DNA of 64,000 nucleotides from Virgibacillus sp. AGTR (GTDB taxonomy: Bacteria; Bacillota; Bacilli; Bacillales; Amphibacillaceae), in contig NZ_JAJERH010000004.1 in NCBI RefSeq assembly GCF_016919725.2, positions 93,890-157,889 on the forward strand, written 5' to 3'. Position 1 is the first letter of the stretch, and each line of letters begins with the position of its first letter. The notes under the pieces are model-generated. The model made no database searches. It saw only the letters and a list, made by a program, of their open reading frames with translations, and was not told the DNA's origin. Shown here piece after piece: positions 1 to 64,000 of this stretch. Position numbers and translations under genes: made by a program.

Positions 1-2
1 TA

Positions 3-18
3 TAACCTTATAAGGTTA
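3..18. repeat. 16-bp perfect palindrome at window edge
   Basis: TAACCTTATAAGGTTA is a perfect inverted repeat. It could be an operator or the end of a hairpin cut by the window edge. Nothing else is recognised in the 1-237 stretch. Confidence 0.3.
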
Positions 19-283
19 CTTCTAATCTAGCGGAAACTGTCTACTTTAGTTTAGCAGTCACATTTGTCCAGTAACTACTATTCTATTAAGCGTCAGGATT
101 TGGTGTTCCCCCCATCATAGAAATATTAGTTTTTTAGAAAAAATTAAGAGATGGTTTAATTTTGTACTGCAAATTCTCTTTATATAAATGAAACTACAAG
201 CTTGTGATTTCAATTTTAAAAAGGGATAGGGTATAACATGTCATTTACTATACAATAAACCTTCAGTTAGGGCGCTTGACTGG

Positions 284-958
284 TTGCCACCTGGCGATCT
301 TAAAGACCTTGAAAAATTATTAGATCAACAAGACCTTTCTTATTTAATGAATGATTCTATTTCAGAACAAAATGCTGTAGAATTTTCAAGTATCGGATCG
401 GAAAAAGAGTTACATCATATAGCGCAAGTAATAAAGTTTAACCAGAATGTTAAACTAGAAATTATTAGCGGTAATGAATTCCCTTTCTTTGCAAGATTGT
501 TTCATTTGCAAGAGAAAGATGGTAAGAATTCCATTCGACTTTTAGCAATTGATAATGGTGAAATCATTGTTAATAAAGAAGAACCAATTGAAGCCGGAAT
601 GCTAGATACTCAGAATTTATTCCAGTTGTTTAAAGAAACATTTTCAACTGATGAAATTTCTACTCAAGCATGGTATGACAATTTACCTTGTGTCGGGAAT
701 GGGTGTTGTGTCTTCAGTGAACCAGCTTGGACTGGAGGTCCACTAATTCCAATTCCTTATAACTGGTGTGGGGCAAACTGTGGAAGTGGAAGTCCTGCTA
801 ATTCATTAGATAGATGCTGTAGATCTCATGATTATTGTTACCAAAGTTTTTCCGGATATCCAGACCGTTGTAGTTGTGATCAGAATCTAATTGACTGTGT
901 AGCAGCAGTAGGAAATGCAAGTTCACTAGCAATTCGCATTGCTTTTAGTATAAGTTAA
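284..958 (+). CDS. Phospholipase A2-like protein, 5' end probably frameshifted
   Basis: The C-terminal third is a phospholipase A2-type domain: a Ca-loop-like stretch (WCGANCGSG), then the catalytic CCRSHDYCY motif with the His-Asp pair, and about ten cysteines that would form disulfides. The family hydrolyses the sn-2 ester of phospholipids. The first ~140 residues are not recognised and there is no signal peptide. The frame opens only at a TTG (284) without a clear Shine-Dalgarno. Upstream, ATG 238 (after AAGGGATAGGG) gives MSFTI and then stops at once, while the main frame continues back as NKPSVRALDW; one extra base near 255 would explain this. So the gene may start at 238 and carry a one-base frameshift (or sequencing error). 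Function from the motif is fairly sure, the start is not. Confidence 0.7.
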   Translation: MPPGDLKDLEKLLDQQDLSYLMNDSISEQNAVEFSSIGSEKELHHIAQVIKFNQNVKLEIISGNEFPFFARLFHLQEKDGKNSIRLLAIDNGEIIVNKEEPIEAGMLDTQNLFQLFKETFSTDEISTQAWYDNLPCVGNGCCVFSEPAWTGGPLIPIPYNWCGANCGSGSPANSLDRCCRSHDYCYQSFSGYPDRCSCDQNLIDCVAAVGNASSLAIRIAFSIS

Positions 959-974
959 AAACCAAAAAAATTAT

Positions 975-1039
975 ACACTCTCCTTTTCAGTTGGAATCAA
1001 AAACGAAAATCTGAATCCTTGAAAAGGAGAGTGTTTTTA
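975..1039 (+). terminator. Rho-independent terminator after the phospholipase gene
   Basis: Inverted repeat ACACTCTCCTTTTC (975-988) and GAAAAGGAGAGTGT (1021-1034) with a ~32-nt loop, followed by a T run. Confidence 0.7.
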
Positions 1040-1257
1040 TGCTTGAAAGTGGGGTAACTATATTTAAAGTGAATTCCTAAAAGTAGGAGGATAATATCTA
1101 ACTGTTAAATTCTATTCGATTATTACAAGAATGTTGTTTTTGTTTTTACAAACGTAAGTCCATTAAAATGAAATTGTTGTGTATAATTGATTTATTACAT
1201 AAATATCTTAAATTGGAGAAAGACTTCAAAAATTATAACTAATAAGGAGTGATTTCT

Positions 1258-1530
1258 TTGCAAAAGAGATTTTTTTCTATATTATCGGTCTTTTTCTTTA
1301 TAATGACAATTCTATTAATACTATACATTCCTAATCAGCGTGAGTGGGAGAATGCTCTTTTTGAATATATTTTGGAATTTCCGTTTATATTTGGTGGGCT
1401 GGGAATAGTAAGTGCTTTGCTAGGGGTTAAGGGTAGTACTAAAATTACTCTTATTTTATTAATTTCTATAGTGATGGTTTGGTATCTTTTCGTATACTTA
1501 ATGGGTACAGTTGGATTTCAAGAACCATAA
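1258..1530 (+). CDS. Small membrane protein, unknown
   Basis: About 90 residues with three hydrophobic segments (near residues 5-25, 40-58 and 63-85). AAGGAG at 1244-1249 lies 8 nt before TTG 1258, so I use that TTG; the GTG at 1249 overlaps the Shine-Dalgarno. A TATAAT at 1182-1187 may be its -10. No family recognised; stands alone between two terminators. Confidence 0.55.
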   Translation: MQKRFFSILSVFFFIMTILLILYIPNQREWENALFEYILEFPFIFGGLGIVSALLGVKGSTKITLILLISIVMVWYLFVYLMGTVGFQEP

Positions 1531-1571
1531 ATGAGTGGGTAGACTAGATAATTTGTTCATTTTACTTAAGA

Positions 1572-1599
1572 AGAGAATCCCGACATTTTGGGATTCTCT
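1572..1599. terminator. Hairpin terminator
   Basis: AGAGAATCCC / GGGATTCTCT stem with an 8-nt loop, between the small membrane gene (plus) and a small minus-strand gene; probably bidirectional. Confidence 0.55.
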
Positions 1600-1605
1600 A
1601 TACAT

Positions 1606-1792
1606 TTATTTTCTAGTCTGCATATCGCAATATTCTTTGAGAAGACATGATGAATGATTAGCATATTTAATAAGTTCATATATTAATTCTCGTTTCTTGT
1701 TCTGAGAGGTTCTTATCCTCTAAACAATTAGTGTAAAATGCTTGTGTTTCTCTGGCTTTACAGTAGCAAGACATTATATCTCCAATATTCAT
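1606..1792 (-). pseudogene. Small cysteine-containing gene broken by a frameshift
   Basis: Good Shine-Dalgarno (AAGGTGG) and ATG at 1792. The reading begins MNIGDIMSCYCKARETQ and stops early in the first frame; shifting one base in GAAAC restores a coherent reading that ends SSCLLKEYCDMQTRK at 1606. Length 187 nt equals 62 codons plus one base, as expected for a single insertion. About 61 residues if repaired. Family not recognised. Confidence 0.45.
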
Positions 1793-1805
1793 TTTGACCA
1801 CCTTT

Positions 1806-1973
1806 TCAATTGTTTTTATTAATCGCTTTAATGACCTCTGATAACTGCAATATGACAGTTTCTAATTTATCTAGCTTACGCTCAAATCTTACGAATAGAT
1901 AAACTGTAATAGCTATTGGAAATCCAAAATTCCCTATTAATGTTATCCATGTTGGAACAGATTCAGGTGTCAT
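1806..1973 (-). CDS. YvrJ family membrane peptide
   Basis: 55 residues: N-terminal hydrophobic helix (TLIGNFGFPIAITVYLFVRF) followed by a short charged helix (ERKLDKLETVILQLSEVIKA). This pattern is that of the Bacillus YvrJ family. In Bacillus subtilis yvrJ lies next to the genes for the two-part sigma factor SigO/RsoA; here a similar two-part sigma gene pair lies at 2657-3454, which supports the call. Stop is TGA at 1806. Confidence 0.75.
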   Translation of the reverse strand: MTPESVPTWITLIGNFGFPIAITVYLFVRFERKLDKLETVILQLSEVIKAINKNN

Positions 1974-2025
1974 GTATAATTTCAACTCCCGTATTGTTTA
2001 TTTAATCACTTTAGAAAATAACTTA

Positions 2026-2097
2026 AGGTGATACTCGGATTCGAACCGAGGATGAAGGTTTTGCAGACCTTTGCTTTTACCTCTTGGCTATATCACC
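2026..2097 (-). tRNA. tRNA-Cys (GCA)
   Basis: Cloverleaf on the minus strand: acceptor GGTGATA/TATCACC, anticodon arm AAGGT-CTGCAAA-ACCTT with anticodon GCA, T arm CTCGGTTCGAATCCGAG, and T at the discriminator position as usual for tRNA-Cys. CCA is not encoded. A single isolated tRNA gene on an accessory region. Confidence 0.93.
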
Positions 2098-2223
2098 AAA
2101 TGAATGATTATATTATAAAAAGTGTCTAAAATGAGTAAATAAACAACCTCTATTTGAATTTTACTAAGATAGCTTATTTTTATTTCCGTTAATCTCTTTT
2201 ATAAATAAAGGAGGGTATTATAA

Positions 2224-2478
2224 ATGAACTATAGTATAACTATATGTTCAAGTGATTCTTGTAGGTTTTGTATCAAACTAAAAAAGTGGTTGGATGAAAG
2301 TGGTATTTCTTACATTAATAAAGATGTTAACGATAAAGATGTCCTAGAGGAATTTAATAATTATAATGTAAACGCCATTCCATTTACTATTATTTTTGAC
2401 GAAAATAGCAGAAAAGAAGAAAAGATTACTGGATTCAACCCTGAAAAAATAATGAATATATTAGAAAATTTAATATAA
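2224..2478 (+). CDS. Glutaredoxin-like thiol-disulfide protein
   Basis: 84 residues with a thioredoxin fold pattern: beta strand, CRFC redox motif (residues ~14-17), and a cis-proline loop (NAIPFTII, ~55). Typical of glutaredoxin/NrdH-like proteins, which reduce disulfides or serve as electron donors. AAAGGAGGG precedes the ATG. Followed by its own terminator. The neighbourhood holds a cysteine-rich phospholipase-like protein and a tRNA-Cys, but a functional link is only a guess. Confidence 0.8.
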   Translation: MNYSITICSSDSCRFCIKLKKWLDESGISYINKDVNDKDVLEEFNNYNVNAIPFTIIFDENSRKEEKITGFNPEKIMNILENLI

Positions 2479-2485
2479 AAATATT

Positions 2486-2520
2486 AATCATCTATTCGAC
2501 TAGGGATAGGTGATTTTTTT
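2486..2520 (+). terminator. Terminator after glutaredoxin gene
   Basis: AATCATCTATTC / GGATAGGTGATT stem (with G-T pairs) followed by seven T. Confidence 0.65.
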
Positions 2521-2562
2521 ACATAATTATGACATTTCATCAAATATCCAACATATTTTATA

Positions 2563-2589
2563 GAACGTTTGTTCTGTGTGGTTTATAAT
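2563..2589 (+). promoter_or_regulatory. SOS-type box with -10 upstream of the sigma pair
   Basis: AGAACGTTTGTTCT (core 2563-2574) fits GAAC-N4-GTTC, the Bacillus LexA/DinR core. It lies just upstream of a TATAAT (2584-2589), i.e. over the promoter of the sigma-factor genes. A near-identical box lies at 45790. Confidence 0.5.
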
Positions 2590-2656
2590 TAAAGAATTCC
2601 ATTCACTTTAATACTTAAGGAAAAAGGAGGGAAATTTTTAAAAGGAGGGGTGAATA

Positions 2657-3250
2657 GTGGAAGTTGATAAAAAGAGCAAGAGAAAAATTGACGAATTTTT
2701 TAAAAGAAATAAAGAGAACTTAAAAAACCCGATTATTAAAAGTTTTTTATCTGATAGTAAAAACTACAAATTACTATTGAATTACTTGTTAAACACTACC
2801 GATAATAACAAGAAAGCCGTAGATAACGCTTTTCAATTACATTATATTAATGTGAAGAAAATAAAGTATATTAGTAACTTGATTTACTATTTTAGTGTTG
2901 ATTTCGATAAAAAAAAGAGAAGAGACGTAAATAGAAATTTATTAGTTCTGGATAAAAGATTACCAAATGACACTACTTCGACTTATAAAGATCTTATAGA
3001 AGATAAGAGTCGAAATATCGTAAACGTTTTTGGTGCAAGTTTATTTGATCATATAGAAGATAAAAAACTCGTAAAAGCATTAAATTATTTAACCCAAAAA
3101 CAATTGAAAATAGTAGAAATGATCTACCTCAAAAACCTTTCATTAAAGGAAATTGCTAAATTATTACAATCAACCCCTCAAAACATATCAAATCAACATA
3201 GAAAAGCGCTTAAAAAACTGTACAAAAACTATAATGGAGTTGAACAATAA
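2657..3250 (+). CDS. Sigma factor piece with region 4 (SigO-like)
   Basis: 197 residues. The C-terminal ~60 residues are a sigma region 4 helix-turn-helix (LTQKQLKIVEMIYLKNLSLK, then EIAKLLQSTPQNISNQHRKA). No region 2 motif is seen in the N-terminal part. Length and layout match Bacillus subtilis SigO (YvrI), which works only with a separate small partner RsoA carrying region 2. The next gene, starting directly after this stop, looks like that partner, and a YvrJ gene is nearby. Role: promoter recognition with the host core RNA polymerase. Its targets are unknown. Alternative: a phage-type sigma. Confidence 0.7.
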   Translation: MEVDKKSKRKIDEFFKRNKENLKNPIIKSFLSDSKNYKLLLNYLLNTTDNNKKAVDNAFQLHYINVKKIKYISNLIYYFSVDFDKKKRRDVNRNLLVLDKRLPNDTTSTYKDLIEDKSRNIVNVFGASLFDHIEDKKLVKALNYLTQKQLKIVEMIYLKNLSLKEIAKLLQSTPQNISNQHRKALKKLYKNYNGVEQ

Positions 3251-3454
3251 ATGGGTGTTAGACTAAATAAAGATTTATATTCAGATGTTTCTGAACTAAT
3301 TGAAGATTTTAATTGGAAGATTAAACAAAGTTTAAATAATACATCTTATCAAGATAGAGAAGATTTAGAACAAGAAATAAAGCTAAAGATCATAGAAAAA
3401 ATATATACAGTTGAATTCAATGATCCTCCAACTTTATGGGATTTTATATCTTAA
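3251..3454 (+). CDS. RsoA-like sigma region 2 partner
   Basis: 67 residues, beginning at the base after the upstream stop (TAAATG), hence translationally coupled. Residues ~34-50 read YQDREDLEQEIKLKIIEKI, the region 2.1/2.2 signature of sigma-70 proteins (core binding). Bacillus subtilis RsoA is 79 residues, so this is slightly short. It would complete the region-4 protein upstream to make a bipartite sigma factor. Confidence 0.65.
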   Translation: MGVRLNKDLYSDVSELIEDFNWKIKQSLNNTSYQDREDLEQEIKLKIIEKIYTVEFNDPPTLWDFIS

Positions 3455-3613
3455 TGGGCACCTCCATGGATTATACAGCTGCAGCAAGAAAGATTCTTTG
3501 TTTTATATTATTGGAATTGTAATGGTGTTTGTTATTATAGGGGTATCGCCCTGGCAGTACCCCTTATAGGTTTATAAAAAAGTCCCATCTAAACCACGAA
3601 GGAGAAATTATAT

Positions 3614-3793
3614 ATGAGTTATATATTACAGCATGTAAGTAAATCCTATTGCCCGAATTGCAACAAGAAGGTGAAACTACTTTGTCCAAAAGATACGTTA
3701 GAAATTCGTAATTTACCTGCTTTTTATATTTGTTTTGATTGTAACCTTGTTGATGAAATAGGTGTTGGGGAAGTGAAGTACACTTCGGAGTAA
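3614..3793 (+). CDS. Small zinc-ribbon protein
   Basis: 59 residues with CPNC (13-16) and CFDC (44-47) knuckles, a treble-clef or ribbon arrangement likely to bind one zinc. AAGGAG precedes ATG 3614. Ends before a strong terminator. Not assigned to a family. The 3455-3613 gap holds only a short hydrophobic open stretch without a convincing start. Confidence 0.6.
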   Translation: MSYILQHVSKSYCPNCNKKVKLLCPKDTLEIRNLPAFYICFDCNLVDEIGVGEVKYTSE

Positions 3794-3811
3794 CCTCAAA
3801 AATCACACAAA

Positions 3812-3846
3812 AACACCCATCTAATCAGACGGGTGTTCCTTTTTTT
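3812..3846 (+). terminator. Terminator after zinc-ribbon gene
   Basis: AACACCC / GGGTGTT stem followed by a T run. Confidence 0.7.
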
Positions 3847-3925
3847 ATATCATGAAAACCGGGAGAACTGGGAATAAGAAAAAAGATGTGTGAGTGTAAG
3901 GATAACAAACTGGTGATCCTATATG

Positions 3926-3957
3926 AAAACCCGCTCACTCATAAAAAATAAGCGGGT
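3926..3957 (-). terminator. Terminator of the HU operon
   Basis: ACCCGCT / AGCGGGT stem, T run on the minus side; closes the minus-strand operon ending at 3976. Confidence 0.65.
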
Positions 3958-3975
3958 ATCATTTTTTACACCTGA

Positions 3976-4359
3976 CTATTGTTTATTCTTCTTGGCCAAC
4001 TCCTTGCGACGTTCGCGCAAACGTCTTGCATAAGCTGGACTAGTTCGAAACGCCATTGCCTCTCGCTCCGGGACTTCAAACTCTTCCTTGGTGAGCGGAT
4101 TCCTACCAATACGTGAAGATCGTTTTGATAAGTAAAAACTTCCCTTGCCATGCAACTTTACTTCATTACCATTTTCAAGTTCTTCGCATAACGAATCCCA
4201 CACAGCATTAAAGACAGTTTTGACGGTGTCTTTATGGACACCTGACCGTTTTGATGCTTTAACTTCGATGTAATCTTGATTGCGTACATACCCGCCATCT
4301 TCATTTACTAAATTTTGTTTTTTCTGCTCTTGTGTATTGTCTTTTTTACTTGAACTCAT
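3976..4359 (-). CDS. HU/IHF-type DNA-binding protein
   Basis: 127 residues. After a ~25-residue polar N-terminal extension comes an HU fold: helical dimer part (KRSGVHKDTVKTVFNAVWDS), beta arm (GKGSFYLSKRSSRIGRNPLT) with the RNP hallmark, and a basic tail (RRLRERRKELAKKNKQ). It bends and coats DNA without strong specificity. AAGGAG lies 10 nt before ATG 4359; an in-frame ATG 24 nt earlier has no ribosome site. Last gene of an operon with the 4423 gene. It could help form the relaxosome or act as a plasmid nucleoid protein. Confidence 0.85.
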   Translation of the reverse strand: MSSSKKDNTQEQKKQNLVNEDGGYVRNQDYIEVKASKRSGVHKDTVKTVFNAVWDSLCEELENGNEVKLHGKGSFYLSKRSSRIGRNPLTKEEFEVPEREAMAFRTSPAYARRLRERRKELAKKNKQ

Positions 4360-4422
4360 GTACGTCACACTCCTTTCAGACATCTACGTATAGATATCGG
4401 TTTCCACTCCCCCCGTATCGCC

Positions 4423-5175
4423 TCACAGTTCCGGTCCATCGTTTTCTATTTCATGATCGTGCTCATCGAACCCGTAATCGTCACCAGCTGTCATCTTCTG
4501 ATGAGTATCACCGCGACCCCGGGCATAACGATCGTACTGTTTATCATATCTGTTTCCTTTGATGCCTTGAGCTGCCATTTCTTCTTGTCTGATCTGCTGA
4601 TATGAGCGGCGGCGCGTATGAGTCTTTACCTCTGGCGCATGACCTGTATAGGATAGACCCGCAGCCTTCATCTCTCCATCTCGACTGTATTGCTTTAATC
4701 TATCACGCTGCATTGCATCTAGGTCTACTTCCGTAGGTTCCTTAAAGTGTGGATCGACCCCGTCATTCTCCTGTACCATACGATCGTAATCGGCGGAAAT
4801 ATCAACAGGTTCCCCTTCATATCTACTTTCATACGAGTCAAACATAGACGTATAAAAGGAAGGACGGGACGCTGTAAACGCGTCAAAATCACGTATAAGA
4901 TCTTTCTCCCAATCGGGTGAAAGACTTTCACCACCAATTTCTTTCGTCGATTTTTTGTATGCATCGAGCATAATGTCCCGGAGTACGGCGTCGTCCGGGT
5001 TATCCGCAAGGATGATACCATGACTTCGAAACGAACACTGAATTTCTTCTTTGACGATTGCATCGGATTCAGGATCGCCGGAGTTTGTCCGGTAATACAA
5101 GGACTCGTAACTGTTTTTTATACGGCTTTCCGGTGGTAAATTTTTTACCTGGTCTTTTCGCATCATCTTCACCAT
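4423..5175 (-). CDS. Conjugation-block protein, unknown, with DGPEL tail
   Basis: 250 residues, mostly charged and helical, with a basic stretch (HTRRRSYQQIRQEE) and an acidic C-terminus. AAAGGAGTG precedes ATG 5175; the longer reading lacks a ribosome site. No family recognised. The last residues, NDGPEL, match the tail of the protein encoded at 29112-30185 (DDGPEL), though the rest is unlike it. First gene of the unit that also holds the HU-like gene. Confidence 0.6.
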   Translation of the reverse strand: MVKMMRKDQVKNLPPESRIKNSYESLYYRTNSGDPESDAIVKEEIQCSFRSHGIILADNPDDAVLRDIMLDAYKKSTKEIGGESLSPDWEKDLIRDFDAFTASRPSFYTSMFDSYESRYEGEPVDISADYDRMVQENDGVDPHFKEPTEVDLDAMQRDRLKQYSRDGEMKAAGLSYTGHAPEVKTHTRRRSYQQIRQEEMAAQGIKGNRYDKQYDRYARGRGDTHQKMTAGDDYGFDEHDHEIENDGPEL

Positions 5176-5264
5176 AAGACACGTCACTCCTTTAGTATGA
5201 GATATATTAAGGGAGTAAACTATTATTCGTATGCCAAATGGGAAAGGCGAAACACCTTCCATTT

Positions 5265-5308
5265 AGTATATCACGAACAAATGCTTACATGCACAACATT
5301 TTGCTAAC
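5265..5308 (-). promoter_or_regulatory. Extended -10 promoter and operator-like site
   Basis: Minus strand TGATATACT (extended -10, TATACT at 5270-5265) with a degenerate copy of the plasmid operator (AAAATGTTG / AAGCATTTG) at 5285-5308, overlapping the -35 region. Drives the 5175 gene. Confidence 0.45.
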
Positions 5309-5393
5309 TTTTTTATTGCATATTTTTTTCTGTTGCGCCCCTTTATATATTTCTTTTATTCCCTTTTTTTACTAATATTCCCATTTGGTAGTT

Positions 5394-5432
5394 TAAAAAA
5401 AGAAGGTCGGTCTTACCGAACCAACCTTCTTT
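5394..5432 (-). terminator. Terminator of the RNA polymerase gene
   Basis: AGAAGGTTGGT / ACCGACCTTCT stem with a minus-side run of T just after the stop at 5443. Confidence 0.75.
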
Positions 5433-5442
5433 TCTGGTTGTA

Positions 5443-8400
5443 TCAGAGAGCAATTCCTGTATCTTCTTCCACGGGAGTAAGAGGAGACGCCTCCTGCTCT
5501 AACCCTTTTTCAGATGGCTGTACTAGTTGTTCGACGACGCGTTGGGTATCTTTTTTTGCAAGTTTTGTCTGCTCTGTCGCTTCTCGCATCATGAACGGAG
5601 CGAATCGTTTGTTCTGCTCTCCTTCAAGAAGAGATTCTCCGTTCTTCGCTAAACGTTTCAGTTCTTCGTAACCACCACCATACGCAACACGGTCCATCGG
5701 GGAACTTTTAAGAGTCATTGCGTCTTTCAGTGGCACAATCTGACCGTTATGGGTCAGTGTTTCGGTCACAGCGTCGATGTGTTCTTCAGCAACATCAACT
5801 TTCATATCTTCTTCCATAATCTTTGTTAATTGTTTTTTAAACCCGTTCGGTGACAACCCTCTTTTCGGATTATACATATCTTTACCTCTGAAAGTTTTGT
5901 TCATATCATCCGTCAGGAGTTTGTTCACCGTTTTTGCATGTACAGGGTCATGCTTGATTTGTAATGTACCTTGCGTGAGCGGGTACATAGACTCTAACGC
6001 CGCCGTAATATTTTGATTCCGCATGACGGAAACCAACTTCTGACTGAACGCCCCGGCAAGCCCAGTATCATCTGATTTAACACCTGTTGCATACTGAATA
6101 TCTCGTGCATCGTTCGCAGTCTTTTTGCCGTTATGATAATTCTTATATTCATCTAATTTTTTCGGACTACCTTTCGCACCGTTTTCGACCATTTGACCGA
6201 ATGACTCGAATACCGCTTTATCATCCTTGAACGATACGAAGTCACCTCCAAACCCGTGCTCACGGAATAACTTGTGGCTATATTCGTTCAGATCCCGCTG
6301 AGATTGTTTCAGAAGTTTCGGATTTGTGCTTTTTGCATTCTTCTGAGCTTTCTCATACAATTTCTTCGGACTATCGTCCCCAAGCTTCTCGGCTTTCGCC
6401 TCAGCACTAGCTAGGTCCATACCAGTCTGATAATACAGCTCGTCCTTACCGGAACCTTTATCAATCATGTTCGCCCAGTGGGAGAATTTATTGACCAAAT
6501 CACGGTTCGCAGCCTTGGAATCGAACTTCATGATTCCCATGGTATCACCATCGAAATCCATGTCGTGGGACTTATCGGCAATCGGATTAATCGCAATACC
6601 GTGAACCGAATCGTCTTTCTTGACCGTCATCGCACGGATTGCTCCATCCCGCCACACCGGGTCACGGAACGCCATCACGACGTCTCCTTCTTTAGCATCA
6701 AGCGCATCCATCATGTCTTGGTTCATTCCAGCCTGACCGATATCGAGCCTTGGGTCTACGACTGCTACCCCTGTTGCTGAATGATTCATGCGTTTACCCA
6801 TAATTTTGTCACGAAGGAAGCTGTGTTTTCCGTTGTGACCTCCATCAAATTGACGATCAATGATGGTAGACTGAATCTTATCGAAATGATCCTGTGCTTT
6901 TGCCTGGGCCTTCTCTTTCGCTTCGTCTGTATCGGCCGCATGATAATCACCGATAGCTTCATAGATGTTAGCATAATGATTCGTGAAATCAGAACGCCTC
7001 ATGGAACCATCTACCAGCTCCACGTTCTGACGAAGTGACGCAGATAGCACCGGAATACTGTCCGTTTTTTGGCCTGTTTTAAAGGTTATATCAAACGGTA
7101 CATCCAGGAATCCGCCCTGGTCTTTGATTTGGTCTAAGAATGCACCGGAATCCGTTTCTGGATCAAAAGTAAAATGATGGCGATCTTCATCAGCATGAGG
7201 AGTGTATCCCTTCATGATCGTTCCATCTGCCTTCATATCCAAACCGGTTGCGATTAGATACTCACGGTACGTGCTCCACGCGGAATCGTTACGACCATAA
7301 ATTTCATCGAGAATACCATTTGCCTCTTTGGATTGAAGCGCCCATGCCAACTGTCCGCTCGCTTTACGCCCTTTTCCTTCGAGAACATCTTCACGCGTAT
7401 AGGCGTGTGTTTTGTCATCGACTTTCATGTCTGTCACAATAATGTTGAGCTGCCCCATTGCTGCTTCAAAGGTTTCGCCAGTATCTGGATCAACCAAATT
7501 AGCAATCTCCCCGTCCATAAGTTCTTTCACGACCCCTGCGTTATGGCGTGACAACATGGAATAAGGGGCACTCACCACATCAAGCTCAGGATTTGCTTTC
7601 ATAAAACGGACTTCTTTATCAAGCCCCTGTTTTTTCGCTTCGTCTAAGTCCATGTGACGGTCAATTACGATTCCAATAGTTCCTTTGTTCCCACCGAAGT
7701 CGGACAATTTGTCGCCACGTTGTAACGGGCGGAAACAACCGTGTTCTTCTTTAAAGTTGTTTAACTGATATCGCAAACGCTCACGATCCTCACGACTATC
7801 ACTCGTATAAAAATCCGAATAAATACTATATCCTTCTTCTAACACTTCTTGTGACCATAGCATTCCTGCATCTTTTGCAAATTGTTGCCCTTGTTCCAGT
7901 GACATCAATCCTGCATCCTGCTGGCTAAATATACGATCCAACATTTCCATCGATTCCTCATTCGGCTTATGACCGAAAACCTTGTTACGTTCTGCAAATT
8001 CCTTCGAAATAGCATAGCTGTCATCAAATGTCCAACCACCGAACGACATAAGCGCTGTATTGACGTTTTCATCTACTTTCAAAGCCGTCATGAGCTGATT
8101 CGCAGCCATCTGGTTACGATCCCACGCATTAAACGACTTCTTATCGAAGTATGGGAGTTTTTGAAGCGCCGTCTTATCCGGTGTATACGTGCCGTCCTTT
8201 TGCAAAATGCCTTTTGAAGGGGTTACACTTCCATCTTCATTGACCTCAGCACCATCCGTCAGATACCAGATAAGTCCTTGCGTCTTACCAGTTCCAGTCA
8301 TTGTTGTGTCGGCGTAATTCTCGATGTCCTTATTCAACACCCGCATGTTCGTCTCACCCGCTACTTTCCAATAACTGAATGCAGACGTATCATCCTCGTT

Positions 8401-10737
8401 GCCGTATTCACGGTTCGCCGCTGTCTCAGCACGTGTTGTCGCGTAATCCGAGAACTGGTTATCAAAGCGCACACGATTGGATAACGTTTGTAAAATGGCA
8501 CTTTTCGTATCATGATTTAATTGGTTCGTTTCCATAAAGTCTAGTTCGATACGCTTCCCGTATACATCACCGTGATACAAACCGTTAATACCACTTGCAT
8601 CAAGCACCGTCGGTACTGTCCCAATAGAATTATCAAACGGGCGAGTCATCTGGTGCGTCACTTTCGCACGCAGCTGCTCGTTCAGGTGCTGTTCGAATCC
8701 TTTCACGCGGAAACGGTCCATACGGTTGTCATAATCACCTTCAAAAGAGAAATAACCGGTATATCCAGGAACAATACCGTAATTGTTTCCACCTTGGAAC
8801 TTCGTCGCGATAATCCCGTTTTCATCTGGCACCATTACCTGACCGATTTCCCCATTTACTTTTTGCCACATCTGATCTTTTTTCTTAGATCCTGTTCGTC
8901 GTTTCGCTTCCCAACGAATAACTCCATTTTCGTCAATACTTACATCTGGGTCAGAACCAAATCCATCTTCACCAACGAAACCACCAGATTTAAGCGTGTC
9001 TTGCACGGTCGTAAGCGCCTGCTTCAGCATCGGGTGATCAATTTCATCGATAGATTTAGCTGACTCCGGATCGAACTTAATCAAGCGTTCTTTCATGGCG
9101 TTCACCGCAAAATCATTTCCTTTGATTTTGTCTAAATCATAATTAACGGTTTTTAGAGCGGTCATCATGGCATCTCGTTCGTTTCCACGACCAGTCTGTT
9201 GCATGTGGTCGATAACGAATGCCGGATTAAACCCTTTTTCGTAATCTCCTACAATGGAATCTTTCACCAATGTTAGATACTCCAACCCACCGTCCTGACT
9301 ATGGACGGCCATTTGGGCAGCTCTTTCCTGTGCTTCTCGAATCACTTCATCGTTGGAGTATAACTGTTCTAATTCAGCTTGGAATTCCGGACCGGTAATC
9401 AGCACGTCTTCGTTGTCAAGCCCCGCATCAAGTAAGGCTTGTAGTTCTTCGGTCTTAAATTCGTCATTCACGACCGCTATCGCATCCTCAATCGCCGTAT
9501 CGATATATTCCTTTGCCTCGGCTTCCCCATAGAAGACCAAGGAACGGTAACGACCTTTAATCGGTTGTACCTGTAACGACTTTTGACGGGCTACGCCATC
9601 CAATTGAACACGGCTCGAATCACGGCTGACAGATTTAACCACTTTCCCTGTCTTGTGTCCTGTGACGTAATCGAGCAACGCTATAGAATCACTGGCTTCA
9701 AATTTTGTATTTTCCTTTACGGATTTCGAACCCATTACGTTGAAGTAGTATGCATTGTATGCATCATACACACGTCCGATATAACTACCATTAGCTTCTG
9801 GATCGAAGACGCGAACGTTAATATTCTCCCCTGCGTTCATACGTACTTCAATCTGATTCGGATTGCCGTTCTCACGAACATTAAAGTCGTATCCGTTCGA
9901 ACGCATATGCTTGAGCAACTCCATACTGTTCTCTGCAAGCTCCGAATCAAATAACTGGTTTGTATCGATGTTTTTCGCTACAAGCTCCGCATCAGCTTTT
10001 GTTAGGTAAGCCCCTATTATATGAGAAAGCCCTCTATACTCGCGACCCTCAAATTGCCCACCATGCCAGCCGAGAAGCGGTTCGCCCGGAACATAATCCG
10101 GCTCTTCTGGCTCCGGCTTATTCTGTGAGGTCTGTGCGCTTCCTTGGATTTTATTGACCGCACCTGGACTAGATATACCTGCTTTGTTGAACCCTTCCCG
10201 TTCCTTTTCTCCAGCTACTGTTACCTGATAGGTAAAATCTGCATTGTTGCGGTCGTAAAAGGTCGCAGCATCTCCCGGGCTCAATTCCCGCGCCGATTTA
10301 CCTCTATGGATAAAGAACGCTTTTCGCATCGGCTCTTTCGCCGCATTCAAGATATTGCTCCGGATGACCGGGTCAGTAACGGTATGCAGATAATTCCCAT
10401 CCTGCGCATGTTTATCGTAATCTTCACGGCATTTCGCCCACATACTCTTGACTCCTTCATCCAGCGTTGGATAGTCATCCAACGATCCGAAGGAAGTCGC
10501 TCCAGTCGAGCGCAATAGTCGAACGAAATCGCTCGGTCTTGCTTTCATGTGCGTAAAATCCATCGACTTCCCATCACGCTCCCACTTATCGCGGAATTCC
10601 TGCATGAGGGCAGGTGTTACGGTAATACCCTGCTTTTTCAAATCAGGCATAGTTTGGGCGAGCATGACCATCGTGGCATACTCAGCAATGTCCCGATATC
10701 GGGTGTCAGTTGTTTGCTTATCAAAAGTTCCTAACAT
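5443..10737 (-). CDS. Fused beta/beta-prime two-barrel RNA polymerase-like protein
   Basis: 1764 residues. In order it shows beta-subunit landmarks: DRNQMAANQ (R874; compare RALMGxNMQRQ), GGWTFDDSYAISKEF (D905-D906; compare GYNFEDSIxIS), GDKLSDFGGNKGTIG with both conserved lysines (K1010, K1018), and APYSMLSRHNAG. Then beta-prime landmarks: MGKRMNHSATGVAVVDPRL (~1313-1331; compare GKRVDxSGRxVIVxxP), the metal-binding MDFDGD (D1394, D1396, D1398; compare NADFDGD), a bridge-helix-like GAKGSPKK (1520) and a trigger-loop-like TGLAGAF (~1560). So both double-psi barrels sit in one chain, as in YonO-like and RNA-dependent polymerases, but with clear beta and beta-prime signatures. The first ~850 residues are not recognised. 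Expected activity: DNA-directed RNA synthesis. Ribosome site AAAGGGG before ATG 10737. Its promoter and operator resemble those of the transfer genes, so it probably belongs to the conjugation programme. Confidence 0.85.
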   Translation of the reverse strand: MLGTFDKQTTDTRYRDIAEYATMVMLAQTMPDLKKQGITVTPALMQEFRDKWERDGKSMDFTHMKARPSDFVRLLRSTGATSFGSLDDYPTLDEGVKSMWAKCREDYDKHAQDGNYLHTVTDPVIRSNILNAAKEPMRKAFFIHRGKSARELSPGDAATFYDRNNADFTYQVTVAGEKEREGFNKAGISSPGAVNKIQGSAQTSQNKPEPEEPDYVPGEPLLGWHGGQFEGREYRGLSHIIGAYLTKADAELVAKNIDTNQLFDSELAENSMELLKHMRSNGYDFNVRENGNPNQIEVRMNAGENINVRVFDPEANGSYIGRVYDAYNAYYFNVMGSKSVKENTKFEASDSIALLDYVTGHKTGKVVKSVSRDSSRVQLDGVARQKSLQVQPIKGRYRSLVFYGEAEAKEYIDTAIEDAIAVVNDEFKTEELQALLDAGLDNEDVLITGPEFQAELEQLYSNDEVIREAQERAAQMAVHSQDGGLEYLTLVKDSIVGDYEKGFNPAFVIDHMQQTGRGNERDAMMTALKTVNYDLDKIKGNDFAVNAMKERLIKFDPESAKSIDEIDHPMLKQALTTVQDTLKSGGFVGEDGFGSDPDVSIDENGVIRWEAKRRTGSKKKDQMWQKVNGEIGQVMVPDENGIIATKFQGGNNYGIVPGYTGYFSFEGDYDNRMDRFRVKGFEQHLNEQLRAKVTHQMTRPFDNSIGTVPTVLDASGINGLYHGDVYGKRIELDFMETNQLNHDTKSAILQTLSNRVRFDNQFSDYATTRAETAANREYGNEDDTSAFSYWKVAGETNMRVLNKDIENYADTTMTGTGKTQGLIWYLTDGAEVNEDGSVTPSKGILQKDGTYTPDKTALQKLPYFDKKSFNAWDRNQMAANQLMTALKVDENVNTALMSFGGWTFDDSYAISKEFAERNKVFGHKPNEESMEMLDRIFSQQDAGLMSLEQGQQFAKDAGMLWSQEVLEEGYSIYSDFYTSDSREDRERLRYQLNNFKEEHGCFRPLQRGDKLSDFGGNKGTIGIVIDRHMDLDEAKKQGLDKEVRFMKANPELDVVSAPYSMLSRHNAGVVKELMDGEIANLVDPDTGETFEAAMGQLNIIVTDMKVDDKTHAYTREDVLEGKGRKASGQLAWALQSKEANGILDEIYGRNDSAWSTYREYLIATGLDMKADGTIMKGYTPHADEDRHHFTFDPETDSGAFLDQIKDQGGFLDVPFDITFKTGQKTDSIPVLSASLRQNVELVDGSMRRSDFTNHYANIYEAIGDYHAADTDEAKEKAQAKAQDHFDKIQSTIIDRQFDGGHNGKHSFLRDKIMGKRMNHSATGVAVVDPRLDIGQAGMNQDMMDALDAKEGDVVMAFRDPVWRDGAIRAMTVKKDDSVHGIAINPIADKSHDMDFDGDTMGIMKFDSKAANRDLVNKFSHWANMIDKGSGKDELYYQTGMDLASAEAKAEKLGDDSPKKLYEKAQKNAKSTNPKLLKQSQRDLNEYSHKLFREHGFGGDFVSFKDDKAVFESFGQMVENGAKGSPKKLDEYKNYHNGKKTANDARDIQYATGVKSDDTGLAGAFSQKLVSVMRNQNITAALESMYPLTQGTLQIKHDPVHAKTVNKLLTDDMNKTFRGKDMYNPKRGLSPNGFKKQLTKIMEEDMKVDVAEEHIDAVTETLTHNGQIVPLKDAMTLKSSPMDRVAYGGGYEELKRLAKNGESLLEGEQNKRFAPFMMREATEQTKLAKKDTQRVVEQLVQPSEKGLEQEASPLTPVEEDTGIAL

Positions 10738-10757
10738 GTTCCAAAACCCCTTTCATT

Positions 10758-10804
10758 CTGCTCTGCACACAGTAATTTTGGAAAAATTTGTATACCTAAT
10801 TATA
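10758..10804 (-). promoter_or_regulatory. Promoter/operator of the RNA polymerase gene
   Basis: Minus strand TATGATATAAT (extended -10; TATAAT at 10804-10799), then an operator-like ACTGTGTGCAG copy at about 10761-10774, then the ribosome site. The same TATGATATAAT string precedes virD4. Confidence 0.55.
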
Positions 10805-10811
10805 TCATAGG

Positions 10812-10834
10812 AAAAAGAGGCCGAAGCCTCTTTG
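10812..10834 (-). terminator. Terminator of virD4
   Basis: AAAGAGGC-TTCG-GCCTCTTT on the minus strand with a stable tetraloop and following T run. Confidence 0.8.
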
Positions 10835-10913
10835 GGGGTGGGGTTTGTTAAACATTCATACAGTTTCTTGAAACAATGGAACAAGAAAATACTTGCATAT
10901 TCGATTTTTTATG

Positions 10914-12118
10914 TTAACTCTGCATTTTCAACTGATACGCCCGTTTCGCACACTGCTCAAAACGTCCTCCGGCTAAATCCTGCCAAGATTCAAGGTCCGC
11001 GAGGTACTTGATGAATTCATCCGTTACTTCATAGAAGACCTCGTCCACATCGCCTTCCCCGTACACGCGCCTCTCGGTGTCTGTCTCAGCATTCTCCAGC
11101 GATTCGATATCCTCCCGATCGGCACCCTTACTTGTACGAACGTACATCGCACCGGTATCGCTCATCAGCTCTCCGTCATCATTTACACGGAATCCCGGAG
11201 CGTCTTCGAAGTATTTCTGTGACTCGGCATACGCTTCGGCAAGTACCTTATCGAGCTGACGATTCACTTGACCACCTATAGAAACCAAGTCTTCCCGGCT
11301 GATTTGACCGCCGGCGTAACGTTTTTGTTGATGCATTTCCTGCTGGTTTTGCGCTTTCGCCGCTTCCTGCACCAACTCGGTGTTTTCGATGGCAGCATCC
11401 AAGATATTACCGAATTCGTCCATATCCGGAACATCTTCCATGGCCTCAACATGTACCTCCCCAGCTTGACGGTGCTTGATGTTATACAACTGCGAATTGA
11501 TTGCATGCATGATGTCATCGGCAACAACGTTCTGATCAAGGCGGATAAGATCCGTCTCTGTGAGTCCATATGCTTCCAAATACGCTTTTTTCATGACATC
11601 GGCTGCTCTCGCTTGTTCCAGACGTTGTTCCAACATGTGGAAGAAGTCCGGCTGATTCTTTCTAACGTCAAAATCCTTGGCGCTTGAATTTGTCGGTATC
11701 GTCTGCAGACTGAATTTCTTACCAGGAAGACTGATTTGATTCTGAAATAATCGCCAACTCATCGGATATGCCGTTTCATTACGGTTCCAGATCGGGCTTA
11801 CTCCTGCTTTAATTACAATGGAATTACGAGCTTCAATGAACATGAAATCATTGAATTGTATAACCGGACGTTCTTTTGTCGCCATCGTGTAGCTGATTTT
11901 CCCTTCGTTCTTGGCAAGAAGCCGTTCATTGTCACGCGTGACGGTCTTCTGATCCACACGCGCTTCATGCGTCGTTCCGCTCATCTTCACAAGCGTATCA
12001 ATCATCGAGTCGTCCGTGGATTTTAAGAAAACGATGTTCTCCGTGTTCCCCTGGATAATTTTATCTACTGAGTCCCCATACACATCACGTAATTGCTGGA
12101 GAGTTTGCAGGATTAAAG
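10914..12118 (-). CDS. virD4: VirD4/TraG coupling protein, exon 4
   Basis: Last exon of the coupling protein gene. It starts at CTTTAATCC directly after the intron's 3' end and reads LILQTLQQLRDVYGDSVDKI, the conserved arginine/glutamine sensor stretch of TraG/VirD4 ATPases, then GNTENIVFLKSTDDSMIDTL and a long hydrophilic C-terminal part that may bind substrates. Exon lengths 966 + 295 + 1236 + 1205 nt sum to 3702, i.e. 1234 codons exactly, so splicing of all three introns restores one 1233-residue protein. VirD4 is the inner-membrane ATPase that links the relaxosome to the type IV channel. Confidence 0.85.
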
Positions 12119-14094
12119 ATAGCGATAGGTAAGGGTTTGATGTAATCGTCGCCTTTTCCCCCGCTCCACACCGTGCATGCGATTTTCACCGCACACGGCG
12201 TTCCACCGAGCCGTAAGAAGCACTCGGCTTGTGACCATCACTCCTGCGACCATTACAACCGCGATCATCGCTGCGATCACTACTTTTCAATATCGATACG
12301 ACTGCTTATTATTCTTCGTCAGTCTACGAAATACAGGTACTAAATAATAGAATGAAATTGTTTATCTAATTCTGACGCAATCGCCTTATACGTTTGGTGC
12401 GAGTAATGTATTTCAATTAACGGTAGATTTATCGCTTCGGCATGTTCTCGCTTTAATTGATCGTGCTGTCGTTGTATTTTAAGTTTTTCCTCACCACCGA
12501 AGTATTCCACCGGTTTAAAGTGTTGTTCCCCCTGATATTCAATCAAACATAGCGGCGAACCATCTTTATACACCATAAAATCATAAGATAAAGAGCGACC
12601 ACCAACACCAACCAGACCATCAAATATTTTTTGTTTGGTGTACGTAAGGTCACTAGCATCCAGATAACGCGCGACATACGTTTCCGATTTTGACTCAAAC
12701 GGAAAGGCGCAACCGCAGGATTGACTGATCCCCGATTTTAGCATGTTTCCCGCCACGATATTTTCAGTACCGCAAGCGCAGTGGCATTTCCACATCGTCG
12801 CCCTGCCACCACCGGGATAAAAGCGATCGGGAACACGCTCCAGCACTGTCCATGAACCATACTTGTTACCTGTTAAATCTTCATATACAACTTTTTCTTT
12901 ATGCTGCTCCTTCCGGTAACAACCACACGATATGCTTTTTCCTCGAACCAGTGACTGTTCCGTCACCTCCCGGACTTCACCACACTCGCATTCACAGACC
13001 CATCGCTTCAAACGACGACCGCTCGGCACCACTTGCTCCGAACCTACTCCAAGCACTAACCATCGACCAAACGTTTGACCTTCAAGATTACGCACTTTGC
13101 TTAGTACGTCCGTTTTCAGACAACCGCATGATTTGGATTCACCTGATTTCAACGTCCCCGCGCGTATATCTCTTTCCGTACCACACTCACAACGGCAATG
13201 CCACATCGTGGCTTTTCGTCCCGATGGTTCTGTGATACTTTCCGCATGGTATAATACCGTCCAGCGATTAAACGTCTGTCCTGTTAAATCCTCAAACGTG
13301 AAGTTTGCCTTCACACGTTCTTTCCTAAAACATCCACAGGATGCCGTTCTACCGTTTTTAAGACTTGTCGCTCTCACAATACACTTTGCTCCACATTCAC
13401 ATTCACACGAATACTGCACGTGAGCTGTACCGCTTTTTGTAACATAATCACTGGTTCGATACAAAACCGACAACCTGTTAAATGTGCGCCCTGATAAATC
13501 TTCGTATTTGCGTGTTCGTTTGTTTGGTTTAAATACAGGTATTGTCATATCGTTAAACCTCCCAACCCTTGTAGTAAAATCTAAACGCTACACGCTCAGT
13601 CATTTTCACTCTATTATTTAGTTGTCAAAGAACAAATGTGTATTTCGCTCAATATCTTTCCCAGTTCCACCATATCTATCTGTACATAGCTGCCCTTAGA
13701 CCTTTGCTCTGATCCCATTTGCAATAGAAGCGCCTGTAACGCAACGAGGGGTTTCATAAGTCCAATTTTTACTCACCCTCTGCAAATTTAGTTGCATTTC
13801 TACAACGGTCAGCTAAGGAATCGTACATTCGCAAATTCGTCAGTCGCTATTGCGACATTCTAATCATAGGCAGTTTATAGACACCCGGCATATAGGCAAC
13901 ACACCAATAAGGCGCTTTCGTGGGAAAACCCCGACGGTTGCTCTCTGCCGCCTTTAACGGGCTTCGTACATGATTATCATGCACGCCGTAGCTCAGTGTG
14001 AGTGTTTCAAGGTGTTACCCCATCATTCCACTCATCGACATGGCAGTTCACACATCATGTGTGGCTAAACTTTTCATTTAACAACTGGTCGCAC
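12119..14094 (-). mobile_element. Group II intron carrying a homing endonuclease gene
   Basis: 5' end GTGCGACC at 14094; 3' end ...CCTATCGCTAT at 12119. A domain V hairpin (CGCCGTGTGCGG / TCGCATGCACGGTG) lies near 12180. 5' domain blocks such as GGGTAAC, CCTTGAAAC and TTGCGAATGTACG recur in the intron at 15331-18101, and both introns end in the same 11 bases, so they are close relatives. This one has no reverse transcriptase; domain IV holds an endonuclease gene instead. It splits virD4 just after the Walker B region, between GQDQQF and TLILQ. Confidence 0.8.
12340..13548 (-). CDS. Intron-encoded endonuclease with zinc-finger repeats (EDxHD/Vsr-like)
   Basis: 402 residues. Four tandem ~65-residue repeats, each with the pattern DLxGxxFxRxxVL ... 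CxCECG ... SCGC, are zinc-binding DNA-recognition units often found in phage and intron endonucleases. The C-terminal ~120 residues look like a Vsr/EDxHD nuclease: ESKSETYVARYL, LIEYQGEQHF, and KIQRQHDQLKREHA with the HD pair. It would cut an intronless virD4 allele and drive homing. GGGAGG precedes ATG 13548. Family placement (EDxHD versus other PD-(D/E)xK nucleases) is my inference. Confidence 0.7.
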   Translation of the reverse strand: MTIPVFKPNKRTRKYEDLSGRTFNRLSVLYRTSDYVTKSGTAHVQYSCECECGAKCIVRATSLKNGRTASCGCFRKERVKANFTFEDLTGQTFNRWTVLYHAESITEPSGRKATMWHCRCECGTERDIRAGTLKSGESKSCGCLKTDVLSKVRNLEGQTFGRWLVLGVGSEQVVPSGRRLKRWVCECECGEVREVTEQSLVRGKSISCGCYRKEQHKEKVVYEDLTGNKYGSWTVLERVPDRFYPGGGRATMWKCHCACGTENIVAGNMLKSGISQSCGCAFPFESKSETYVARYLDASDLTYTKQKIFDGLVGVGGRSLSYDFMVYKDGSPLCLIEYQGEQHFKPVEYFGGEEKLKIQRQHDQLKREHAEAINLPLIEIHYSHQTYKAIASELDKQFHSII

Positions 14095-15330
14095 TAAACT
14101 GCTGATCCTGACCAAGCCCGATACTAAGCATTGTTTGCAATGCCGGAATACCATTCCCCTCGGACTGCAAGTTACCGACCTCATCAAGCATATAACGTGT
14201 CTTATAGAGAGGTTTCTGGTTTTCTTTTGTGAGATACGAACTCTCGAAGTTTACATCCACCATCTGTTTTATCAAAATTAGGATGAGCTTTGCATAACTC
14301 ATCAGGTGTGGTGGAGTGATGAAAAAAATCGCCTTCGGTCGCTCCGTATACTTCACGGTTTTCTGGCTAAACGCCGGAATTTCGACAATCTGTTGTTTTC
14401 TATCTTCATCAAGTAAGTCATAATAGCGACGCTTCACAGCGGTGTCGCGGTATTCAAATTTGTTCTTTTTCTTGTTAAAACGAAGCTCACGAAGTACTCC
14501 ATCCCGCATGATTTTTTTATTCAACACCGGGTCTTTCACATATCGGCGACCAGATAAGTCCGTCTTAAACGTAAGCTCCAATTCAAAATAAAACGTTTTG
14601 ACGAGTAAATCTGTCTTCGGATTCTTGATTTGCAGTTTAATATAACTCTTACGCTTTTTGAATTTCCCGTCGAAGAAATAACGAGCCCAGCCCTCACGGT
14701 CAATCATCTGCGTGTGACCAAACAGCTTCTCATCAAGCGGTTTTTCGAACGTTGGATCTTCATAAGCGCTCCAGACGGACTGAAGTCCAACTAATTTATA
14801 CTTTTCAAGATACTCGGATGCAAAGCGAACACCGACACGTCTCGGGAACGACAAGCCTTTTGCATCGAAATTCTGCGACGGTTTACCGGACGTCAACGTA
14901 GAAATCGTTGGGTCGGTAAAGAAACTCATGGCGGTCAGAGCAATCCCATACACCGACGCAATCGTCTTATCCGACCCTGCCATCGCACGAAGTGCATTAT
15001 CTGTATTCTGGACGAGTTTACGCATTTCGTTCTGTGGTAGTTTCGCCGTCGCGTCAAAAAATAGCGTTAAATAGTCTTTCTCTTTAACGTTTTCATTCTC
15101 ATCAATTTTGATAACCGACGGGTCCGTGGACTTTTTCGACGATAACACAACGAATAACTGATAAGCGTTATATAGCGTGACTTTCCCCCACATATCATCG
15201 AGTTCTTGCATCAAAACTTTCTCCGGCTTCCCTTCGAACTCCGCCTGTTTACGCACACGTTTTTCTTCTTCCAGGTAAAAGTCGATTAAACCAAAAGCAG
15301 AACGTTTAAAGGCATTATTCGCCGCATTCG
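14095..15330 (-). CDS. virD4: VirD4/TraG coupling protein, exon 3
   Basis: Middle exon, 412 codons. It starts in frame as (P)NAANNAFKRSAFGLIDFYLEE after the group II intron and ends at MLSIGLGQDQQF. It contains the Walker B strand and glutamate (TRYMLDEVGNLQ) near its end. The text between is the all-alpha and linker part of the TraG nucleotide-binding domain. The apparent ATG of the unspliced reading lies inside the upstream intron and is not a real start. Confidence 0.85.
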
Positions 15331-18101
15331 ATAGCGATAGGTTCACGTACTAAGTGTTTGCCATGAGCAAATTGTCTTTTCCGTTTACCCCCGCTCCGCA
15401 CCGTGCGTGCGACTTTCACCGCACACGGCGCTCCATCCGTGCTTCAACTAAAATAACTGTCTATTTGAGCCATTTACCGTATTTCGTCGTTTCCGACTTT
15501 TTTACGGTACTTATTCACATGAGTCAATTCTTTATTATTTAGCTTTAATTTCGTAAGATAACGTTGGATTGTCGCTCCTTGCGTCGCATGAATCAATCTA
15601 TGAATATCTTCATGAACGATGACAAGGTTTGTATATGAATCGTCATTCGATATGTGATAAGGAATAATGTGATGGCACGTTACTTCGTCTGCATAGAGCA
15701 GGACGCCAGTTACCGCACATTTTCCTTTTTGGGCTATGAATCTTGCAATTCGATTGTCCATGTACTCAATGCTTCGTCGATTGTTGTAGTGAGCATTGTT
15801 TCTTAGCTTTACTACTTCGACTTTCACATGTACATCCTCAATGGTGTCGAAGTGTCGGTAATCTTTCTTCAACATCATCGGACTTTTATGCTGCACATAT
15901 GATAGTGGAACAATCGGATAACCCATGTAATACCGCATGCTTTTTGATTTCATATACCGCTTAATTCTTACATCTTTTCCATCATATTGACCTTTTCGCG
16001 AGAAATTATCTCTCTCATTGTTTCGGTTCAAACGATTGTACATTTTTCTCAGCAGACCTAATGACATTCGTTGAAAATTGGCATTTACATTCGTTGCGAT
16101 GTGATAGTAGTTATGAATTCCGACTACCATCGAGTTGTATTTCAGCACTTCATCCATTCCTCTTTTCGAGGTTGACGCCCGCTGTATAGCTTTTATTTGA
16201 TCAGCCAGCTTAGATTTTATTGTTGCTTGTGCTTTCTCACTCACATCGCTTCTCATGATAAACCTTGCTTTACCGTTCCGTGCCTTGCCTTTCTTGGTGA
16301 TACGGAAGCTGAACCCTAGAAATTCAGCCGATTGCTTTTTCAAGTCCGTGACACCCGATTTATCGGGAGACACTTGCAGTTTCAATCTTTCATACAGCCA
16401 TTTTATGACTGCAATAAGGATTTTCTCTGCAGACTCTTTTGTATTGGTGAAAATCTTGAAGTCGTCCGCATATCTCACAATCGTCATTTCTTTTAGGTTC
16501 GAGCTTTTGCGTAAAGCTCGGTATTTTCCTGATTGGTCAAGTGTTCCGTTGGCTCGCTTTAGTGTATAATCCTTGCGGGTTTTGAATGTTTCCCATTGGC
16601 TACTAACCCACCAATCCAACTCATTAAGATAAATGTTTGCAAGCAATGGACTTAACACTCCGCCTTGCGGCGATCCTTTTGTCGCTTGCTCAATCGTTCC
16701 GTCCGGGTGCAGTATTTTGGCTTTCAGCATTTCTTTTACGATGGATAATAGCTTTTTATCCTGTATTCCCATGTTCCACATGAGTTTTAGCAGAATGTTA
16801 TGGTCTATTTCATCGAAGAAGCTCTTTATATCAACGTCTACAACGTATATATAATGTTGTATGTTGACTTTGAAGGCTACATCAGCCATTGCATTTTCAG
16901 CGCTTCTGTGGGGTCTAAAACCGTAACTGTGAGGGTTGAACTTCGCCTCGCATATCGGCTCTAAGACTTGCAGAATGGCTTGCTGAATCAATCTGTCCCA
17001 TATTGACGGAATGCCTAGAGGGCGTTTATCTCCGTTTGGTTTTGGAATATACACTCGCTTAGTCACTTCCGGTTTATACCAATCTAGCCTTCTATGAACC
17101 TCAAGAATGATTTCATTAGGCGATAATTTCTTGATGTTATTTATCGTCATGCCGTCTGCTGACGGTGTATTTGAACCTTTATTTCCTTTGATGTTACGAT
17201 AAGCCAACATGATATTGTCAGGTTGTTTAACCCTATCCAACAATCGCTTAAATTTCACGTTATCTACTGATTTAGCATAAAGTTTCTCGTAAACTTCTAC
17301 TCTGTCGTAGTATTTACGGTTTCTTTCTTGTTTCGACTCAATTTCACTCATGGTCTATCACCAGTCCTTTACTAAGGTGTCGGTGACTTTTTTGTCGTAC
17401 CCGAACCCATAAATTATAGTGATAGTTATTTTAGTTGTTTTCATTTCACGGACTTGTGGCTATTGCTCCAGTTTCATTACAAAACCTTCATTGCTCATGC
17501 CACTACTCTCACTGTGATTAAGAATAGTTCCCTCAGCATTGCCGTTTCCTATTCAACTTCGCTCCCACACAGAAGGTTAAAACCTTCAACGTTCACAGCT
17601 TTCGATGTTCCTTACCAACTATGATTAGTACCGGTTAGGTGCTTGCTCTACTCCGTGGCTAACACTTGTGCCTGTAACACAAGGAAGATGGGGTATGTAT
17701 GTGGCATTAGCCCCCTTCTCCTAGCCGGAAGTCGTTTTATAGACCAAGACCCATTTCTGGGCCTACCCTTATCGAAGCGTACATTCGCAAGTTCGTCAGT
17801 ATTGCTACATTCTCACCATACGGTACTCACAGCATACGTAATAGTATCAGTTTCCTCTCGGTCTTTCTCCGTAGGGCTTTCCTCGCCATTATGCGTTAGG
17901 GATACGTTCCGCATATGTCACCCGGCTATTGTCCCCGATATTCGTTGGGCGAACATCAGGTTAGGGCAGATTACTGGGGAAGTTTCAAGGCGTTACCCTA
18001 TCATTCCATTCCCTCGTCGGTAAAGTTAGCCAAGACTCAATTCTTGACCGTTCTCTCCCTGATAGCTTATTAGGCTATCTTTTAAGAACAACATCTCGCA
18101 C
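15331..18101 (-). mobile_element. Group II intron with reverse transcriptase
   Basis: 5' end GTGCGAG at 18101, 3' end CCTATCGCTAT at 15331, 2771 nt. Domain V hairpin near 15400-15440 (CGCCGTGTGCGG / TCGCACGCACGGTG). 17352-18101 is the ribozyme domain I-III region and holds no other gene. Inserted in virD4 between DDPMW and PNAANN. Exon joining keeps frame, so the intron must splice for a working coupling protein. Confidence 0.88.
15474..17351 (-). CDS. ltrA: Group II intron reverse transcriptase/maturase with HNH domain
   Basis: 625 residues. Reverse transcriptase motifs: RPLGIPSIWDRLIQQA, FDEIDHNILL, GSPQGGVLSPLLANIYL, the catalytic YADD, and the maturase (thumb) region after it. C-terminal HNH endonuclease: CAVTGVLL ... 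CHHIIPYHISNDDSYTNLV ... HRLIH. It assists splicing of its intron and drives retrohoming. It may also serve the related reverse-transcriptase-less intron 1.2 kb away, since both share 5' blocks and 3' ends. All domains look intact. Confidence 0.93.
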   Translation of the reverse strand: MSEIESKQERNRKYYDRVEVYEKLYAKSVDNVKFKRLLDRVKQPDNIMLAYRNIKGNKGSNTPSADGMTINNIKKLSPNEIILEVHRRLDWYKPEVTKRVYIPKPNGDKRPLGIPSIWDRLIQQAILQVLEPICEAKFNPHSYGFRPHRSAENAMADVAFKVNIQHYIYVVDVDIKSFFDEIDHNILLKLMWNMGIQDKKLLSIVKEMLKAKILHPDGTIEQATKGSPQGGVLSPLLANIYLNELDWWVSSQWETFKTRKDYTLKRANGTLDQSGKYRALRKSSNLKEMTIVRYADDFKIFTNTKESAEKILIAVIKWLYERLKLQVSPDKSGVTDLKKQSAEFLGFSFRITKKGKARNGKARFIMRSDVSEKAQATIKSKLADQIKAIQRASTSKRGMDEVLKYNSMVVGIHNYYHIATNVNANFQRMSLGLLRKMYNRLNRNNERDNFSRKGQYDGKDVRIKRYMKSKSMRYYMGYPIVPLSYVQHKSPMMLKKDYRHFDTIEDVHVKVEVVKLRNNAHYNNRRSIEYMDNRIARFIAQKGKCAVTGVLLYADEVTCHHIIPYHISNDDSYTNLVIVHEDIHRLIHATQGATIQRYLTKLKLNNKELTHVNKYRKKVGNDEIR

Positions 18102-18396
18102 GCCACATGGGATCATCGGCACCTTCTTTCGGGAAGAAAATATCCCCGATATTTTCGATATATGAAGCGGCTTTCGTGAAATCCCCTTCACGTGCTGACT
18201 CCGCCGCGAACCCTAACGGGTTATAAATGTCCGTATTTAATGGGTTAATCAAGTTGAACTGGACGATTTCATACCCCCGAATTGTCGCAGGGATAAAGAA
18301 CTTAACGAGCAGTTCCCCTTTCGGATCATTTACTACCATGTTGTTTTTGCGCTTTTCGCGCGTCCACATATCAAGCGTTGGTTCAATAACTGTTTG
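18102..18396 (-). CDS. virD4: VirD4/TraG coupling protein, exon 2
   Basis: Short exon of 295 nt reading QTVIEPTLDMWTREKRKNNM, then VVNDPKGEL and FNLINPLNTDIYNPL, ending at DDPMW. It directly continues the Walker A loop split by the upstream intron (AGKG | QT). NDPKGEL is the conserved strand after the P-loop helix in TraG proteins. Boundaries: starts at CAAACAG (18396, uncertain by 2 nt), ends with C before the GTGCGAG of the group II intron. Confidence 0.85.
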
Positions 18397-20023
18397 ACAT
18401 TATCTTCGGGTTCATTCGCAAGGTGAACCCCGTGACACCTAAGAGGTATCACAGCTTGTATTTTTCATACAACGTTGAGATTATTTCGTAATCTTGTTTT
18501 GTTTTAATAAGTGTTTTCCGGTAACCAATTTTGCGGAGACGGGCACCCCGCATCAAACCACGCATATACATCACTCAAATTAGGTACTTGCTTTTTATTG
18601 ACTTGCTTACATGAACCATCCCAGAAGACTAAATAGTTCAATTTATTAACTTTTGCCGTCAAACGCTTTTTAACATCACGTTCCGTCCATGTTTGAATAA
18701 ATTGGCGATACCTCGACGGTTTGCCAGATTCTAATTCCAATCGGTTCATGTTCTCAATCCAAGACCTTACTATCTGTTGGTCACGTGAATTAGATGCGTC
18801 ATACCAATGTGTATTGTGGCAACGATCACCATTCAGTTCAATAAATAAATCTAATGATTTAATATAATAATCAACTCTGAAAGGATACCGATCATCAACA
18901 ACGACATTATATAAAACATCATCATCACCGAAATAGGCACGTAATAGAACTCCTAATTCTTGTTCAGGTTTAGACGTATGCAATGTTCTATTTTTACGTC
19001 TATTATTGAATATTTTATCCCTAATCGCTTTAACCTGTACGCTATTGCCAGCACCATATTTCTCTTTCATAGCCGACTGTCGAGCATATGCTGATTTCAT
19101 AGCAATACCCGGCGCCTTCATCGGATTATCAACGCCGTAATGGTCTAACATTGTGGTTTCAAGACTTTCAATCATTTTTGCAGCAATGTTAGGGTGCTCG
19201 TTCGGGTGTTCTACTCCATAACGCTCAACTAATGCTTCTGTGCGTTCCCGTCGGCCATCAGCCGCAGCTTTTGCTGTAACAAATTGGTCGTATGTCTCTT
19301 TTTCAAAAACATTAGAGACACCATAATTCGCTTTAACTGTCGCCACCTGTTTCTTTTTCCAACATTCATTACGCAACTGTTTATAAGTATCAGCACCTAA
19401 TATATCTGAAAAAACACGTTTATAATTACCGAAAGCGCAACCTAACATCACAATGTGTCTTCCGCGTGTAGCCTTATATGGATCAGCATACTCGCGTGAC
19501 ATATCACGATACGCTTTTTTAATGTCATCATCTGTATAGCGGTCACGGATGTACGCAATCTGATGATGAATAATATCCTCTTTTGTATATCGAATTCCTT
19601 TTGCTAATTGTTGTTTTAACAATGATTGCATCGAAATGCCCGTTCGACGCTTAATATATTGACTGTTAAAACCGCGCAAATAAAACGCTGCAGCCTTCTC
19701 TAATTTGCTCATCACTCTCATCCTTTACAAACAAAACAAGATTTATTATTTTTCTTCCGCCCTTAGCTTGCGGATTTACTCTCCCACAAGGAGATAATCG
19801 TTGAACCTTCCGCCTAGTTTCGTAAACCGTAGCGGATTGGCTGCTAAACACCCATTGTTAGTAAACACTTAGGATTTAACCGTATGTTTATCCTTTTTCT
19901 TTTTTCTACTTTCGTTACCACTCAGCTTGACTTTTCAGCCTACTGTTTCGGCAAAAAGGCTTTAGGGCTTCAAAGCATTTAACATATAGGATTTGCTTAT
20001 CACTAAACAAACCGGGCCAATTT
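18397..20023 (-). mobile_element. Group I intron in the Walker A codons of virD4
   Basis: Exon end AAGGGT can pair with intron GGCCC, forming P1 with a U-G pair at the splice site; compare the td intron of phage T4. Core elements: R-like GGTTCAACGATTATC near 19800 and S-like GAAGATAATGTC directly at the 3' end, able to form P7. The endonuclease gene lies between them, i.e. in the P8 loop. 19713-20023 is the 5' core. The splice junction is ambiguous by 2 nt (shared GT). No GTGYG start, so not group II. Confidence 0.7.
18504..19712 (-). CDS. Group I intron homing endonuclease
   Basis: 402 residues. Repeats of the form YGVEHPNEHPNIAAKMIES / YGVDNPMKAPGIAMKSA / YGAGNSVQVKAIRDK are typical DNA-binding modules of phage homing nucleases. 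The C-terminal part has a PD-(D/E)xK-like core: FRVDYYIKSLDLFIELNGD followed by CHNTHWYDASNSRDQQ. AAAGGATG lies 8 nt before ATG 19712. Predicted to cut intronless virD4 near the P-loop codons. Exact family is inferred. Confidence 0.7.
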   Translation of the reverse strand: MSKLEKAAAFYLRGFNSQYIKRRTGISMQSLLKQQLAKGIRYTKEDIIHHQIAYIRDRYTDDDIKKAYRDMSREYADPYKATRGRHIVMLGCAFGNYKRVFSDILGADTYKQLRNECWKKKQVATVKANYGVSNVFEKETYDQFVTAKAAADGRRERTEALVERYGVEHPNEHPNIAAKMIESLETTMLDHYGVDNPMKAPGIAMKSAYARQSAMKEKYGAGNSVQVKAIRDKIFNNRRKNRTLHTSKPEQELGVLLRAYFGDDDVLYNVVVDDRYPFRVDYYIKSLDLFIELNGDRCHNTHWYDASNSRDQQIVRSWIENMNRLELESGKPSRYRQFIQTWTERDVKKRLTAKVNKLNYLVFWDGSCKQVNKKQVPNLSDVYAWFDAGCPSPQNWLPENTY

Positions 20024-20989
20024 ACCCTTACCAGCTCTTGTAATAGCCAACACCATAGTATTAACGGGAGCGGTATCAACAATATACGCTCCGGCCGGTC
20101 GCTGTACTTCGTATTCTGGAAATTCCCAGTCTTTATTAATTAAATCGGCAACGGTGTCATACGGCAGTTTGTCACGGTCTTTGCGGTTGCCTGTATCATC
20201 GACCGGATTATATTCGATTTTCTTCACATCCAAAGGCTTGCGGATGTCTTTTTCTGTGACCGGGATTCCGCTTGCCGTAAACAAATCCTGACCGAATTTC
20301 TCATCAATCAGGGGCTTCTTGGTCCGGACGATCTTCCCGTTTTCGTCCTGGACGACTTCGCCTTTATGGATAACAACCTCACCATTTTCTTTCATGTCTT
20401 TTTTGTGACGTTCGGTCACATCCACCCGTTTCAAACCCTTTCTGTCGAGCATCATATGAGAAAGTAAGCTCGACACCTGTACACTGGAATGCGCCCCGAC
20501 ATCCGGGAACCAGTCATACGTGCGCTGCACTTCTTCCGGAAGCATAATATGTTGATCATTTTCGTATGTATTAATATCGGTGGAATCAATCATACTATTT
20601 TTGGAACGCCAACTCGCCATCAGCCTCTCATTAGCAATCAACCACGTCATCAGAAACACAAATGCTGTCCAGGCATACACTTGCCAATTCGACGTGATTT
20701 GGATTTGACTCATATCAAAATCCAAAAACGATACGCCGTCCCCGTTCGATAAGAACTGGAAAAACCCCCACATAATCATACCGATACATCCAACGAAAAA
20801 ACCCAAAACGGCAAATATACCTGCAATGAAGAGAGACAAAACCCTCTCTTTGACAGGTTTGTCCACCACCCCGCGCTCTCCGCGTTCCATTGTCTGTGTG
20901 GCATGCACTTCTCGGTTTTTCACCCGCTCTTTATAATCCTGATCCTTGAGTATCTCCCAGTTTTTTGATTTTTTACTTCGTAGACCCAC
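20024..20989 (-). CDS. virD4: VirD4/TraG coupling protein, exon 1
   Basis: 322 codons. Two transmembrane helices (about residues 50-78 and 108-125) are followed by the start of the ATPase domain, ending in the P-loop TMVLAITRAGKG, whose last residues Q-T are supplied by exon 2. Start GTG 20989 is chosen because AAGGGTGG lies 4 nt before it; the in-frame ATG upstream has no ribosome site. Downstream of the stop in the unspliced frame the reading runs into intron. Preceded by promoter and operator at 21044-21083. Confidence 0.82.
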
Positions 20990-21043
20990 TGAACCACCCT
21001 TTCTGTATTCCTTCATGTTTAAATAAATGGAAATAATCGTAAA

Positions 21044-21083
21044 AAACACTGTGTGTACAGTGTTTCAAGTTAAATTGATTATA
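21044..21083 (-). promoter_or_regulatory. virD4 promoter and palindromic operator
   Basis: Minus strand extended -10 TATGATATAAT (TATAAT 21083-21078) followed ~12 nt later by the best operator copy, AAACACTG-N6-CAGTGTTT (21044-21065), which would cover the transcription start. No good -35. Confidence 0.7.
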
Positions 21084-21130
21084 TCATATTTCTTGTGTGT
21101 AAGGAATAATTTTCCATTTTATTTATGTCA

Positions 21131-21170
21131 TAAAAAAGACGAAACCCCTTTTAAAAAGAGGTTACGTCTT
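21131..21170 (-). terminator. Terminator of the coiled-coil gene
   Basis: AAGACGTAACCTCTT / AAGGGGTTTCGTCTT stem with following T run on the minus strand. Confidence 0.75.
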
Positions 21171-21184
21171 ATCCTTTTATCCAG

Positions 21185-23500
21185 CTAGACGGCGATATGA
21201 ACGTTAAATGGCTCCATCACTTCTGCCGGTATTTCATTGTTGAATGGCACCGTTTGTTCAGTCGGTTGCGCTTCGTTGGACGCTGGTGCAATCTCTATAG
21301 AATTGGCACCGAACAGGAATCCGAAGATAATTCCAATTGCAAGTGTCACCGCACCAACCGCACCGAGAACAAATTTCATCGGTCTATGCGCTTGGTTGGC
21401 GCGCTCATTCGCATACGCCAATTCTTTTTCTTTGGCTTCGAGGGCATCTTCATACATCTTCATACGATGTTTAACCTCCTCTTCTTTTTGCTCACCAATT
21501 TTACTGTTGCTTGCATTCGCATTCTGAAGTAGTTCGCGAAGGTTTTCGTTTTCTCGATGTTCCCGTTCGATACGACGTTCATAATCCTCTATGACACGAT
21601 CGATTTGTTCTTTGAGTTTAGATTCTACCTGGCGTAAGTTTTCCCTTGCCTGTTTATTATCCTCTTCTATCTGACGAGTTTTCGTCAGAAGCATCTGCTC
21701 ATACTCGGCGCGTACACGTTCTGCTTCATGAGACTGTTTTAATTTCTCTGCTTCCGCTTTTGCTCTTAATACTTCATCCGCAAAGTGTTTACGTAGGTAA
21801 GAATCCATGTTTTTACGGAACGCATCATACATCTGCAACTCTTTTTGAGAGATTGCTTGATATTCTTCTTGTAATTGTTGCAAAAGTCCTGTCATTGCTT
21901 TGTCGAATAGGCGTTTTGCCACGGTGCGTCGATCTTTATATAACTCGCCAAGTTCCGTATCTCGATTCGTTTTCAAATCGGACTGAACATGGTCTCTAAC
22001 GTTATCAATTTTTTGATTGCGTTCATCACGATAACGACTGTCATACACCGCATAGGCTTCACGTTTCGCATTCTCTGCATATTCTTCCCGGGCGTCATTG
22101 TATTCCTTATTAATCCGAGCGATTTCTCCTGCAACCTGCCGCTCCAAATCATCCATCGCTTCTTCGAATTCTGATTCAATCTCATCATGGCGACGACCGT
22201 AAGGGGTCTGCTTATCTTTGTGATCCAACGACTCAACCAATTTATTATGAATATCTCGCATGCTTGTTGTAAATTTGTTACGAAGCGACTGTATATTATC
22301 TTGATGAAAACGTTGCAGTTCAACATTTGCATCTTCACGTAATTTCGAAAGAACGTTTTGCAATTCGCTACCATCTGTACGAGATGTATCGAATCGAGCG
22401 ATAGATACGGAATCAAAATAATCATCGAACTTGGACATATCAATGTTAAGATCCAATTCCGTATTGTTAAATCCATGAAAGACCAATCGATTAATCGATT
22501 CCTTAGATTCCTCAGCTGTCATGCCGTCATCCTCTGTGAAATCAGTGGCAACCGCCACATCCTCCATGTCTTCCATATCAGAATCGTAACCCTCATACAT
22601 GTCGCTTTCATCAAATGTATCGTCATAACCGTTATCCAAATTCGCATCAAGCATGTCATCCAGTTCCGCATCCATATCCGTATTATCGAAATCGGTATCC
22701 GGTTCTTCATCGAATAAGTCTTCGGAATCCTCCAGCTCATTCAGGTCATTGGTACCTAACTCATCCGCTCTGTCAACAAGGGAATTATCTTCATCAAAAT
22801 CCATACCATTGTCTTCCTCGAAATTATCGCCTTCGTCCAGACCATCTGTCACTGGTGCGTATGTCTCCGCGTTTGTTTCTCCGTATCCCTCATCCACTTC
22901 AGCTTCCACAATCTCACCGTTTTTAATATCGAGCTGTATGTTCGGATCGTTAGCCATTTCTACCAACCGCTCAATGTGTACGGTCGATTCCAAAACTGTC
23001 AATCGATCGTCGTCACTCAGATCAAATGGAACGAGCGCCCAACAAAACGCTAGATCATGAACAAAATCAAATTCATCCAGGGAAATCAGCGTTTCCTGTG
23101 ATGGAATAATACCAATCACACCAGTGGCTAAATCGTCTGCAAGCGTAATCGATTCAATCGTCTCTGAACGCAACGCCTGGGCGAAAGAACCAAATTCCTC
23201 GCCGGTATGGTCCAGACCTGCTTCTTCGAGCATCTCGTTTGTGACCGCGACAATCAAAAGACCGTCATCCAACTCCCTAACCGCCGAATTACCTATCTCC
23301 GCTAATTCCTGAACGACATCCAAGGACGCTGCAGCAACGGATTCTTCGAGCTGCATACGCTCTAATAATGTCAATTCTTTCTTCTTACCAGAAAATAGGG
23401 ATTTCTTCTCTTTTGACTTCTTATCCTTTTTTGTGGGTTTAACGTCCGACGGTTTGTTTTTTTTGGACTTATTACTGCCATGTTTGGTGAACAATCCCAT
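21185..23500 (-). CDS. Large coiled-coil, single-span membrane protein
   Basis: 771 residues. Lysine-rich N-terminus (1-45), globular part (~45-190), a very acidic low-complexity stretch (~200-330), a long coiled coil (~390-690) rich in E/K/R/Q, one transmembrane helix near 705-730 (PMKFVLGAVGAVTLAIGI), and a short outside tail. Not assigned to a family. Placed between virD4 and an AAA+ ATPase gene, so a structural or scaffolding part in transfer is plausible. The acidic region is typical of proteins from salt-tolerant hosts. ATG 23500 follows GGAGGG. Confidence 0.65.
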   Translation of the reverse strand: MGLFTKHGSNKSKKNKPSDVKPTKKDKKSKEKKSLFSGKKKELTLLERMQLEESVAAASLDVVQELAEIGNSAVRELDDGLLIVAVTNEMLEEAGLDHTGEEFGSFAQALRSETIESITLADDLATGVIGIIPSQETLISLDEFDFVHDLAFCWALVPFDLSDDDRLTVLESTVHIERLVEMANDPNIQLDIKNGEIVEAEVDEGYGETNAETYAPVTDGLDEGDNFEEDNGMDFDEDNSLVDRADELGTNDLNELEDSEDLFDEEPDTDFDNTDMDAELDDMLDANLDNGYDDTFDESDMYEGYDSDMEDMEDVAVATDFTEDDGMTAEESKESINRLVFHGFNNTELDLNIDMSKFDDYFDSVSIARFDTSRTDGSELQNVLSKLREDANVELQRFHQDNIQSLRNKFTTSMRDIHNKLVESLDHKDKQTPYGRRHDEIESEFEEAMDDLERQVAGEIARINKEYNDAREEYAENAKREAYAVYDSRYRDERNQKIDNVRDHVQSDLKTNRDTELGELYKDRRTVAKRLFDKAMTGLLQQLQEEYQAISQKELQMYDAFRKNMDSYLRKHFADEVLRAKAEAEKLKQSHEAERVRAEYEQMLLTKTRQIEEDNKQARENLRQVESKLKEQIDRVIEDYERRIEREHRENENLRELLQNANASNSKIGEQKEEEVKHRMKMYEDALEAKEKELAYANERANQAHRPMKFVLGAVGAVTLAIGIIFGFLFGANSIEIAPASNEAQPTEQTVPFNNEIPAEVMEPFNVHIAV

Positions 23501-23590
23501 AAATGGAGCCCTCCCTTTCCTTTACCCTTACACCTGAAATTTATAAATTGTGTTATCTGAATAACCAAAATATTCCAGTTGACTAACGTT

Positions 23591-23648
23591 ATTCTATCAC
23601 AAAAAAACACCATATACAATATTTAAATAGCTGAGTGTTCAGTGTTTT
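23591..23648 (-). promoter_or_regulatory. Promoter and two operator-like sites
   Basis: Minus strand TGATAGAAT (extended -10, 23596-23591) with two degenerate operator copies upstream: AAAACACTGAACACTCA (23632-23648) and ATTGTATATGGTGTTTT (23604-23624). Drives the 23500 gene. Confidence 0.5.
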
Positions 23649-23768
23649 TATCGTGTTTTAAATTAAATTACGAATAAAATGAGACGATGTATAAAGCACC
23701 GACCCTTCTATTTAAAATTCTTATTTCGTAACAAAATTTGTATTACATATTACATAATATTTATGGTA

Positions 23769-25682
23769 TTACTTTCGGCGTGCTCGTTTCGCATCCACCG
23801 TTCCCACTTCGATGTGAGCATCGGATTCTCGGATGTTTTTATTTTGGCATGCCATCTCACCTTTAACATGAATCCCAATATGCTTCGCATCTGGATGTTT
23901 ATTGATATACCGAGACAATGGGGAAATAACCTCAGTATCCATACGGGCAACAAGACCACGCGCACCCCCGGTATTGGTATCAATGTCATTGTCCTCATAG
24001 ACGAGATATACGACAACCTCTGGCTGAATCAAAACTTGCACACCATGAATCCGGTACACATCCTTCTGTAATTGCTTTAACTTGTTCAGGATGATTCTCT
24101 CATAAGTTTTATATCCGAGTGGCTGAAACGGGATAATGGCGTTCATCCGGTTGATAAGTTCCGGAACGAACGCGTCATTTGAAATTAACGAGCGCCGGAT
24201 GACTTTTTGATACTTAGCCAATCCGTCCGCTCCATCATCATCCTGGGAATAATGCGCGATGCTTTCATAAACTTCCGAGCCTGCATTCGTCGTCAAAACA
24301 ATGTAGGTATTCAAAAAGCTTACCTCACGCCCCTGGGCGTTAGAAAGACGGCCGTCATCCAACATTTGGAGCATAAGACGAGTGATAACCCGATGTGCCT
24401 TCTCAACCTCGTCGAACAACAGGACACAGTGAGATTTGTTCCACACCTTCATCGTCAGTTCCTCACGGAAGCGATCTAGAGAGCTCTCCAGTGCGAATTC
24501 GGACATATCGAAACGAATCATCGCACGTTCATCTCCGAATAAGAGCTCAGCTAATCCTTTCACGGTTTCCGTTTTACCTGTCCCAGTTGGTCCGGAGAAC
24601 AAAAAGCTCGAAATCGGACGGGATTTATCGTGTAAATCCGCCACGGCAATTTGCAGGCGTTGTTCCAGTGTTTTCATGGCGAACGTCTGGGAATACACCC
24701 GCTCGTTCATCTTTTGCTCGATGTACCGACCATCGATTTCAAACGTGACTTGCACACCTGTACTGTCATGAATGACTTCGGCAAGTAAATGACGGTTCAT
24801 CTTGTAATCGGCGGGATACGTGCGATACCAACCGATCATCGAATCAAGCAGCAATATACTTTTGCGTGGCTGGGAATCAGCCGGTACGTAACGGTTGCTA
24901 TAATCATAAATTAACTCGAACAACTGGGAATCATAGATGTCATCATAAGCACCGTGGGCTTTCGCGATGGATTTTAGAATCGACACCACCGTTGCTTTAT
25001 CCGGCTCTCTAATGTTAATACGCTGCAAACGCTGCATGAGCGCTTGGTCCTTCTCGACATATTCATGGAACTCAGCAAACGTGGTCGCCGCGATAATCTT
25101 GATTCCACGGCGTCCACTCTCTGCTAGGATCGGTTTAATCGATTGCGACGCCGCTTGGGATAACTGAACAAGCAGATGGAATTCATCGATGAACAAAACT
25201 AGCTCTGGTGCCGATTCCTGTTTCTTGCGGCACTTAGTCTCCGACTCTAATTCCAAGAGTAACTGCGCATCTTGAGCATCTTTCATGTCCTGTTTGAAAC
25301 GGAGCACATCCTCGAACAACCCTTTCACGCGGGACGCCATCTGTACAGCTCCGTCCTCTCCGTTCTCACTCGCCGCCATCTTCGCAAGATCCACCTCAAC
25401 ATACACACGACCTTTATCCTTTTCGGACGTGCCCTGTACGAGCATCGTTTTACCTGAACCCGCATCCCCTAAAAGAAATGCATTTGATAATTCCGCGCGG
25501 TTCAATGAAGCGAGCAGGCGCCGCATCTCCCGTTCTCTGCCAATAACTGGACGACTCGGAGGGGGCATGAATACAGCGTACTCCGCTAAAAACGGATATT
25601 TTTCTTTATCGAATACCCAAGTATCTATTTGCTTCTTTCTAAGTGATTCCGGTCGCTCTATCGTTGTAATACTCATCACCAT
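23769..25682 (-). CDS. ClpB/ClpC-like double AAA+ ATPase
   Basis: 637 residues with two AAA+ modules. D1: RPVIGREREMRRLL, Walker A GDAGSGKT, Walker B LVLFIDEFHLL, and an arginine-rich sensor (QRLQRINIREPD). D2: Walker A GPTGTGKT, Walker B VLLFDEVEKAH, LTTNAGSE, and a C-terminal small domain. The Clp N-domain and ClpB middle domain are missing. Hsp100 relatives unfold or remodel proteins with ATP. Located in the transfer block just after an acidic protein gene; a role in remodelling the relaxosome or channel is inference. AAGGAG precedes ATG 25682; a second ATG two codons on is also possible. Confidence 0.82.
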   Translation of the reverse strand: MVMSITTIERPESLRKKQIDTWVFDKEKYPFLAEYAVFMPPPSRPVIGREREMRRLLASLNRAELSNAFLLGDAGSGKTMLVQGTSEKDKGRVYVEVDLAKMAASENGEDGAVQMASRVKGLFEDVLRFKQDMKDAQDAQLLLELESETKCRKKQESAPELVLFIDEFHLLVQLSQAASQSIKPILAESGRRGIKIIAATTFAEFHEYVEKDQALMQRLQRINIREPDKATVVSILKSIAKAHGAYDDIYDSQLFELIYDYSNRYVPADSQPRKSILLLDSMIGWYRTYPADYKMNRHLLAEVIHDSTGVQVTFEIDGRYIEQKMNERVYSQTFAMKTLEQRLQIAVADLHDKSRPISSFLFSGPTGTGKTETVKGLAELLFGDERAMIRFDMSEFALESSLDRFREELTMKVWNKSHCVLLFDEVEKAHRVITRLMLQMLDDGRLSNAQGREVSFLNTYIVLTTNAGSEVYESIAHYSQDDDGADGLAKYQKVIRRSLISNDAFVPELINRMNAIIPFQPLGYKTYERIILNKLKQLQKDVYRIHGVQVLIQPEVVVYLVYEDNDIDTNTGGARGLVARMDTEVISPLSRYINKHPDAKHIGIHVKGEMACQNKNIRESDAHIEVGTVDAKRARRK

Positions 25683-25764
25683 CGCACTCCTTTTCTATCT
25701 CATTTCTCAACATTTTCTTCTGTGACTTTTATTAGCACTTTCGCTATTTTATTGATCTGATAAA

Positions 25765-26640
25765 TTAAACGTCACTTTCCGATAAAACCGTCTCTTTTGC
25801 ATGCAGCTCTTTGATGTCATCACTGATCAAATTATTTACAACGGACGACTCAGATTGATACATGAAACTGGATACGTCAATATCTGTCCCCTGACGAGCA
25901 GTTTCCCCATACCGTTCAACCGCTGTCTCTACTCCAGCAATTTGCGTCGGATCATTATCTACACGAACATTATCAACCGTGTGATCTAAGTAATTATAAT
26001 CAGTAGCCGAAATTTCTTCATCTGACGATTCATCTTCGTTTTCCTGTTCTCCATTATATATATCGTCAGACGGAAGCACATTTACTGGACTGTCGTCTTC
26101 GGGTAAATACGAAGCGATATCCCGCTCCGATGTTTCGTTGTACTCGTCTAAGGCTTGTCCAGCTCGATGTCTTGACATGGCATCATTCACACCCAAGGAC
26201 AAATCATCAGAGGACTGTGCATATTCGGCTTCCTTATCGGTAAGCCATGTATCATACGTCTCATAGCCTTCGGTTTTCCATGCAGGCTCTTCTGGTTCAT
26301 CTAATTCATCTGTTTCATCCTGAGTGAATTTATATGTAACGTCTTCCTCACTTTCGTCTACTACCCCAATATCACGCAATACTTCCGTTTCCTCTGCCGA
26401 TGATCCCTCCGCCGAGTTAATAACATAGCGTGAGAACAATTGCGAAGACGGACTGTCGATGAGGCTTGCAAACAGATCATTCAGTGTATCAACTAATTCG
26501 TTGTAGTGACTTACTTTTTTTTCGAACAATGAAAACGAAATTCGATTATTTTCCGCCATCTTATTTAGAATATAATCTTCCCGCGATAAATGATTTTCCA
26601 GGCGTCGTACCGCGTTCAACATGGCAAAATGTTTGGACAT
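25765..26640 (-). CDS. Acidic protein of the transfer block, unknown
   Basis: About 291 residues. A helical N-terminal ~90 residues (KHFAMLNAVRRLENHLSRED) is followed by a long D/E/S-rich, probably disordered tail. I chose ATG 26640, 8 nt after AAAGGATGA; an ATG at 26652 is possible. First gene after a promoter with operator (26697-26735), followed by the AAA+ gene. No family recognised; it could be a client or adaptor of the AAA+ protein. Confidence 0.55.
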   Translation of the reverse strand: MSKHFAMLNAVRRLENHLSREDYILNKMAENNRISFSLFEKKVSHYNELVDTLNDLFASLIDSPSSQLFSRYVINSAEGSSAEETEVLRDIGVVDESEEDVTYKFTQDETDELDEPEEPAWKTEGYETYDTWLTDKEAEYAQSSDDLSLGVNDAMSRHRAGQALDEYNETSERDIASYLPEDDSPVNVLPSDDIYNGEQENEDESSDEEISATDYNYLDHTVDNVRVDNDPTQIAGVETAVERYGETARQGTDIDVSSFMYQSESSVVNNLISDDIKELHAKETVLSESDV

Positions 26641-26696
26641 ATGGTATGTCATCCTTTCCCCTTTTTTTTGAGTAAGATAACGGCGATTTTTCTTAT

Positions 26697-26735
26697 AAAA
26701 CACTCACCGTACAGCGTTATCATAATTTTATTATA
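26697..26735 (-). promoter_or_regulatory. Extended -10 promoter with operator
   Basis: TATGGTATAAT (TATAAT 26735-26730) followed by operator AACGCTGTAC / TGAGTGTTTT (26697-26718) on the minus strand. Confidence 0.6.
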
Positions 26736-26816
26736 CCATATTTTTCCATAATAAAGGAATTATTACCAATAATTTTTATCGAACCGTAGCATTCGTGAAA
26801 ACTGGAAGGACTGGGG

Positions 26817-29048
26817 TTACTCCAGTTCCTCCTCGATCTGTTCAACCGCTTCGATATGTTCAAGTGTATTTCTCACCTGCTTAGTCATATCCATCGAGTG
26901 GTCAACCGGAATTGTATAAAGCTGGCGGCGGTCGCCTTCATGAAGTGGCGTCAAATCGTCGATGGTAACCGTCTGAATAAGTCCTTCTTTCACGGCTTTA
27001 TCCACGACCATCTCCATAGAGGCAATATCTGCCTCGGAACGATCCAAAGCCGGAAGCCCTTGTCCGGTCGCTGTAACATACATTCGGGCAGCGTCAACCC
27101 GTTGCTTGCGTCCTTGCCACGCATTGGCGAACGCTTTTGCGTTGGTAGCATCAATTCTCGCATCGGGGTGATTGTAATAATCAAGCCCCAAATGATGTAC
27201 ATCCCACGCCTTGACCTGACGAAAATGATCGTCCTTCAGGTTTTCCTGCCGGGTTTTCGGACGTACTGGCAGGACGAACCGAGTATTTATCGATCCTAAT
27301 TCCGTGTCGTAATCTGTGATAGCATCCCATTCTTTAAGTGAGGCAACCCCATGCTCAAAACAATGGAACGTATAAGCACGTAAATCCCGTTTGTACGCAT
27401 CCCGATCTTCATGGAGCGTGAGCCCTGTTTCAGTCTCGTCACTTTGAATCGTCTGATAACGCTGGGTAAGATCCTCATACATGGGACGTAGGGCTTGCAC
27501 GTATTCCCGTTCCTTTGGGTGATGGAACGATAAAAACTTTCGGTACTTGTCTGCAAGGCCCATATGATACCGCTGCTCCTCCTCATAATAGAGACGCATG
27601 ACGTGTGCAGTATCATCAACGAGCCCCTGATCGTTTGCCGTATCGTACTCGCTAGCCATCTCAAAATGGTCTCGGGCACTCTTTGTGTGAAGCTCTTGAC
27701 GCTTGTTATACCCACGTACCCGAAGCGTGAATGCAGCCGCATCAAATTCCTCTGCATCTTGTGACTTTAAGGCATTAGCCAGTTCTTCATCAGAACTCGA
27801 TTGAATATCGGTCATCGTCGTCCGAACACGAAGTGCAGACGAGCCAAACTCTTTGAGCGACTTATACAGACCATTCACACTCCTTTCAACAATACGCTCA
27901 CGTCCTTCATCCACCAATTCTTGCCGTTCTTCCGATGTGAGTTTGTTCTTTACCATCGATTCTTCAGCGTAATCATGCACCGCCTGTATGGCATCGGCAT
28001 AACCGCTCTGTTCTGGTTCGGTTTCAAATACATGCGCGACAATTCCTTTAGCGATGGTGTTCGGGTGTTTCATCGACGTGCGGTTCGTCCTGTAGCGCCA
28101 ACTGCTCCGGTCTTTCGGTAGAGCGGCCATGAGCAGTTGTATAGATGTATTTTCACTCAAGGTGTTGTATGCGTAATCTTTGACGAACGCCACAACATTC
28201 TGTCTTTCAAGCGACGCCTGCTTGTGAAACGACTTCAAATCTTTCATGTCCTCCAGGCTGAAATGTACCCCTTTACGAAACATCTTCTTTTCACGTTCAT
28301 TGATTTTACCCCTGTCAGCACCATCGTCCCTCATACGGAATGTCGAGAATTCCTTATCAACAAGCGCAATGTGTGCATGAACATGACTGGTATCAAGCTG
28401 AATAGTTCCTACCCATTCAGGATTGGAAAACCGACCGGCTTTTGTCATGTGATCTACTCCATCAGTGATTGCCTGGCGTAGTTTCAACTGGTCAATGTGC
28501 CCTTTGTACGAACCGCGACCTTTATGTTTAAATCGTGGGTTCAGCACACCTGTGTCACGCAGGTAATCCTCGGTGAAGCTCACGATAATTTTCTGTACGG
28601 AATGTCCAACATCGAATGCATCCTGAATAACTTTAGAGGTGTATTCTAACTCTTTATGTGACAGACTAATTCCACGCGTCCCGAACGCCCGTCCGGACTG
28701 TTTATCTATCCTTTTGAACTTGTGCTTCAATACAAACGGGGAACCGTATGCATCAGCATCTTGCAAGTCTTCATCCTGCTTCGATTTCAACTGTTCCGTG
28801 GCATCGCTACGCGTGATATAACGCATAAATCCCGCACCGTCATACCCATCACTTGTTTGAGTTGTGGTGATAGGTATTTCCGCACTCGCCACCTGTCTCA
28901 CCGGAGCCAATACTTCGGTAGCATCTTCCCTCGCCATGTACCGCATGACATACTGCCCCGGGCTTGATCCACGAGATCCCTTACCGGGAGCGCTCCGGGC
29001 ATTGTTCGTGTATTCGCTTCTGACCACAATGTCCTGTTTCAATCCCAT
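26817..29048 (-). CDS. Relaxase, MOBL-like (HUH)
   Basis: About 743 residues. The HUH metal site is seen as HVHAHIALVDKEF near residues 220-232, preceded by strands of a relaxase fold (VQKIIVSFTEDYLRD, PEWVGTIQLDTSH). Two short N-terminal repeats, QYVMRYMAREDATE and GFMRYITRSDATE, are typical of the MOBL family (pLS20-type relaxases). The C-terminal ~450 residues are helical. It should nick oriT, stay linked to the 5' end and pilot the strand. Start ATG 29048 lies 8 nt after AAGGAG. The nicking tyrosine cannot be fixed by eye and oriT was not found. Confidence 0.87.
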   Translation of the reverse strand: MGLKQDIVVRSEYTNNARSAPGKGSRGSSPGQYVMRYMAREDATEVLAPVRQVASAEIPITTTQTSDGYDGAGFMRYITRSDATEQLKSKQDEDLQDADAYGSPFVLKHKFKRIDKQSGRAFGTRGISLSHKELEYTSKVIQDAFDVGHSVQKIIVSFTEDYLRDTGVLNPRFKHKGRGSYKGHIDQLKLRQAITDGVDHMTKAGRFSNPEWVGTIQLDTSHVHAHIALVDKEFSTFRMRDDGADRGKINEREKKMFRKGVHFSLEDMKDLKSFHKQASLERQNVVAFVKDYAYNTLSENTSIQLLMAALPKDRSSWRYRTNRTSMKHPNTIAKGIVAHVFETEPEQSGYADAIQAVHDYAEESMVKNKLTSEERQELVDEGRERIVERSVNGLYKSLKEFGSSALRVRTTMTDIQSSSDEELANALKSQDAEEFDAAAFTLRVRGYNKRQELHTKSARDHFEMASEYDTANDQGLVDDTAHVMRLYYEEEQRYHMGLADKYRKFLSFHHPKEREYVQALRPMYEDLTQRYQTIQSDETETGLTLHEDRDAYKRDLRAYTFHCFEHGVASLKEWDAITDYDTELGSINTRFVLPVRPKTRQENLKDDHFRQVKAWDVHHLGLDYYNHPDARIDATNAKAFANAWQGRKQRVDAARMYVTATGQGLPALDRSEADIASMEMVVDKAVKEGLIQTVTIDDLTPLHEGDRRQLYTIPVDHSMDMTKQVRNTLEHIEAVEQIEEELE

Positions 29049-29069
29049 AGACCTCACTCCTTTTATAAA

Positions 29070-29099
29070 GAAAAACGATAAGGCTAGGAACCCTTATCG
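29070..29099 (-). terminator. Terminator between DGPEL protein and relaxase
   Basis: CGATAAGG / CCTTATCG perfect stem with T run on the minus strand, immediately before the relaxase ribosome site, so it would only partly separate the two genes or lower relaxase expression. Confidence 0.7.
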
Positions 29100-29111
29100 C
29101 TCTTACTAACA

Positions 29112-30185
29112 TTATAGTTCCGGACCGTCGTCCTCAGTTTCGTATTTGTAATCGTCCAGACCCTTATCAAAAATACCCGAATCTAGCACCTTTGACGCTT
29201 CCGTTGTCTTCGAGGACGGCGCTGGTTCTGCCCCCGGTTGTTCATGCAGGTATTCCTCACCGATTTCCGGTTCGCCATTAAGTTCCGCTTCGAACTCCGA
29301 TTCCGGATCAGAATCATGAGAAGATTCGTAGCGATCACGTTCTTTTAAATCGCGAATACGGTCATCCTCGCTCGTATGGTCAAAGGACAGACTACCTTTC
29401 AATTCTTTCGTCACGTCAATTTCCTCATCCAAAAACTCCGAAGAAGCAGTGAACGATTCATCTACAACCTTGGTCTGTTCTTCTTCTTTTTGTGCAACCA
29501 CGTCACGGAAATTATCCGACAAGAAAACTTCGCGGTCCTGATCGGTGTCCGTTGTGCGTACTAGCTCCTCAGTCTTGACGCCTTCCTTTTGCAATTCCAT
29601 AGCAAGGCGAGCCGAGCGTTTAACCAGGTTCGCAATCGTCGTCTGCTCAGACGAATCATGATTCTCATGAACGACTGTCACTGGGTCCACCAATAGAACA
29701 GGTACGCTCTCTTTTGAGCCTTCCTGTACGGCGTCCAGGTATGTGACCCTCATTTCTGCTTCAGCATCGAATTCTTCATCGGCCATGAGCTTATTCATGA
29801 GCGCCTCGAATCGTTCCTCCCTGTAAAAACCAGCGTCAATCAACATCTTGAGTGCATCATCTTCTAACGGCTGCACATACGAAAGGGGTAGCTCCTGGTT
29901 ATCATGAGTAAAATCTAGCGATGTAATCCCCTCTGCAAAATCCCCCCAAGCCATCTCTACGTCGGAATCAACTCGAATTTGCGGACGTTTCACCCCAGAT
30001 AAATTGCTTGAAAACAGGAAACTAATTTTGTTCACACGACACTGGGTTACAGACGGAACGCCGTAAGATTCAAATGTCTTAGATCGATTTACGGCATTGA
30101 TTGACCCTTTGTTAAATTGAGCATCCAACAGTCGGAACAATCGTCGCCCTTCAGTGCTTGTCCGGTTATATGGATAGGTCTTCAT
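29112..30185 (-). CDS. Transfer-block protein, unknown, with DGPEL tail
   Basis: 357 residues. The N-terminal ~170 residues look globular (RRLFRLLDAQFNKGSIN, VNKISFLFSSNLSG); the rest is acidic and probably disordered. Ends in EDDGPEL, as does the protein at 4423-5175. Directly upstream of the relaxase gene behind an operator-controlled promoter, so a relaxosome accessory role is plausible but not shown. ATG 30185 follows AAAGGATGA. Confidence 0.6.
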   Translation of the reverse strand: MKTYPYNRTSTEGRRLFRLLDAQFNKGSINAVNRSKTFESYGVPSVTQCRVNKISFLFSSNLSGVKRPQIRVDSDVEMAWGDFAEGITSLDFTHDNQELPLSYVQPLEDDALKMLIDAGFYREERFEALMNKLMADEEFDAEAEMRVTYLDAVQEGSKESVPVLLVDPVTVVHENHDSSEQTTIANLVKRSARLAMELQKEGVKTEELVRTTDTDQDREVFLSDNFRDVVAQKEEEQTKVVDESFTASSEFLDEEIDVTKELKGSLSFDHTSEDDRIRDLKERDRYESSHDSDPESEFEAELNGEPEIGEEYLHEQPGAEPAPSSKTTEASKVLDSGIFDKGLDDYKYETEDDGPEL

Positions 30186-30269
30186 AACGCTATCATCCTT
30201 TCTAATTTTCTGCGATTCTATGATTTTTGTTTGTCATGCTCTGCTATAAAAATGGAAATTTCTTCCTTG

Positions 30270-30337
30270 ATTATAGCACGTTTGTTTCATGGATAACAAG
30301 CAAAAATAAAACAAAAACACTGAACACACAGATGTTT
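30270..30337 (-). promoter_or_regulatory. Promoter and operator of the relaxase operon
   Basis: Minus strand TGCTATAAT (extended -10, 30275-30270); operator copy AAACATCTG / CAGTGTTTT at 30313-30337 lies ~40 bp upstream, unlike the downstream placement elsewhere. Confidence 0.55.
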
Positions 30338-30374
30338 AACACGTATCTATTTAACGGTATAAATTCACATATAC

Positions 30375-30403
30375 AAAAAAGGTGCTGATTTTCAGCACCT
30401 TTT
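30375..30403 (-). terminator. Terminator of the 30422 gene
   Basis: AAGGTGCTGA / TCAGCACCTT stem with minus-side T run. Confidence 0.8.
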
Positions 30404-30421
30404 CGAATAAAAATCAATTTT

Positions 30422-30886
30422 TTACGCCTCAAGAACCGCTTCTTGTTGATTTTGCTGTTCCTGACGAGCTGCTTTTTTCGCTTCGCGGGCGGCCACTGTA
30501 TTTTCACGGTGTTTAGCCGAGTCAAACGGCACTTCCGGTGTTTTAAGGGTATTCGTATTCACAACCAACCCTTTGCCCCGGGTGTTTGGGAACAAATCCG
30601 CTTCCAACACCATTGCGTCGCCCTCTTTGTTTGCCGCTTTTTCGATGGCGTCCCACTGCTTCGCCGAATAACTTGCAGTGTAGGTATCCTTTTCATTCCC
30701 CTTTTTATCTTTGTACTTATCGTATACAAGCATCGGGTTCGTAATAACGTCCTCAGGCTCGCGAGTATCATTTGAAATACTAAACGCCACGTTCTTCCCT
30801 GTCATCCCTGAGCCTTTCTGATCGAAAACCCCGCTCACATGTACACGCTGACCTTTGAAGCTTTGTCCTTTTTTGAATGTAGCCAT
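30422..30886 (-). CDS. Possible OB-fold single-strand DNA-binding protein
   Basis: About 154 residues. Alternating strands (QRVHVSGVFDQKG, KNVAFSIS, MVLEADLFPN, GLVVNTNTLKTP) and a polar, Q/E-rich tail suggest an OB-fold with a flexible C-terminus. The segment TYTASYSAKQWDAIEKA resembles NFFTASAFIAKGKEKLEKF of the 63481 protein, which is also single-strand-binding-like. No sure family match. Starts at ATG 30886 or 30892, both near AAGGGG. Single-gene unit ending in a terminator. Confidence 0.5.
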   Translation of the reverse strand: MATFKKGQSFKGQRVHVSGVFDQKGSGMTGKNVAFSISNDTREPEDVITNPMLVYDKYKDKKGNEKDTYTASYSAKQWDAIEKAANKEGDAMVLEADLFPNTRGKGLVVNTNTLKTPEVPFDSAKHRENTVAAREAKKAARQEQQNQQEAVLEA

Positions 30887-31010
30887 TCTCATCCATCCCC
30901 TTTTCCATATTTTGTTAATCTAGCTTATACTCCCATTATACGGTAAATCGCCTGAACAGCAAGCGTTTCTATGTAACAATGACCGTTTGTTGTTAAACAA
31001 TCATACACAT

Positions 31011-31039
31011 AAAAAACACGCCCATTACGAGGCGTGTTT
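31011..31039 (-). terminator. Terminator overlapping the 31025 stop
   Basis: AAACACGCC / GGCGTGTTT stem and T run; the stop codon lies in the hairpin loop. Confidence 0.75.
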
Positions 31040-31381
31040 CTCTTTTCTTTTGAATGAAAACAAGGTTTTTGGATTCGTGATAAATATGCGCCACAGATAT
31101 TTCATCCATGCGAGAAATGCGTATACAGCAAGGATCATCATGGTAACACTTGTAAGAAGCCACACCATTGTGTCCATTTCTCCTACCGTGGCGTCCGTCG
31201 GTATACCCAAATACGCACCGATAAATACGAACATGAGAGGGATACCCTGGGCAAACACCGACACACTCATGGTCAGGAATATTACACCAAGTATCCGCGT
31301 CGCGAGTTTATGTTTAGGCTTGGTCATTGGTAGAGTATTAGTTACAGGTGATTTATGGGCTTGCACTTTCTTCATCTTCAT
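31025..31381 (-). CDS. Membrane protein of the transfer block
   Basis: 118 residues with two to three transmembrane helices (ATRILGVIFLTMSVSVFA, IPLMFVFIGAYLGI, VWLLTSVTMMILAVYAFLAW) and basic ends. AAAGGAG lies upstream of the first ATG. Likely a small part of the type IV channel by position; no family recognised. Last gene of the run 32765 to 31025. Confidence 0.55.
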   Translation of the reverse strand: MKMKKVQAHKSPVTNTLPMTKPKHKLATRILGVIFLTMSVSVFAQGIPLMFVFIGAYLGIPTDATVGEMDTMVWLLTSVTMMILAVYAFLAWMKYLWRIFITNPKTLFSFKRKEKHAS

Positions 31382-31442
31382 CTTGCAGCCAACTCCTTTA
31401 TGGGTTATTGTGTCAATCTATTAATTTCAGTCAATTCATTAT

Positions 31443-32126
31443 TTATGGTTCCAGACTCGATTGGAAGCCTGCACGGGCGTTCACTTCCGTCACCCGACGC
31501 TCGCCTTTTTCCACATCGCCTGCCGCCGTGAATTCGATGATTGCTTCGCTTTCCTCAAGTGCTTCCGGGTTGACCATGTCACTTTCGTCCTTGTGCATGA
31601 AATACTGAACAAAAGCCACGTACCGGATACGATTACCTTCGGCGCTCATTGGTACGATATGTATGTCACCCATCGTCACTTGAAGACCTTTAAAGTCAAT
31701 ATAGGAGAGCGGGCCGTCATCCGTATCAATTTTCGTATCCGGTGGCAGGTAAGTTGCTGTGAATGTATTATCTTTCCCAAGAGACTCGATGTAATCATTT
31801 CTGGTCTTGTCATAATCTCCACCGGACTTCCAGTTAAACGCCGGTTTAAAGTACGACTTCGCTGCTGTGGTGTCTGTTTTGATCAGTGACGGATCAATCC
31901 CTGTCGCCTCCTTGATCGAAGCGGATTTCTTCGCATCGATCTCCGCCTGGCGTTTCGCGATGTTTTTCTCCACGGTATTCATCTTGCTTATTAAAGAAGC
32001 ATGTTCATCTTCTAGTGCTTTTTTTTCGGCAATTTGGCTCCACAGGGACACGCCGACGAAGATAAAAAGGACGATTCCACCTATCACCAGGAACAAAAGC
32101 GTGCGGTTGTTTTTGATGTGATGCAT
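31443..32126 (-). CDS. Single-span anchored protein with coiled coil
   Basis: 227 residues: N-terminal membrane anchor (LLFLVIGGIVLFIFVGVSLW), a coiled coil (~35-70), and an extracytoplasmic beta-rich domain (FTATYLPPDTKID, LSYIDFKGLQVTMGDIHIVP). It shares this plan with the next gene upstream (32130-32765), 3 nt away, and the two may form a complex, as bitopic PilN/PilO-like or VirB8-like pairs do. Family not recognised. Confidence 0.6.
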   Translation of the reverse strand: MHHIKNNRTLLFLVIGGIVLFIFVGVSLWSQIAEKKALEDEHASLISKMNTVEKNIAKRQAEIDAKKSASIKEATGIDPSLIKTDTTAAKSYFKPAFNWKSGGDYDKTRNDYIESLGKDNTFTATYLPPDTKIDTDDGPLSYIDFKGLQVTMGDIHIVPMSAEGNRIRYVAFVQYFMHKDESDMVNPEALEESEAIIEFTAAGDVEKGERRVTEVNARAGFQSSLEP

Positions 32127-32129
32127 AAC

Positions 32130-32765
32130 CTACATCCCTCCTACGTCAATTTCATCCTGCAGACCGTGGGTTGTATAATGATGACTAATGTTATTGAGCG
32201 AGTGGTCATTCACGTCATAAATGGCATATATCAGACCAGCAGCCTTTCCGTCTTTCGTCTTCATCGAAAACACAACCGGAACATGGTTGGTATCCTGATA
32301 CGTGACGACGGATTCGAGCGTGAGCGTCCATTCTGGATTTAACTGCCAAGTCTTAATGTGGTCTGACTCTTTCGCACCAGTAAGCTCCGTATTTTTTGCT
32401 TTTGCTTCTTCTAATTTCGCAAACAGTGCTTCTTTCTCCTCTTTGTTCTCCGGAAGCGGTTCGTTTGTCTTATAAAAAGCAGTGAGGATGTTATCTACCG
32501 CAATGATCTCTTTTCCAACCTCCTTTGCAGACACCGTTCGTTCTTTAATTGCAGTACGATGCGCTTTCGCATCGAATTCCTTATCTAAATCGGATCGTGT
32601 CTTCTTGGCATCGGCCACTAATTCGTTGGTTGTTTTGATATCTGCTTCCAGCTCTATTATCGCTTTGTTCTGGTTTGACATATACAAAACCATTCCCATT
32701 ACTACCGCACCAATTATAACGACAATCCAGTACGTCTTTATCACATGCAATAATCTCGCCAGCAT
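32130..32765 (-). CDS. Single-span anchored protein with coiled coil
   Basis: 211 residues from ATG 32765 (AAGGGG upstream; longer readings lack a ribosome site). One membrane helix (IVVIIGAVVMGMVLYM), a coiled coil (~35-90) and an outer domain (WTLTLESVVTYQDTNHVPVV). Same architecture as the following 31443 gene, with only 3 nt between stop and start, so the products probably act together at the cell envelope. No family recognised. Confidence 0.6.
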   Translation of the reverse strand: MLARLLHVIKTYWIVVIIGAVVMGMVLYMSNQNKAIIELEADIKTTNELVADAKKTRSDLDKEFDAKAHRTAIKERTVSAKEVGKEIIAVDNILTAFYKTNEPLPENKEEKEALFAKLEEAKAKNTELTGAKESDHIKTWQLNPEWTLTLESVVTYQDTNHVPVVFSMKTKDGKAAGLIYAIYDVNDHSLNNISHHYTTHGLQDEIDVGGM

Positions 32766-32855
32766 TTTCTCATCCCCTTCTGTTTTAAGACCAGGGCGCA
32801 ATGGCCATATACTTTTCTTTTTATGGTATGTTTTACTTTATTTACCAATTTTAAA

Positions 32856-32893
32856 TAAAAAAAAGAGGTGTTCCAATTATTTAGTACCACTTC
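32856..32893 (-). terminator. Terminator-like hairpin in the leader of the 32765 gene
   Basis: GAAGTG / CACCTC stem followed by seven T on the minus strand, ~90 nt before the gene start and downstream of its promoter; possible attenuator. Confidence 0.5.
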
Positions 32894-32963
32894 CTTTTTT
32901 ATTTCAAAGCATGACAACACTCTAAGTTTCTCATATCTTCCATTGAGAATTATCCCCTTCATA

Positions 32964-33092
32964 TCATCCCTTGGGGAGTTCACTTATCGATACTTCCTCC
33001 AAGACATCTAATGTTTTCTTAAAAATAGGGACCTTAGCTCTTTTTTGTTTCAACAAAACAAAATTAGGCGTTTCTATTAAATTATTAACCAT
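32964..33092 (-). CDS. Possible 42-residue leader peptide
   Basis: Reads MVNNLIETPNFVLLKQKR and ends SISELPKG. The ribosome site (AAAGGTAG) is weak and 9 nt away. It lies between the promoter at 33177 and the terminator-like hairpin at 32856, the usual place for a leader. The rest of the 32766-33213 gap holds no other convincing gene; an overlapping longer reading runs through the hairpin and was set aside. Confidence 0.3.
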   Translation of the reverse strand: MVNNLIETPNFVLLKQKRAKVPIFKKTLDVLEEVSISELPKG

Positions 33093-33176
33093 TAACAAAC
33101 ACTACCTTTCCCTATCATTTTCCTACTAAGAAAGAAGGTACCGCGTGAAGCAATACCATCTCCTTTCACCACCTTT

Positions 33177-33201
33177 ATTATACTGTGTGCACAGCGTTTT
33201 A
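33177..33201 (-). promoter_or_regulatory. Promoter overlapped by operator
   Basis: AAAACGCTGTGCACACAG runs directly into TATAAT (33182-33177) on the minus strand, so a bound regulator would cover the -10/spacer. Confidence 0.6.
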
Positions 33202-33213
33202 TCAAGAAAATTT

Positions 33214-35457
33214 TTAAACTCTGGGTGTTGTCCATTGGGGTTCAGCGTCTGATGGTTTAAAGAATTCCCAGGACGCTTGTTCGTAGCGATTCTTCTTAAT
33301 CACACGCCAGCTCCATGAATAATCTAAACCCGCTCCCTCACCGGAAACACCACGTATATTCTGTTCGATAATCAAGATATCACCATTGGCAAACACATGC
33401 TGCACGATTCCAGTGTGACCATATTGACTCGTCGTTGCATCACTGAATACCGCACCGGCAGAAGGATAGTCCACCGTACTTTCCCCGTAATGAGCCGCCC
33501 ATTTGTTAGCCACATCCTTCCCATCCCCAAATGGACGTGTTGTCGCACGCCCGTCCTTGTTCCAACCCGGGTAAAGTTGGATGAAGTAACTATGTGAAAG
33601 TGCAGCGCACTGGTCAGGGATGACTCCGTTTGCCCAACCAGAGGCGTCTCCCCAAGCGAGACCTGCATCTTCGGGATTTTTGGCATATTCCTTCAATGAT
33701 GACGGAAGCGTATCCCTCGACCACGGAACGAGCGTTAAATTTGATGGTACTTCTCCCGTACCATCTACTGCCTGATTGCCGTAATGAGATTTAATCGGGT
33801 TCCCGCATCCGTCATCCTGGTAATACGCCCCCGCCGCGCTGTTCCCTTCAGAACGGTTGACGTTAACTCCGCTCAGAATACTATCTGCGTAATCCGTATC
33901 TGCTGTCGCACGCTCCAGAATGAACATGTAGTCCGTTGCATTTGACTGACGGTTGTCAAGGGACGGATTTGGAGAGGAAAGACCTATCCATGTGTTCATA
34001 AACCGCTCCGTCTCAGCCCCGACATTCCCGGGCTCCGTATTCAAGAAGTCCATCAACTGGTCCTGACGCCCAGGCGAATCCCCGTCAATCATGAAACGTA
34101 CCTGCGTATCGAATTCATACCAATTCACACCTTTTTCCTTCGCGTAATCAATGAGTAGGCGGTTCCTACCATTCGTCCACTGGGCAAGACCAATACCGAC
34201 GTAATTAATCGCTGGGAACCGGTCCGCATAGGACGGGTCAATCAATTCAACTTGAAAATCATTTGCTATTGCATCCTGCTTAGAAATACCGATGAAAAAC
34301 GGTTCGTTGTAAATCGTCTCAATTGCTGTCGGGTCAAGTGAACTTTCCGCTTCCAAGTTTCCAAGCACCGCCGCAGTCTGCGCCTTCGAACCGCCGATCT
34401 CGGAGTAGACCGACCAGAGCTTCACGGCATGATCTTCACGGATGGCTCCGATTTCCCCGCTTCCGATGTAGGACTGTGATGAATCAGATACTTTTGTGTG
34501 GGTCGGTGTACATGCCACTACTGAGTCGTCTTTTTTGAATTCTTGTACGACACCAAATCCAAGTATGCTCGTTCCAGCAACGAGCAAAGCCATAAAACCT
34601 GCGGCAATGGTCTGGCCGACAGCAGTCGCCACGCCGAGAAGACCCGAAAAGAATGAACTCACCGCACTAAATATCGAACCGAAGAACCCGGCGATTTTCC
34701 CGAGAACAGCGAACATCATTCCTTTGAGCATCATAAGCGTCTTCATAAACAATAGACCGGCCATACCAATCATACCCACACCATTCGCTACCCCCGCACC
34801 CGCAGCGACCTTCACACCTTTGATTCCTTTATCGACGGCATCGTCCATCTTTTCCTCGGCTTTATCCGTAATCCCGTCATCCCCGCCACCCGCACTTTTT
34901 TTGGTTTTGTTAAAATTTTTGAGTGCTTTGCGGGCACTGTTAAACTGACTAAGCCCCGGTGTGGTATCCATCGCTACATCCGCAGCCTGATGTTCAAGCT
35001 GGTCTTTCGTACTCTTTTTGCCGTAATCGCCCCCCGTGGTATTAGATGAAGCGTCTTTCACCTTTTTTGCAGGGTTTCCCACCGCTTCATTTGATTGTCC
35101 TGTATCATCGCTCTGATTATTACCAGAAGCGTATGTATCCTTTTGGGGATTCGATTGTTTACTCTTTCTATCTTCCATACCGTCTTTGCCTTTTCTATTT
35201 CTTTTTTCTCCAGCATCCGATGAACCGGAAATCTGGTTCGTATTCGAAGGTTTCGATGTCGCCCCAGTTTTTCCGGTTGATCCAGACGGTGTATTCGGTT
35301 TTGGTGTATGTGATGAATTCGACGATCTGAAACGATTCCGCACCCCATCAGCCAAACGGGATTTCGCTCCGTTATCTCCCGCGACACCACCAGACGGATC
35401 ACCCAGCTTTTGCGCTCTTGTCGAACGTCTAGGTCTGCCGTATTGTTCGTCGTTCAT
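33214..35457 (-). CDS. VirB1-like cell-wall hydrolase (lysozyme-type + CHAP)
   Basis: 748 residues from ATG 35457 (GGAGG 8 nt before). Long polar N-terminus (1-190), a hydrophobic region with several membrane-suited stretches (~225-315), a lysozyme-type glycan hydrolase domain (~345-510; NLEAESSLDP, GIGLAQWTNGRNRLL), and a C-terminal CHAP peptidase (~595-740; PDQCAALSH with the Cys near 615, YGHTGIVQHV with the His near 681). Such bifunctional hydrolases open peptidoglycan for Gram-positive type IV machines (compare TcpG, PrgK, Orf14). Sits between the anchored proteins and the 445-residue membrane protein. Confidence 0.85.
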   Translation of the reverse strand: MNDEQYGRPRRSTRAQKLGDPSGGVAGDNGAKSRLADGVRNRFRSSNSSHTPKPNTPSGSTGKTGATSKPSNTNQISGSSDAGEKRNRKGKDGMEDRKSKQSNPQKDTYASGNNQSDDTGQSNEAVGNPAKKVKDASSNTTGGDYGKKSTKDQLEHQAADVAMDTTPGLSQFNSARKALKNFNKTKKSAGGGDDGITDKAEEKMDDAVDKGIKGVKVAAGAGVANGVGMIGMAGLLFMKTLMMLKGMMFAVLGKIAGFFGSIFSAVSSFFSGLLGVATAVGQTIAAGFMALLVAGTSILGFGVVQEFKKDDSVVACTPTHTKVSDSSQSYIGSGEIGAIREDHAVKLWSVYSEIGGSKAQTAAVLGNLEAESSLDPTAIETIYNEPFFIGISKQDAIANDFQVELIDPSYADRFPAINYVGIGLAQWTNGRNRLLIDYAKEKGVNWYEFDTQVRFMIDGDSPGRQDQLMDFLNTEPGNVGAETERFMNTWIGLSSPNPSLDNRQSNATDYMFILERATADTDYADSILSGVNVNRSEGNSAAGAYYQDDGCGNPIKSHYGNQAVDGTGEVPSNLTLVPWSRDTLPSSLKEYAKNPEDAGLAWGDASGWANGVIPDQCAALSHSYFIQLYPGWNKDGRATTRPFGDGKDVANKWAAHYGESTVDYPSAGAVFSDATTSQYGHTGIVQHVFANGDILIIEQNIRGVSGEGAGLDYSWSWRVIKKNRYEQASWEFFKPSDAEPQWTTPRV

Positions 35458-35564
35458 TTGCATACCCTCCTTCGCTATGTGGTTGTGTAGATTAAATGTA
35501 TAAATCTGTGAAAGATGAAAGGGTCCCGTCACAGTATATGTAAGGGACACCTTACATCACTAGA

Positions 35565-36902
35565 TTAATAGAATGTCACTGCATCTTTATTCGATTGTAC
35601 GGAATAAGAGGATCTCTGAGATTGCACGTCGGCATCCAAAATGAGTAATTCTCGCATCAAATTCCGCTGTAATTCCGATTTGATGTTAAGATACGAGCGC
35701 CAAGTCGCCTGCAGGGACTCTACGGAATCCTTCGCCGCTACCTGAGCAGAAGGGCTCGAACCTGTCACGACGGTATTTAAATCTAGCACCTCTCCGCTTT
35801 TACTCTTGATCGTTTCAACAAGCTCCACCTGTTCCTGTCTGGACGAATCTCTATCATTTGTCGTATCGTGTTCGGAATGTTTCCTCATGTATTCGTCAAA
35901 CGAGGACAGGTTATCCATGACCTGAATAATATAACCGTCCCTGATTGTTTTAGTGGAATAATCGAAGGCGAATGCTCCCTCCAAATTCTGCGCTGCTACA
36001 AACACTCCGTCATCATTAACGTAATCCCCTTTTACAAACCACGGCGTCTCCGGAGGTTCGTACCCGGCGGAAACAAGACGGTTCGTATATTCCTTCTCAC
36101 GGTTCAAGAGTATGTCGAGCTCATCGGTCTGTTCCTGAATTTTAGTGTGAATTTCCTCATCCAGTGTATCGGCGACTAAAGCAGTATACAGCTTCGTAGG
36201 ATCTTTCTCCCCTGTGTTCAGCCAATCAAGCGTTTCAACATCATCCGCGCCAGGATTTACGTAGAAACGTCCTTGGTCGTACTTCTCGAAAGACCCATCC
36301 GAACTTTCATCATCCCCGGAAGAACCAGAACCCTCTTGTTGAGATAAATCGGCCTTTGCACGAATCGTAATGGACACAACTTCCTTCGGTATTGGTTCGT
36401 CATCCTGGAAGCGGATGGTGCCATATCCCGTGGCACCGAACAACGATAACGACACATCTGGTTCATACGACAGGCTTTCCTTCTCACTCGTAATGAACAG
36501 CTCATAGTTGCTCGCATCAGTACTCATGGTTTCTGGGTTCTGCAATCGAAGCAAGATCATCACATCCGTCTTGTCCTTGTTTCCATAAACTCCTTCGACA
36601 TACATCTTTTGATCCGACAACGAAAAATTGAAATCCTCGGTATAGACGGCCTTAGCGGATACGCTCTGAGCAACACCGTCCCTGTAGGCTACAAAGGAAA
36701 AAACTGAGAGTAGTAACAGAATGGACAGCGTTGCCCCGAGCATGATCGTAAAACGCTCCATCTTGTAATGAGAACCAAGTTTTAGTTTGTCACGCAGGGT
36801 TTCGAGCCATTTGAAAAACGATGATTTCTCCTGCTCATCCGTTCCCTTGTCCTCCTCTGCGACTTTATGATTTTTGAGACCCTTCATGTCATGTTTTGTC
36901 AT
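35565..36902 (-). CDS. Single-span transfer protein, unknown
   Basis: 445 residues: cytoplasmic N-terminus (~1-50), one membrane helix (TIMLGATLSILLLLSVFSFV), then a large extracytoplasmic part with a beta-rich domain (~85-185) and helical segments. No family recognised; position between the VirB1-like and VirB2-like genes suggests a channel component. AGGGGAG precedes ATG 36902. Confidence 0.6.
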   Translation of the reverse strand: MTKHDMKGLKNHKVAEEDKGTDEQEKSSFFKWLETLRDKLKLGSHYKMERFTIMLGATLSILLLLSVFSFVAYRDGVAQSVSAKAVYTEDFNFSLSDQKMYVEGVYGNKDKTDVMILLRLQNPETMSTDASNYELFITSEKESLSYEPDVSLSLFGATGYGTIRFQDDEPIPKEVVSITIRAKADLSQQEGSGSSGDDESSDGSFEKYDQGRFYVNPGADDVETLDWLNTGEKDPTKLYTALVADTLDEEIHTKIQEQTDELDILLNREKEYTNRLVSAGYEPPETPWFVKGDYVNDDGVFVAAQNLEGAFAFDYSTKTIRDGYIIQVMDNLSSFDEYMRKHSEHDTTNDRDSSRQEQVELVETIKSKSGEVLDLNTVVTGSSPSAQVAAKDSVESLQATWRSYLNIKSELQRNLMRELLILDADVQSQRSSYSVQSNKDAVTFY

Positions 36903-36942
36903 ATTTTGTCTCCCCTCTCTTCCTGTGAAAAATTATGTTTAT

Positions 36943-36988
36943 AACGCTGTATGTACAGTGTTTTGTCGTATAACTATATTTAATTATA
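36943..36988 (-). promoter_or_regulatory. Extended -10 promoter with operator
   Basis: Minus strand TATGCTATAAT (36988-36983) and operator AAAACACTGTAC / TACAGCGTT (36943-36964) ~20 bp downstream, before the 36902 start. Confidence 0.65.
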
Positions 36989-37067
36989 GCATAGGGTAAT
37001 TGGAAAAAATAGTAAATTATACGAAGTTGCTCGACGATTAAAGCTTCGAAAGCGACACATTTGTGCA

Positions 37068-37101
37068 CAAAAAAGAAGACGCGTTGGCGTCTTCTTTTTC
37101 T
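37068..37101 (-). terminator. Terminator of the VirB2-like gene
   Basis: AAGAAGACGC-CAAC-GCGTCTTCTT on the minus strand with T run. Confidence 0.8.
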
Positions 37102-37123
37102 TCTCTTTTCTCAGACACTGCGA

Positions 37124-37480
37124 TTACGGCAGGAATGTCTTTGCAAAATGGAACATCGTAATGGTTTGTCCACCTAGGTCCTCGATCGTCTTACGACCAC
37201 CGCTTGCAATGTTCTGTACAAACTGGAAACCTGTCGTCATGGCCAATGTACCCCCAACAAGAAGCAAAATGATTGCTACAGCCCAGTTGGTCTGCTTTTT
37301 CCCATGGGACATCAACCCAGAGACGATTTGCCAAATGGCGTACGCCACAGCTACTATTCCCAAAATCATGACAGCTAGTGAGAACCAGTCTCCTAGTGTA
37401 TTAAATGAGTTTTGTAAGAAGGTACGTAAATCCCACCCGCCTGCGCCTGCGAGTAACTCAACTTTACCGAAACCTAACAT
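37124..37480 (-). CDS. VirB2-like small membrane protein
   Basis: 118 residues with two hydrophobic helices (~32-55 and ~66-85) separated by a short basic loop (SHGKKQTNW), the plan of VirB2/TrbC pilin-like subunits and of small channel proteins in Gram-positive type IV systems. GGGGGAG precedes the ATG. It lies alone between a terminator and the VirB6-like gene. The family call rests on topology and context only. Confidence 0.5.
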   Translation of the reverse strand: MLGFGKVELLAGAGGWDLRTFLQNSFNTLGDWFSLAVMILGIVAVAYAIWQIVSGLMSHGKKQTNWAVAIILLLVGGTLAMTTGFQFVQNIASGGRKTIEDLGGQTITMFHFAKTFLP

Positions 37481-37657
37481 ACGTTTCTCCCCCTTTACCT
37501 ATGAGCAAGGTCGGTCAAAATATTCCCAAAGAACTGACCGATCAACATTTTAATGACTACAAGCATTATATCACACACTATATGTCAAAACAATACAAAT
37601 ATACCAAATATTGGTAAACAATTTTTAAAGATACAGAAGCCCCGAAGGGCACATGGG

Positions 37658-40600
37658 TTATTCGTCATTGTTTTCTATGCTTGTACCATTGACGAATGAT
37701 TCCCATGATTGTTGCATATGTTTCGTGCTTTGAACAATGCTAGTCTTATCCTTGATGGAATCTTCACGAATACCGGAGCGAATCAAATCACGTTTCATGT
37801 GACTCAAACGGCCACCCAACGATTTCATCTGCTTTCGTCCCGCTTTCGTGATGGTACCAGTCTGTTCCTGTTGAGAAAGCTTGTCGTACATCGATTGCGA
37901 ATGGCTCAAGTGAACCATCTGATTGATAATCGCCGAACCATTCTTACGAATTGGTCTGCTTGCCACAACCGGTTGGAAATCGCCGTTTTTAAGCAAGCCT
38001 TGGGCGTTATCTTTTAGTCTCTTCACATTCGACTGTGACGCATTCACACTGTTCTGCAACGTTGCCACTTGATTTTCCGCCTGATCAATGATTTGCGGCG
38101 GTCGATTGCTCGAACGGAGCGTTACCAGGCGCTGTTGTGCCTGTTTCAATTTTGACTGATTCGTCTTCAAATCGGTCGTATGCTTTTTCACCTGCTTGCG
38201 GTAATCATCGTAATTGCTGACACCAGAAGCGGTCAATTCCGCGTAACTCTTGCTCGCTGAACGTGTCGGAACGGACTTGACCTGCGGAACATCCGACGAA
38301 TTCTTACTCCAACCCGGCGGGTTCAGAAAGCGCTGTTTAATACTTTGCGCCTTATCCATCCGGCGTTTTGCCTGTACTTGTTCCGAACGGTTTGTTGCCT
38401 GGGAATGCTGTGCTTTCGCCTGTTCATACCGGGCCGTTGCGTGATCAATCTGTTCTGGCGTACCGCTCGGTTTTTGAGACACGCGAGATAAGTTCGCCTG
38501 AGCCGCCGACACCGCATTCAACGCTTGATTCATTTTCCTCTCTCGCTTCTGGATAACCTCTTTCGGTTGACCACTATTAACTGCTTCAGTGTGAGCGTTC
38601 TGCGCTTTTACATACAATTGTTCTGCGCTTTCCACACGGGAACGGGCACTATGAACTTCATTGTAGGAACGACCTGCAGCTTTCGCCGTACGCAAATCCT
38701 GCTCCACACCTGCTGCTTGATGAACGGCATGACGCTGACCGTCTACTTTCCGTTCCTGTCTTGCGATCATCTTTTGCGGAGCTCCTTTCGCCTTCATCTG
38801 TTCTAATTTATCGATGTTTTCGTCAAGAGCCATCTTTTCAGCATTTGCATGACGAGCAGCGCTTTGTACAAATTCATCTGTAACAGGCTGACGTGCAAAC
38901 CCTGTTGTTGGTTTCCCATTCGCCTGCATCGCTTGATTGAACGATTGCTGGGACACTCGTGCGTTTTTATTCGCCTTATCGGCATAACGCTGCGCCTGCA
39001 TGGAGGCGTAAGGTGAAGCACCATTCGCTTTCAGTTGCTTGACCCGTTCATTCGCCCGTTTCGCCAAGGCATTAGCCCGATTCGACTGTTTCGCAAGGGA
39101 CGTTAGGTTCTGACTTTCCGTCTTACCCTTCCCCGGAACCGCCACATGTTTCATAGCTGCGTCGCCTTTGTGTTTCAAGTACGTATTTCCATCATCGCCT
39201 TCTACTTTGTCAAACCCACGTGCATCTACTGAGCCATGAATGTCAGATGCAGATACACGGTTACCATCAGCATCTGTTACAAAGCCTTGCTCGTCTAATC
39301 GGACAGGTTGAGAACCATTTGATCCGTTTACTTGGAGCGCTTCGCCGTTTGTTCCAATCGCGTTGCCGTCTTTATCCAAACCATAATGTGTGGCATCTTT
39401 TTCGTTTGTCATCGCATCGTAGCTGTCAGCATCGAAACGCATACTGTCAAGTTTCTTTGCCTCTTTTGAAGCAGATACCGCTTTTCCATTGTGTCCCGGA
39501 ATTTCTGTCACTGGCTGGAGCGTTCCGTCTTTGTCGAGTGCAACGAAGTTGCCGACTTTATCAACCAGTTGACCTTTCTCATTCTGATAGAACGCGTTGC
39601 CCATCTCATCGGTGTAGGTGTTACCGTCTGTATCCATGAGCGCTCCGTCCTCTGCGGTCATCGCTGTCGTACCAGCCATCGCAACAGGGGAGCTCGGACT
39701 AACCGAGTTACCGTTAGTATCCAGAGCATTGCCGTTTGAATCAGTCAGGATTTCACCGTTTTCGTCGATGGCTTGCCCCATACTTGTTGCACCCGCAACA
39801 TTGCCATCTTGTGCGTCTTTTCTGTATGGCATCGAATTAATTTTTCTTTCTTTTGCTTGCATTTCACGCTCAAGGGATTTCCCTTCAACTCCGGCTAGAC
39901 CTTTCATGGTATCTTTTCCTTTTGCGCCCATTAAGTCAGACGCTGTACCCAAACGATTTTTAATCTTAACACCCAGACCTGGTTTATCATGACCAAGTTC
40001 TTCACCCATTTGCTCGCGGCGGGATTCTAAATCATGCGCAGCACCGAGCATCCTACCAACATTTGTCATTGGTTCTCTTGCCTTATCCGTCAATTTTCCA
40101 TCGCCGCCAACGCGTCCACCTGATGATTTCGAAACGTCAAGACCTTGACCGCCCGTGCTCGTATCAAGTGCGCCCATCACACGGTTGATTGCGTTCGTCA
40201 CTACCTCTTCCATGAGCTCTTTAAAGACTTTCATATTTTTAATCATAAAGAAGGTCACTGCTGCCGTAATCACCGTAATCAAGAAGCTACCAAGGAAATC
40301 AAAGATAAGCCCCGATCCAAAGTATTCGCCGCCCGTATCAACCAACTCATTAAAGTTTAAAAGCATGGACATAATGATGTTTTCACTTAATGTATAGAGA
40401 AAAATCATCCCGATAATCTGAATGATTAATACGGCAGTCGAAATCAATAACTTGGTCGTAAAAGCAATTGAGCCGAGAGCTGTGCCGAACACCCCTGTTA
40501 AGATACGCGGGATATTCTTAATTGCTACACTGATCATCATCACACCATAGGCAATTGACAGTACAGCCAAACTCAACATAACGGTTAGATTTTCAATCCA

Positions 40601-42418
40601 ACGTGTTACAGAAGACATTCCTGATCCACCGAATGTAACGGCTGCGTATGCATCTCGCGAAAGGTCGCTCGATGTTTTCTCCGGTGAATAAACAGTGAGT
40701 CCCGTGTTTGAAAACGTAGTGTTCAAGAAATTATATAACGCAATTGGAGATAAACCACCGACTGTACCTTCTCGGTCTTCCCCGATAGGAGCTGTTTTTC
40801 CATTGACTACATCAGGCATTGCTGGTGATACGTAACCTTTGAATCTATCGTATCGTAGGTCGCCTGAATTATATATATTCATGTGAAATCTCCCAAATTG
40901 GAACAATGGATTTAGCGCATCGCCTTCTGTGAACAACCCTTTCGCACTACTATCCACGTTATTACCTTTCCCGTTCCAACGTATCGGCTTCATCCAGTCT
41001 TTTTCTTGATTGAATGGGTTAAGTTTTTCACCCCAAGTTCTAGAATCGCTAGAGGAAAGTGTAAACATCTTCATAATATTTTCCTCATCCGCTTCATTGT
41101 TACTATTCGCCAATATTTTCTGGACTTGACCAGAGACTTCTCCGCTATAATCAGAACTGGTGTATCGTGCACTAGTCATGTGACGAGACAAAATGTTAAA
41201 CACCTCGGAGAATGACGATATCTCCTGACCACTTCTATCTTCCGTATCTACATTCTTTTGGTTGCCACCTTCTTCGAATATAGCTCCGATGTTCGAAGTG
41301 GATGAATAGCGATCTTGTAGTGCATACGCTCGATCATTATTCGCTCGTTTACCATTAATATCCAAAATCAATTCGCGGTTGCTAATCGTTCGTGTTTCGT
41401 CATCTCCATAGCGAGGATTGCGAATACCACTATCTTTCGGTGGAGCTAATCGTGAATATTTCACCCATCCCTCAAAATCCACATACGAAGATAACACCAA
41501 GTAATCCGCATACTCTGTACCAACGGCCACTTGTGACTCCAAATCCTCAACTAGTCCTGTATATGTCGCCCCTATTAACGGAATTCCCGCAAACAACATG
41601 AATACGCGAACACCGTATCGTCCAAAACCTTTTACAACGGAGGTTTTTCGGAATACCAATATTCCAAACACAGTAGTAACAAGAAATATCGGCAGTAAAA
41701 ACATTACGGAAAAATCCTGTACGGTTTGATAAATAGAACCAACATACTCCGCAACTCCTGAAATAATTCCCAAATCTGCACTCGCCGTACCATTAATTAC
41801 CGTTTCAAATAATTTAAACGGGTTTAATGTGGTAAGTATCATTAAAGCTCCTCTAAACAAAAACGGAGCCGCATTCGCTAATAGGTAGACCATTAAAACA
41901 ATTCCTGTCGCAAGCATTCGACCTATTGAACCGATACCCGGACGAATCGTTGAAATTAAACCCATCTCTGTAAGCATTTCTCCGTACCCCGCATAAATGA
42001 AAAATGGGTTGCTTGTATACGCACTGCCTTCTACGTCAATAACGTTTTTTAGTTGGTCGTACGTTATTGTTGCGCTTGCTGAAGTATAGCTACTCATCAG
42101 CCATCCGACAATACCAGTATCATCCGATAAAATCTCCGCATACCCTAGAAAGGCCCCAGCGTTCCCTGCTACCAAGAGACCATCATCGGTAGTCTTCTCA
42201 AGCATATACAGGCGTTCCGCTTCACTTCCAGGTGCGATAGCCGTCGCAAATTCCCGAGTAAGTTCACTTGCGCGCTGATAAAGCGACAGGTCCACGACGC
42301 CACCATCGCCTTCTTCCGCAAGCACCTTACCAATTGGTATAAGTACCAATAACACAGCGATAATAGCCAAACAATTCATAAAAATGGCGCGCGGTATCAT
42401 TTTTTGTAAAAATCGCAT
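37658..42418 (-). CDS. VirB6-like giant membrane protein
   Basis: 1586 residues. Signal-like N-terminus (cleavage after VLA), two groups of transmembrane helices (~165-290 and ~620-745) with a large outside loop between, the VirB6/TrbL plan of Gram-positive systems. Then a cytoplasmic C-terminal half: residues ~870-1075 contain many short D-x-D/N-G-N units (DENGEILTDSNGNALDTNG, MDTDGNTYTDEMGN, LDKDGNAIG), and ~1080-1580 is a long helical, K/Q/A-rich part. The repeats could bind calcium or form a beta solenoid. It should form the inner-membrane channel core. The ribosome site AAAGGAG is rather far (13 nt) from ATG 42418. Confidence 0.75.
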   Translation of the reverse strand: MRFLQKMIPRAIFMNCLAIIAVLLVLIPIGKVLAEEGDGGVVDLSLYQRASELTREFATAIAPGSEAERLYMLEKTTDDGLLVAGNAGAFLGYAEILSDDTGIVGWLMSSYTSASATITYDQLKNVIDVEGSAYTSNPFFIYAGYGEMLTEMGLISTIRPGIGSIGRMLATGIVLMVYLLANAAPFLFRGALMILTTLNPFKLFETVINGTASADLGIISGVAEYVGSIYQTVQDFSVMFLLPIFLVTTVFGILVFRKTSVVKGFGRYGVRVFMLFAGIPLIGATYTGLVEDLESQVAVGTEYADYLVLSSYVDFEGWVKYSRLAPPKDSGIRNPRYGDDETRTISNRELILDINGKRANNDRAYALQDRYSSTSNIGAIFEEGGNQKNVDTEDRSGQEISSFSEVFNILSRHMTSARYTSSDYSGEVSGQVQKILANSNNEADEENIMKMFTLSSSDSRTWGEKLNPFNQEKDWMKPIRWNGKGNNVDSSAKGLFTEGDALNPLFQFGRFHMNIYNSGDLRYDRFKGYVSPAMPDVVNGKTAPIGEDREGTVGGLSPIALYNFLNTTFSNTGLTVYSPEKTSSDLSRDAYAAVTFGGSGMSSVTRWIENLTVMLSLAVLSIAYGVMMISVAIKNIPRILTGVFGTALGSIAFTTKLLISTAVLIIQIIGMIFLYTLSENIIMSMLLNFNELVDTGGEYFGSGLIFDFLGSFLITVITAAVTFFMIKNMKVFKELMEEVVTNAINRVMGALDTSTGGQGLDVSKSSGGRVGGDGKLTDKAREPMTNVGRMLGAAHDLESRREQMGEELGHDKPGLGVKIKNRLGTASDLMGAKGKDTMKGLAGVEGKSLEREMQAKERKINSMPYRKDAQDGNVAGATSMGQAIDENGEILTDSNGNALDTNGNSVSPSSPVAMAGTTAMTAEDGALMDTDGNTYTDEMGNAFYQNEKGQLVDKVGNFVALDKDGTLQPVTEIPGHNGKAVSASKEAKKLDSMRFDADSYDAMTNEKDATHYGLDKDGNAIGTNGEALQVNGSNGSQPVRLDEQGFVTDADGNRVSASDIHGSVDARGFDKVEGDDGNTYLKHKGDAAMKHVAVPGKGKTESQNLTSLAKQSNRANALAKRANERVKQLKANGASPYASMQAQRYADKANKNARVSQQSFNQAMQANGKPTTGFARQPVTDEFVQSAARHANAEKMALDENIDKLEQMKAKGAPQKMIARQERKVDGQRHAVHQAAGVEQDLRTAKAAGRSYNEVHSARSRVESAEQLYVKAQNAHTEAVNSGQPKEVIQKRERKMNQALNAVSAAQANLSRVSQKPSGTPEQIDHATARYEQAKAQHSQATNRSEQVQAKRRMDKAQSIKQRFLNPPGWSKNSSDVPQVKSVPTRSASKSYAELTASGVSNYDDYRKQVKKHTTDLKTNQSKLKQAQQRLVTLRSSNRPPQIIDQAENQVATLQNSVNASQSNVKRLKDNAQGLLKNGDFQPVVASRPIRKNGSAIINQMVHLSHSQSMYDKLSQQEQTGTITKAGRKQMKSLGGRLSHMKRDLIRSGIREDSIKDKTSIVQSTKHMQQSWESFVNGTSIENNDE

Positions 42419-42613
42419 GGTATCTCAATTCTCCTTTACTCTAATTTATTGTGTGGACGAAAACACTCGTCGGTTTCAATCATTAGATAAATCGACTTCG
42501 AACAGATGATGACATACCTACCATCGCGGTCGTTCAACTATTCGAGTGCTGAACGGCACAGGTAGACTTTTTGTGTTAAAAATGGAAATATATGTAATTT
42601 AAATTGTACTACT

Positions 42614-42637
42614 AAAACGTTGAGCATACAAGATTTT
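42614..42637 (-). promoter_or_regulatory. Operator-like copy upstream of the VirB6-like gene
   Basis: AAAACGTTGAGC / ACAAGATTTT fits the plasmid operator half-sites. It lies in the 42419-42872 intergenic gap, which otherwise holds an imperfect CGTTCA/TGAACG inverted repeat (42532-42557) and the hairpin below; no gene seen. Confidence 0.45.
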
Positions 42638-42710
42638 ATTCTTTTTTAAATAAATTACTATGCAACAAAAAAGCAAGCACTAAAAACGGGAACCAACTGG
42701 CAATTCTATA

Positions 42711-42724
42711 CCCGGCAAGCCGGG
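42711..42724 (+). repeat. CCCGG-type hairpin repeat, copy 1
   Basis: CCCGGCAAGCCGGG followed by CGATAAAAGGA. Related copies at 52077 and 61984. Here it precedes the nuclease gene by ~150 nt. Confidence 0.6.
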
Positions 42725-42872
42725 CGATAAAAGGATCAAAAGCGATTAAAAACCTGAAAGTGAAGGATTTCTACACACAAATGCTTGACACAATTTACCA
42801 ATAAATATAGTAAAGGGGTACAAGCCCGTGATATACTTTAAGTAAATTGAGAATAAAAAGGAGAAGAAAATC

Positions 42873-43568
42873 ATGCGAGAATTACGCAAGGTAAACAAAA
42901 AACGATTGTGGATCACAGGTATGCTAGTAGCTGTATTCATGATTGCTGGGTGTGGCAAATCTGAGATTAGCAAGTCCGATTCGCAGGCTGAGGCTGAACC
43001 CAGACCCGAAACGGATTCAACTAAAAATAACGAAAATAAAGAGCAAACCCCTCTCGATAAATTAAAAGAAATAACGGAGGAAGTCACCGTAAGCCGCGTC
43101 GTTGACGGTGACACGATTGTGGTTGAGAACAAAGACGGCGAGGAAGAAACCGTGGAACTGTTATTAATTGATACGCCAGAAAATGGTCCTGATGATATGG
43201 AATCCAGTCAACAATTTGGATTGCAGGCAACTAAAATCGCAAAGAATAATTTAGAAGGTTACACTGTAAATTTAGAAAGAGGAAATCCTGGAAAAGATGA
43301 TCAAGGTCACACACTTGGTTATATATGGCTCTTTGACAACGGGGGACCTTTTAATTACGCGGAGTTACCCCTATCAAAAGGTTTGGCAAAAGTGAAAAAC
43401 GATGCTCCATCTGATGCGAAGTATTTGGATAAGTTTCGGGAATACGAACAAAGAGCGAAAGACGAAGCTCAAGAAAAGAAGGAAGAAGTTGGAGATTTTC
43501 CGCATAATATTTGGTCCGTAGAAGGATACGTAACGGACGAGGGATTCAATCAATCGCTTGACTTCTAA
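42873..43568 (+). CDS. Secreted thermonuclease-like lipoprotein
   Basis: 231 residues. Signal peptide with lipobox (FMIAGC, Cys ~27), an acidic linker, then a staphylococcal-nuclease fold: VSRVVDGDTIVVE, LLLIDTPENG, LQATKIAKNNLEG, YAELPLSKGLAKV. Expected to be a calcium-dependent DNA/RNA nuclease anchored outside the membrane. The arginines expected in the active site are partly replaced (LLLIDTPE rather than RLxGIDTPE), so activity is not certain. AAGGAG precedes the ATG. Transcribed away from the VirB6-like gene and closed by a terminator. Confidence 0.8.
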   Translation: MRELRKVNKKRLWITGMLVAVFMIAGCGKSEISKSDSQAEAEPRPETDSTKNNENKEQTPLDKLKEITEEVTVSRVVDGDTIVVENKDGEEETVELLLIDTPENGPDDMESSQQFGLQATKIAKNNLEGYTVNLERGNPGKDDQGHTLGYIWLFDNGGPFNYAELPLSKGLAKVKNDAPSDAKYLDKFREYEQRAKDEAQEKKEEVGDFPHNIWSVEGYVTDEGFNQSLDF

Positions 43569-43576
43569 ATGATGAA

Positions 43577-43608
43577 AGAAAGTGCCGCTTGGTACTTTCT
43601 TTTTTTTA
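43577..43608 (+). terminator. Terminator of nuclease gene
   Basis: AGAAAGTGCC-GCTT-GGTACTTTCT and T run; the same hairpin type recurs at 52026 and 52415. Confidence 0.75.
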
Positions 43609-43688
43609 GGCTCTAAAATATATGTTGGGGTACTGAGAAAATTCAGCTAAATAAAAACACGCAAACTCCAAATTTTGTTAGACTTGTT

Positions 43689-44123
43689 TTACCCACTTTC
43701 ATTTTGCAAGGTGGAAAAATTACCGTGCGGTAAATTTTGCTGTTCGGTTTTTTCCGTACTGTAATTTTTACCGTGTGGTTGTTTTTCTTCTATTGGTGAT
43801 GGAATTGCTTCTATAAAATAGAGATTTTTTTCGAATTTGCCTTTATCTTTCCTCTTTTCTATAGTTATGTAACCTTTGTTAATTAGTTGTTTGCGGTGTT
43901 TGTAGTAGGTTTTTTCTAATTTGAACCCTAATTCTTTCATCATTAATTCAACGCCAGGGAAAGCTGTTCTTTCTCCGTCCTTACCTACTTCTGCAAACGA
44001 GCAAATGTATGAATATATCGATTTAGCTTGTGGTGATAAATCTAAATCCCTCATAACTTTTTGAGCAACTAGTCCATATCCGTTTTCGTATATAGTTCCT
44101 CTGAATTGTATTGCTGTATCCAT
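43689..44123 (-). CDS. Helix-turn-helix protein (replication/DnaD-type)
   Basis: 144 residues. GLVAQKVMRDLDLSPQAKSI and FPGVELMMKELGFKLEKTYY form the winged helix-turn-helix seen in plasmid and phage replication or regulatory proteins of Bacillus; the C-terminal ~45 residues are polar. Last gene of a minus-strand cluster of recombinase, 91-residue protein, ribbon-helix-helix protein, RepA_N-like protein and this one. Confidence 0.6.
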   Translation of the reverse strand: MDTAIQFRGTIYENGYGLVAQKVMRDLDLSPQAKSIYSYICSFAEVGKDGERTAFPGVELMMKELGFKLEKTYYKHRKQLINKGYITIEKRKDKGKFEKNLYFIEAIPSPIEEKQPHGKNYSTEKTEQQNLPHGNFSTLQNESG

Positions 44124-44159
44124 TTCTATCTCCCCTTATTAATAAAAAATCATCTTTTT

Positions 44160-44450
44160 TTAAGGCTTAAATACATAGTATCTATTGGGCTCTTTCAAAC
44201 CGGGTCTTTTTTCTTTTATCAGACCGTTTTCTATCAAAATCCTTTTTATTTTTCTCACTTTGTCACCACTGCAGTTTAAGTCTCTTTCTAATTCCTCTAA
44301 TCGATAGTGTACAAATTTATTTCCTTCCTCATCCTCCATAGGGAAGAAAGCTAGTTTGTTAGATATAAGGGCATAAGCTATTTTTGCATCATTTGTTAAT
44401 GTCATATAGTCATTGCCGAATAAGCCAACAGGAATTAAAAGGTACTCCAA
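44160..44450 (-). CDS. RepA_N-like short protein
   Basis: 96 residues resembling the N-terminal domain of RepA_N plasmid initiators: FGNDYMTLTNDAKIAYALIS, HYRLEELERDLNCSGDKVRK and GLIKEKRPGLKEPNRYYVF. Full initiators have further C-terminal domains, absent here; thus it is either a small regulator or a truncated initiator. ATG 44450 lacks a strong ribosome site. Confidence 0.6.
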   Translation of the reverse strand: MEYLLIPVGLFGNDYMTLTNDAKIAYALISNKLAFFPMEDEEGNKFVHYRLEELERDLNCSGDKVRKIKRILIENGLIKEKRPGLKEPNRYYVFKP

Positions 44451-44528
44451 AAAATCACCTCATATAATGTGCTTAACGTGTTTTTTAATTTTTTAATGGT
44501 ATAAGTATGAGAAGCTACCAAAAGACCC

Positions 44529-44750
44529 TCATAACGGATTATTATCGTTTTTAAGGTTTTCTCTATGTTCTGGATTAATCAAGTCTGCAAAAATAAAAGG
44601 TCCACTTTTTTTATAATTCACTACTAAAGAATTAGCCGCTAACCGAATTAAATGATTTACGGACATCCCTGTTTCGTCTGCCATGTTCTTTAAATCACCT
44701 TTAAGCGTTTTCGGTATTGCTAGAGTTGTGTTAGACATTTTTTTATCCAT
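44529..44750 (-). CDS. Ribbon-helix-helix DNA-binding protein
   Basis: 73 residues from ATG 44750 (AGGGGGA upstream). TTLAIPKTLKGDLKNMADET and GMSVNHLIRLAANSLVV fit the Arc/CopG ribbon-helix-helix fold. Such proteins repress their own operon and control plasmid copy number or partition. Located within the recombinase cluster. Confidence 0.7.
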   Translation of the reverse strand: MDKKMSNTTLAIPKTLKGDLKNMADETGMSVNHLIRLAANSLVVNYKKSGPFIFADLINPEHRENLKNDNNPL

Positions 44751-44877
44751 GAAAAATATCCCCCTTTTTCTATAAATTGGTATACCTACATAATATACAT
44801 CAAAATAACGTAAGTAAACACAATTATTAATGTAAAGGGGGTGTCGCCCATTGTCTATAGTCAAAAAATGATATATA

Positions 44878-45153
44878 CTACAAATGCACTAGGGGGCTGT
44901 TCTGAAAACCTGCCGGTTTTGGATGGGTTTGATCAATCCATTTTTCCAGATCGTCCCTGGTGCACCCGTATTTTTTAAAATTATCGGGTAATTTATTAAT
45001 ATCGTTATTCCATTCCACAAAGTTCTTCCTGGCTTCTTCTAATCTACCGAATGCGTATAGAGTGCGTTTTTTAGAGCCGTATAATATGCTGCCGTCATAC
45101 TCTTTTAGATAAAGATAATAGTTCCCTTTCGATTGGATTTTTTCAAGATACAA
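44878..45153 (-). CDS. Small unknown protein downstream of recombinase
   Basis: 91 residues from TTG 45153, 8 nt after AAGGAG. The sequence (YLYLKEYDGSILYGSKKRTL, WIDQTHPKPAGF) is not recognised. It starts 12 nt after the recombinase stop and is probably co-transcribed. Confidence 0.5.
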   Translation of the reverse strand: MYLEKIQSKGNYYLYLKEYDGSILYGSKKRTLYAFGRLEEARKNFVEWNNDINKLPDNFKKYGCTRDDLEKWIDQTHPKPAGFQNSPLVHL

Positions 45154-45165
45154 TAAGATCACTCC

Positions 45166-45771
45166 TTATAGATTGAAATCGTCTAGCGCCTCGTCTATTT
45201 CATCTTGGTTAATACCTATATAACGCTTAGTTATTGAAGGTGAAGAATGATTGAAAATTTCCTGTAATAAAGCAACGTCTTTCGTTTTCTTGTAAAAGTG
45301 ATACCCAAATGTTTTTCTTAGCGTATGCGTTCCTATTTCTTCTTTTATTCCGCATTGCCTTGCAGCTTCATTCAAAATTTTATAGGCTTGTATACGTTTA
45401 ATCGGCGTGTAACTACGTTTGGATTGGAAAAGGTAATCATTATCATTCATTCCATTTGTATACGACTCTATTAAATCTTGCATTTCATGATTAACACGAA
45501 ACCTCTTAGATTTACCTGTTTTCTTTTCTTCGATTCTTATGTACTGTTTCCCCCTTACATCAGAAACTTTCAAGGGTAACATATCGCTAATTCGCAAACC
45601 AATATTAATACCAAAAGTGAACAGAAACTCGTTCCTACTTCCTTTCTTCAATAATTCTCTTTTCATTGATTTAATCAATTCTATATCCCGAATAGGTTGA
45701 ACTTCTTTCACTATAATTTTCCTCCTTAGTTTGCTACAATACGTTTCCTTGATATATATATTATCGGTCAA
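45166..45771 (-). CDS. Tyrosine recombinase, short form
   Basis: 201 residues. The catalytic set is complete: R60 (GLRISD), a lysine near 84-89, H149-x-x-R152 (THTLRKTFGYH), H175 (FNHSS) and Y184 (KRYIGI). The N-terminal SAM-like core-binding domain is reduced to ~35 residues, as in small Xer-like plasmid recombinases. It may resolve dimers or move the cluster. A palindromic SOS-type box lies 16 nt upstream of its start. Confidence 0.88.
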   Translation of the reverse strand: MTDNIYIKETYCSKLRRKIIVKEVQPIRDIELIKSMKRELLKKGSRNEFLFTFGINIGLRISDMLPLKVSDVRGKQYIRIEEKKTGKSKRFRVNHEMQDLIESYTNGMNDNDYLFQSKRSYTPIKRIQAYKILNEAARQCGIKEEIGTHTLRKTFGYHFYKKTKDVALLQEIFNHSSPSITKRYIGINQDEIDEALDDFNL

Positions 45772-45786
45772 TATGTTTCCAATTCA

Positions 45787-45804
45787 ACAGAACGATTGTT
45801 CTGT
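45787..45804 (-). promoter_or_regulatory. SOS-type box upstream of recombinase
   Basis: ACAGAACGATTGTTCTGT, perfect arms around GAAC-GATT-GTTC, matching the LexA/DinR core layout. Suggests induction of the recombinase on DNA damage or single-strand entry. Confidence 0.55.
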
Positions 45805-46017
45805 TTTTATAACTTTCCTTATTGTACTAGGTGTTGGCGCATTTTACAAATGGAAACATAATATACACTGTGTTTACTATCATATCGTCCTTAGCTTGAT
45901 GGCTATGTGATGGTACCCCATATTCTATTTTTCTACCTAAAAATAGTTGACCAATCCATTAAACTATGAAAACCTTATCATAGAAACAAAATATTATTTA
46001 AAGGAGGAGAGGTTAAG

Positions 46018-46539
46018 ATGAAAAGGATTTTGATTAGTTGTTTAACTTTGATGACTGTTTTCGCCATTCTTACAACTTATTTTGCTCCAGTTGCGCAAGC
46101 CCAAACTACAGAAGTGAAGGAAGTAAATGAACTTGCTGAAATATTAAAGTTCATTCATGAAGAGGCCACAGTAAAAGGCTCAAATGGAGAAATTGTATCT
46201 ATTGACGTTGAAATGATAGAAGAGAAATATGGTGAGGATCCAGTTCTTGAGGATTTAAAATTAGAGATACAAAAAAAGAATAACTTACAAACAAATAAAG
46301 ATCAGACAAACATTTCACCTAGAGCAATTATTCCACCACATGATGTGAAGTGTATACAAAAAGAAATGAGTGAATGGGCAGGCGGTTTCGTACCTACTAC
46401 CGTAATTAGTTCTGTCTGGTCATATGTGATTGATGGCAAGTATTACAAAGCGGCTAAAAAATTGATTAGAGCCGGTGTTAAAGGGAGTGTGGTTGGATTA
46501 GCTACCCAACTTACAATGGTATGGTGGAAATGTAAATAA
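46018..46539 (+). CDS. Secreted bacteriocin-like precursor
   Basis: 173 residues. Sec signal peptide ending at AQAQ (~29), an acidic middle (~30-105, possibly a propeptide), and a C-terminal ~65-residue hydrophobic/basic part with cysteines at both ends (KCIQKEMSEW ... MVWWKCK), like Sec-secreted one-peptide bacteriocins. GGAGGAG precedes the ATG. The convergent small membrane gene downstream is a candidate immunity gene. Family assignment is by resemblance. Confidence 0.55.
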   Translation: MKRILISCLTLMTVFAILTTYFAPVAQAQTTEVKEVNELAEILKFIHEEATVKGSNGEIVSIDVEMIEEKYGEDPVLEDLKLEIQKKNNLQTNKDQTNISPRAIIPPHDVKCIQKEMSEWAGGFVPTTVISSVWSYVIDGKYYKAAKKLIRAGVKGSVVGLATQLTMVWWKCK

Positions 46540-46566
46540 AATTAAACCTATAAACCTAGCATAATG

Positions 46567-46737
46567 TTACTTTTTCTGATTTGGAAAAAATTCGATAACA
46601 AACCATGCAATTATAGTTCCAACTACAGCTTTTAAAATGTTCAACTTCCATTCAATTGTGTTAGTAAAAATATAATCAAATATACAAAGTAACAAATACA
46701 GAGCTATACTTAAGATGACTCTTGTTTTATTATTCAT
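46567..46737 (-). CDS. Small membrane protein, possible immunity protein
   Basis: 56 residues with two hydrophobic helices (VILSIALYLLLCIFDYIF, KAVVGTIIAWFVIEFF) and a basic tail. Strong AAAGGAG before ATG 46737. Convergent with the bacteriocin-like gene, ending 27 nt from its stop. Confidence 0.55.
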   Translation of the reverse strand: MNNKTRVILSIALYLLLCIFDYIFTNTIEWKLNILKAVVGTIIAWFVIEFFPNQKK

Positions 46738-46810
46738 AAAGAGCTCCTTTCAGCATTTTATCCAACATTATACATTAAGTGAGTGTGAAATTAAATCAAT
46801 ATATATACTC

Positions 46811-46844
46811 AACCAAAAACCGACACTAAGTATCGGTTTTTGGT
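46811..46844. terminator. Strong hairpin
   Basis: AACCAAAAACCGA / TCGGTTTTTGGTT perfect 13-bp stem; terminator in either direction. Confidence 0.6.
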
Positions 46845-46895
46845 TTGCTGAAAAGTTGTTTGAAACCCTTCAATCATTTTTCTTTGGCTCTATTT

Positions 46896-46933
46896 GGGAT
46901 ATCGCCAGCATAACGCGGTGAACGTACGTTAAG
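46896..46933 (+). repeat. Tn3-family terminal inverted repeat, copy A
   Basis: 38 bp starting GGGATATCGCCAGCAT and ending GTACGTTAAG, the GGG...TAAG form of Tn3-family ends (compare Tn4430/TnXO1). No transposase gene in the window belongs to it. Same orientation as copy B at 47588. Confidence 0.55.
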
Positions 46934-47015
46934 AGTTTTGTTGCATTAGCTTTCTTGTGATTCAGGTAAATTGTGTTGCGTAAAAGCGATAAATAACGCT
47001 TTTTCAGTTATATAA

Positions 47016-47135
47016 TACAACAGTGGTTCCTATTCTGCTGCGGCATATTTATTAGGTGTTACTGGTCCGGCTGCTTTCGTCGTTCCGGTTCTTGTTTCAG
47101 CGGCATATGGATTAGCTGGAATGGTTTGTGACTAA
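47016..47135 (+). pseudogene. Bacteriocin-like C-terminal remnant
   Basis: Open stretch without a start codon, reading SGSYSAAAYLLGVTGPAAFV and ending VSAAYGLAGMVCD. Glycine/alanine-rich and hydrophobic with a final cysteine, like the tail of a bacteriocin. It sits just before a small membrane gene that would suit an immunity protein. An in-frame stop lies right upstream. Confidence 0.35.
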
Positions 47136-47171
47136 TATCAATGATTTTATCAATAATAGGAAGTGTTAATT

Positions 47172-47453
47172 ATGGCGGTAACACTTAAAGATTACCGATA
47201 TTCTTATGTTTTTCTTATAATTACGATTATCCTATTTCCAATTTCTTTTGCAGATTATGAAAACGCGGTACTTGTGACAACTATATTTTTATTAATTGTT
47301 AACATAACTTGTTTTTCTAACGAATATTTAGTTATTAAATATTATCAAAAAAGATCGCAAAAAAAACAGCCGAACAAGGGATACGCACTATTTGTTATGA
47401 TTCAAGTGGTATTTACTTTGTTGCTATTTACATTTTTCAAAATTTATTTTTAA
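47172..47453 (+). CDS. Small membrane protein, possible immunity protein
   Basis: 93 residues from ATG 47172 (AGGAAG upstream). Three transmembrane helices (YVFLIITIILFPISF, AVLVTTIFLLIVNITCF, FVMIQVVFTLLLFTFF) joined by a basic loop (YYQKRSQKKQPNK). Lies after the bacteriocin-like remnant and ends at a terminator. Confidence 0.55.
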   Translation: MAVTLKDYRYSYVFLIITIILFPISFADYENAVLVTTIFLLIVNITCFSNEYLVIKYYQKRSQKKQPNKGYALFVMIQVVFTLLLFTFFKIYF

Positions 47454-47460
47454 CTACCAA

Positions 47461-47490
47461 AAAAAGACGGGTAATACCGTCTTTTTTAAA
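47461..47490 (+). terminator. Terminator
   Basis: AAAAGACGG / CCGTCTTTT stem with T run. Confidence 0.75.
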
Positions 47491-47587
47491 GCGATGAAAA
47501 ATATCACGCTATCACCAAGCGATTCCCCCCTGTTCATGGTGGACACCCCCTATTAAACGACTTTTTTGTTACTTACACAAAATCAAT

Positions 47588-47624
47588 GGGGTACCGCTAG
47601 CAAACGCGGAAAACGTACGCTAAG
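47588..47624 (+). repeat. Tn3-family terminal inverted repeat, copy B
   Basis: 37 bp, GGGGTACCGCTAGCAA ... ACGTACGCTAAG. Closely similar to copy A. The rest of the 47491-47719 gap shows no gene. Confidence 0.6.
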
Positions 47625-47719
47625 CAAAATTTGACATGAAAAAAGTCCAACTTCCCGTACGTTAAAAAATGACACTCACAAAGAGTGCCTGGTGAAAAGT
47701 ATGCAATATCTTTTAAAAC

Positions 47720-47896
47720 TCATTTTTTGTTATCAATTGAAATTTTCAATAAAGCGACTAAAAGAAAAAAAACGGTTAAATTAAAGAAACCTTGTAGATT
47801 TTCCATAATAAATATATTTGCTATAAAAGGCATAGTGTATATTAAAAAAATTGATGCAAAGATACTAAGTGCAACTATAATAAAAACTTCTTTCAT
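47720..47896 (-). CDS. Small membrane protein
   Basis: 58 residues, two hydrophobic helices (VFIIVALSIFASIFLIY, FFNLTVFFLLVALLKI). AAAGGAG precedes ATG 47896. A plus-strand reading over the same stretch has no ribosome site and was rejected. Function unknown. Confidence 0.55.
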   Translation of the reverse strand: MKEVFIIVALSIFASIFLIYTMPFIANIFIMENLQGFFNLTVFFLLVALLKISIDNKK

Positions 47897-48138
47897 GATT
47901 TTAACTCCTTTGTTTCTATTAATTACTATTTTCTTAGCATATCAATAATGAAATATAATAACCATATATTATAAATTATTTAAATCATTTAGATGATTTA
48001 AACCATTCTATTAATTGCGTAATTATGTTAATATTGTTATATATTTACTTTTGTGGTAGGATCCCAAATAGAGTGCAGATCCTTACTCTGGAATTGCGCT
48101 CTTTTAAGGAGGAATAAGCTTAATCTCTATAAGATCTA

Positions 48139-48972
48139 CTATCCTTGATTATCACTAATAATTGGAAGAAACCGATATGCCCAATGCGTTCGACATTCGT
48201 TCAGTTTATAATACCCTTCTTGTTCATCTTTTGACATATAGCTACATTGCTGACGCGTATTAAATACGTCTTGTACTTCATTTTCCGACGCACTATAATA
48301 ACTTAAATCTGGAATTACCCCAATCCAACTCTGATCAGCATTTTTATCATATCTTGATTTTAAATCATAAATCAACACACCATTTGCCCCCTCATCCTTC
48401 ACTACTCTAATTTCACTTTCATTGTTTTCGCCGTTTTCTCCAGCGACGTTCATAAACTCTTCAAGTATATCTCTATTTTTTAATTCATTATTTTTCAATA
48501 CAACATCGTCTTCATCTGGATGAAATTCTTCCCCATTTGTTTCGCCCTGTGCATTGTTATCAGATGACTCCCGTATACCTTCCCGTTCTTTTAATTGTGA
48601 TACAGCAATGAATACAGCTGATTGAAGACCGAATGCAATCGCATAGTTCTTACTCTGTTCCCCGTCACTTGTATCACTTGTATCAATTTTATCGATCGCT
48701 TCAAGTGCTTCGTCAATTTGTTCCTGGTCTGTTGAATCTTTTATCTTACTTGATTTTCCCTCTTTGACTGCTTCCACATTTTCTATCTCAAACAAATCTC
48801 TCACCTTTTTGGCTGCTACATTGACGTTTTTTGCATTCCCGCTTTCGGTATTGCAGCCCTGCAATACCAACACTACGCTTAAAACAATAAATAAACTGAT
48901 AGCAAAAACCTTCTTTTTGGGTTTTACAGCAGATTCATTATTCGACTTCACGAATTCGTTGTCTCTGTTCAA
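48139..48972 (-). CDS. Lipoprotein-like protein, unknown
   Basis: 277 residues from TTG 48972 (AGGAGTGG upstream). After a 20-residue polar head comes a hydrophobic stretch ending in a lipobox (VLVLQGC), then an acidic, probably extracellular domain with paired cysteines near the C-terminus (TRQQCSYMSK, KLNECRTHWAYRF). No family recognised. The leader before the hydrophobic core is unusually long for a lipoprotein. Confidence 0.6.
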   Translation of the reverse strand: MNRDNEFVKSNNESAVKPKKKVFAISLFIVLSVVLVLQGCNTESGNAKNVNVAAKKVRDLFEIENVEAVKEGKSSKIKDSTDQEQIDEALEAIDKIDTSDTSDGEQSKNYAIAFGLQSAVFIAVSQLKEREGIRESSDNNAQGETNGEEFHPDEDDVVLKNNELKNRDILEEFMNVAGENGENNESEIRVVKDEGANGVLIYDLKSRYDKNADQSWIGVIPDLSYYSASENEVQDVFNTRQQCSYMSKDEQEGYYKLNECRTHWAYRFLPIISDNQG

Positions 48973-49059
48973 ATTACCACTCCTGAAATTTTTATTAGAA
49001 ATGTAGCTTATGGATGGAACGGAAGCCAAGTCTTATTACGGGTGCGTCCTTTACTCAAT

Positions 49060-49152
49060 TCAACTGCTCTGTAAATAATACTTAGGTGCAGTTTCTAAAT
49101 TTATTAGAACACTACTGAGTTTCTTATATTGCGTTTTATCAATTTCAATCAT
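49060..49152 (-). pseudogene. Remnant of a small gene
   Basis: Good ribosome site (AGGTGGTGG) and ATG 49152, reading MIEIDKTQYKKLSSVLINLE, then stops after 30 residues. A one-base shift continues as RAVELSKGRTRNKTWLPFHP. Probably the front of a degraded gene. The remaining 48973-49406 gap holds a GGGCGC...GCG repeat element near 49348-49372 and nothing else. Confidence 0.3.
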
Positions 49153-49406
49153 AAAATCCACCACCTATCGACTATGCCACAATATGATCCTTTAATGATC
49201 GCTGACCCTTATTCCGGAAAAGCGCCCTATAACGGAACATTCTCGCTTTTTCAATAGTTAGCCACAATATGATTTTCTTTGTGGATAACCATTGCACTAA
49301 AAAAGAATAACTGACTTGAAAATTTTATATATAGCTCTAATACGTAATAAGGGCGCGGTTCTTGTTCGGGAATTGCGTGCTTTAACCTAAGTTAGAAAAT
49401 TCGCAA

Positions 49407-49931
49407 TCAATTGAATTTAATCTCACTACTAGGATAAACATCTGCAAACCAATTTAAGGCTCTGTTATGGTGGTTTATAATTTGTTGTGCAGTAATTTCA
49501 CTAGAAGCCCAGGTACTATGTGTATCTGAAACTAAAGTCACCTTATATCCCATACTAAAAGCTCTCCTACATGTTGTATCTACACAAAGTTCCGTTTGAA
49601 TCCCTGCAATGTATATATGTTCAATCCCCTGCTTTTTCAACTTTTCATCCAAAGGTGTATTAAAAAATGAATCTGGTGTTGCTTTTTGTATTACTATATC
49701 TTCATTTTCTGGAGCTATCTCAGAATGAATTTCCCACTCCTTTGTTCCAAATTCTAAAGGTTTTCCAACAGGTGCATTATGCTGAATATAAAAAACTGGT
49801 GTCTTTGTTAATCGTGCTTTTTTTAATAAATCATTTAAGTTTTTGATTAACCTATCACCATTAAAGACAACATTTTCTTCTTGAAACATTCCATTTTGAA
49901 CATCAATAATTAGTAATACCTTTTTTGTCAT
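49407..49931 (-). CDS. Isochorismatase-family cysteine hydrolase
   Basis: 174 residues from ATG 49931 (GGGAGG upstream). Catalytic triad of the family visible: D10 (LLIIDVQNGM), K83 (VIQKATPDSFF) and C116 (GIQTELCVDTTCRRA). Members hydrolyse amides or vinyl ethers such as nicotinamide or isochorismate; substrate not predictable here. Sits in a run of chromosomal-type housekeeping genes. Confidence 0.87.
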   Translation of the reverse strand: MTKKVLLIIDVQNGMFQEENVVFNGDRLIKNLNDLLKKARLTKTPVFYIQHNAPVGKPLEFGTKEWEIHSEIAPENEDIVIQKATPDSFFNTPLDEKLKKQGIEHIYIAGIQTELCVDTTCRRAFSMGYKVTLVSDTHSTWASSEITAQQIINHHNRALNWFADVYPSSEIKFN

Positions 49932-50058
49932 ATCCTTACCTCCCTTTAGGAATCTATGTTCCAAATTCATCATAAACCTCCCAATATCTTATTCCACAAA
50001 ATGGCCAATTCTAGCACAACTTTGTTCCGTTATTGTGCCCTTTTTCGGAGCAACTCTT

Positions 50059-50571
50059 TTATTTAAAGTTCAACATCTTTCTAATAATTCGTATTTGACC
50101 TCTGTGATTAATTTCATCTTCAAATACGTGAAACCATATAAAATAGTTATTAGATGGATTGCTATCCCATAATCTATTTTCGTACAACCAATCATCATTC
50201 CGTTTAGAAAATTCTTTTAAAGTTATTTTTCGTACCTCAGTAAGTTTATCAATGTAGAAATCTAAACGATTCCCTTTTATATTCTTTCTTCCTTTTTCAC
50301 CTAGACTATATGCGTCTCCCCACTCAGCCATCTCTTGCTCATTTGGACTCCTACCATCAAAAATCTCAATTTGAAATCCCTTTTCAACAGCTGCAATATG
50401 TAATAATAGAGCTCCTATGCTATTGGCATCACCAATCGGCAGAAAATCTAATTCTGAGGTCGTTAATCCTTTTACAGCCTCTAAAGTTGTTTTTCTAGCG
50501 TAATCCATCTGTGAGACCAAGTGTCCGATTTGAGGAGTATAGCCTTTTACTTCTGATATCTTAAATTCCAT
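50059..50571 (-). CDS. DinB-like four-helix protein
   Basis: 170 residues. Metal-ligand pattern of the DinB/YfiT superfamily: LLLHIAAVEKGF in helix 2 and HVFEDEINHRGQIRIIR in the last helix, with a helix starting MDYARKTTLEAVKGLT. Members are thiol-dependent metalloenzymes induced under stress; the substrate is unknown. AAGGAG precedes ATG 50571. Confidence 0.82.
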   Translation of the reverse strand: MEFKISEVKGYTPQIGHLVSQMDYARKTTLEAVKGLTTSELDFLPIGDANSIGALLLHIAAVEKGFQIEIFDGRSPNEQEMAEWGDAYSLGEKGRKNIKGNRLDFYIDKLTEVRKITLKEFSKRNDDWLYENRLWDSNPSNNYFIWFHVFEDEINHRGQIRIIRKMLNFK

Positions 50572-50661
50572 TGAATAAAACTCCTTCTTATTTGTGGTGA
50601 ATAAGAGACAAAAACTTTATTTGTTAAACGTAAGAAAGCGATCACTTTATTAAGCAATTAG

Positions 50662-50995
50662 TTACTGTCTCAATGATTTTCCAGAGACTATATGCCAATG
50701 TAAATGTTTTGAGTCCTGATAATCTCCTATGTTGGTAATAACTCTGCAAGCTCCGCCTTTTTCTGTAACCATAGTAGCAACCTTTTTTAATTACCCCCAG
50801 TAGTTCAAGTAATAATCCATTATCACTTTCTTCTAATGTAATTAGAAAAGGTATGTGTTTTTTAGCAATTGCAACAATATGTATTGGGTAAAAAGGTTTT
50901 GTATGATAATAGGCTAATACATTTTCTGTCTAAAACACCTTATTTACTTGGGTTTTACCACTTAATACTTCATCACAATAAAAATCCTTAGTCAT
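50662..50995 (-). pseudogene. HIT-family hydrolase pseudogene
   Basis: Intact ribosome site (AGGAGG) and ATG 50995: MTKDFYCDEVLSGKT, then a TAG in place of a glutamate/glutamine codon (VF*TENVLAYYHTKPF). After GVIKK one frameshift leads into the histidine triad HLHWHIVSG. 334 nt equals 111 codons plus one base. Ancestral protein: histidine-triad nucleotide hydrolase. Confidence 0.8.
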
Positions 50996-51117
50996 AATAA
51001 CCTAACCTCCTATACTGCTGTTCATTTAACTTTTCTAACTCCTTCTTTGACAATTCTACCCTTTAACTTAAAATTAATTATCTCAAAATTCCATAATTTC
51101 CAATAAGTTATTCCTGA

Positions 51118-51149
51118 ATATGTGCCTTTTCATGCAAAAAGGCACATAT
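51118..51149 (-). terminator. Hairpin after the HAD gene
   Basis: ATATGTGCCTTTT / AAAAGGCACATAT stem. Adjacent to a CGGAAAAGCGCCC element that also occurs near 49210. Confidence 0.5.
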
Positions 51150-51173
51150 CCTTGCTCCGGAAAAGCGCCCGAT

Positions 51174-51854
51174 TCAGGAATAAGAAGCTGAATTTAATCG
51201 GTTGATGATTTGAGGTATTTCACCTAAATCATTAATAATAAAATCAGCTTTTACATTGTTACTCCATTGATAGTCCTTTTTCCAAATGGTTTTCATCCCA
51301 ATACATTGAGCAGCTTTTACATCTTTTTTAGGGTGATCCCCCACAAAAATGCTTTGCTCGGCAGATACATCAAGCCTTCTTAGTGCTTTTTTAAATATCT
51401 CGGGATTAGGCTTCTTTACACCTTCCCACTCGGATATAAGAATGGTATCAGTATATTTATCTATACCCAATGCCTGAATATTGTCCATTTGAAACTGCCC
51501 TTTTCCATTCGTAATTATCCCTATCAAACCTCCATTTCTCTTTATTTTTTCCAACGCACTAATAAGATTTGGAAAAGGTATACAACTTTCTTTAAAGTAA
51601 GTGAGATAATCTTGAAGTAACTCTTCCCACGTAATCCCTACTATGCCATACTCATTAATTAGCTGTTGATATACCTTGTCTTTCCAAACATATCCACGAT
51701 TATCAAGTTCAATAAACCTTTTTATGTATTTATCTTTGGGCATATGAAATAACCATTCATTAAATCGCTCATACTGTTTTTCAATAAATAATTCTAATGA
51801 CTCATCTCGATTTAATAAAGTACCGTCCAAATCAAATACAACCGTCTTAATAAT
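51174..51854 (-). CDS. HAD-superfamily hydrolase, non-ATG start
   Basis: 227 residues if started at ATT 51854. Motif I (VVFDLDGTLLN) with its catalytic aspartate, motif II (GIITNG), motif III lysine (GVKKPNPEIF) and motif IV (FVGDHPKKDV) are all present, as in phosphoglycolate-phosphatase-like enzymes. The usual TTG reading at 51830 would cut off the nucleophile. Upstream, GGGGGAG is followed by TATTT-ATC-ATT-ATT-AAG; ATC (51857) may be a mutated ATG, leaving only ATT/ATC to start. So the gene may be poorly expressed or decaying. Confidence 0.75.
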   Translation of the reverse strand: MIKTVVFDLDGTLLNRDESLELFIEKQYERFNEWLFHMPKDKYIKRFIELDNRGYVWKDKVYQQLINEYGIVGITWEELLQDYLTYFKESCIPFPNLISALEKIKRNGGLIGIITNGKGQFQMDNIQALGIDKYTDTILISEWEGVKKPNPEIFKKALRRLDVSAEQSIFVGDHPKKDVKAAQCIGMKTIWKKDYQWSNNVKADFIINDLGEIPQIINRLNSASYS

Positions 51855-52025
51855 GATAAATACTCCCCCAATAGTTTCTCCCTAAGTTATTCCCTAAGTT
51901 ATTCCGTTAAATGGCCCAATTCTTGAATAAACACATCAATGCTTTTAAACAACTTTATTGTAACGTAAACGACGTTATTTGTAATTAATTATATTGTTGC
52001 TCAACAACACACATATAAACTATAC

Positions 52026-52058
52026 AAAGAAAGTGCCGTTCGGTACTTTTTTTTTCAA
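52026..52058 (+). terminator. Hairpin, GAAAGTGCC type
   Basis: AAAGTGCC-GTTC-GGTACTTT with long T run. An almost identical hairpin follows the tnpB remnant at 52415. Confidence 0.7.
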
Positions 52059-52076
52059 TGAAAGAAACTTTTTAAA

Positions 52077-52090
52077 CCCGGCGAGCCGGG
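52077..52090 (+). repeat. CCCGG-type hairpin repeat, copy 2
   Basis: CCCGGCGAGCCGGG followed by CGATAAAAAGA; 52 nt before ATG 52143. Confidence 0.6.
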
Positions 52091-52142
52091 CGATAAAAAG
52101 ACTAGAGCATAATAAAAAATACTAAAAACGGAGGTGAAACCT

Positions 52143-52412
52143 ATGGCAAGAAGCCAGAAACCGTCTTATACTATCAAATTCGCCTTGCACATTCCCGTTT
52201 GGCAACAACACCGTTTAGAAAAAAGATTTAAAATCGCGAGAGTAATCTATAATTCTTGTCTGGGTGAAGCACTGAAGCGACATAGAGCTGTCAAAAATGA
52301 TAAAGAATATCGTAAATTATTGAGAGAGCCTAAGTCAGGTGAACGGAGCAAACAACTCTCCGAAATTCGCATCGCTTATGGTTTTTCTGAATATAGTCTA
52401 AATAAACTATAA
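52143..52412 (+). pseudogene. tnpB: Truncated TnpB (IS200/IS605 family)
   Basis: 89 residues from ATG 52143 (GGAGG upstream). TIKFALHIPVWQQHRLEKRF, KIARVIYNSCLGEALKRHRA and KQLSEIRIAYGFSEYSLNKL are the N-terminal DNA-binding region of TnpB. The RuvC nuclease core and zinc finger are missing, so it cannot cut. The IS605-type right end is still present at ~52453-52521. Confidence 0.8.
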
Positions 52413-52414
52413 AA

Positions 52415-52439
52415 GGAAAGTGCCGTTCGGTACTTTTTT
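52415..52439 (+). terminator. Hairpin, GAAAGTGCC type
   Basis: GAAAGTGCC-GTTC-GGTACTTTTTTC directly after the truncated tnpB stop. Confidence 0.7.
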
Positions 52440-52452
52440 CACGAACAAAACA

Positions 52453-52521
52453 ATGGGCTGTTCAGGCAAATGGCTATCGAGCACCCTAAAACCTCACGAC
52501 TTTAGCTGTGAGAGTTGTCAG
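52453..52521 (+). ncRNA. IS605-type right end / omega-RNA remnant
   Basis: CTATCGAGCACCC and the CCTCACGACTTTAGCTGTGAG hairpin followed by AGTTGTCAGG are the usual 3' end of IS605-family elements, where the guide RNA scaffold of TnpB is encoded. Left behind after internal deletion. Confidence 0.55.
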
Positions 52522-52649
52522 GATTATAATATTCAAAAATAGGAATAATTAACCGCACAAAGGGAATAGTATAGTATAACCTTTATTTTATGAAAGTATG
52601 ACTGACAACTTGCAAATTCTCCATGTAGCAACACCTAAGAACAGTCTTG

Positions 52650-52678
52650 TTGACAGATAGTTAACTTTGAATTAAAAT
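52650..52678 (+). promoter_or_regulatory. Sigma-A promoter of a small RNA
   Basis: TTGACA (52650-52655), 17-nt spacer, TAAAAT (52673-52678). No gene follows; the transcript would end at the terminator 52720-52750. Confidence 0.65.
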
Positions 52679-52684
52679 AAAGGT

Positions 52685-52750
52685 GTAAATAATTGACGTC
52701 GACTCAAGAAGAGTGCGGAAAAGGGTTAGGTGGCTCCTAACCCTTTTTTA
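52685..52750 (+). ncRNA. Predicted antisense RNA of a par-like type I antitoxin
   Basis: About 65 nt between the promoter above and a strong terminator (AAGGGTTAGG / CCTAACCCTT, T run). It contains TGACGTCGACTCAAGAAGAG, nearly the same plus-strand text as at 52897-52918, which is antisense to the ribosome site and first codons of the convergent peptide gene. So it can base-pair with that mRNA's start region. Confidence 0.55.
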
Positions 52751-52754
52751 TTAT

Positions 52755-52780
52755 TAAAAAACCCCTCCAAAAGGAAGGGT
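52755..52780 (-). terminator. Terminator of the peptide gene
   Basis: CCCTTCC-TTTT-GGAGGGG on the minus strand with six T; back to back with the small RNA terminator. Confidence 0.75.
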
Positions 52781-52787
52781 GAAAAAA

Positions 52788-52910
52788 CTACGAGAACCAG
52801 TTGAACAAGTTAGATATAACTTTGCTGAGGTTGGCTAGACCTTTCGTTATATCTAAGCAAAACTGAAAACGTTCTCGTCTTTTTTCTTTCTTGCTCTGAC
52901 GTCGACCCAT
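52788..52910 (-). CDS. Small amphipathic peptide, candidate type I toxin
   Basis: 40 residues from ATG 52910: basic head (MGRRQSKKEKRRER) and amphipathic/hydrophobic tail (FQFCLDITKGLANL, SKVISNLFNWFS). The Shine-Dalgarno AAGGAGG lies in a hairpin with an upstream CCTCC, which would hide it, as in the Fst mRNA of the pAD1 par system. Convergent with the small RNA at 52685, with repeats shared by both 5' regions. Toxicity is inferred from this layout only. Confidence 0.5.
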   Translation of the reverse strand: MGRRQSKKEKRRERFQFCLDITKGLANLSKVISNLFNWFS

Positions 52911-53042
52911 GAAAGAGTACACCTCCTTTCCAGGAGGATTTCGTATGAAAGACAACTTGCCTGTCTCATACTTTTTCATTGTACCATAAAAGCCATATTC
53001 ATTAAAAAACGGGTCTAATAGTAATAGAGGGAGATGATAAGT

Positions 53043-53225
53043 GTGTCAATAGGAAAATTATTAGAAAAGAAAATAAAAACCACCAATGCTTTTAAAGAAA
53101 AACAAGAAAATCACAATATCTACCTCAAACAGTTCAAACGAAATAATAGTATAGAAGCGTATAGAAGAGATCGAGAAAAATTAGAAGAAATTAAGAGATC
53201 TAGAAAAGTTACTGTGATAAATTAA
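53043..53225 (+). CDS. Small basic helical protein, unknown
   Basis: 60 residues from GTG 53043 (GGGAG ~12 nt upstream; ATG 53034 abuts the site). Highly charged (KLLEKKIKTTNAFKEKQE, YRRDREKLEEIKRSRK), probably one long helix. No family. Confidence 0.4.
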   Translation: MSIGKLLEKKIKTTNAFKEKQENHNIYLKQFKRNNSIEAYRRDREKLEEIKRSRKVTVIN

Positions 53226-53280
53226 GATCAAAAAAATCGTTCCCTGTCAGCTCATTATAAGCCCATGTTGTCAGTATATT

Positions 53281-53367
53281 AAAAACAAAAATGGATGGTT
53301 CTTTATAACCATCCATTCGTGATATTGTGGCTGGTCTCATGCCAAAGGCTGCCCTTTCCACCCATAT
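53281..53367 (-). ncRNA. Small structured RNA, hairpin repeat unit 1
   Basis: Minus-strand -10 TATACT (53379-53374), then a unit GTGGAAAGGGCAGCC ... GAGACCAGCCAC (~53363-53327), then terminator AATGGATGGTT / AACCATCCATT with T run (53317-53281). Similar to the two units at 53443-53537. Confidence 0.45.
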
Positions 53368-53400
53368 GTGTATAGTATATGCAATAAATTTTAAAATAAA

Positions 53401-53531
53401 ACAAAAAAGGAAAAGAACATCTTTTCCCATTCATAAAATTGTGGCTGGTTTTACGCGTTTATAAAGCAACCCTTCCACACACATCGTTATTGTTGAGGCT
53501 GGTTTTACGTTCAATGAACAACCCTTCCTAC
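53401..53531 (-). ncRNA. Small structured RNA with two tandem hairpin units
   Basis: Strong promoter: TTGACT (53566-53561), 17-nt spacer, TATAAT (53543-53538). Two units follow, each of the form GTRGGAAGGGTTG-loop-CGTAAAACCAGCC, then terminator GGAAAAG / CTTTTCC with T run near 53405. The -35 overlaps the stop codon of the MazF-like gene. Confidence 0.55.
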
Positions 53532-53562
53532 ACCAGTATTATACAAATATAATCAACTAAAG

Positions 53563-54207
53563 TCAAGATATCTCATGAATATTTATAGATATTATCCCTT
53601 TTGAGAATTGAATCTCAACATTATGGGAAGTATAAAACTGCTGCGATATATCGATTAGGTCATCAAATGAAAGCCAATGTACTGCTTTCCTTTTGCATTC
53701 AATGCAGATATATTCCTTGTCTTTTTGTTGATTGAACATATTTTCTTCTATAGCCTTTCCTTCATATAAATCTTTAAAATCTTTGAAGGTCTTATCATAT
53801 TGGTCAATGTATTTATTGTATTCTTTCTCGGTTTTCCCAGAAGAAAGAGCTATATAATTATTAACCTTAACGTTAACATTTTCTAATTCATGTTTTTTAA
53901 TTTTCAAATTTACATTATTGTCTTTCCATCTATTTTTGATATTCCGCTTATGAACAATCTGCATTTTATCAATTCTGGCAATAGAATTAGTAGATTTAAT
54001 ATGATGCGGAAATCCTTTTCTTTTTGCTTTCTCCATTTTTTCTTTAGTATAAGTTGTAAGCGGTACTACTAAGTATATATCGTCTTCTTTAAGAGTTCTA
54101 ATTACCAAAGTTGGATGGTCACCTGTAAATTCTGCTGGACTACTACCATTCAGGTTTACTCTATAGATACCTCCATTGATTTTGTTCTGCAAATTTATCA
54201 CACCCAT
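53563..54207 (-). CDS. MazF/PemK-like endoribonuclease toxin
   Basis: About 214 residues. GGIYRVNLNGSSPAEF, DHPTLVIRTLKEDDIYLVVPL and STNSIARIDKMQIVHKRNI follow the MazF/PemK plan (GDIYxxDL, RPVLVI, DKxR). A C-terminal extension holds CIECKRKAVHWLSFDD. The start is uncertain: ATG 54207 has no clear ribosome site; ATG 54264 has AAGGGG but adds a hydrophobic leader that contains a TGGTATAAT promoter. No protein antitoxin gene is adjacent; instead small hairpin RNAs lie directly downstream. Confidence 0.6.
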   Translation of the reverse strand: MGVINLQNKINGGIYRVNLNGSSPAEFTGDHPTLVIRTLKEDDIYLVVPLTTYTKEKMEKAKRKGFPHHIKSTNSIARIDKMQIVHKRNIKNRWKDNNVNLKIKKHELENVNVKVNNYIALSSGKTEKEYNKYIDQYDKTFKDFKDLYEGKAIEENMFNQQKDKEYICIECKRKAVHWLSFDDLIDISQQFYTSHNVEIQFSKGIISINIHEIS

Positions 54208-54367
54208 AAAGATTAATAGAATTACTAAATAAATTATACCAAATGAAAAGAGGACCAGACGCATCCAGTCCCCTTAAGTGCAAGCCGAAACGATACACTA
54301 CACTGCAATTGATTATATATTATAATACTACAGTTTCTTCGTAAAATCCACCTGTTCTACTATTGGT

Positions 54368-56284
54368 TCATCGATCAAATCCCATCTGAATATCGCTTGC
54401 GAAAACAATATTGTCAAACCCCCGTCGTAAATAGTAACGGTATCGCTCTTTGTGTTCGAGCAACCTCTTTAGCGCAATTGGAACCTCTTGCTTTAAGGAC
54501 ATCTCGTATTCCTCTATTGTGCCCTTCGTCATCCCGCCAAGGAGCGTATAATCAGCACCTTCAAATTGGTTGAACGCACGATCCGCAAGCATCCGCTCCA
54601 CGCTGTTGTAAATGTATACGACGCGCACTCCGTTATCATTTAACTGGTCAAACTGATCCCGGACGTACCGCTTAATACCAGGGGCCAGTTGTTCTGCGCC
54701 ATGCAATATCACCACGTCCCCTTGCGACAGATTACCAACGGCAAACCCTAGGGCGTTGATAAATTGCGCCATCATGACACCCCGACTCCGCTTGATTAGC
54801 GAGCTGAAATCGTAAATCACACGACTTGAAACGGCCGCTCGGTCGATTTTCGAAGAGGTTGTAGTGTTAAACAAATCCCCGTTCGAATCCATCATATCCC
54901 GAAATGCCGTCTTGAGGAAACCATAAGCATTCATCACTTCAGGGTCCTTATTACGTGCCTGCACCTGAGCGTGATATTCCATGTCGAGGTACGCTTGAAA
55001 CTCCGGAAGGCGTGGAACCTGCTTGTGCGGAATCCCGACTAGTCGTAAAGCATTACGGTTTTCTTTCGCGTTCCTCGCCCACATGCGTTTATCAACGTAG
55101 AAGTCGTTCAAAACCTCCTGAAGCGCCCCTTTAATGCGAGCCCGTTTCTCCTCAGTCATCGGTTGTAACTGTTCGACCATGAGAGTCATCTTCTCCAAGT
55201 GTGCTGGGAAAATACTGAGTTCATATTCCTTATCGCCAAAAAGTTCAAACGGATTGATATCCCCTTTCGTCATGTCCACATTCGATGTGACATCGGATAA
55301 ATCCACTCCGATTCCCGCAACACGCGCACGGTTCAAAACCAAATGCACGACGCGTCGGTTGCGAAGAAGGGCGTTCATACCAAGCTTCGCTCCCCACACG
55401 TCCACACCACGCTGTCCCTTGAAATCCCAATTAGAAAGCGTCTGGGCCTCGGCTTTACCTGCAATCACGACGTGGGATTCATAATCATCGATGTCCATGA
55501 GTACCGCAGAGTTATTCACATCGCCTTCCATCTGCCCTATGTACTCACCCTTCGGGTCCTCGATTCCTCTTGTGACTAAACTGTAATTACCGGCAAATTC
55601 CGCCGAGGTGAACATGAAGTTGCGACCCATCTTGCTTTCGACTTTATTCAAGAGGTTTGCAAGTTCCCGTTTCTGCTCTCCGGTATACGGAGCGGCAAAC
55701 ACTGTATCAAACCGGTCCTTGTATTGACGGTTGATTTTGTTCACCGCGTCATCAAGCCGTTTCAAAGTCGGTGCTTTAACGAGTAGTCGTATCGCCACAC
55801 GAAGGTAACTCGACCCGTTCATCAAATCATTCGCGATATCCACAAGCTGTTGCTGTTTTTTATTTAACTTCTGGCGGGCTGTTAGTGAGCCATTTCGCTC
55901 CGTTTCGCTCGCTTGGTTATTGAAAAGTCCTTCAGCTCGACCTTGGTGCTGGTTAATCCACGACTCACTCATGCGCCCGACGTGTTCAATACGGCGGACG
56001 CTCACATCGTTGCCGATGTTTCTCGGAATGAGATTAATGCCCCAAAAATAACCGAGGTTATCATCCGCCCCATTCTGATGCATAACCGTCAAAATCGTCG
56101 CATACGATTCGTCCACCTGAAAATAATCCGAACGGAACAAAAATTTTGATTTTGGCTTGATCGCCCGAAAAAACGAATTATCACGAATCCTCGCCTGGTC
56201 ATTTTGCTTCACATCAGCTTCTTTTTCCTGGCGCTTATTCTTATTCATCAGGTTGTTCAATCCCCTTGCTGGTGAAACACCCAT
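54368..56284 (-). CDS. virB4: VirB4-like ATPase with degenerate P-loop
   Basis: 638 residues. Resembles the ATPase part of VirB4/TraE/ConE: YESHVVIAGKAEAQTLSNWD where Walker A should be, MTKGDINPFELFGD (compare xxDINPF of VirB4), and a Walker-B-like strand GDVVILHGAEQLAPG. The expected GxxGxGK(S/T) is not there, so ATP binding may be lost or altered. The upstream gene (56303-57211) seems to carry the VirB3/VirB4 N-terminal part. GAAAGGAG precedes ATG 56284. Last gene of the transfer operon 57211-54368. Confidence 0.75.
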   Translation of the reverse strand: MGVSPARGLNNLMNKNKRQEKEADVKQNDQARIRDNSFFRAIKPKSKFLFRSDYFQVDESYATILTVMHQNGADDNLGYFWGINLIPRNIGNDVSVRRIEHVGRMSESWINQHQGRAEGLFNNQASETERNGSLTARQKLNKKQQQLVDIANDLMNGSSYLRVAIRLLVKAPTLKRLDDAVNKINRQYKDRFDTVFAAPYTGEQKRELANLLNKVESKMGRNFMFTSAEFAGNYSLVTRGIEDPKGEYIGQMEGDVNNSAVLMDIDDYESHVVIAGKAEAQTLSNWDFKGQRGVDVWGAKLGMNALLRNRRVVHLVLNRARVAGIGVDLSDVTSNVDMTKGDINPFELFGDKEYELSIFPAHLEKMTLMVEQLQPMTEEKRARIKGALQEVLNDFYVDKRMWARNAKENRNALRLVGIPHKQVPRLPEFQAYLDMEYHAQVQARNKDPEVMNAYGFLKTAFRDMMDSNGDLFNTTTSSKIDRAAVSSRVIYDFSSLIKRSRGVMMAQFINALGFAVGNLSQGDVVILHGAEQLAPGIKRYVRDQFDQLNDNGVRVVYIYNSVERMLADRAFNQFEGADYTLLGGMTKGTIEEYEMSLKQEVPIALKRLLEHKERYRYYLRRGFDNIVFASDIQMGFDR

Positions 56285-56302
56285 ATCCTTACTCCTTTCC
56301 CG

Positions 56303-57211
56303 TTACCTACTCGTAATGCGCTTTTCGAATATATTGTGTGGTCCCAAAAACGATTTAAAATATCGTTCCATTTCTTTGTGATTTAAAGTCTTCGCCAAGC
56401 GAAACATTAGACCATCCCCTTCCACATCACCAATCAAGAGATTTTCAAATTCGACAAGAGTCGATTCTGACGGTGCCCTCACCACAAGATACTGGTGTAA
56501 GGATGTCAATCCCTGATTATTGTTGATGGCATATTTCAATATGTCGTGTTGCTCTTTGAGCAAGGTGTTTAAACCCTTCGACTTAACGTTCAAATCCTGT
56601 TTCGTCTGCTTCACCGCTTGTAGTTGATCTTCGACGGAATGCCCTTCATAGACGGCATCGTAAATGACTTCCACACCCACAGGTAGTTTGCGATAGAATG
56701 CATCGACCTTATCGAGGATAGTCTGTTTATCCTGTTCAAACATAAGTTCAGACGCTGATCCTACGATGTGGTAGCAGTGTCCGATTTGTCCGTCCAAAAA
56801 GTGAATACGCCCATCTTCGGGGTCAACTGTGTCTACATTTAGCAAGTATTTAAACGGATGAACGGAATCGGACATTCGAACTGGAACATATCGTCCTGTC
56901 TTTGGTAGGTAGTTAATCATGGAAAACATGAGTTCAAGACCTGTACGATTTGTCTTATCAGCCTTAGCAAGCAGGACTGAAAGAACAGTCCATGTTATCG
57001 TAAACCCGATGACGACAGGAATACCACCCTTACCGATAAACGTCTGGAAAACCAGATAAAACCAGCAGAACGCGGCAAGAAGCGTAAACAGGATAGTCTT
57101 CGCCAACACTGGTCGATTCAGCCCTACGCCGTTCTTCGACTTGACATTAAATTCCATATCAAAATAAGAAACATCGAGTGTCGTCGGTATTTTAAATCTT
57201 TGCTTCGCCAT
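56303..57211 (-). CDS. VirB3/VirB4-N-terminal-like membrane protein
   Basis: 302 residues. Two membrane helices near the N-terminus (ILFTLLAAFCWFYLVF, VVIGFTITWTVLSVLLA), then a soluble domain (HFLDGQIGHCYHIVGSASE, VEVIYDAVYEGHSVEDQLQA, HQYLVVRAPSESTLVEFENL) like the VirB4 N-terminal domain. In many Gram-positive systems a VirB3-type piece and VirB4 are adjacent; here the split falls before the ATPase domain, 18 nt upstream of the next gene. Confidence 0.6.
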   Translation of the reverse strand: MAKQRFKIPTTLDVSYFDMEFNVKSKNGVGLNRPVLAKTILFTLLAAFCWFYLVFQTFIGKGGIPVVIGFTITWTVLSVLLAKADKTNRTGLELMFSMINYLPKTGRYVPVRMSDSVHPFKYLLNVDTVDPEDGRIHFLDGQIGHCYHIVGSASELMFEQDKQTILDKVDAFYRKLPVGVEVIYDAVYEGHSVEDQLQAVKQTKQDLNVKSKGLNTLLKEQHDILKYAINNNQGLTSLHQYLVVRAPSESTLVEFENLLIGDVEGDGLMFRLAKTLNHKEMERYFKSFLGPHNIFEKRITSR

Positions 57212-57282
57212 AACGGGTTCCCCTTTCTCACACTAAATAAATTAAAAGGTTTTTAAATACATAAATACCATATTATGGTAAT

Positions 57283-57320
57283 AGTATATCATAGATAAAA
57301 CACTGAGTATACAGTGTTTT
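57283..57320 (-). promoter_or_regulatory. Promoter with palindromic operator
   Basis: Minus strand AAAACACTGTATAC / TCAGTGTTTT (57297-57320), near-perfect, overlapping the -35 position of an extended -10 TGATATACT (57288-57283). Confidence 0.7.
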
Positions 57321-57396
57321 AATTAACAATTTGCATCAATATGAAGGCGTTGCGTTTGAGAAATGCGGGACAAGATGCCATCGATTTTTCAACACG

Positions 57397-57567
57397 TCAA
57401 TCCTCGCGTCGCAACAGCGTCTGTTCTTCTTCCGTGAAAACATGACCGTTCCACACGCGTTTGAAGCGTACTGATTCTCCATTTTTGCCATCGAATGACA
57501 GTAATAGGTCTACGACTGTCCTTATGAACCGTTTGCCATCGATAGAAAGCGCCGAGATGTCTAGTTG
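57397..57567 (-). pseudogene. Partial copy of a topoisomerase C-terminal repeat
   Basis: Reads GESVRFKRVWNGHVFTEEEQ at its end, matching the repeat GEKIRFNKVWGDHAFTSEEI in the topoisomerase III just upstream, then stops. Nothing before it looks like a start. A leftover of a duplicated or once longer topB 3' end. Confidence 0.45.
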
Positions 57568-57570
57568 GTA

Positions 57571-57596
57571 GACACCTACTCGAAAGAGTAGGTGTC
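57571..57596. repeat. Perfect GAAA-tetraloop hairpin
   Basis: GACACCTACTC-GAAA-GAGTAGGTGTC, 11-bp stem between topB and the partial repeat. The T run (TCTTTTT) lies only on the plus side, so on the topB transcript it is more a 3' stability hairpin than a terminator. Confidence 0.55.
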
Positions 57597-57631
57597 TCTT
57601 TTTGCGCGACCTGGAAAAATAGGTAGGCCGA

Positions 57632-60133
57632 TTAACCGAAATCGGCTTCAAGCCCCCAGAACTTCTTACCTTTAAATTCTTTTAACTCAAGAGATACATT
57701 ACAAGTGAAGTTTTTACCTTTCTTACTTTTCGCTGTGATCATCACCTTCCCGCCGGCACGCAGATCCTGTATCTCTTGTTTGGTGAGTTTATAACCCGAG
57801 AATTCCGGTTTGAACGGTGCATTTTCACGCGTGTATTCGTTTGGGTCCTTACGTGGTTCGAAATGTGGCTCAATTCCCCAGCTCTTGTTACCCTTATATT
57901 CCCTCATCTCGAACGTGACACCCACTTCAAACGGTTTCTTCGTCTTCTTGCTTGTGGCTTTGATTTTTATCTTTTCTCCAGCACGTAACTTTTTCTCATC
58001 TTCTTTTGTGAATGTGTATCCGGACCACATTTTCGGGAATGGTGCATTCTCACGGGTATAACTCTCCGCTTTTTTGCGCTGGAAACCCCAAAACGGTTTG
58101 CCGTTATACACGCCTTGTCCAAGCGAACCCTCGACATGGTGCGTTTTTCCGGTTTTTTGGCTTTTCACCTGAATCATAATCGTCTCGCCATTTAATAGTT
58201 TTTCGATTTCTTCGGATGTGAACGCATGGTCTCCCCACACTTTATTAAAACGGATTTTCTCCCCTGTCGGTTTATAGACACCTTCTGTCTTCGGTTTCGG
58301 CTGTGCCTTCTGCATCGATGCGTCCGGTGCGCCGACTTTCTGTTTCAACCTCTCGGCATTACGATAAAACACCTCTTTATCATGCTTGATGACCTTCGTT
58401 GCAGTATCAAGCACCGCATGAGGTTTCACTTTGAAATCACCAACATCTTTCATCGCCTTGAACAGTTTCTCTGTAACACCCGGATCGCCAATATGTGAAC
58501 CTTCGAGTAAGGCTGCCGCAATCTCCCCAGTTTTTGTCAGGTCGAGTTTCCCTTTTTTATCCGTCAAGAGAGCTGTTTTTCCATTAGTAACTTCACTTAG
58601 TGTACTAACACGCGTCGCACCGGTTCCCACTTCGTATTTGCTCAACTGTTTTTCCAACCACTTGTGAGACGGGTGCGGTGGTTTTTTGTTCACCCCTTCC
58701 GCTACAATCGGTGAACCATTCTGTCCCAGCCCGGAGCTTGTATCATCGTCTTTGTCCTCATCGGCCGTCTCTTTATCCGCATCGAAAATTGCTTTAAATC
58801 CCTGGTCGATTGGCACGCTCACAGTCGTCGTAAATGCTGGATGTTTCGCTATGTGCCCTTTAATACTGTCATAGACGTAATTTTCCCCAAACATGGCTAA
58901 GAAGTTTTTTGCAAGTGTCTCATAGATGGCTTTTGCGCTCGTCCCGTATTTTGAAAGATCATCCAACGATTTCGGGATAACTGTTCCCGGCCGGTTTGCC
59001 CCGTGCGCCCCGCCTTCTTTGACGTGCGTTTTTCTCGGTTTTCGGTGAGTGAGTAATGACGTATCCGCCCCAACAACACTTGCAATCTTATCGACAAGCG
59101 GAAGCATTTCGTTGAATTGTTCCGTCGAGATAAACTTATCCTCGGTACGCGGATAACTCACGATTTTTGCTTCATACAATTTCTGATAGGTCGCAAGCAC
59201 CTCTTTAGATTTATAGCCCTTGGCACCTAAGATAGAAGCGAGTCCCCCGAGGTCAAGTAATTTACCTGGCGCTGTCTCTTTTTTTGTTTTCGAGTCCTGC
59301 ACAACGACAGACGGACCGTAATTCATTTTATCTTTCTCTGCATCTGCTTTGGTTTCAAAACGCCAACTATCCTTATCTTCATCAAATTTCCGAGCGAAGA
59401 CGTTGCCATTTTCGTCTTTGTATTTCACTTCAAAATACGGCTTTTTCTTGTAGGCTTTGACCAATGCCAACTGATCGGCAACGAGCTTCGTCATAACAGA
59501 TTTCAGACGACCCTGTCGGACGACCGCGTTGTACCCCTTTGAGCGGGCAGCATGTGTGGCTAAACGTGTCAACTGCATCGAAACGAAATCCCATCGACTC
59601 CTAACGTCAGCCTTCACGTACTCCCCGTCTTTGTCGTAAGCCGGCAAATCTTGAATATTTTTAAAACCTTTCTGGAGTTCTTTTTCGCTTTCGTCAATAA
59701 AGTACATACGTTTAACGGGACCGCTCCAGCCAATCGCCTGAATAACCTCCCACCCGATGAGTTGTCCCTCTCCCGATGGGTCCTTATCCGTCGCGATGAC
59801 GATGGCGCTCACGTTCTTCGCTGCCTTCTTCACATCCTGAATGGCACCGGCTTTCGAGGTCACTTTCCCTGTCTTCATGTTTTTCGACTTTTGCGCCTGC
59901 TTCTTCCAATTAAGCTGAGAGACATCCCACGGCATCGTTCCCGGCTCCCATGATTGGAAGTCCTTTTTCTCACTCTCTCCAACCATTTCATGAGGTTCTA
60001 CGAACTCTAACATGTGGCCAAACAAAGTCTGTACTTTATAGGCTTGTCCATTATACATGCCGGTCATTCCGCCTAGCGCTTTCGCAAAATTCTTCGCGGC
60101 ACTTGGTTTCTCTGCTAATAGTAAGTACGTCAT
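57632..60133 (-). CDS. topB: DNA topoisomerase III with C-terminal repeats
   Basis: 833 residues. Type IA core: toprim domain (LLLAEKPSAAKNFAKAL; ATDKDPSGEG near residue 112) and the catalytic tyrosine in VSYPRTEDKFI (~327). It relaxes and decatenates single-strand-containing DNA. The C-terminal ~220 residues hold three tandem ~65-residue repeats beginning RFNKVWGDHAFTSEEI, FPKMWSGYTFTKEDEK and FKPEFSGYKLTKQEIQ, unlike the zinc fingers of other IA enzymes. Conjugative elements often carry such a topoisomerase. Gene order 61823-57632 suggests one operon. Confidence 0.93.
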   Translation of the reverse strand: MTYLLLAEKPSAAKNFAKALGGMTGMYNGQAYKVQTLFGHMLEFVEPHEMVGESEKKDFQSWEPGTMPWDVSQLNWKKQAQKSKNMKTGKVTSKAGAIQDVKKAAKNVSAIVIATDKDPSGEGQLIGWEVIQAIGWSGPVKRMYFIDESEKELQKGFKNIQDLPAYDKDGEYVKADVRSRWDFVSMQLTRLATHAARSKGYNAVVRQGRLKSVMTKLVADQLALVKAYKKKPYFEVKYKDENGNVFARKFDEDKDSWRFETKADAEKDKMNYGPSVVVQDSKTKKETAPGKLLDLGGLASILGAKGYKSKEVLATYQKLYEAKIVSYPRTEDKFISTEQFNEMLPLVDKIASVVGADTSLLTHRKPRKTHVKEGGAHGANRPGTVIPKSLDDLSKYGTSAKAIYETLAKNFLAMFGENYVYDSIKGHIAKHPAFTTTVSVPIDQGFKAIFDADKETADEDKDDDTSSGLGQNGSPIVAEGVNKKPPHPSHKWLEKQLSKYEVGTGATRVSTLSEVTNGKTALLTDKKGKLDLTKTGEIAAALLEGSHIGDPGVTEKLFKAMKDVGDFKVKPHAVLDTATKVIKHDKEVFYRNAERLKQKVGAPDASMQKAQPKPKTEGVYKPTGEKIRFNKVWGDHAFTSEEIEKLLNGETIMIQVKSQKTGKTHHVEGSLGQGVYNGKPFWGFQRKKAESYTRENAPFPKMWSGYTFTKEDEKKLRAGEKIKIKATSKKTKKPFEVGVTFEMREYKGNKSWGIEPHFEPRKDPNEYTRENAPFKPEFSGYKLTKQEIQDLRAGGKVMITAKSKKGKNFTCNVSLELKEFKGKKFWGLEADFG

Positions 60134-60163
60134 AAGTATCTAACCTCTCCTCTATTATTCTAG

Positions 60164-60289
60164 TTATTGTAACTTGCATGCTTTCCCGCACTTCTTACAA
60201 TAAGGTTTATATCCCGCCATCTTAGGCGACCGTGAAACAGGAGCATGACAGCATAAAGAACGCTGGGTAGTCTTATCATCATGACGCAT
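60164..60289 (-). CDS. Small zinc-knuckle protein
   Basis: 41 residues: RSLCCHAPVSRSPKMAGYKP then YCKKCGKACKLQ. The Cys/His spacing suggests one zinc site. AAAGGGGTAAGAGGT precedes ATG 60289. It sits between two operon genes, 5 nt after one and 30 nt before topB. Confidence 0.5.
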   Translation of the reverse strand: MRHDDKTTQRSLCCHAPVSRSPKMAGYKPYCKKCGKACKLQ

Positions 60290-60294
60290 ACCTC

Positions 60295-61359
60295 TTACCC
60301 CTTTCGCTGCTGCATTTGTCTCATGCGCTCCTGTCTCGCGAGCGTCTTTTGGCGTTTTTTCTCTGCGTGAATATAGTCAGTAATGATCACGTCTGTTTCA
60401 GCGAGCGCTCCCCGGTTTTCTTCGAGGACCCGAACAAACTCCCTGACATCTCTCGGTAATCCACCATTCAAGAGACCCATACGGTCAAGCAGGATTACGG
60501 TCTGCATGATGGCATTACGCTCGGCATGCGCTCGAAACATCTGTTCCTGCTCGTTTAATTTATCGAGAACCCGACCCATGTTCATATTGAGCATACCAAT
60601 CCGTTCAGCAGTCTGATAGTCCCGTTCAGACTCGGACGATTTCCCCGAAGCGTACTCCTCGGACGTGTAAGCGACGAATAGAAGTACGTAGATGTCCAGT
60701 TCATCATTTGCTGGTCCCAAATGCGTCTCGGGGTCAAATCCCTTATCAAATACAGGGTGATGTAAGGCAACCCATTGCTTGGCAAACTGAACGTGCGTCC
60801 CCTCGACATCTCGGAGCGAATCATACAAAAGGTATCGGAACAGGGATGATTTAGTCGTAAATACCCGATTGTTCTCCGTGATTTTATACTCACCCCACGG
60901 AAACGAAACAACGGCCCCGATATGCTTTTCTTTCAAACGCTTCTGTACAGCCCATAACAACGGTTCTGGAATCCCTGCTACCTGAGTTTTTTTGATATTC
61001 TTACTCAACCCCACTGGACGCTCCCCTCCGACATGCTCGAAAATACCGGGCATCGTCTTGAATCGCTTCCAGTCAATCGATGATACCGTTCCGCTTTCCG
61101 CCACGGCTGTTGTGACGGGAGAAGATGCATCTTCTTCGCCATGATAATGTGAAAGCAACGATTCCTCTTGCTCCGATACGCTACCAGATGGCTTCGGTTT
61201 ATTGGAAGATGATCCGCCGCTGTGTTTCGAGTTTTCGGAATATGCTTTCTGCGCGGGTTTTGACGGCTCCGCCTCTTTTGATTTGTCTGTTTTTTCTTTG
61301 TAACCGCGAATGCCGGCCAATTCTGCCTCGATGTCTAAATCAAATTCGAAATCTGACAT
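60295..61359 (-). CDS. Transfer-region protein, unknown
   Basis: 354 residues from ATG 61359 (GAGAGGTG upstream). Polar, low-complexity N-terminus (~1-95), a folded middle (PLLWAVQKRLKEKHIGAVVS, LFRYLLYDSLRDVEGTHVQF) and a helical, basic C-terminus (IHAEKKRQKTLARQERMRQM). No family recognised. Between the ribbon-helix-helix gene and topB, so a DNA-processing helper is plausible. Confidence 0.55.
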   Translation of the reverse strand: MSDFEFDLDIEAELAGIRGYKEKTDKSKEAEPSKPAQKAYSENSKHSGGSSSNKPKPSGSVSEQEESLLSHYHGEEDASSPVTTAVAESGTVSSIDWKRFKTMPGIFEHVGGERPVGLSKNIKKTQVAGIPEPLLWAVQKRLKEKHIGAVVSFPWGEYKITENNRVFTTKSSLFRYLLYDSLRDVEGTHVQFAKQWVALHHPVFDKGFDPETHLGPANDELDIYVLLFVAYTSEEYASGKSSESERDYQTAERIGMLNMNMGRVLDKLNEQEQMFRAHAERNAIMQTVILLDRMGLLNGGLPRDVREFVRVLEENRGALAETDVIITDYIHAEKKRQKTLARQERMRQMQQRKG

Positions 61360-61400
61360 ATATTTTTTCACCTCTCTTTCGCTCTATCAACTAATGCGAG

Positions 61401-61823
61401 CTACGACAGCTCACCATCTTCCTTTTCTACTAAATAGTTGTCACCACGAATGATACCGAGCATCGCGTCAAATCCATTCACTACGGATTTTTCCAGGTGT
61501 TCGTTGCTCACAACTAGGTTCTGAATGGCATCGACCATTTGATTCAGACGCTGAATTTCGGCTGTCGGCAATTCATAATCCTGATTCCGCCATTTGACGT
61601 AGTGGTACATTGCCGTAATTAAAAACTCCGTCTGCTCCATCCCAAAACGATCCGACCAATAAACGAGAAAATTGTGATCCTCTGGATACATGCGCATATT
61701 GTGACGTCCAGTCTTTTTAGACCGAAGTGTCGCCTGCTTTTTTTGCTTAGACACACTGTCCGAAGGCTTCTTCTGGGTCGGTAATGACACAACCTCTTTT
61801 GTTGCACTGGTATTTCCAGCCAT
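61401..61823 (-). CDS. Ribbon-helix-helix protein, candidate regulator or relaxosome factor
   Basis: 140 residues. After a basic N-terminus comes RHNMRMYPEDHNFLVYWSDR and FGMEQTEFLITAMYHYVK, the beta-helix-helix pattern of Arc/MobC-type DNA-binding proteins, followed by a coiled coil (IQRLNQMVDAIQNLVV). First gene of its operon and directly behind an operator copy (61885-61908), as expected for an autoregulated repressor. AGAGGTG precedes the ATG. Alternative: MobC-like oriT accessory protein. Confidence 0.65.
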   Translation of the reverse strand: MAGNTSATKEVVSLPTQKKPSDSVSKQKKQATLRSKKTGRHNMRMYPEDHNFLVYWSDRFGMEQTEFLITAMYHYVKWRNQDYELPTAEIQRLNQMVDAIQNLVVSNEHLEKSVVNGFDAMLGIIRGDNYLVEKEDGELS

Positions 61824-61863
61824 AGGTGATCACCTCTTTTTGTTATAAATGGCAATATTTGTA

Positions 61864-61908
61864 ATTATATACTATTTTACAATGAAAACGCTGGATGTAC
61901 AATATTTT
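61864..61908 (-). promoter_or_regulatory. Promoter and operator of the ribbon-helix-helix gene
   Basis: Operator AAAATATTGTACATC / AGCGTTTT (61885-61908) upstream of TATAAT (61869-61864) on the minus strand, overlapping the -35 position. Confidence 0.6.
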
Positions 61909-61983
61909 AACTTGATTACATTTAGCTTGTCATGTAACAAAACAACATAAGATCAAGCTTCGACATCAGGAATAAAGACCAGT

Positions 61984-62056
61984 CCCGGCAAGCCGGGCGA
62001 TATAAAGACTGAAATAAATTAAAAGAAATGATAAACCTTGCGGTGGCGAGCACCGC
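61984..62056 (+). repeat. Hairpin repeats, CCCGG type copy 3 and GCGGTG type copy 1
   Basis: CCCGGCAAGCCGGG + CGATATAAAGA (61984-62008), then GCGGTG-GCGAG-CACCGC + CAGGAAAACGGATGAAG (62040-62073). ATG 62106 follows 49 nt after the second stem. The 61909-62105 gap holds nothing else. Confidence 0.65.
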
Positions 62057-62105
62057 CAGGAAAACGGATGAAGAAGAAAAATATAAATTATAGGAGTGGA
62101 TAAAA

Positions 62106-62294
62106 ATGAAAAAGAATAAAACAGTAGAAACAGTGGAAGTACGTAGTTCTATTAATGATAACGTGGTGGTAAGTTTTGAACATACAAGTGACGACTCTGC
62201 GAACATCGTCACTGCAGGATTTGCTAAAATCTGCAACATGTTAAACATTAACCGCGTACAAGCAGAAAGTCATTATTACGTGACAAAAGGTTAA
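62106..62294 (+). CDS. Small protein, unknown
   Basis: 62 residues (VEVRSSINDNVVVSFEHTSD; FAKICNMLNINRVQAE). TAGGAGTGG precedes the ATG. First of the plus-strand hairpin-led genes. Not recognised. Confidence 0.5.
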   Translation: MKKNKTVETVEVRSSINDNVVVSFEHTSDDSANIVTAGFAKICNMLNINRVQAESHYYVTKG

Positions 62295-62298
62295 TCCG

Positions 62299-62333
62299 AT
62301 AGCGATGTATAAATCATACATCGCTATTTTTTT
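62299..62333 (+). terminator. Terminator
   Basis: ATAGCGATGTA / TACATCGCTAT stem and T run. Confidence 0.8.
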
Positions 62334-62360
62334 CTGAATTTACGATAAGGAGTGACTATC

Positions 62361-62744
62361 ATGCCGAAAAAGAAAATTCTATACCCACTCATCAAAGAAA
62401 CAACCTATTATCCGAGCGACAACGAATACTATAAGAGTCAAGGACTCGCCGGCAAGCCCGATAAGGTCAAAAACTCCCTAATGATGTATGACGGATATGT
62501 CGATCAAAATGTCAACTATGTCGAGAACCGGGTATTCAACGAAACCCTTACCTATACAGGGTACGGGAGAGGGCGATCGAGCGCTGTCTTCTACTTCAAA
62601 GATTCAACCGGAGCGACCTATCAGATGTTCATGACCGATATGGACGCGCTACTATCATCCAAAGACCTGATAGACGGAAAAGTCACAGGGACATGGAAGT
62701 ACTGCAAGCGTGGCAAAAATTTCGGGATTAAACTCGCTTATTAA
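62361..62744 (+). CDS. Basic protein, unknown
   Basis: 127 residues from ATG 62361 (AAGGAG 8 nt upstream). Tyrosine-rich with strands in the second half (RSSAVFYFKDSTGATYQMFM, VTGTWKYCKRGKNFGIKLAY), perhaps a small beta-barrel. Position next to other leading-type genes is the only functional hint. Confidence 0.55.
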   Translation: MPKKKILYPLIKETTYYPSDNEYYKSQGLAGKPDKVKNSLMMYDGYVDQNVNYVENRVFNETLTYTGYGRGRSSAVFYFKDSTGATYQMFMTDMDALLSSKDLIDGKVTGTWKYCKRGKNFGIKLAY

Positions 62745-62760
62745 ACAGAGCGAATCAAGC

Positions 62761-62786
62761 GGAGCTTACGAGCTCCGTTTTTTTTA
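62761..62786 (+). terminator. Terminator
   Basis: CGGAGCT / AGCTCCG stem and eight T. Confidence 0.75.
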
Positions 62787-62803
62787 CTGTGACTTAAAAA
62801 CAT

Positions 62804-62890
62804 GGCGGTGATAATTCACCGCCCGAGAAAACGGGTGAAGAAGGCTAAACAGCCAAATCATGCAACATTTGCGGTGATCACTAGCGTCAG
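62804..62890 (+). repeat. GCGGTG-type hairpin repeats, copies 2 and 3
   Basis: GGCGGTG-ATAATT-CACCGCC + CGAGAAAACGGGTGAAG (62804-62840), and a degenerate GCGGTGATCACTAGCGTC + AGTAAAAGACATGAA (62871-62903). Confidence 0.6.
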
Positions 62891-62935
62891 TAAAAGACAT
62901 GAAACCAAAACACAACATAGAACGGATGATAAAAC

Positions 62936-63127
62936 ATGGACGGATTACAAGCAATGACAAAATTATCAACTATAACAGAAGAAATTAATGCATTGCAAAA
63001 AGTCATATCAAGGATGGAACTCGATAGAGATTTTCGAAATGAATGCAGTACCCTCACTCTTTTAAAGGAACGACTCGAAAAAGAAAAAACAAACTTAGAG
63101 AGCAAACTGCAGTCCATTACATTTTAA
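62936..63127 (+). CDS. Small coiled-coil protein
   Basis: 63 residues, nearly all helical with heptads (TKLSTITEEINALQKVI; LLKERLEKEKTNLESKL). Weak ribosome site (CGGATGA). Begins 46 nt after the hairpin at 62871. Function unknown. Confidence 0.4.
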   Translation: MDGLQAMTKLSTITEEINALQKVISRMELDRDFRNECSTLTLLKERLEKEKTNLESKLQSITF

Positions 63128-63135
63128 GAACTAAA

Positions 63136-63154
63136 GCGGTGTTCTAGCACCGCC
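63136..63154 (+). repeat. GCGGTG-type hairpin repeat, copy 4
   Basis: GCGGTG-TTCTAG-CACCGC + CGGTAAAAGAAGTGAAG; the next ATG (63195) is 41 nt downstream. Confidence 0.65.
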
Positions 63155-63194
63155 GGTAAAAGAAGTGAAGATGAAAACAGAAAGGGTGAATTGT

Positions 63195-63350
63195 ATGACC
63201 GCAACCGTGTATGACCGACTGATGCATCAAGCCAAAGGTCGTCGTCCTGAATCCCGCCACAACAAGCGCGAGAACAAGCAAACGACCAAACTGCAAAACT
63301 TTCTGGAAACCGTCAATAAACAAACTAACCACTCAAACCACGCAGTGTAA
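63195..63350 (+). CDS. Small basic protein, unknown
   Basis: 51 residues from ATG 63195 (AAAGGGTG upstream): MTATVYDRLMHQAKGRRP, then a K/R/N-rich stretch (SRHNKRENKQTTKLQNF). Could bind nucleic acid by charge. Its stop lies within the next hairpin repeat. Confidence 0.45.
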   Translation: MTATVYDRLMHQAKGRRPESRHNKRENKQTTKLQNFLETVNKQTNHSNHAV

Positions 63351-63435
63351 CCACTGCCGGTAAATCAAATGAAGATGAAGGTCTTCGAATCTATCAAAGT
63401 ATTAAAGTATTAAACCATGCGGTGAGCACTACCGC
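63342..63435 (+). repeat. GCGGTG-type hairpin repeats, copies 5 and 6
   Basis: GCAGTG-TAAC-CACTGC + CGGTAAATCAAATGAAG (63342-63373) and GCGGT-GAGCACT-ACCGC + CAGTAAAAAATATGAA (63419-63451); ATG 63481 follows 45 nt later. Confidence 0.65.
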
Positions 63436-63480
63436 CAGTAAAAAATATGAATTCAACTAAAACTAAGGGAGAGATTTATC

Positions 63481-63903
63481 ATGGCAAAGAAAAAATTTAA
63501 CGAATTAACTGAAAAAGGTCAAAAACAACGTTTAGAAAAATACCAAAAGGAACGCGAAGCTCGCGGGACACAAGAAACCCTAGCCCGTCTAGTAAGACCA
63601 GCAAGCATTAAAGACATTAAGGGTGATAACAAATTAGCTGTCTTCCGTTTTGCCGCTTACGACAAAGAAACAGAAGAAACAAACTTCTTTACAGCCAGCG
63701 CGTTCATCGCTAAAGGTAAAGAAAAATTAGAGAAATTCTACGCAGGTCTTACAACAGGACAACTGGTTGCTGTAGAATACAAACAGAACAAAGGCTATAC
63801 AAACATCTATAACCTAATGGATCGCTCTTACGCGGACAACCGTAACAATTCCGGTGCGAGTAAATCCAAGCAGGAAGAACCGGAAGCAGAACTAGAAGTA
63901 TAA
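63481..63903 (+). CDS. Single-strand DNA-binding-like (OB-fold) protein
   Basis: 140 residues. After a basic helical N-terminus (~1-35) the core KLAVFRFAAYDKETEETNFF - TASAFIAKGKEKLEKF - GQLVAVEYKQNKGYTNIYNL has the strand order of SSB-type OB folds, and the tail is acidic (KQEEPEAELEV), though without the DDDLPF tip of true SSBs. Plasmid leading regions usually encode an SSB. Strong AAGGGAGAG before the ATG. Confidence 0.6.
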   Translation: MAKKKFNELTEKGQKQRLEKYQKEREARGTQETLARLVRPASIKDIKGDNKLAVFRFAAYDKETEETNFFTASAFIAKGKEKLEKFYAGLTTGQLVAVEYKQNKGYTNIYNLMDRSYADNRNNSGASKSKQEEPEAELEV

Positions 63904-63934
63904 ACAACTAAAAAACCGACTCTTAACTGGAGGC

Positions 63935-63961
63935 CACTGAAAATCTTATGATTTTTCAGTG
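63935..63961 (+). terminator. Hairpin near window end
   Basis: CACTGAAAAT / ATTTTTCAGTG stem 31 nt after the SSB-like gene; likely terminator or leader hairpin. Confidence 0.45.
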
Positions 63962-64000
63962 AAACTTGAAGTTTGTTATAAAAAAGACGACTCAAATTCT

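Follow-up and report, generated by a model that had tools for sequence, protein, structure and literature searches.

An RNA polymerase homologue with β- and β′-like parts in one chain, encoded in a MobL conjugation block, and its possible transfer into recipient cells

The analysed window comprises 64,000 nucleotides of Virgibacillus sp. AGTR (positions 93,890 to 157,889 of contig NZ_JAJERH010000004.1) and contains a block of conjugation genes (Table 1). The 157,889-bp contig also codes for ParA, a D5-like primase-helicase, a RecJ-like nuclease and a UvrD helicase and is, therefore, plasmid-like; comparison of its ends revealed no exact overlap. A tRNACys gene is located at window positions 2026–2097 (minus strand), and a 224-aa ORF at 284–958 (plus strand) contains a CCRSHDYCY motif and appears phospholipase A2-like by eye.

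The initial annotation had assigned the region to conjugation, which is borne out by the coupling protein, the MobL relaxase, the tail-lysozyme/CHAP protein and a protein that resembles the N-terminal portion of VirB4 below the cut-off. MobL and coupling protein are encoded in one block in the window as well as on Rhodococcus pGS01, Gordonia pGKT2, Staphylococcus pAYP1020 and a Streptomyces plasmid. Relatives harbour genes of similar size at the position of that for the 771-aa protein, and homologues of the protein encoded directly after the polymerase gene mostly comprise ~249 aa, versus the 279 aa listed in the window. The coupling-protein gene (10926–20989, minus strand) is interrupted at three places in the window; two of the inserts contain group II intron parts, and an ORF with DUF7487 is present in the remaining one. 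Furthermore, a LAGLIDADG domain resides inside the coupling protein of Lumbricidophila (L012:4051–9303), and mobile introns or inteins appear to insert preferentially into this gene.

Table 1 Features of the conjugation block (window coordinates)
Feature	Position	Strand	Basis or remarks
Protein directly after the RNA polymerase gene	4423..5262	minus	279 aa as listed; tail IENDGPEL
Single-chain RNA polymerase homologue	5443..10737	minus	ORF exact, 1764 aa; Pfam, profile and fold searches
Terminator-like hairpin, then extended -10 (TATGATATAAT)	10795..10835 (approximate)	minus	between coupling-protein gene and polymerase start, by eye
Coupling protein (VirD4/TraG type), residues 832–1230 of the intact Shouchella protein	10926..12122	minus	tblastn
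Coupling protein, Shouchella residues 422–833	14093..15328	minus	tblastn; Pfam T4SS-DNA_transf E 2.6e-6 on ORF 14078–15346
Coupling protein, Shouchella residues 323–420	18103..18396	minus	tblastn
Coupling protein, Shouchella residues 1–323	20021..20989	minus	tblastn
771-aa protein between AAA+ ATPase and coupling protein	21185..23500	minus	one predicted membrane segment
AAA+ ATPase	23769..25682	minus	two ATPase domains
MobL relaxase	26817..29057	minus	Pfam MobL E 5.9e-38; C-terminus QIEEELE
Protein directly before mobL	29112..30185	minus	357 aa; tail TEDDGPEL
Wall hydrolase	33214..35550	minus	tail-lysozyme and CHAP, Pfam
Protein with similarity to the VirB4 N-terminal part	56303..57211	minus	weak sub-cut-off match
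DNA topoisomerase	57632..60133	minus	

The RNA polymerase homologue (RNAP) is encoded by a single ORF; the 1764 residues and the catalytic landmarks quoted in the initial annotation were confirmed in the translation, and the strand, which it had not named, is the minus strand. The protein consists of ~850 N-terminal residues, a β-like part (~870–1170), a β′-like part (~1226–1719), a linker and the acidic C-terminal tail VEEDTGIAL. Pfam detected the β barrel domain RNA_pol_Rpb2_6 at residues 1003–1092 (E 1.1e-5, above the curated cut-off), followed by the β′ barrel domain RNA_pol_Rpb1_2 at 1348–1411 (E 2.7e-5, just below the curated cut-off). Among 17 diverse family members, Rpb2_6 was found in 12 and Rpb1_2 in 11. 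The family spans Bacilli, Clostridia and Actinobacteria. With residues 850–1720 as query, 246 homologous proteins were retrieved at E≤0.001, the 120 listed of which formed the homologue set used here; most of these comprise 1700–2100 aa, and at least two already bear the UniRef name 'DNA-directed RNA polymerase'. Chromosomal rpoB and rpoC genes are also present, apart from the RNAP gene of the conjugation block.

RNAP is related to the catalytic cores of β and β′, and the likeness is far beyond chance. In an alignment of the window RNAP fragment with 96 of the 120 listed homologues, R874, D906, K1010, K1018, R1064, K1304, D1394, D1396, D1398, K1522 and Q1589 are identical in all 97 rows. Profile alignments to rpoB and rpoC of related Bacillaceae matched RNAP residues 850–1170 with rpoB (probability 83.6, E 8e-6) and residues 1169–1440 with rpoC (96.7, E 4e-10), covering ~290 and ~270 residues, respectively; the profile of the whole family reached rpoC with a probability of 95.7 (E 8.6e-9). 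In the alignment to rpoB, FGGWTFDDSYAISKE pairs with DGYNFEDAIIMSE, GDKLSDFGGNKG with GDKMAGRHGNKG, SRHNAG with SRMNIG, LAWALQSKEANGIL with EVWALEAYGAAYTL, and GDK..GNKG with GDKM..GNKG, while the DFDGD of RNAP pairs with that of rpoC. From the two alignments it follows that the β-like part, corresponding to the C-terminal half of β, extends towards the natural C-terminus of β, with β′-like sequence beginning soon after. No significant profile alignment was obtained for residues 560–900 with rpoB, nor for residues 1440–1745 with rpoC (probability 0.6). These domain and profile searches, proposed in the initial annotation, support its view of a single chain with β and β′ parts. Its assignment of TGLAG to the trigger loop needs revision: this motif more probably belongs to the bridge-helix region. 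On visual inspection, TQGTLQIKH (~1588–1596) resembles the trigger loop, but it lies in the stretch 1440–1745 that gave no significant alignment to rpoC. By homology, RNAP presumably makes RNA.

Compared with the PDB, a 40-row family profile matched 120 distinct sequences at E≤0.01 (best 1.8e-14), and the 60 shown of these 120 are β′, γ or Rpb1-type chains. The predicted model of residues 545–1740 (pLDDT 90.0, pTM 0.86) likewise yielded a strong fold match to β′/Rpb1 chains; its VIA table spans model positions 625–1174 only. The structural check proposed in the initial annotation, for two facing double-psi barrels, was thereby run in part: besides the fold match to β′, Foldseek placed at rank 4 chain 8txo_I, which we take to be a β chain. 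Of the ~850 N-terminal residues that the initial annotation had singled out, residues 1–646 were well predicted (pLDDT 91.6), and a fold search of the model gave no confident match.

A search of 72,556 plasmid records detected RNAP genes in 13, namely five each from Staphylococcus and Lactococcus and a single one each from Streptomyces, Rhodococcus and Gordonia; the Lactococcus matches cover just 24 % of the query. When the same records were searched with the intact coupling protein of Shouchella, 12 of these 13 plasmids ranked first (435–1099 bits) among the best 40 of 867 matches, and the next record scored ≤180 bits, i.e. under half. Within this scope, all 12 plasmids with this type of coupling protein carry RNAP; the 13th, Lactococcus NZ_CP122373, is absent from the best 40. 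The window MobL as query placed eight RNAP plasmids first (168–295 bits, next ≤77) among the best 40 of 117 matches, which include none from Lactococcus.

The coupling-protein gene lies upstream of RNAP, usually as the adjacent gene, in 13 of 16 loci scanned (a scan that left out L009, L010, L015, L016 and L023). No coupling-protein match was obtained with the upstream ORFs of L011 (a fragment of 218 aa at the edge of its contig), L017 (602 aa) and L005 (the final fragment of a split gene). Two genes are located between coupling protein and RNAP on pAYP1020 and, by annotation, on an S. aureus plasmid, and one small opposite-strand gene is annotated at this place on pGKT2. In L023, sugar genes precede RNAP and the coupling protein is encoded elsewhere on the plasmid; in L013, the downstream gene codes for a helicase. 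Across 13 loci, the identity matrix of the coupling protein correlates with that of RNAP at a Mantel r of 0.855, a value reached by none of 5000 permutations. The two genes share one common history. In two Oscillospiraceae contigs (L018, L019), the coupling-protein gene is followed by one for a protein of 2773–2803 aa, in which DFDGD is present and the GDK..GNK pattern absent; these proteins are perhaps a very divergent branch of the family.

RNAP is rare among the genomes sampled. At E≤1e-15, it was found in 1 of 398 genomes of the class and 1 of 398 of the phylum, i.e. its own genome only. In 20 of 101 genomes of relatives a match was obtained at E≤0.001, all but that in the own genome being weak; nine loci with such weak matches were read and rejected, since all proved to be rpoC. 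A scan of viral contigs with one RNAP protein gave no match, as did the PHROGs families, and the single weak match in a phage collection of 50,697 records was the polymerase of P23-45 (E 9e-3).

The C-terminus of RNAP consists of a variable linker followed by an acidic-Gly-hydrophobic tail. All of the first 50 listed homologues have D/E at position -6 and terminate with L, V, M or P, and 45 of them have G at position -4. This tail, resembling E-D-D-G-P-E-L, is common to RNAP and the proteins encoded directly before mobL and directly after RNAP; no search linked either of the two to RNAP, and tblastn of plasmids gave no match for them. A strict form of the tail ([DE][DEN]GP[DES][LIFMV]) terminates 43 of 60 homologues of the pre-mobL protein, 23 of 25 of the post-RNAP protein and 6 of 120 RNAPs, and a loose form ([DE]x(0-2)Gxx[LMVIFP]) 46 of 60, 25 of 25 and 73 of 120, respectively; shuffling of the last 30 residues produced the loose form in 0.7–1.6 % and never the strict one. 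When the listed RNAPs are divided by rank, the loose form occurs in 45/50, 23/34 and 5/36, the distant RNAPs being mostly without it. Of the 182 ORFs of the contig, six have the loose tail, among them the three genes named above. At the DNA level, a pattern for [DE][DE]GP[DE][LF] plus stop (or TGG) has one site in the 4.7-Mb genome, at window position 29112, and none in the reversed control. Two further acidic-ended ORFs of the window (61401–61823, minus strand, EDGELS; 63481–63903, plus strand, EAELEV) do not match the tail motif.

In a set of 500 ORFs drawn from the contig plus 25 loci, GP[DESQ][LMIF] is found within the last eight residues of eight (0.18 expected), five from Bacilli and three from Gordonia pGKT2, all of them inside or at most ~8 kb from conjugation blocks. 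As this GP motif was derived from Bacilli, the independent test consists of the pGKT2 matches alone. With annotated starts, the motif ends 5 of 29 CDS inspected in the transfer region of pGKT2, namely the pre-mobL protein (NDNGPQLGG) and four others (SPGPSL, DSGPQLG, AGPEMSA and TGPELGA); the RNAP of pGKT2, ending with SESEGLGA, is without the motif. A blastp comparison of the pre-mobL proteins of Bacilli with that of Gordonia gave no significant hit, the best one (E 1.6) being the tail stretch itself. A clamp-like QLxLF-type motif resides within the last 20 residues of 5 of 120 RNAPs versus 0.05–0.12 expected (QLTLF, QLSLF, QISMF and QLSMF, in P0030, P0034, P0046, P0049 and P0068). The coupling proteins of L002, L003, L004, L006, L008, L022 and L046 comprise 1231–1412 aa, with the last Pfam match ending ~270–330 residues before the C-terminus; this C-terminal extension might be the receiver of the tail. 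We consider the tail a likely secretion signal that would be read by the coupling protein, even though the simple C-terminal signals of VirB/VirD4 and Dot/Icm systems are described in PMC3297438 as positively charged or hydrophobic, in contrast to the acidic tail found here.

Extended -10 boxes resembling those of the host sigma-A accompany the RNAP gene as well as several transfer genes. Given the hairpin and the box preceding RNAP, its gene is probably transcribed by the host polymerase in donor cells. Promoters that RNAP itself would use were sought by k-mer counts in 118 intergenic stretches of contig C150 and none was found; the counts of AT-rich words lay in the range of five Markov controls or hardly exceeded it, and no repeated intergenic motif was prominent besides a 25-nt palindrome, AAAACRYTG-N6-CAGYGTTTT. 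It is located at window positions 21042, 23624, 33176, 36940, 57296 and 61884, with nine sites in total on C150, two on C193 and one on C40, single-strand matches on C138 and C161, and three matches in the reversed control. The palindrome is plasmid-linked. Its copies in the window lie variously downstream of the sigma-A-like -10 boxes, in the spacer or upstream, and a function as hairpin promoter of RNAP was rejected because of this varying place. In five Paenibacillus copies, the -10 box starts exactly +31 from the palindrome centre. Probably, the palindrome represents the operator of a transfer regulator. In addition, a GC-type mini-hairpin (CCCGGCRAGCCGGG) followed by CGATA occurs in three copies on one strand (window 42711, 52077 and 61984, plus strand) without a consistent context; a genome-wide search allowing up to 3 mismatches detected no further copy, and one copy compared with Rfam gave no result above the gathering score.

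The shared tail favours transcription or priming on entering DNA. Conjugation systems are reported to send relaxases, the primase SogL and ParM (PMC8406263), the polymerase of phage P23-45 is fused to the tape measure and proposed to perform pre-early transcription while DNA passes the pore (PMC10770324), and pGKT2, which carries a member of the RNAP family, has reportedly been moved out of Gordonia into Rhodococcus and Nocardia (reviewed in PMC5640721). Based on these precedents, the tail and the link to the coupling protein, RNAP may reach the recipient by way of the type IV channel and there transcribe the entering DNA; this reading has a probability of about one half. The donor's own polymerase would make RNAP from a host-type promoter, and the coupling protein would recruit it through the tail along with other tail-bearing proteins. 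RNAP would then enter with or beside the relaxase-bound strand and, with the incoming strand as template, could start RNA before the promoters become double-stranded for the host, yielding early transcripts and possibly also primers for second-strand synthesis. This reading is opposed by the MobL of the window, which upon inspection lacks the tail, and the absence of the GP motif from the CDS of pGS01 (0 of 15 inspected), the Streptomyces plasmid (0 of 15 inspected) and pAYP1020 (0 of 13 printed). The scarcity of the loose tail among distant RNAPs, its acidic character, the failure of the intergenic k-mer counts to reveal an RNAP promoter and the D5-like primase-helicase of the contig also weigh against it. 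More tentatively, and with somewhat less confidence, a class of conjugative plasmids in Bacilli, Clostridia and Actinobacteria may bring its own RNAP as a counterpart of virion RNAPs, with a C-terminal D-x-G-P-x-L-type tail recruiting RNAP and marking a set of injected proteins, and the incoming strand being transcribed before the host can do so.

Alternatively, RNAP could be a SogL-like conjugative primase that provides RNA primers for the complementary strand on single-stranded plasmid DNA rather than messages. The clamp-like motif, which hints at replication, and SogL as a known substrate of conjugation (PMC8406263) would fit with this function. However, the motif is absent in 115 of the 120 tails, the long likeness to β and β′ appears to be more than priming needs, and with a D5-like primase-helicase already encoded on the contig, there is no obvious call for further priming. 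This alternative is regarded as unlikely.

It also appears improbable that RNAP remains in the producing cell and reads plasmid genes there from promoters not yet recognised, even if YonO, which specifically transcribes the late genes of SPbeta (PMC5467207), offers a model and the exit of RNAP from the cell is something we only infer. The host-type promoters beside RNAP and several transfer genes make donor-side transcription of the latter less likely, the repeated palindrome near these boxes is operator-like, and no other repeated intergenic motif is prominent. The suggestion of the initial annotation that RNAP reads the transfer genes independently of the host is weakened accordingly. Moreover, the tracking of the coupling protein by the RNAP gene and the shared tail would be left unexplained. 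The tail of SSB is acidic with a hydrophobic last residue. An SSB-like docking role of the similarly built RNAP tail for a replication or partition partner, with RNAP and its tail-mates forming a complex inside the cell, would agree with the clamp-like motif beside the tail in some RNAPs, but is very doubtful given that all eight GP-motif ORFs among the 500 lie in or at most ~8 kb from conjugation blocks and that the protein directly before mobL has the tail in both Bacilli and Gordonia.

If RNAP is injected, plasmid gene expression in the first minutes would be independent of the recipient, which would bear on plasmid establishment in distant hosts. The tail is a candidate secretion signal for MobL systems. 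Next to this, RNAP is a large single chain that keeps far more of β and β′ than described for YonO, which makes it useful for tracing how multisubunit polymerases arose. A literature search, with most subscription journals outside its scope, found no RNA polymerase as part of a conjugation system.

Among known systems, natural rpoB-rpoC gene fusions, e.g. in Helicobacter, also combine β and β′ on one chain. Such a fusion represents the essential polymerase of its host, whereas here chromosomal rpoB and rpoC exist besides RNAP. YonO of SPbeta is, like RNAP, a single chain distantly related to β and β′ with the aspartate triad; as described in PMC5467207, it has ~100 kDa, a likeness confined to few active-site residues and no detectable trigger loop, in contrast to the 1764 aa and the long likeness to β and β′ of RNAP, which does not fall under a YonO-like type. 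SogL is likewise a nucleic-acid enzyme encoded with transfer genes and proposed to act in the recipient; it is, however, a primase with reported transfer (PMC8406263), whereas the RNA polymerase homologue described here has a transfer suggested by its tail. The virion RNAPs P23-45 gp96 and phi14:2 gp66 (crAss-like) also possess both barrel regions in one chain and are proposed to enter with the DNA and to transcribe early genes (PMC10770324), an entry that we infer for RNAP; the top PDB match of the single RNAP sequence is 8h2n, a solved 'tape tail measure protein' (E 0.0023). Virion RNAPs are encoded by phages, whereas RNAP is encoded in a conjugation block together with MobL and the coupling protein, and the P23-45 enzyme is, according to the same source, fused to a tail protein, whereas RNAP is unfused and clearly relatable to cellular rpoB and rpoC.
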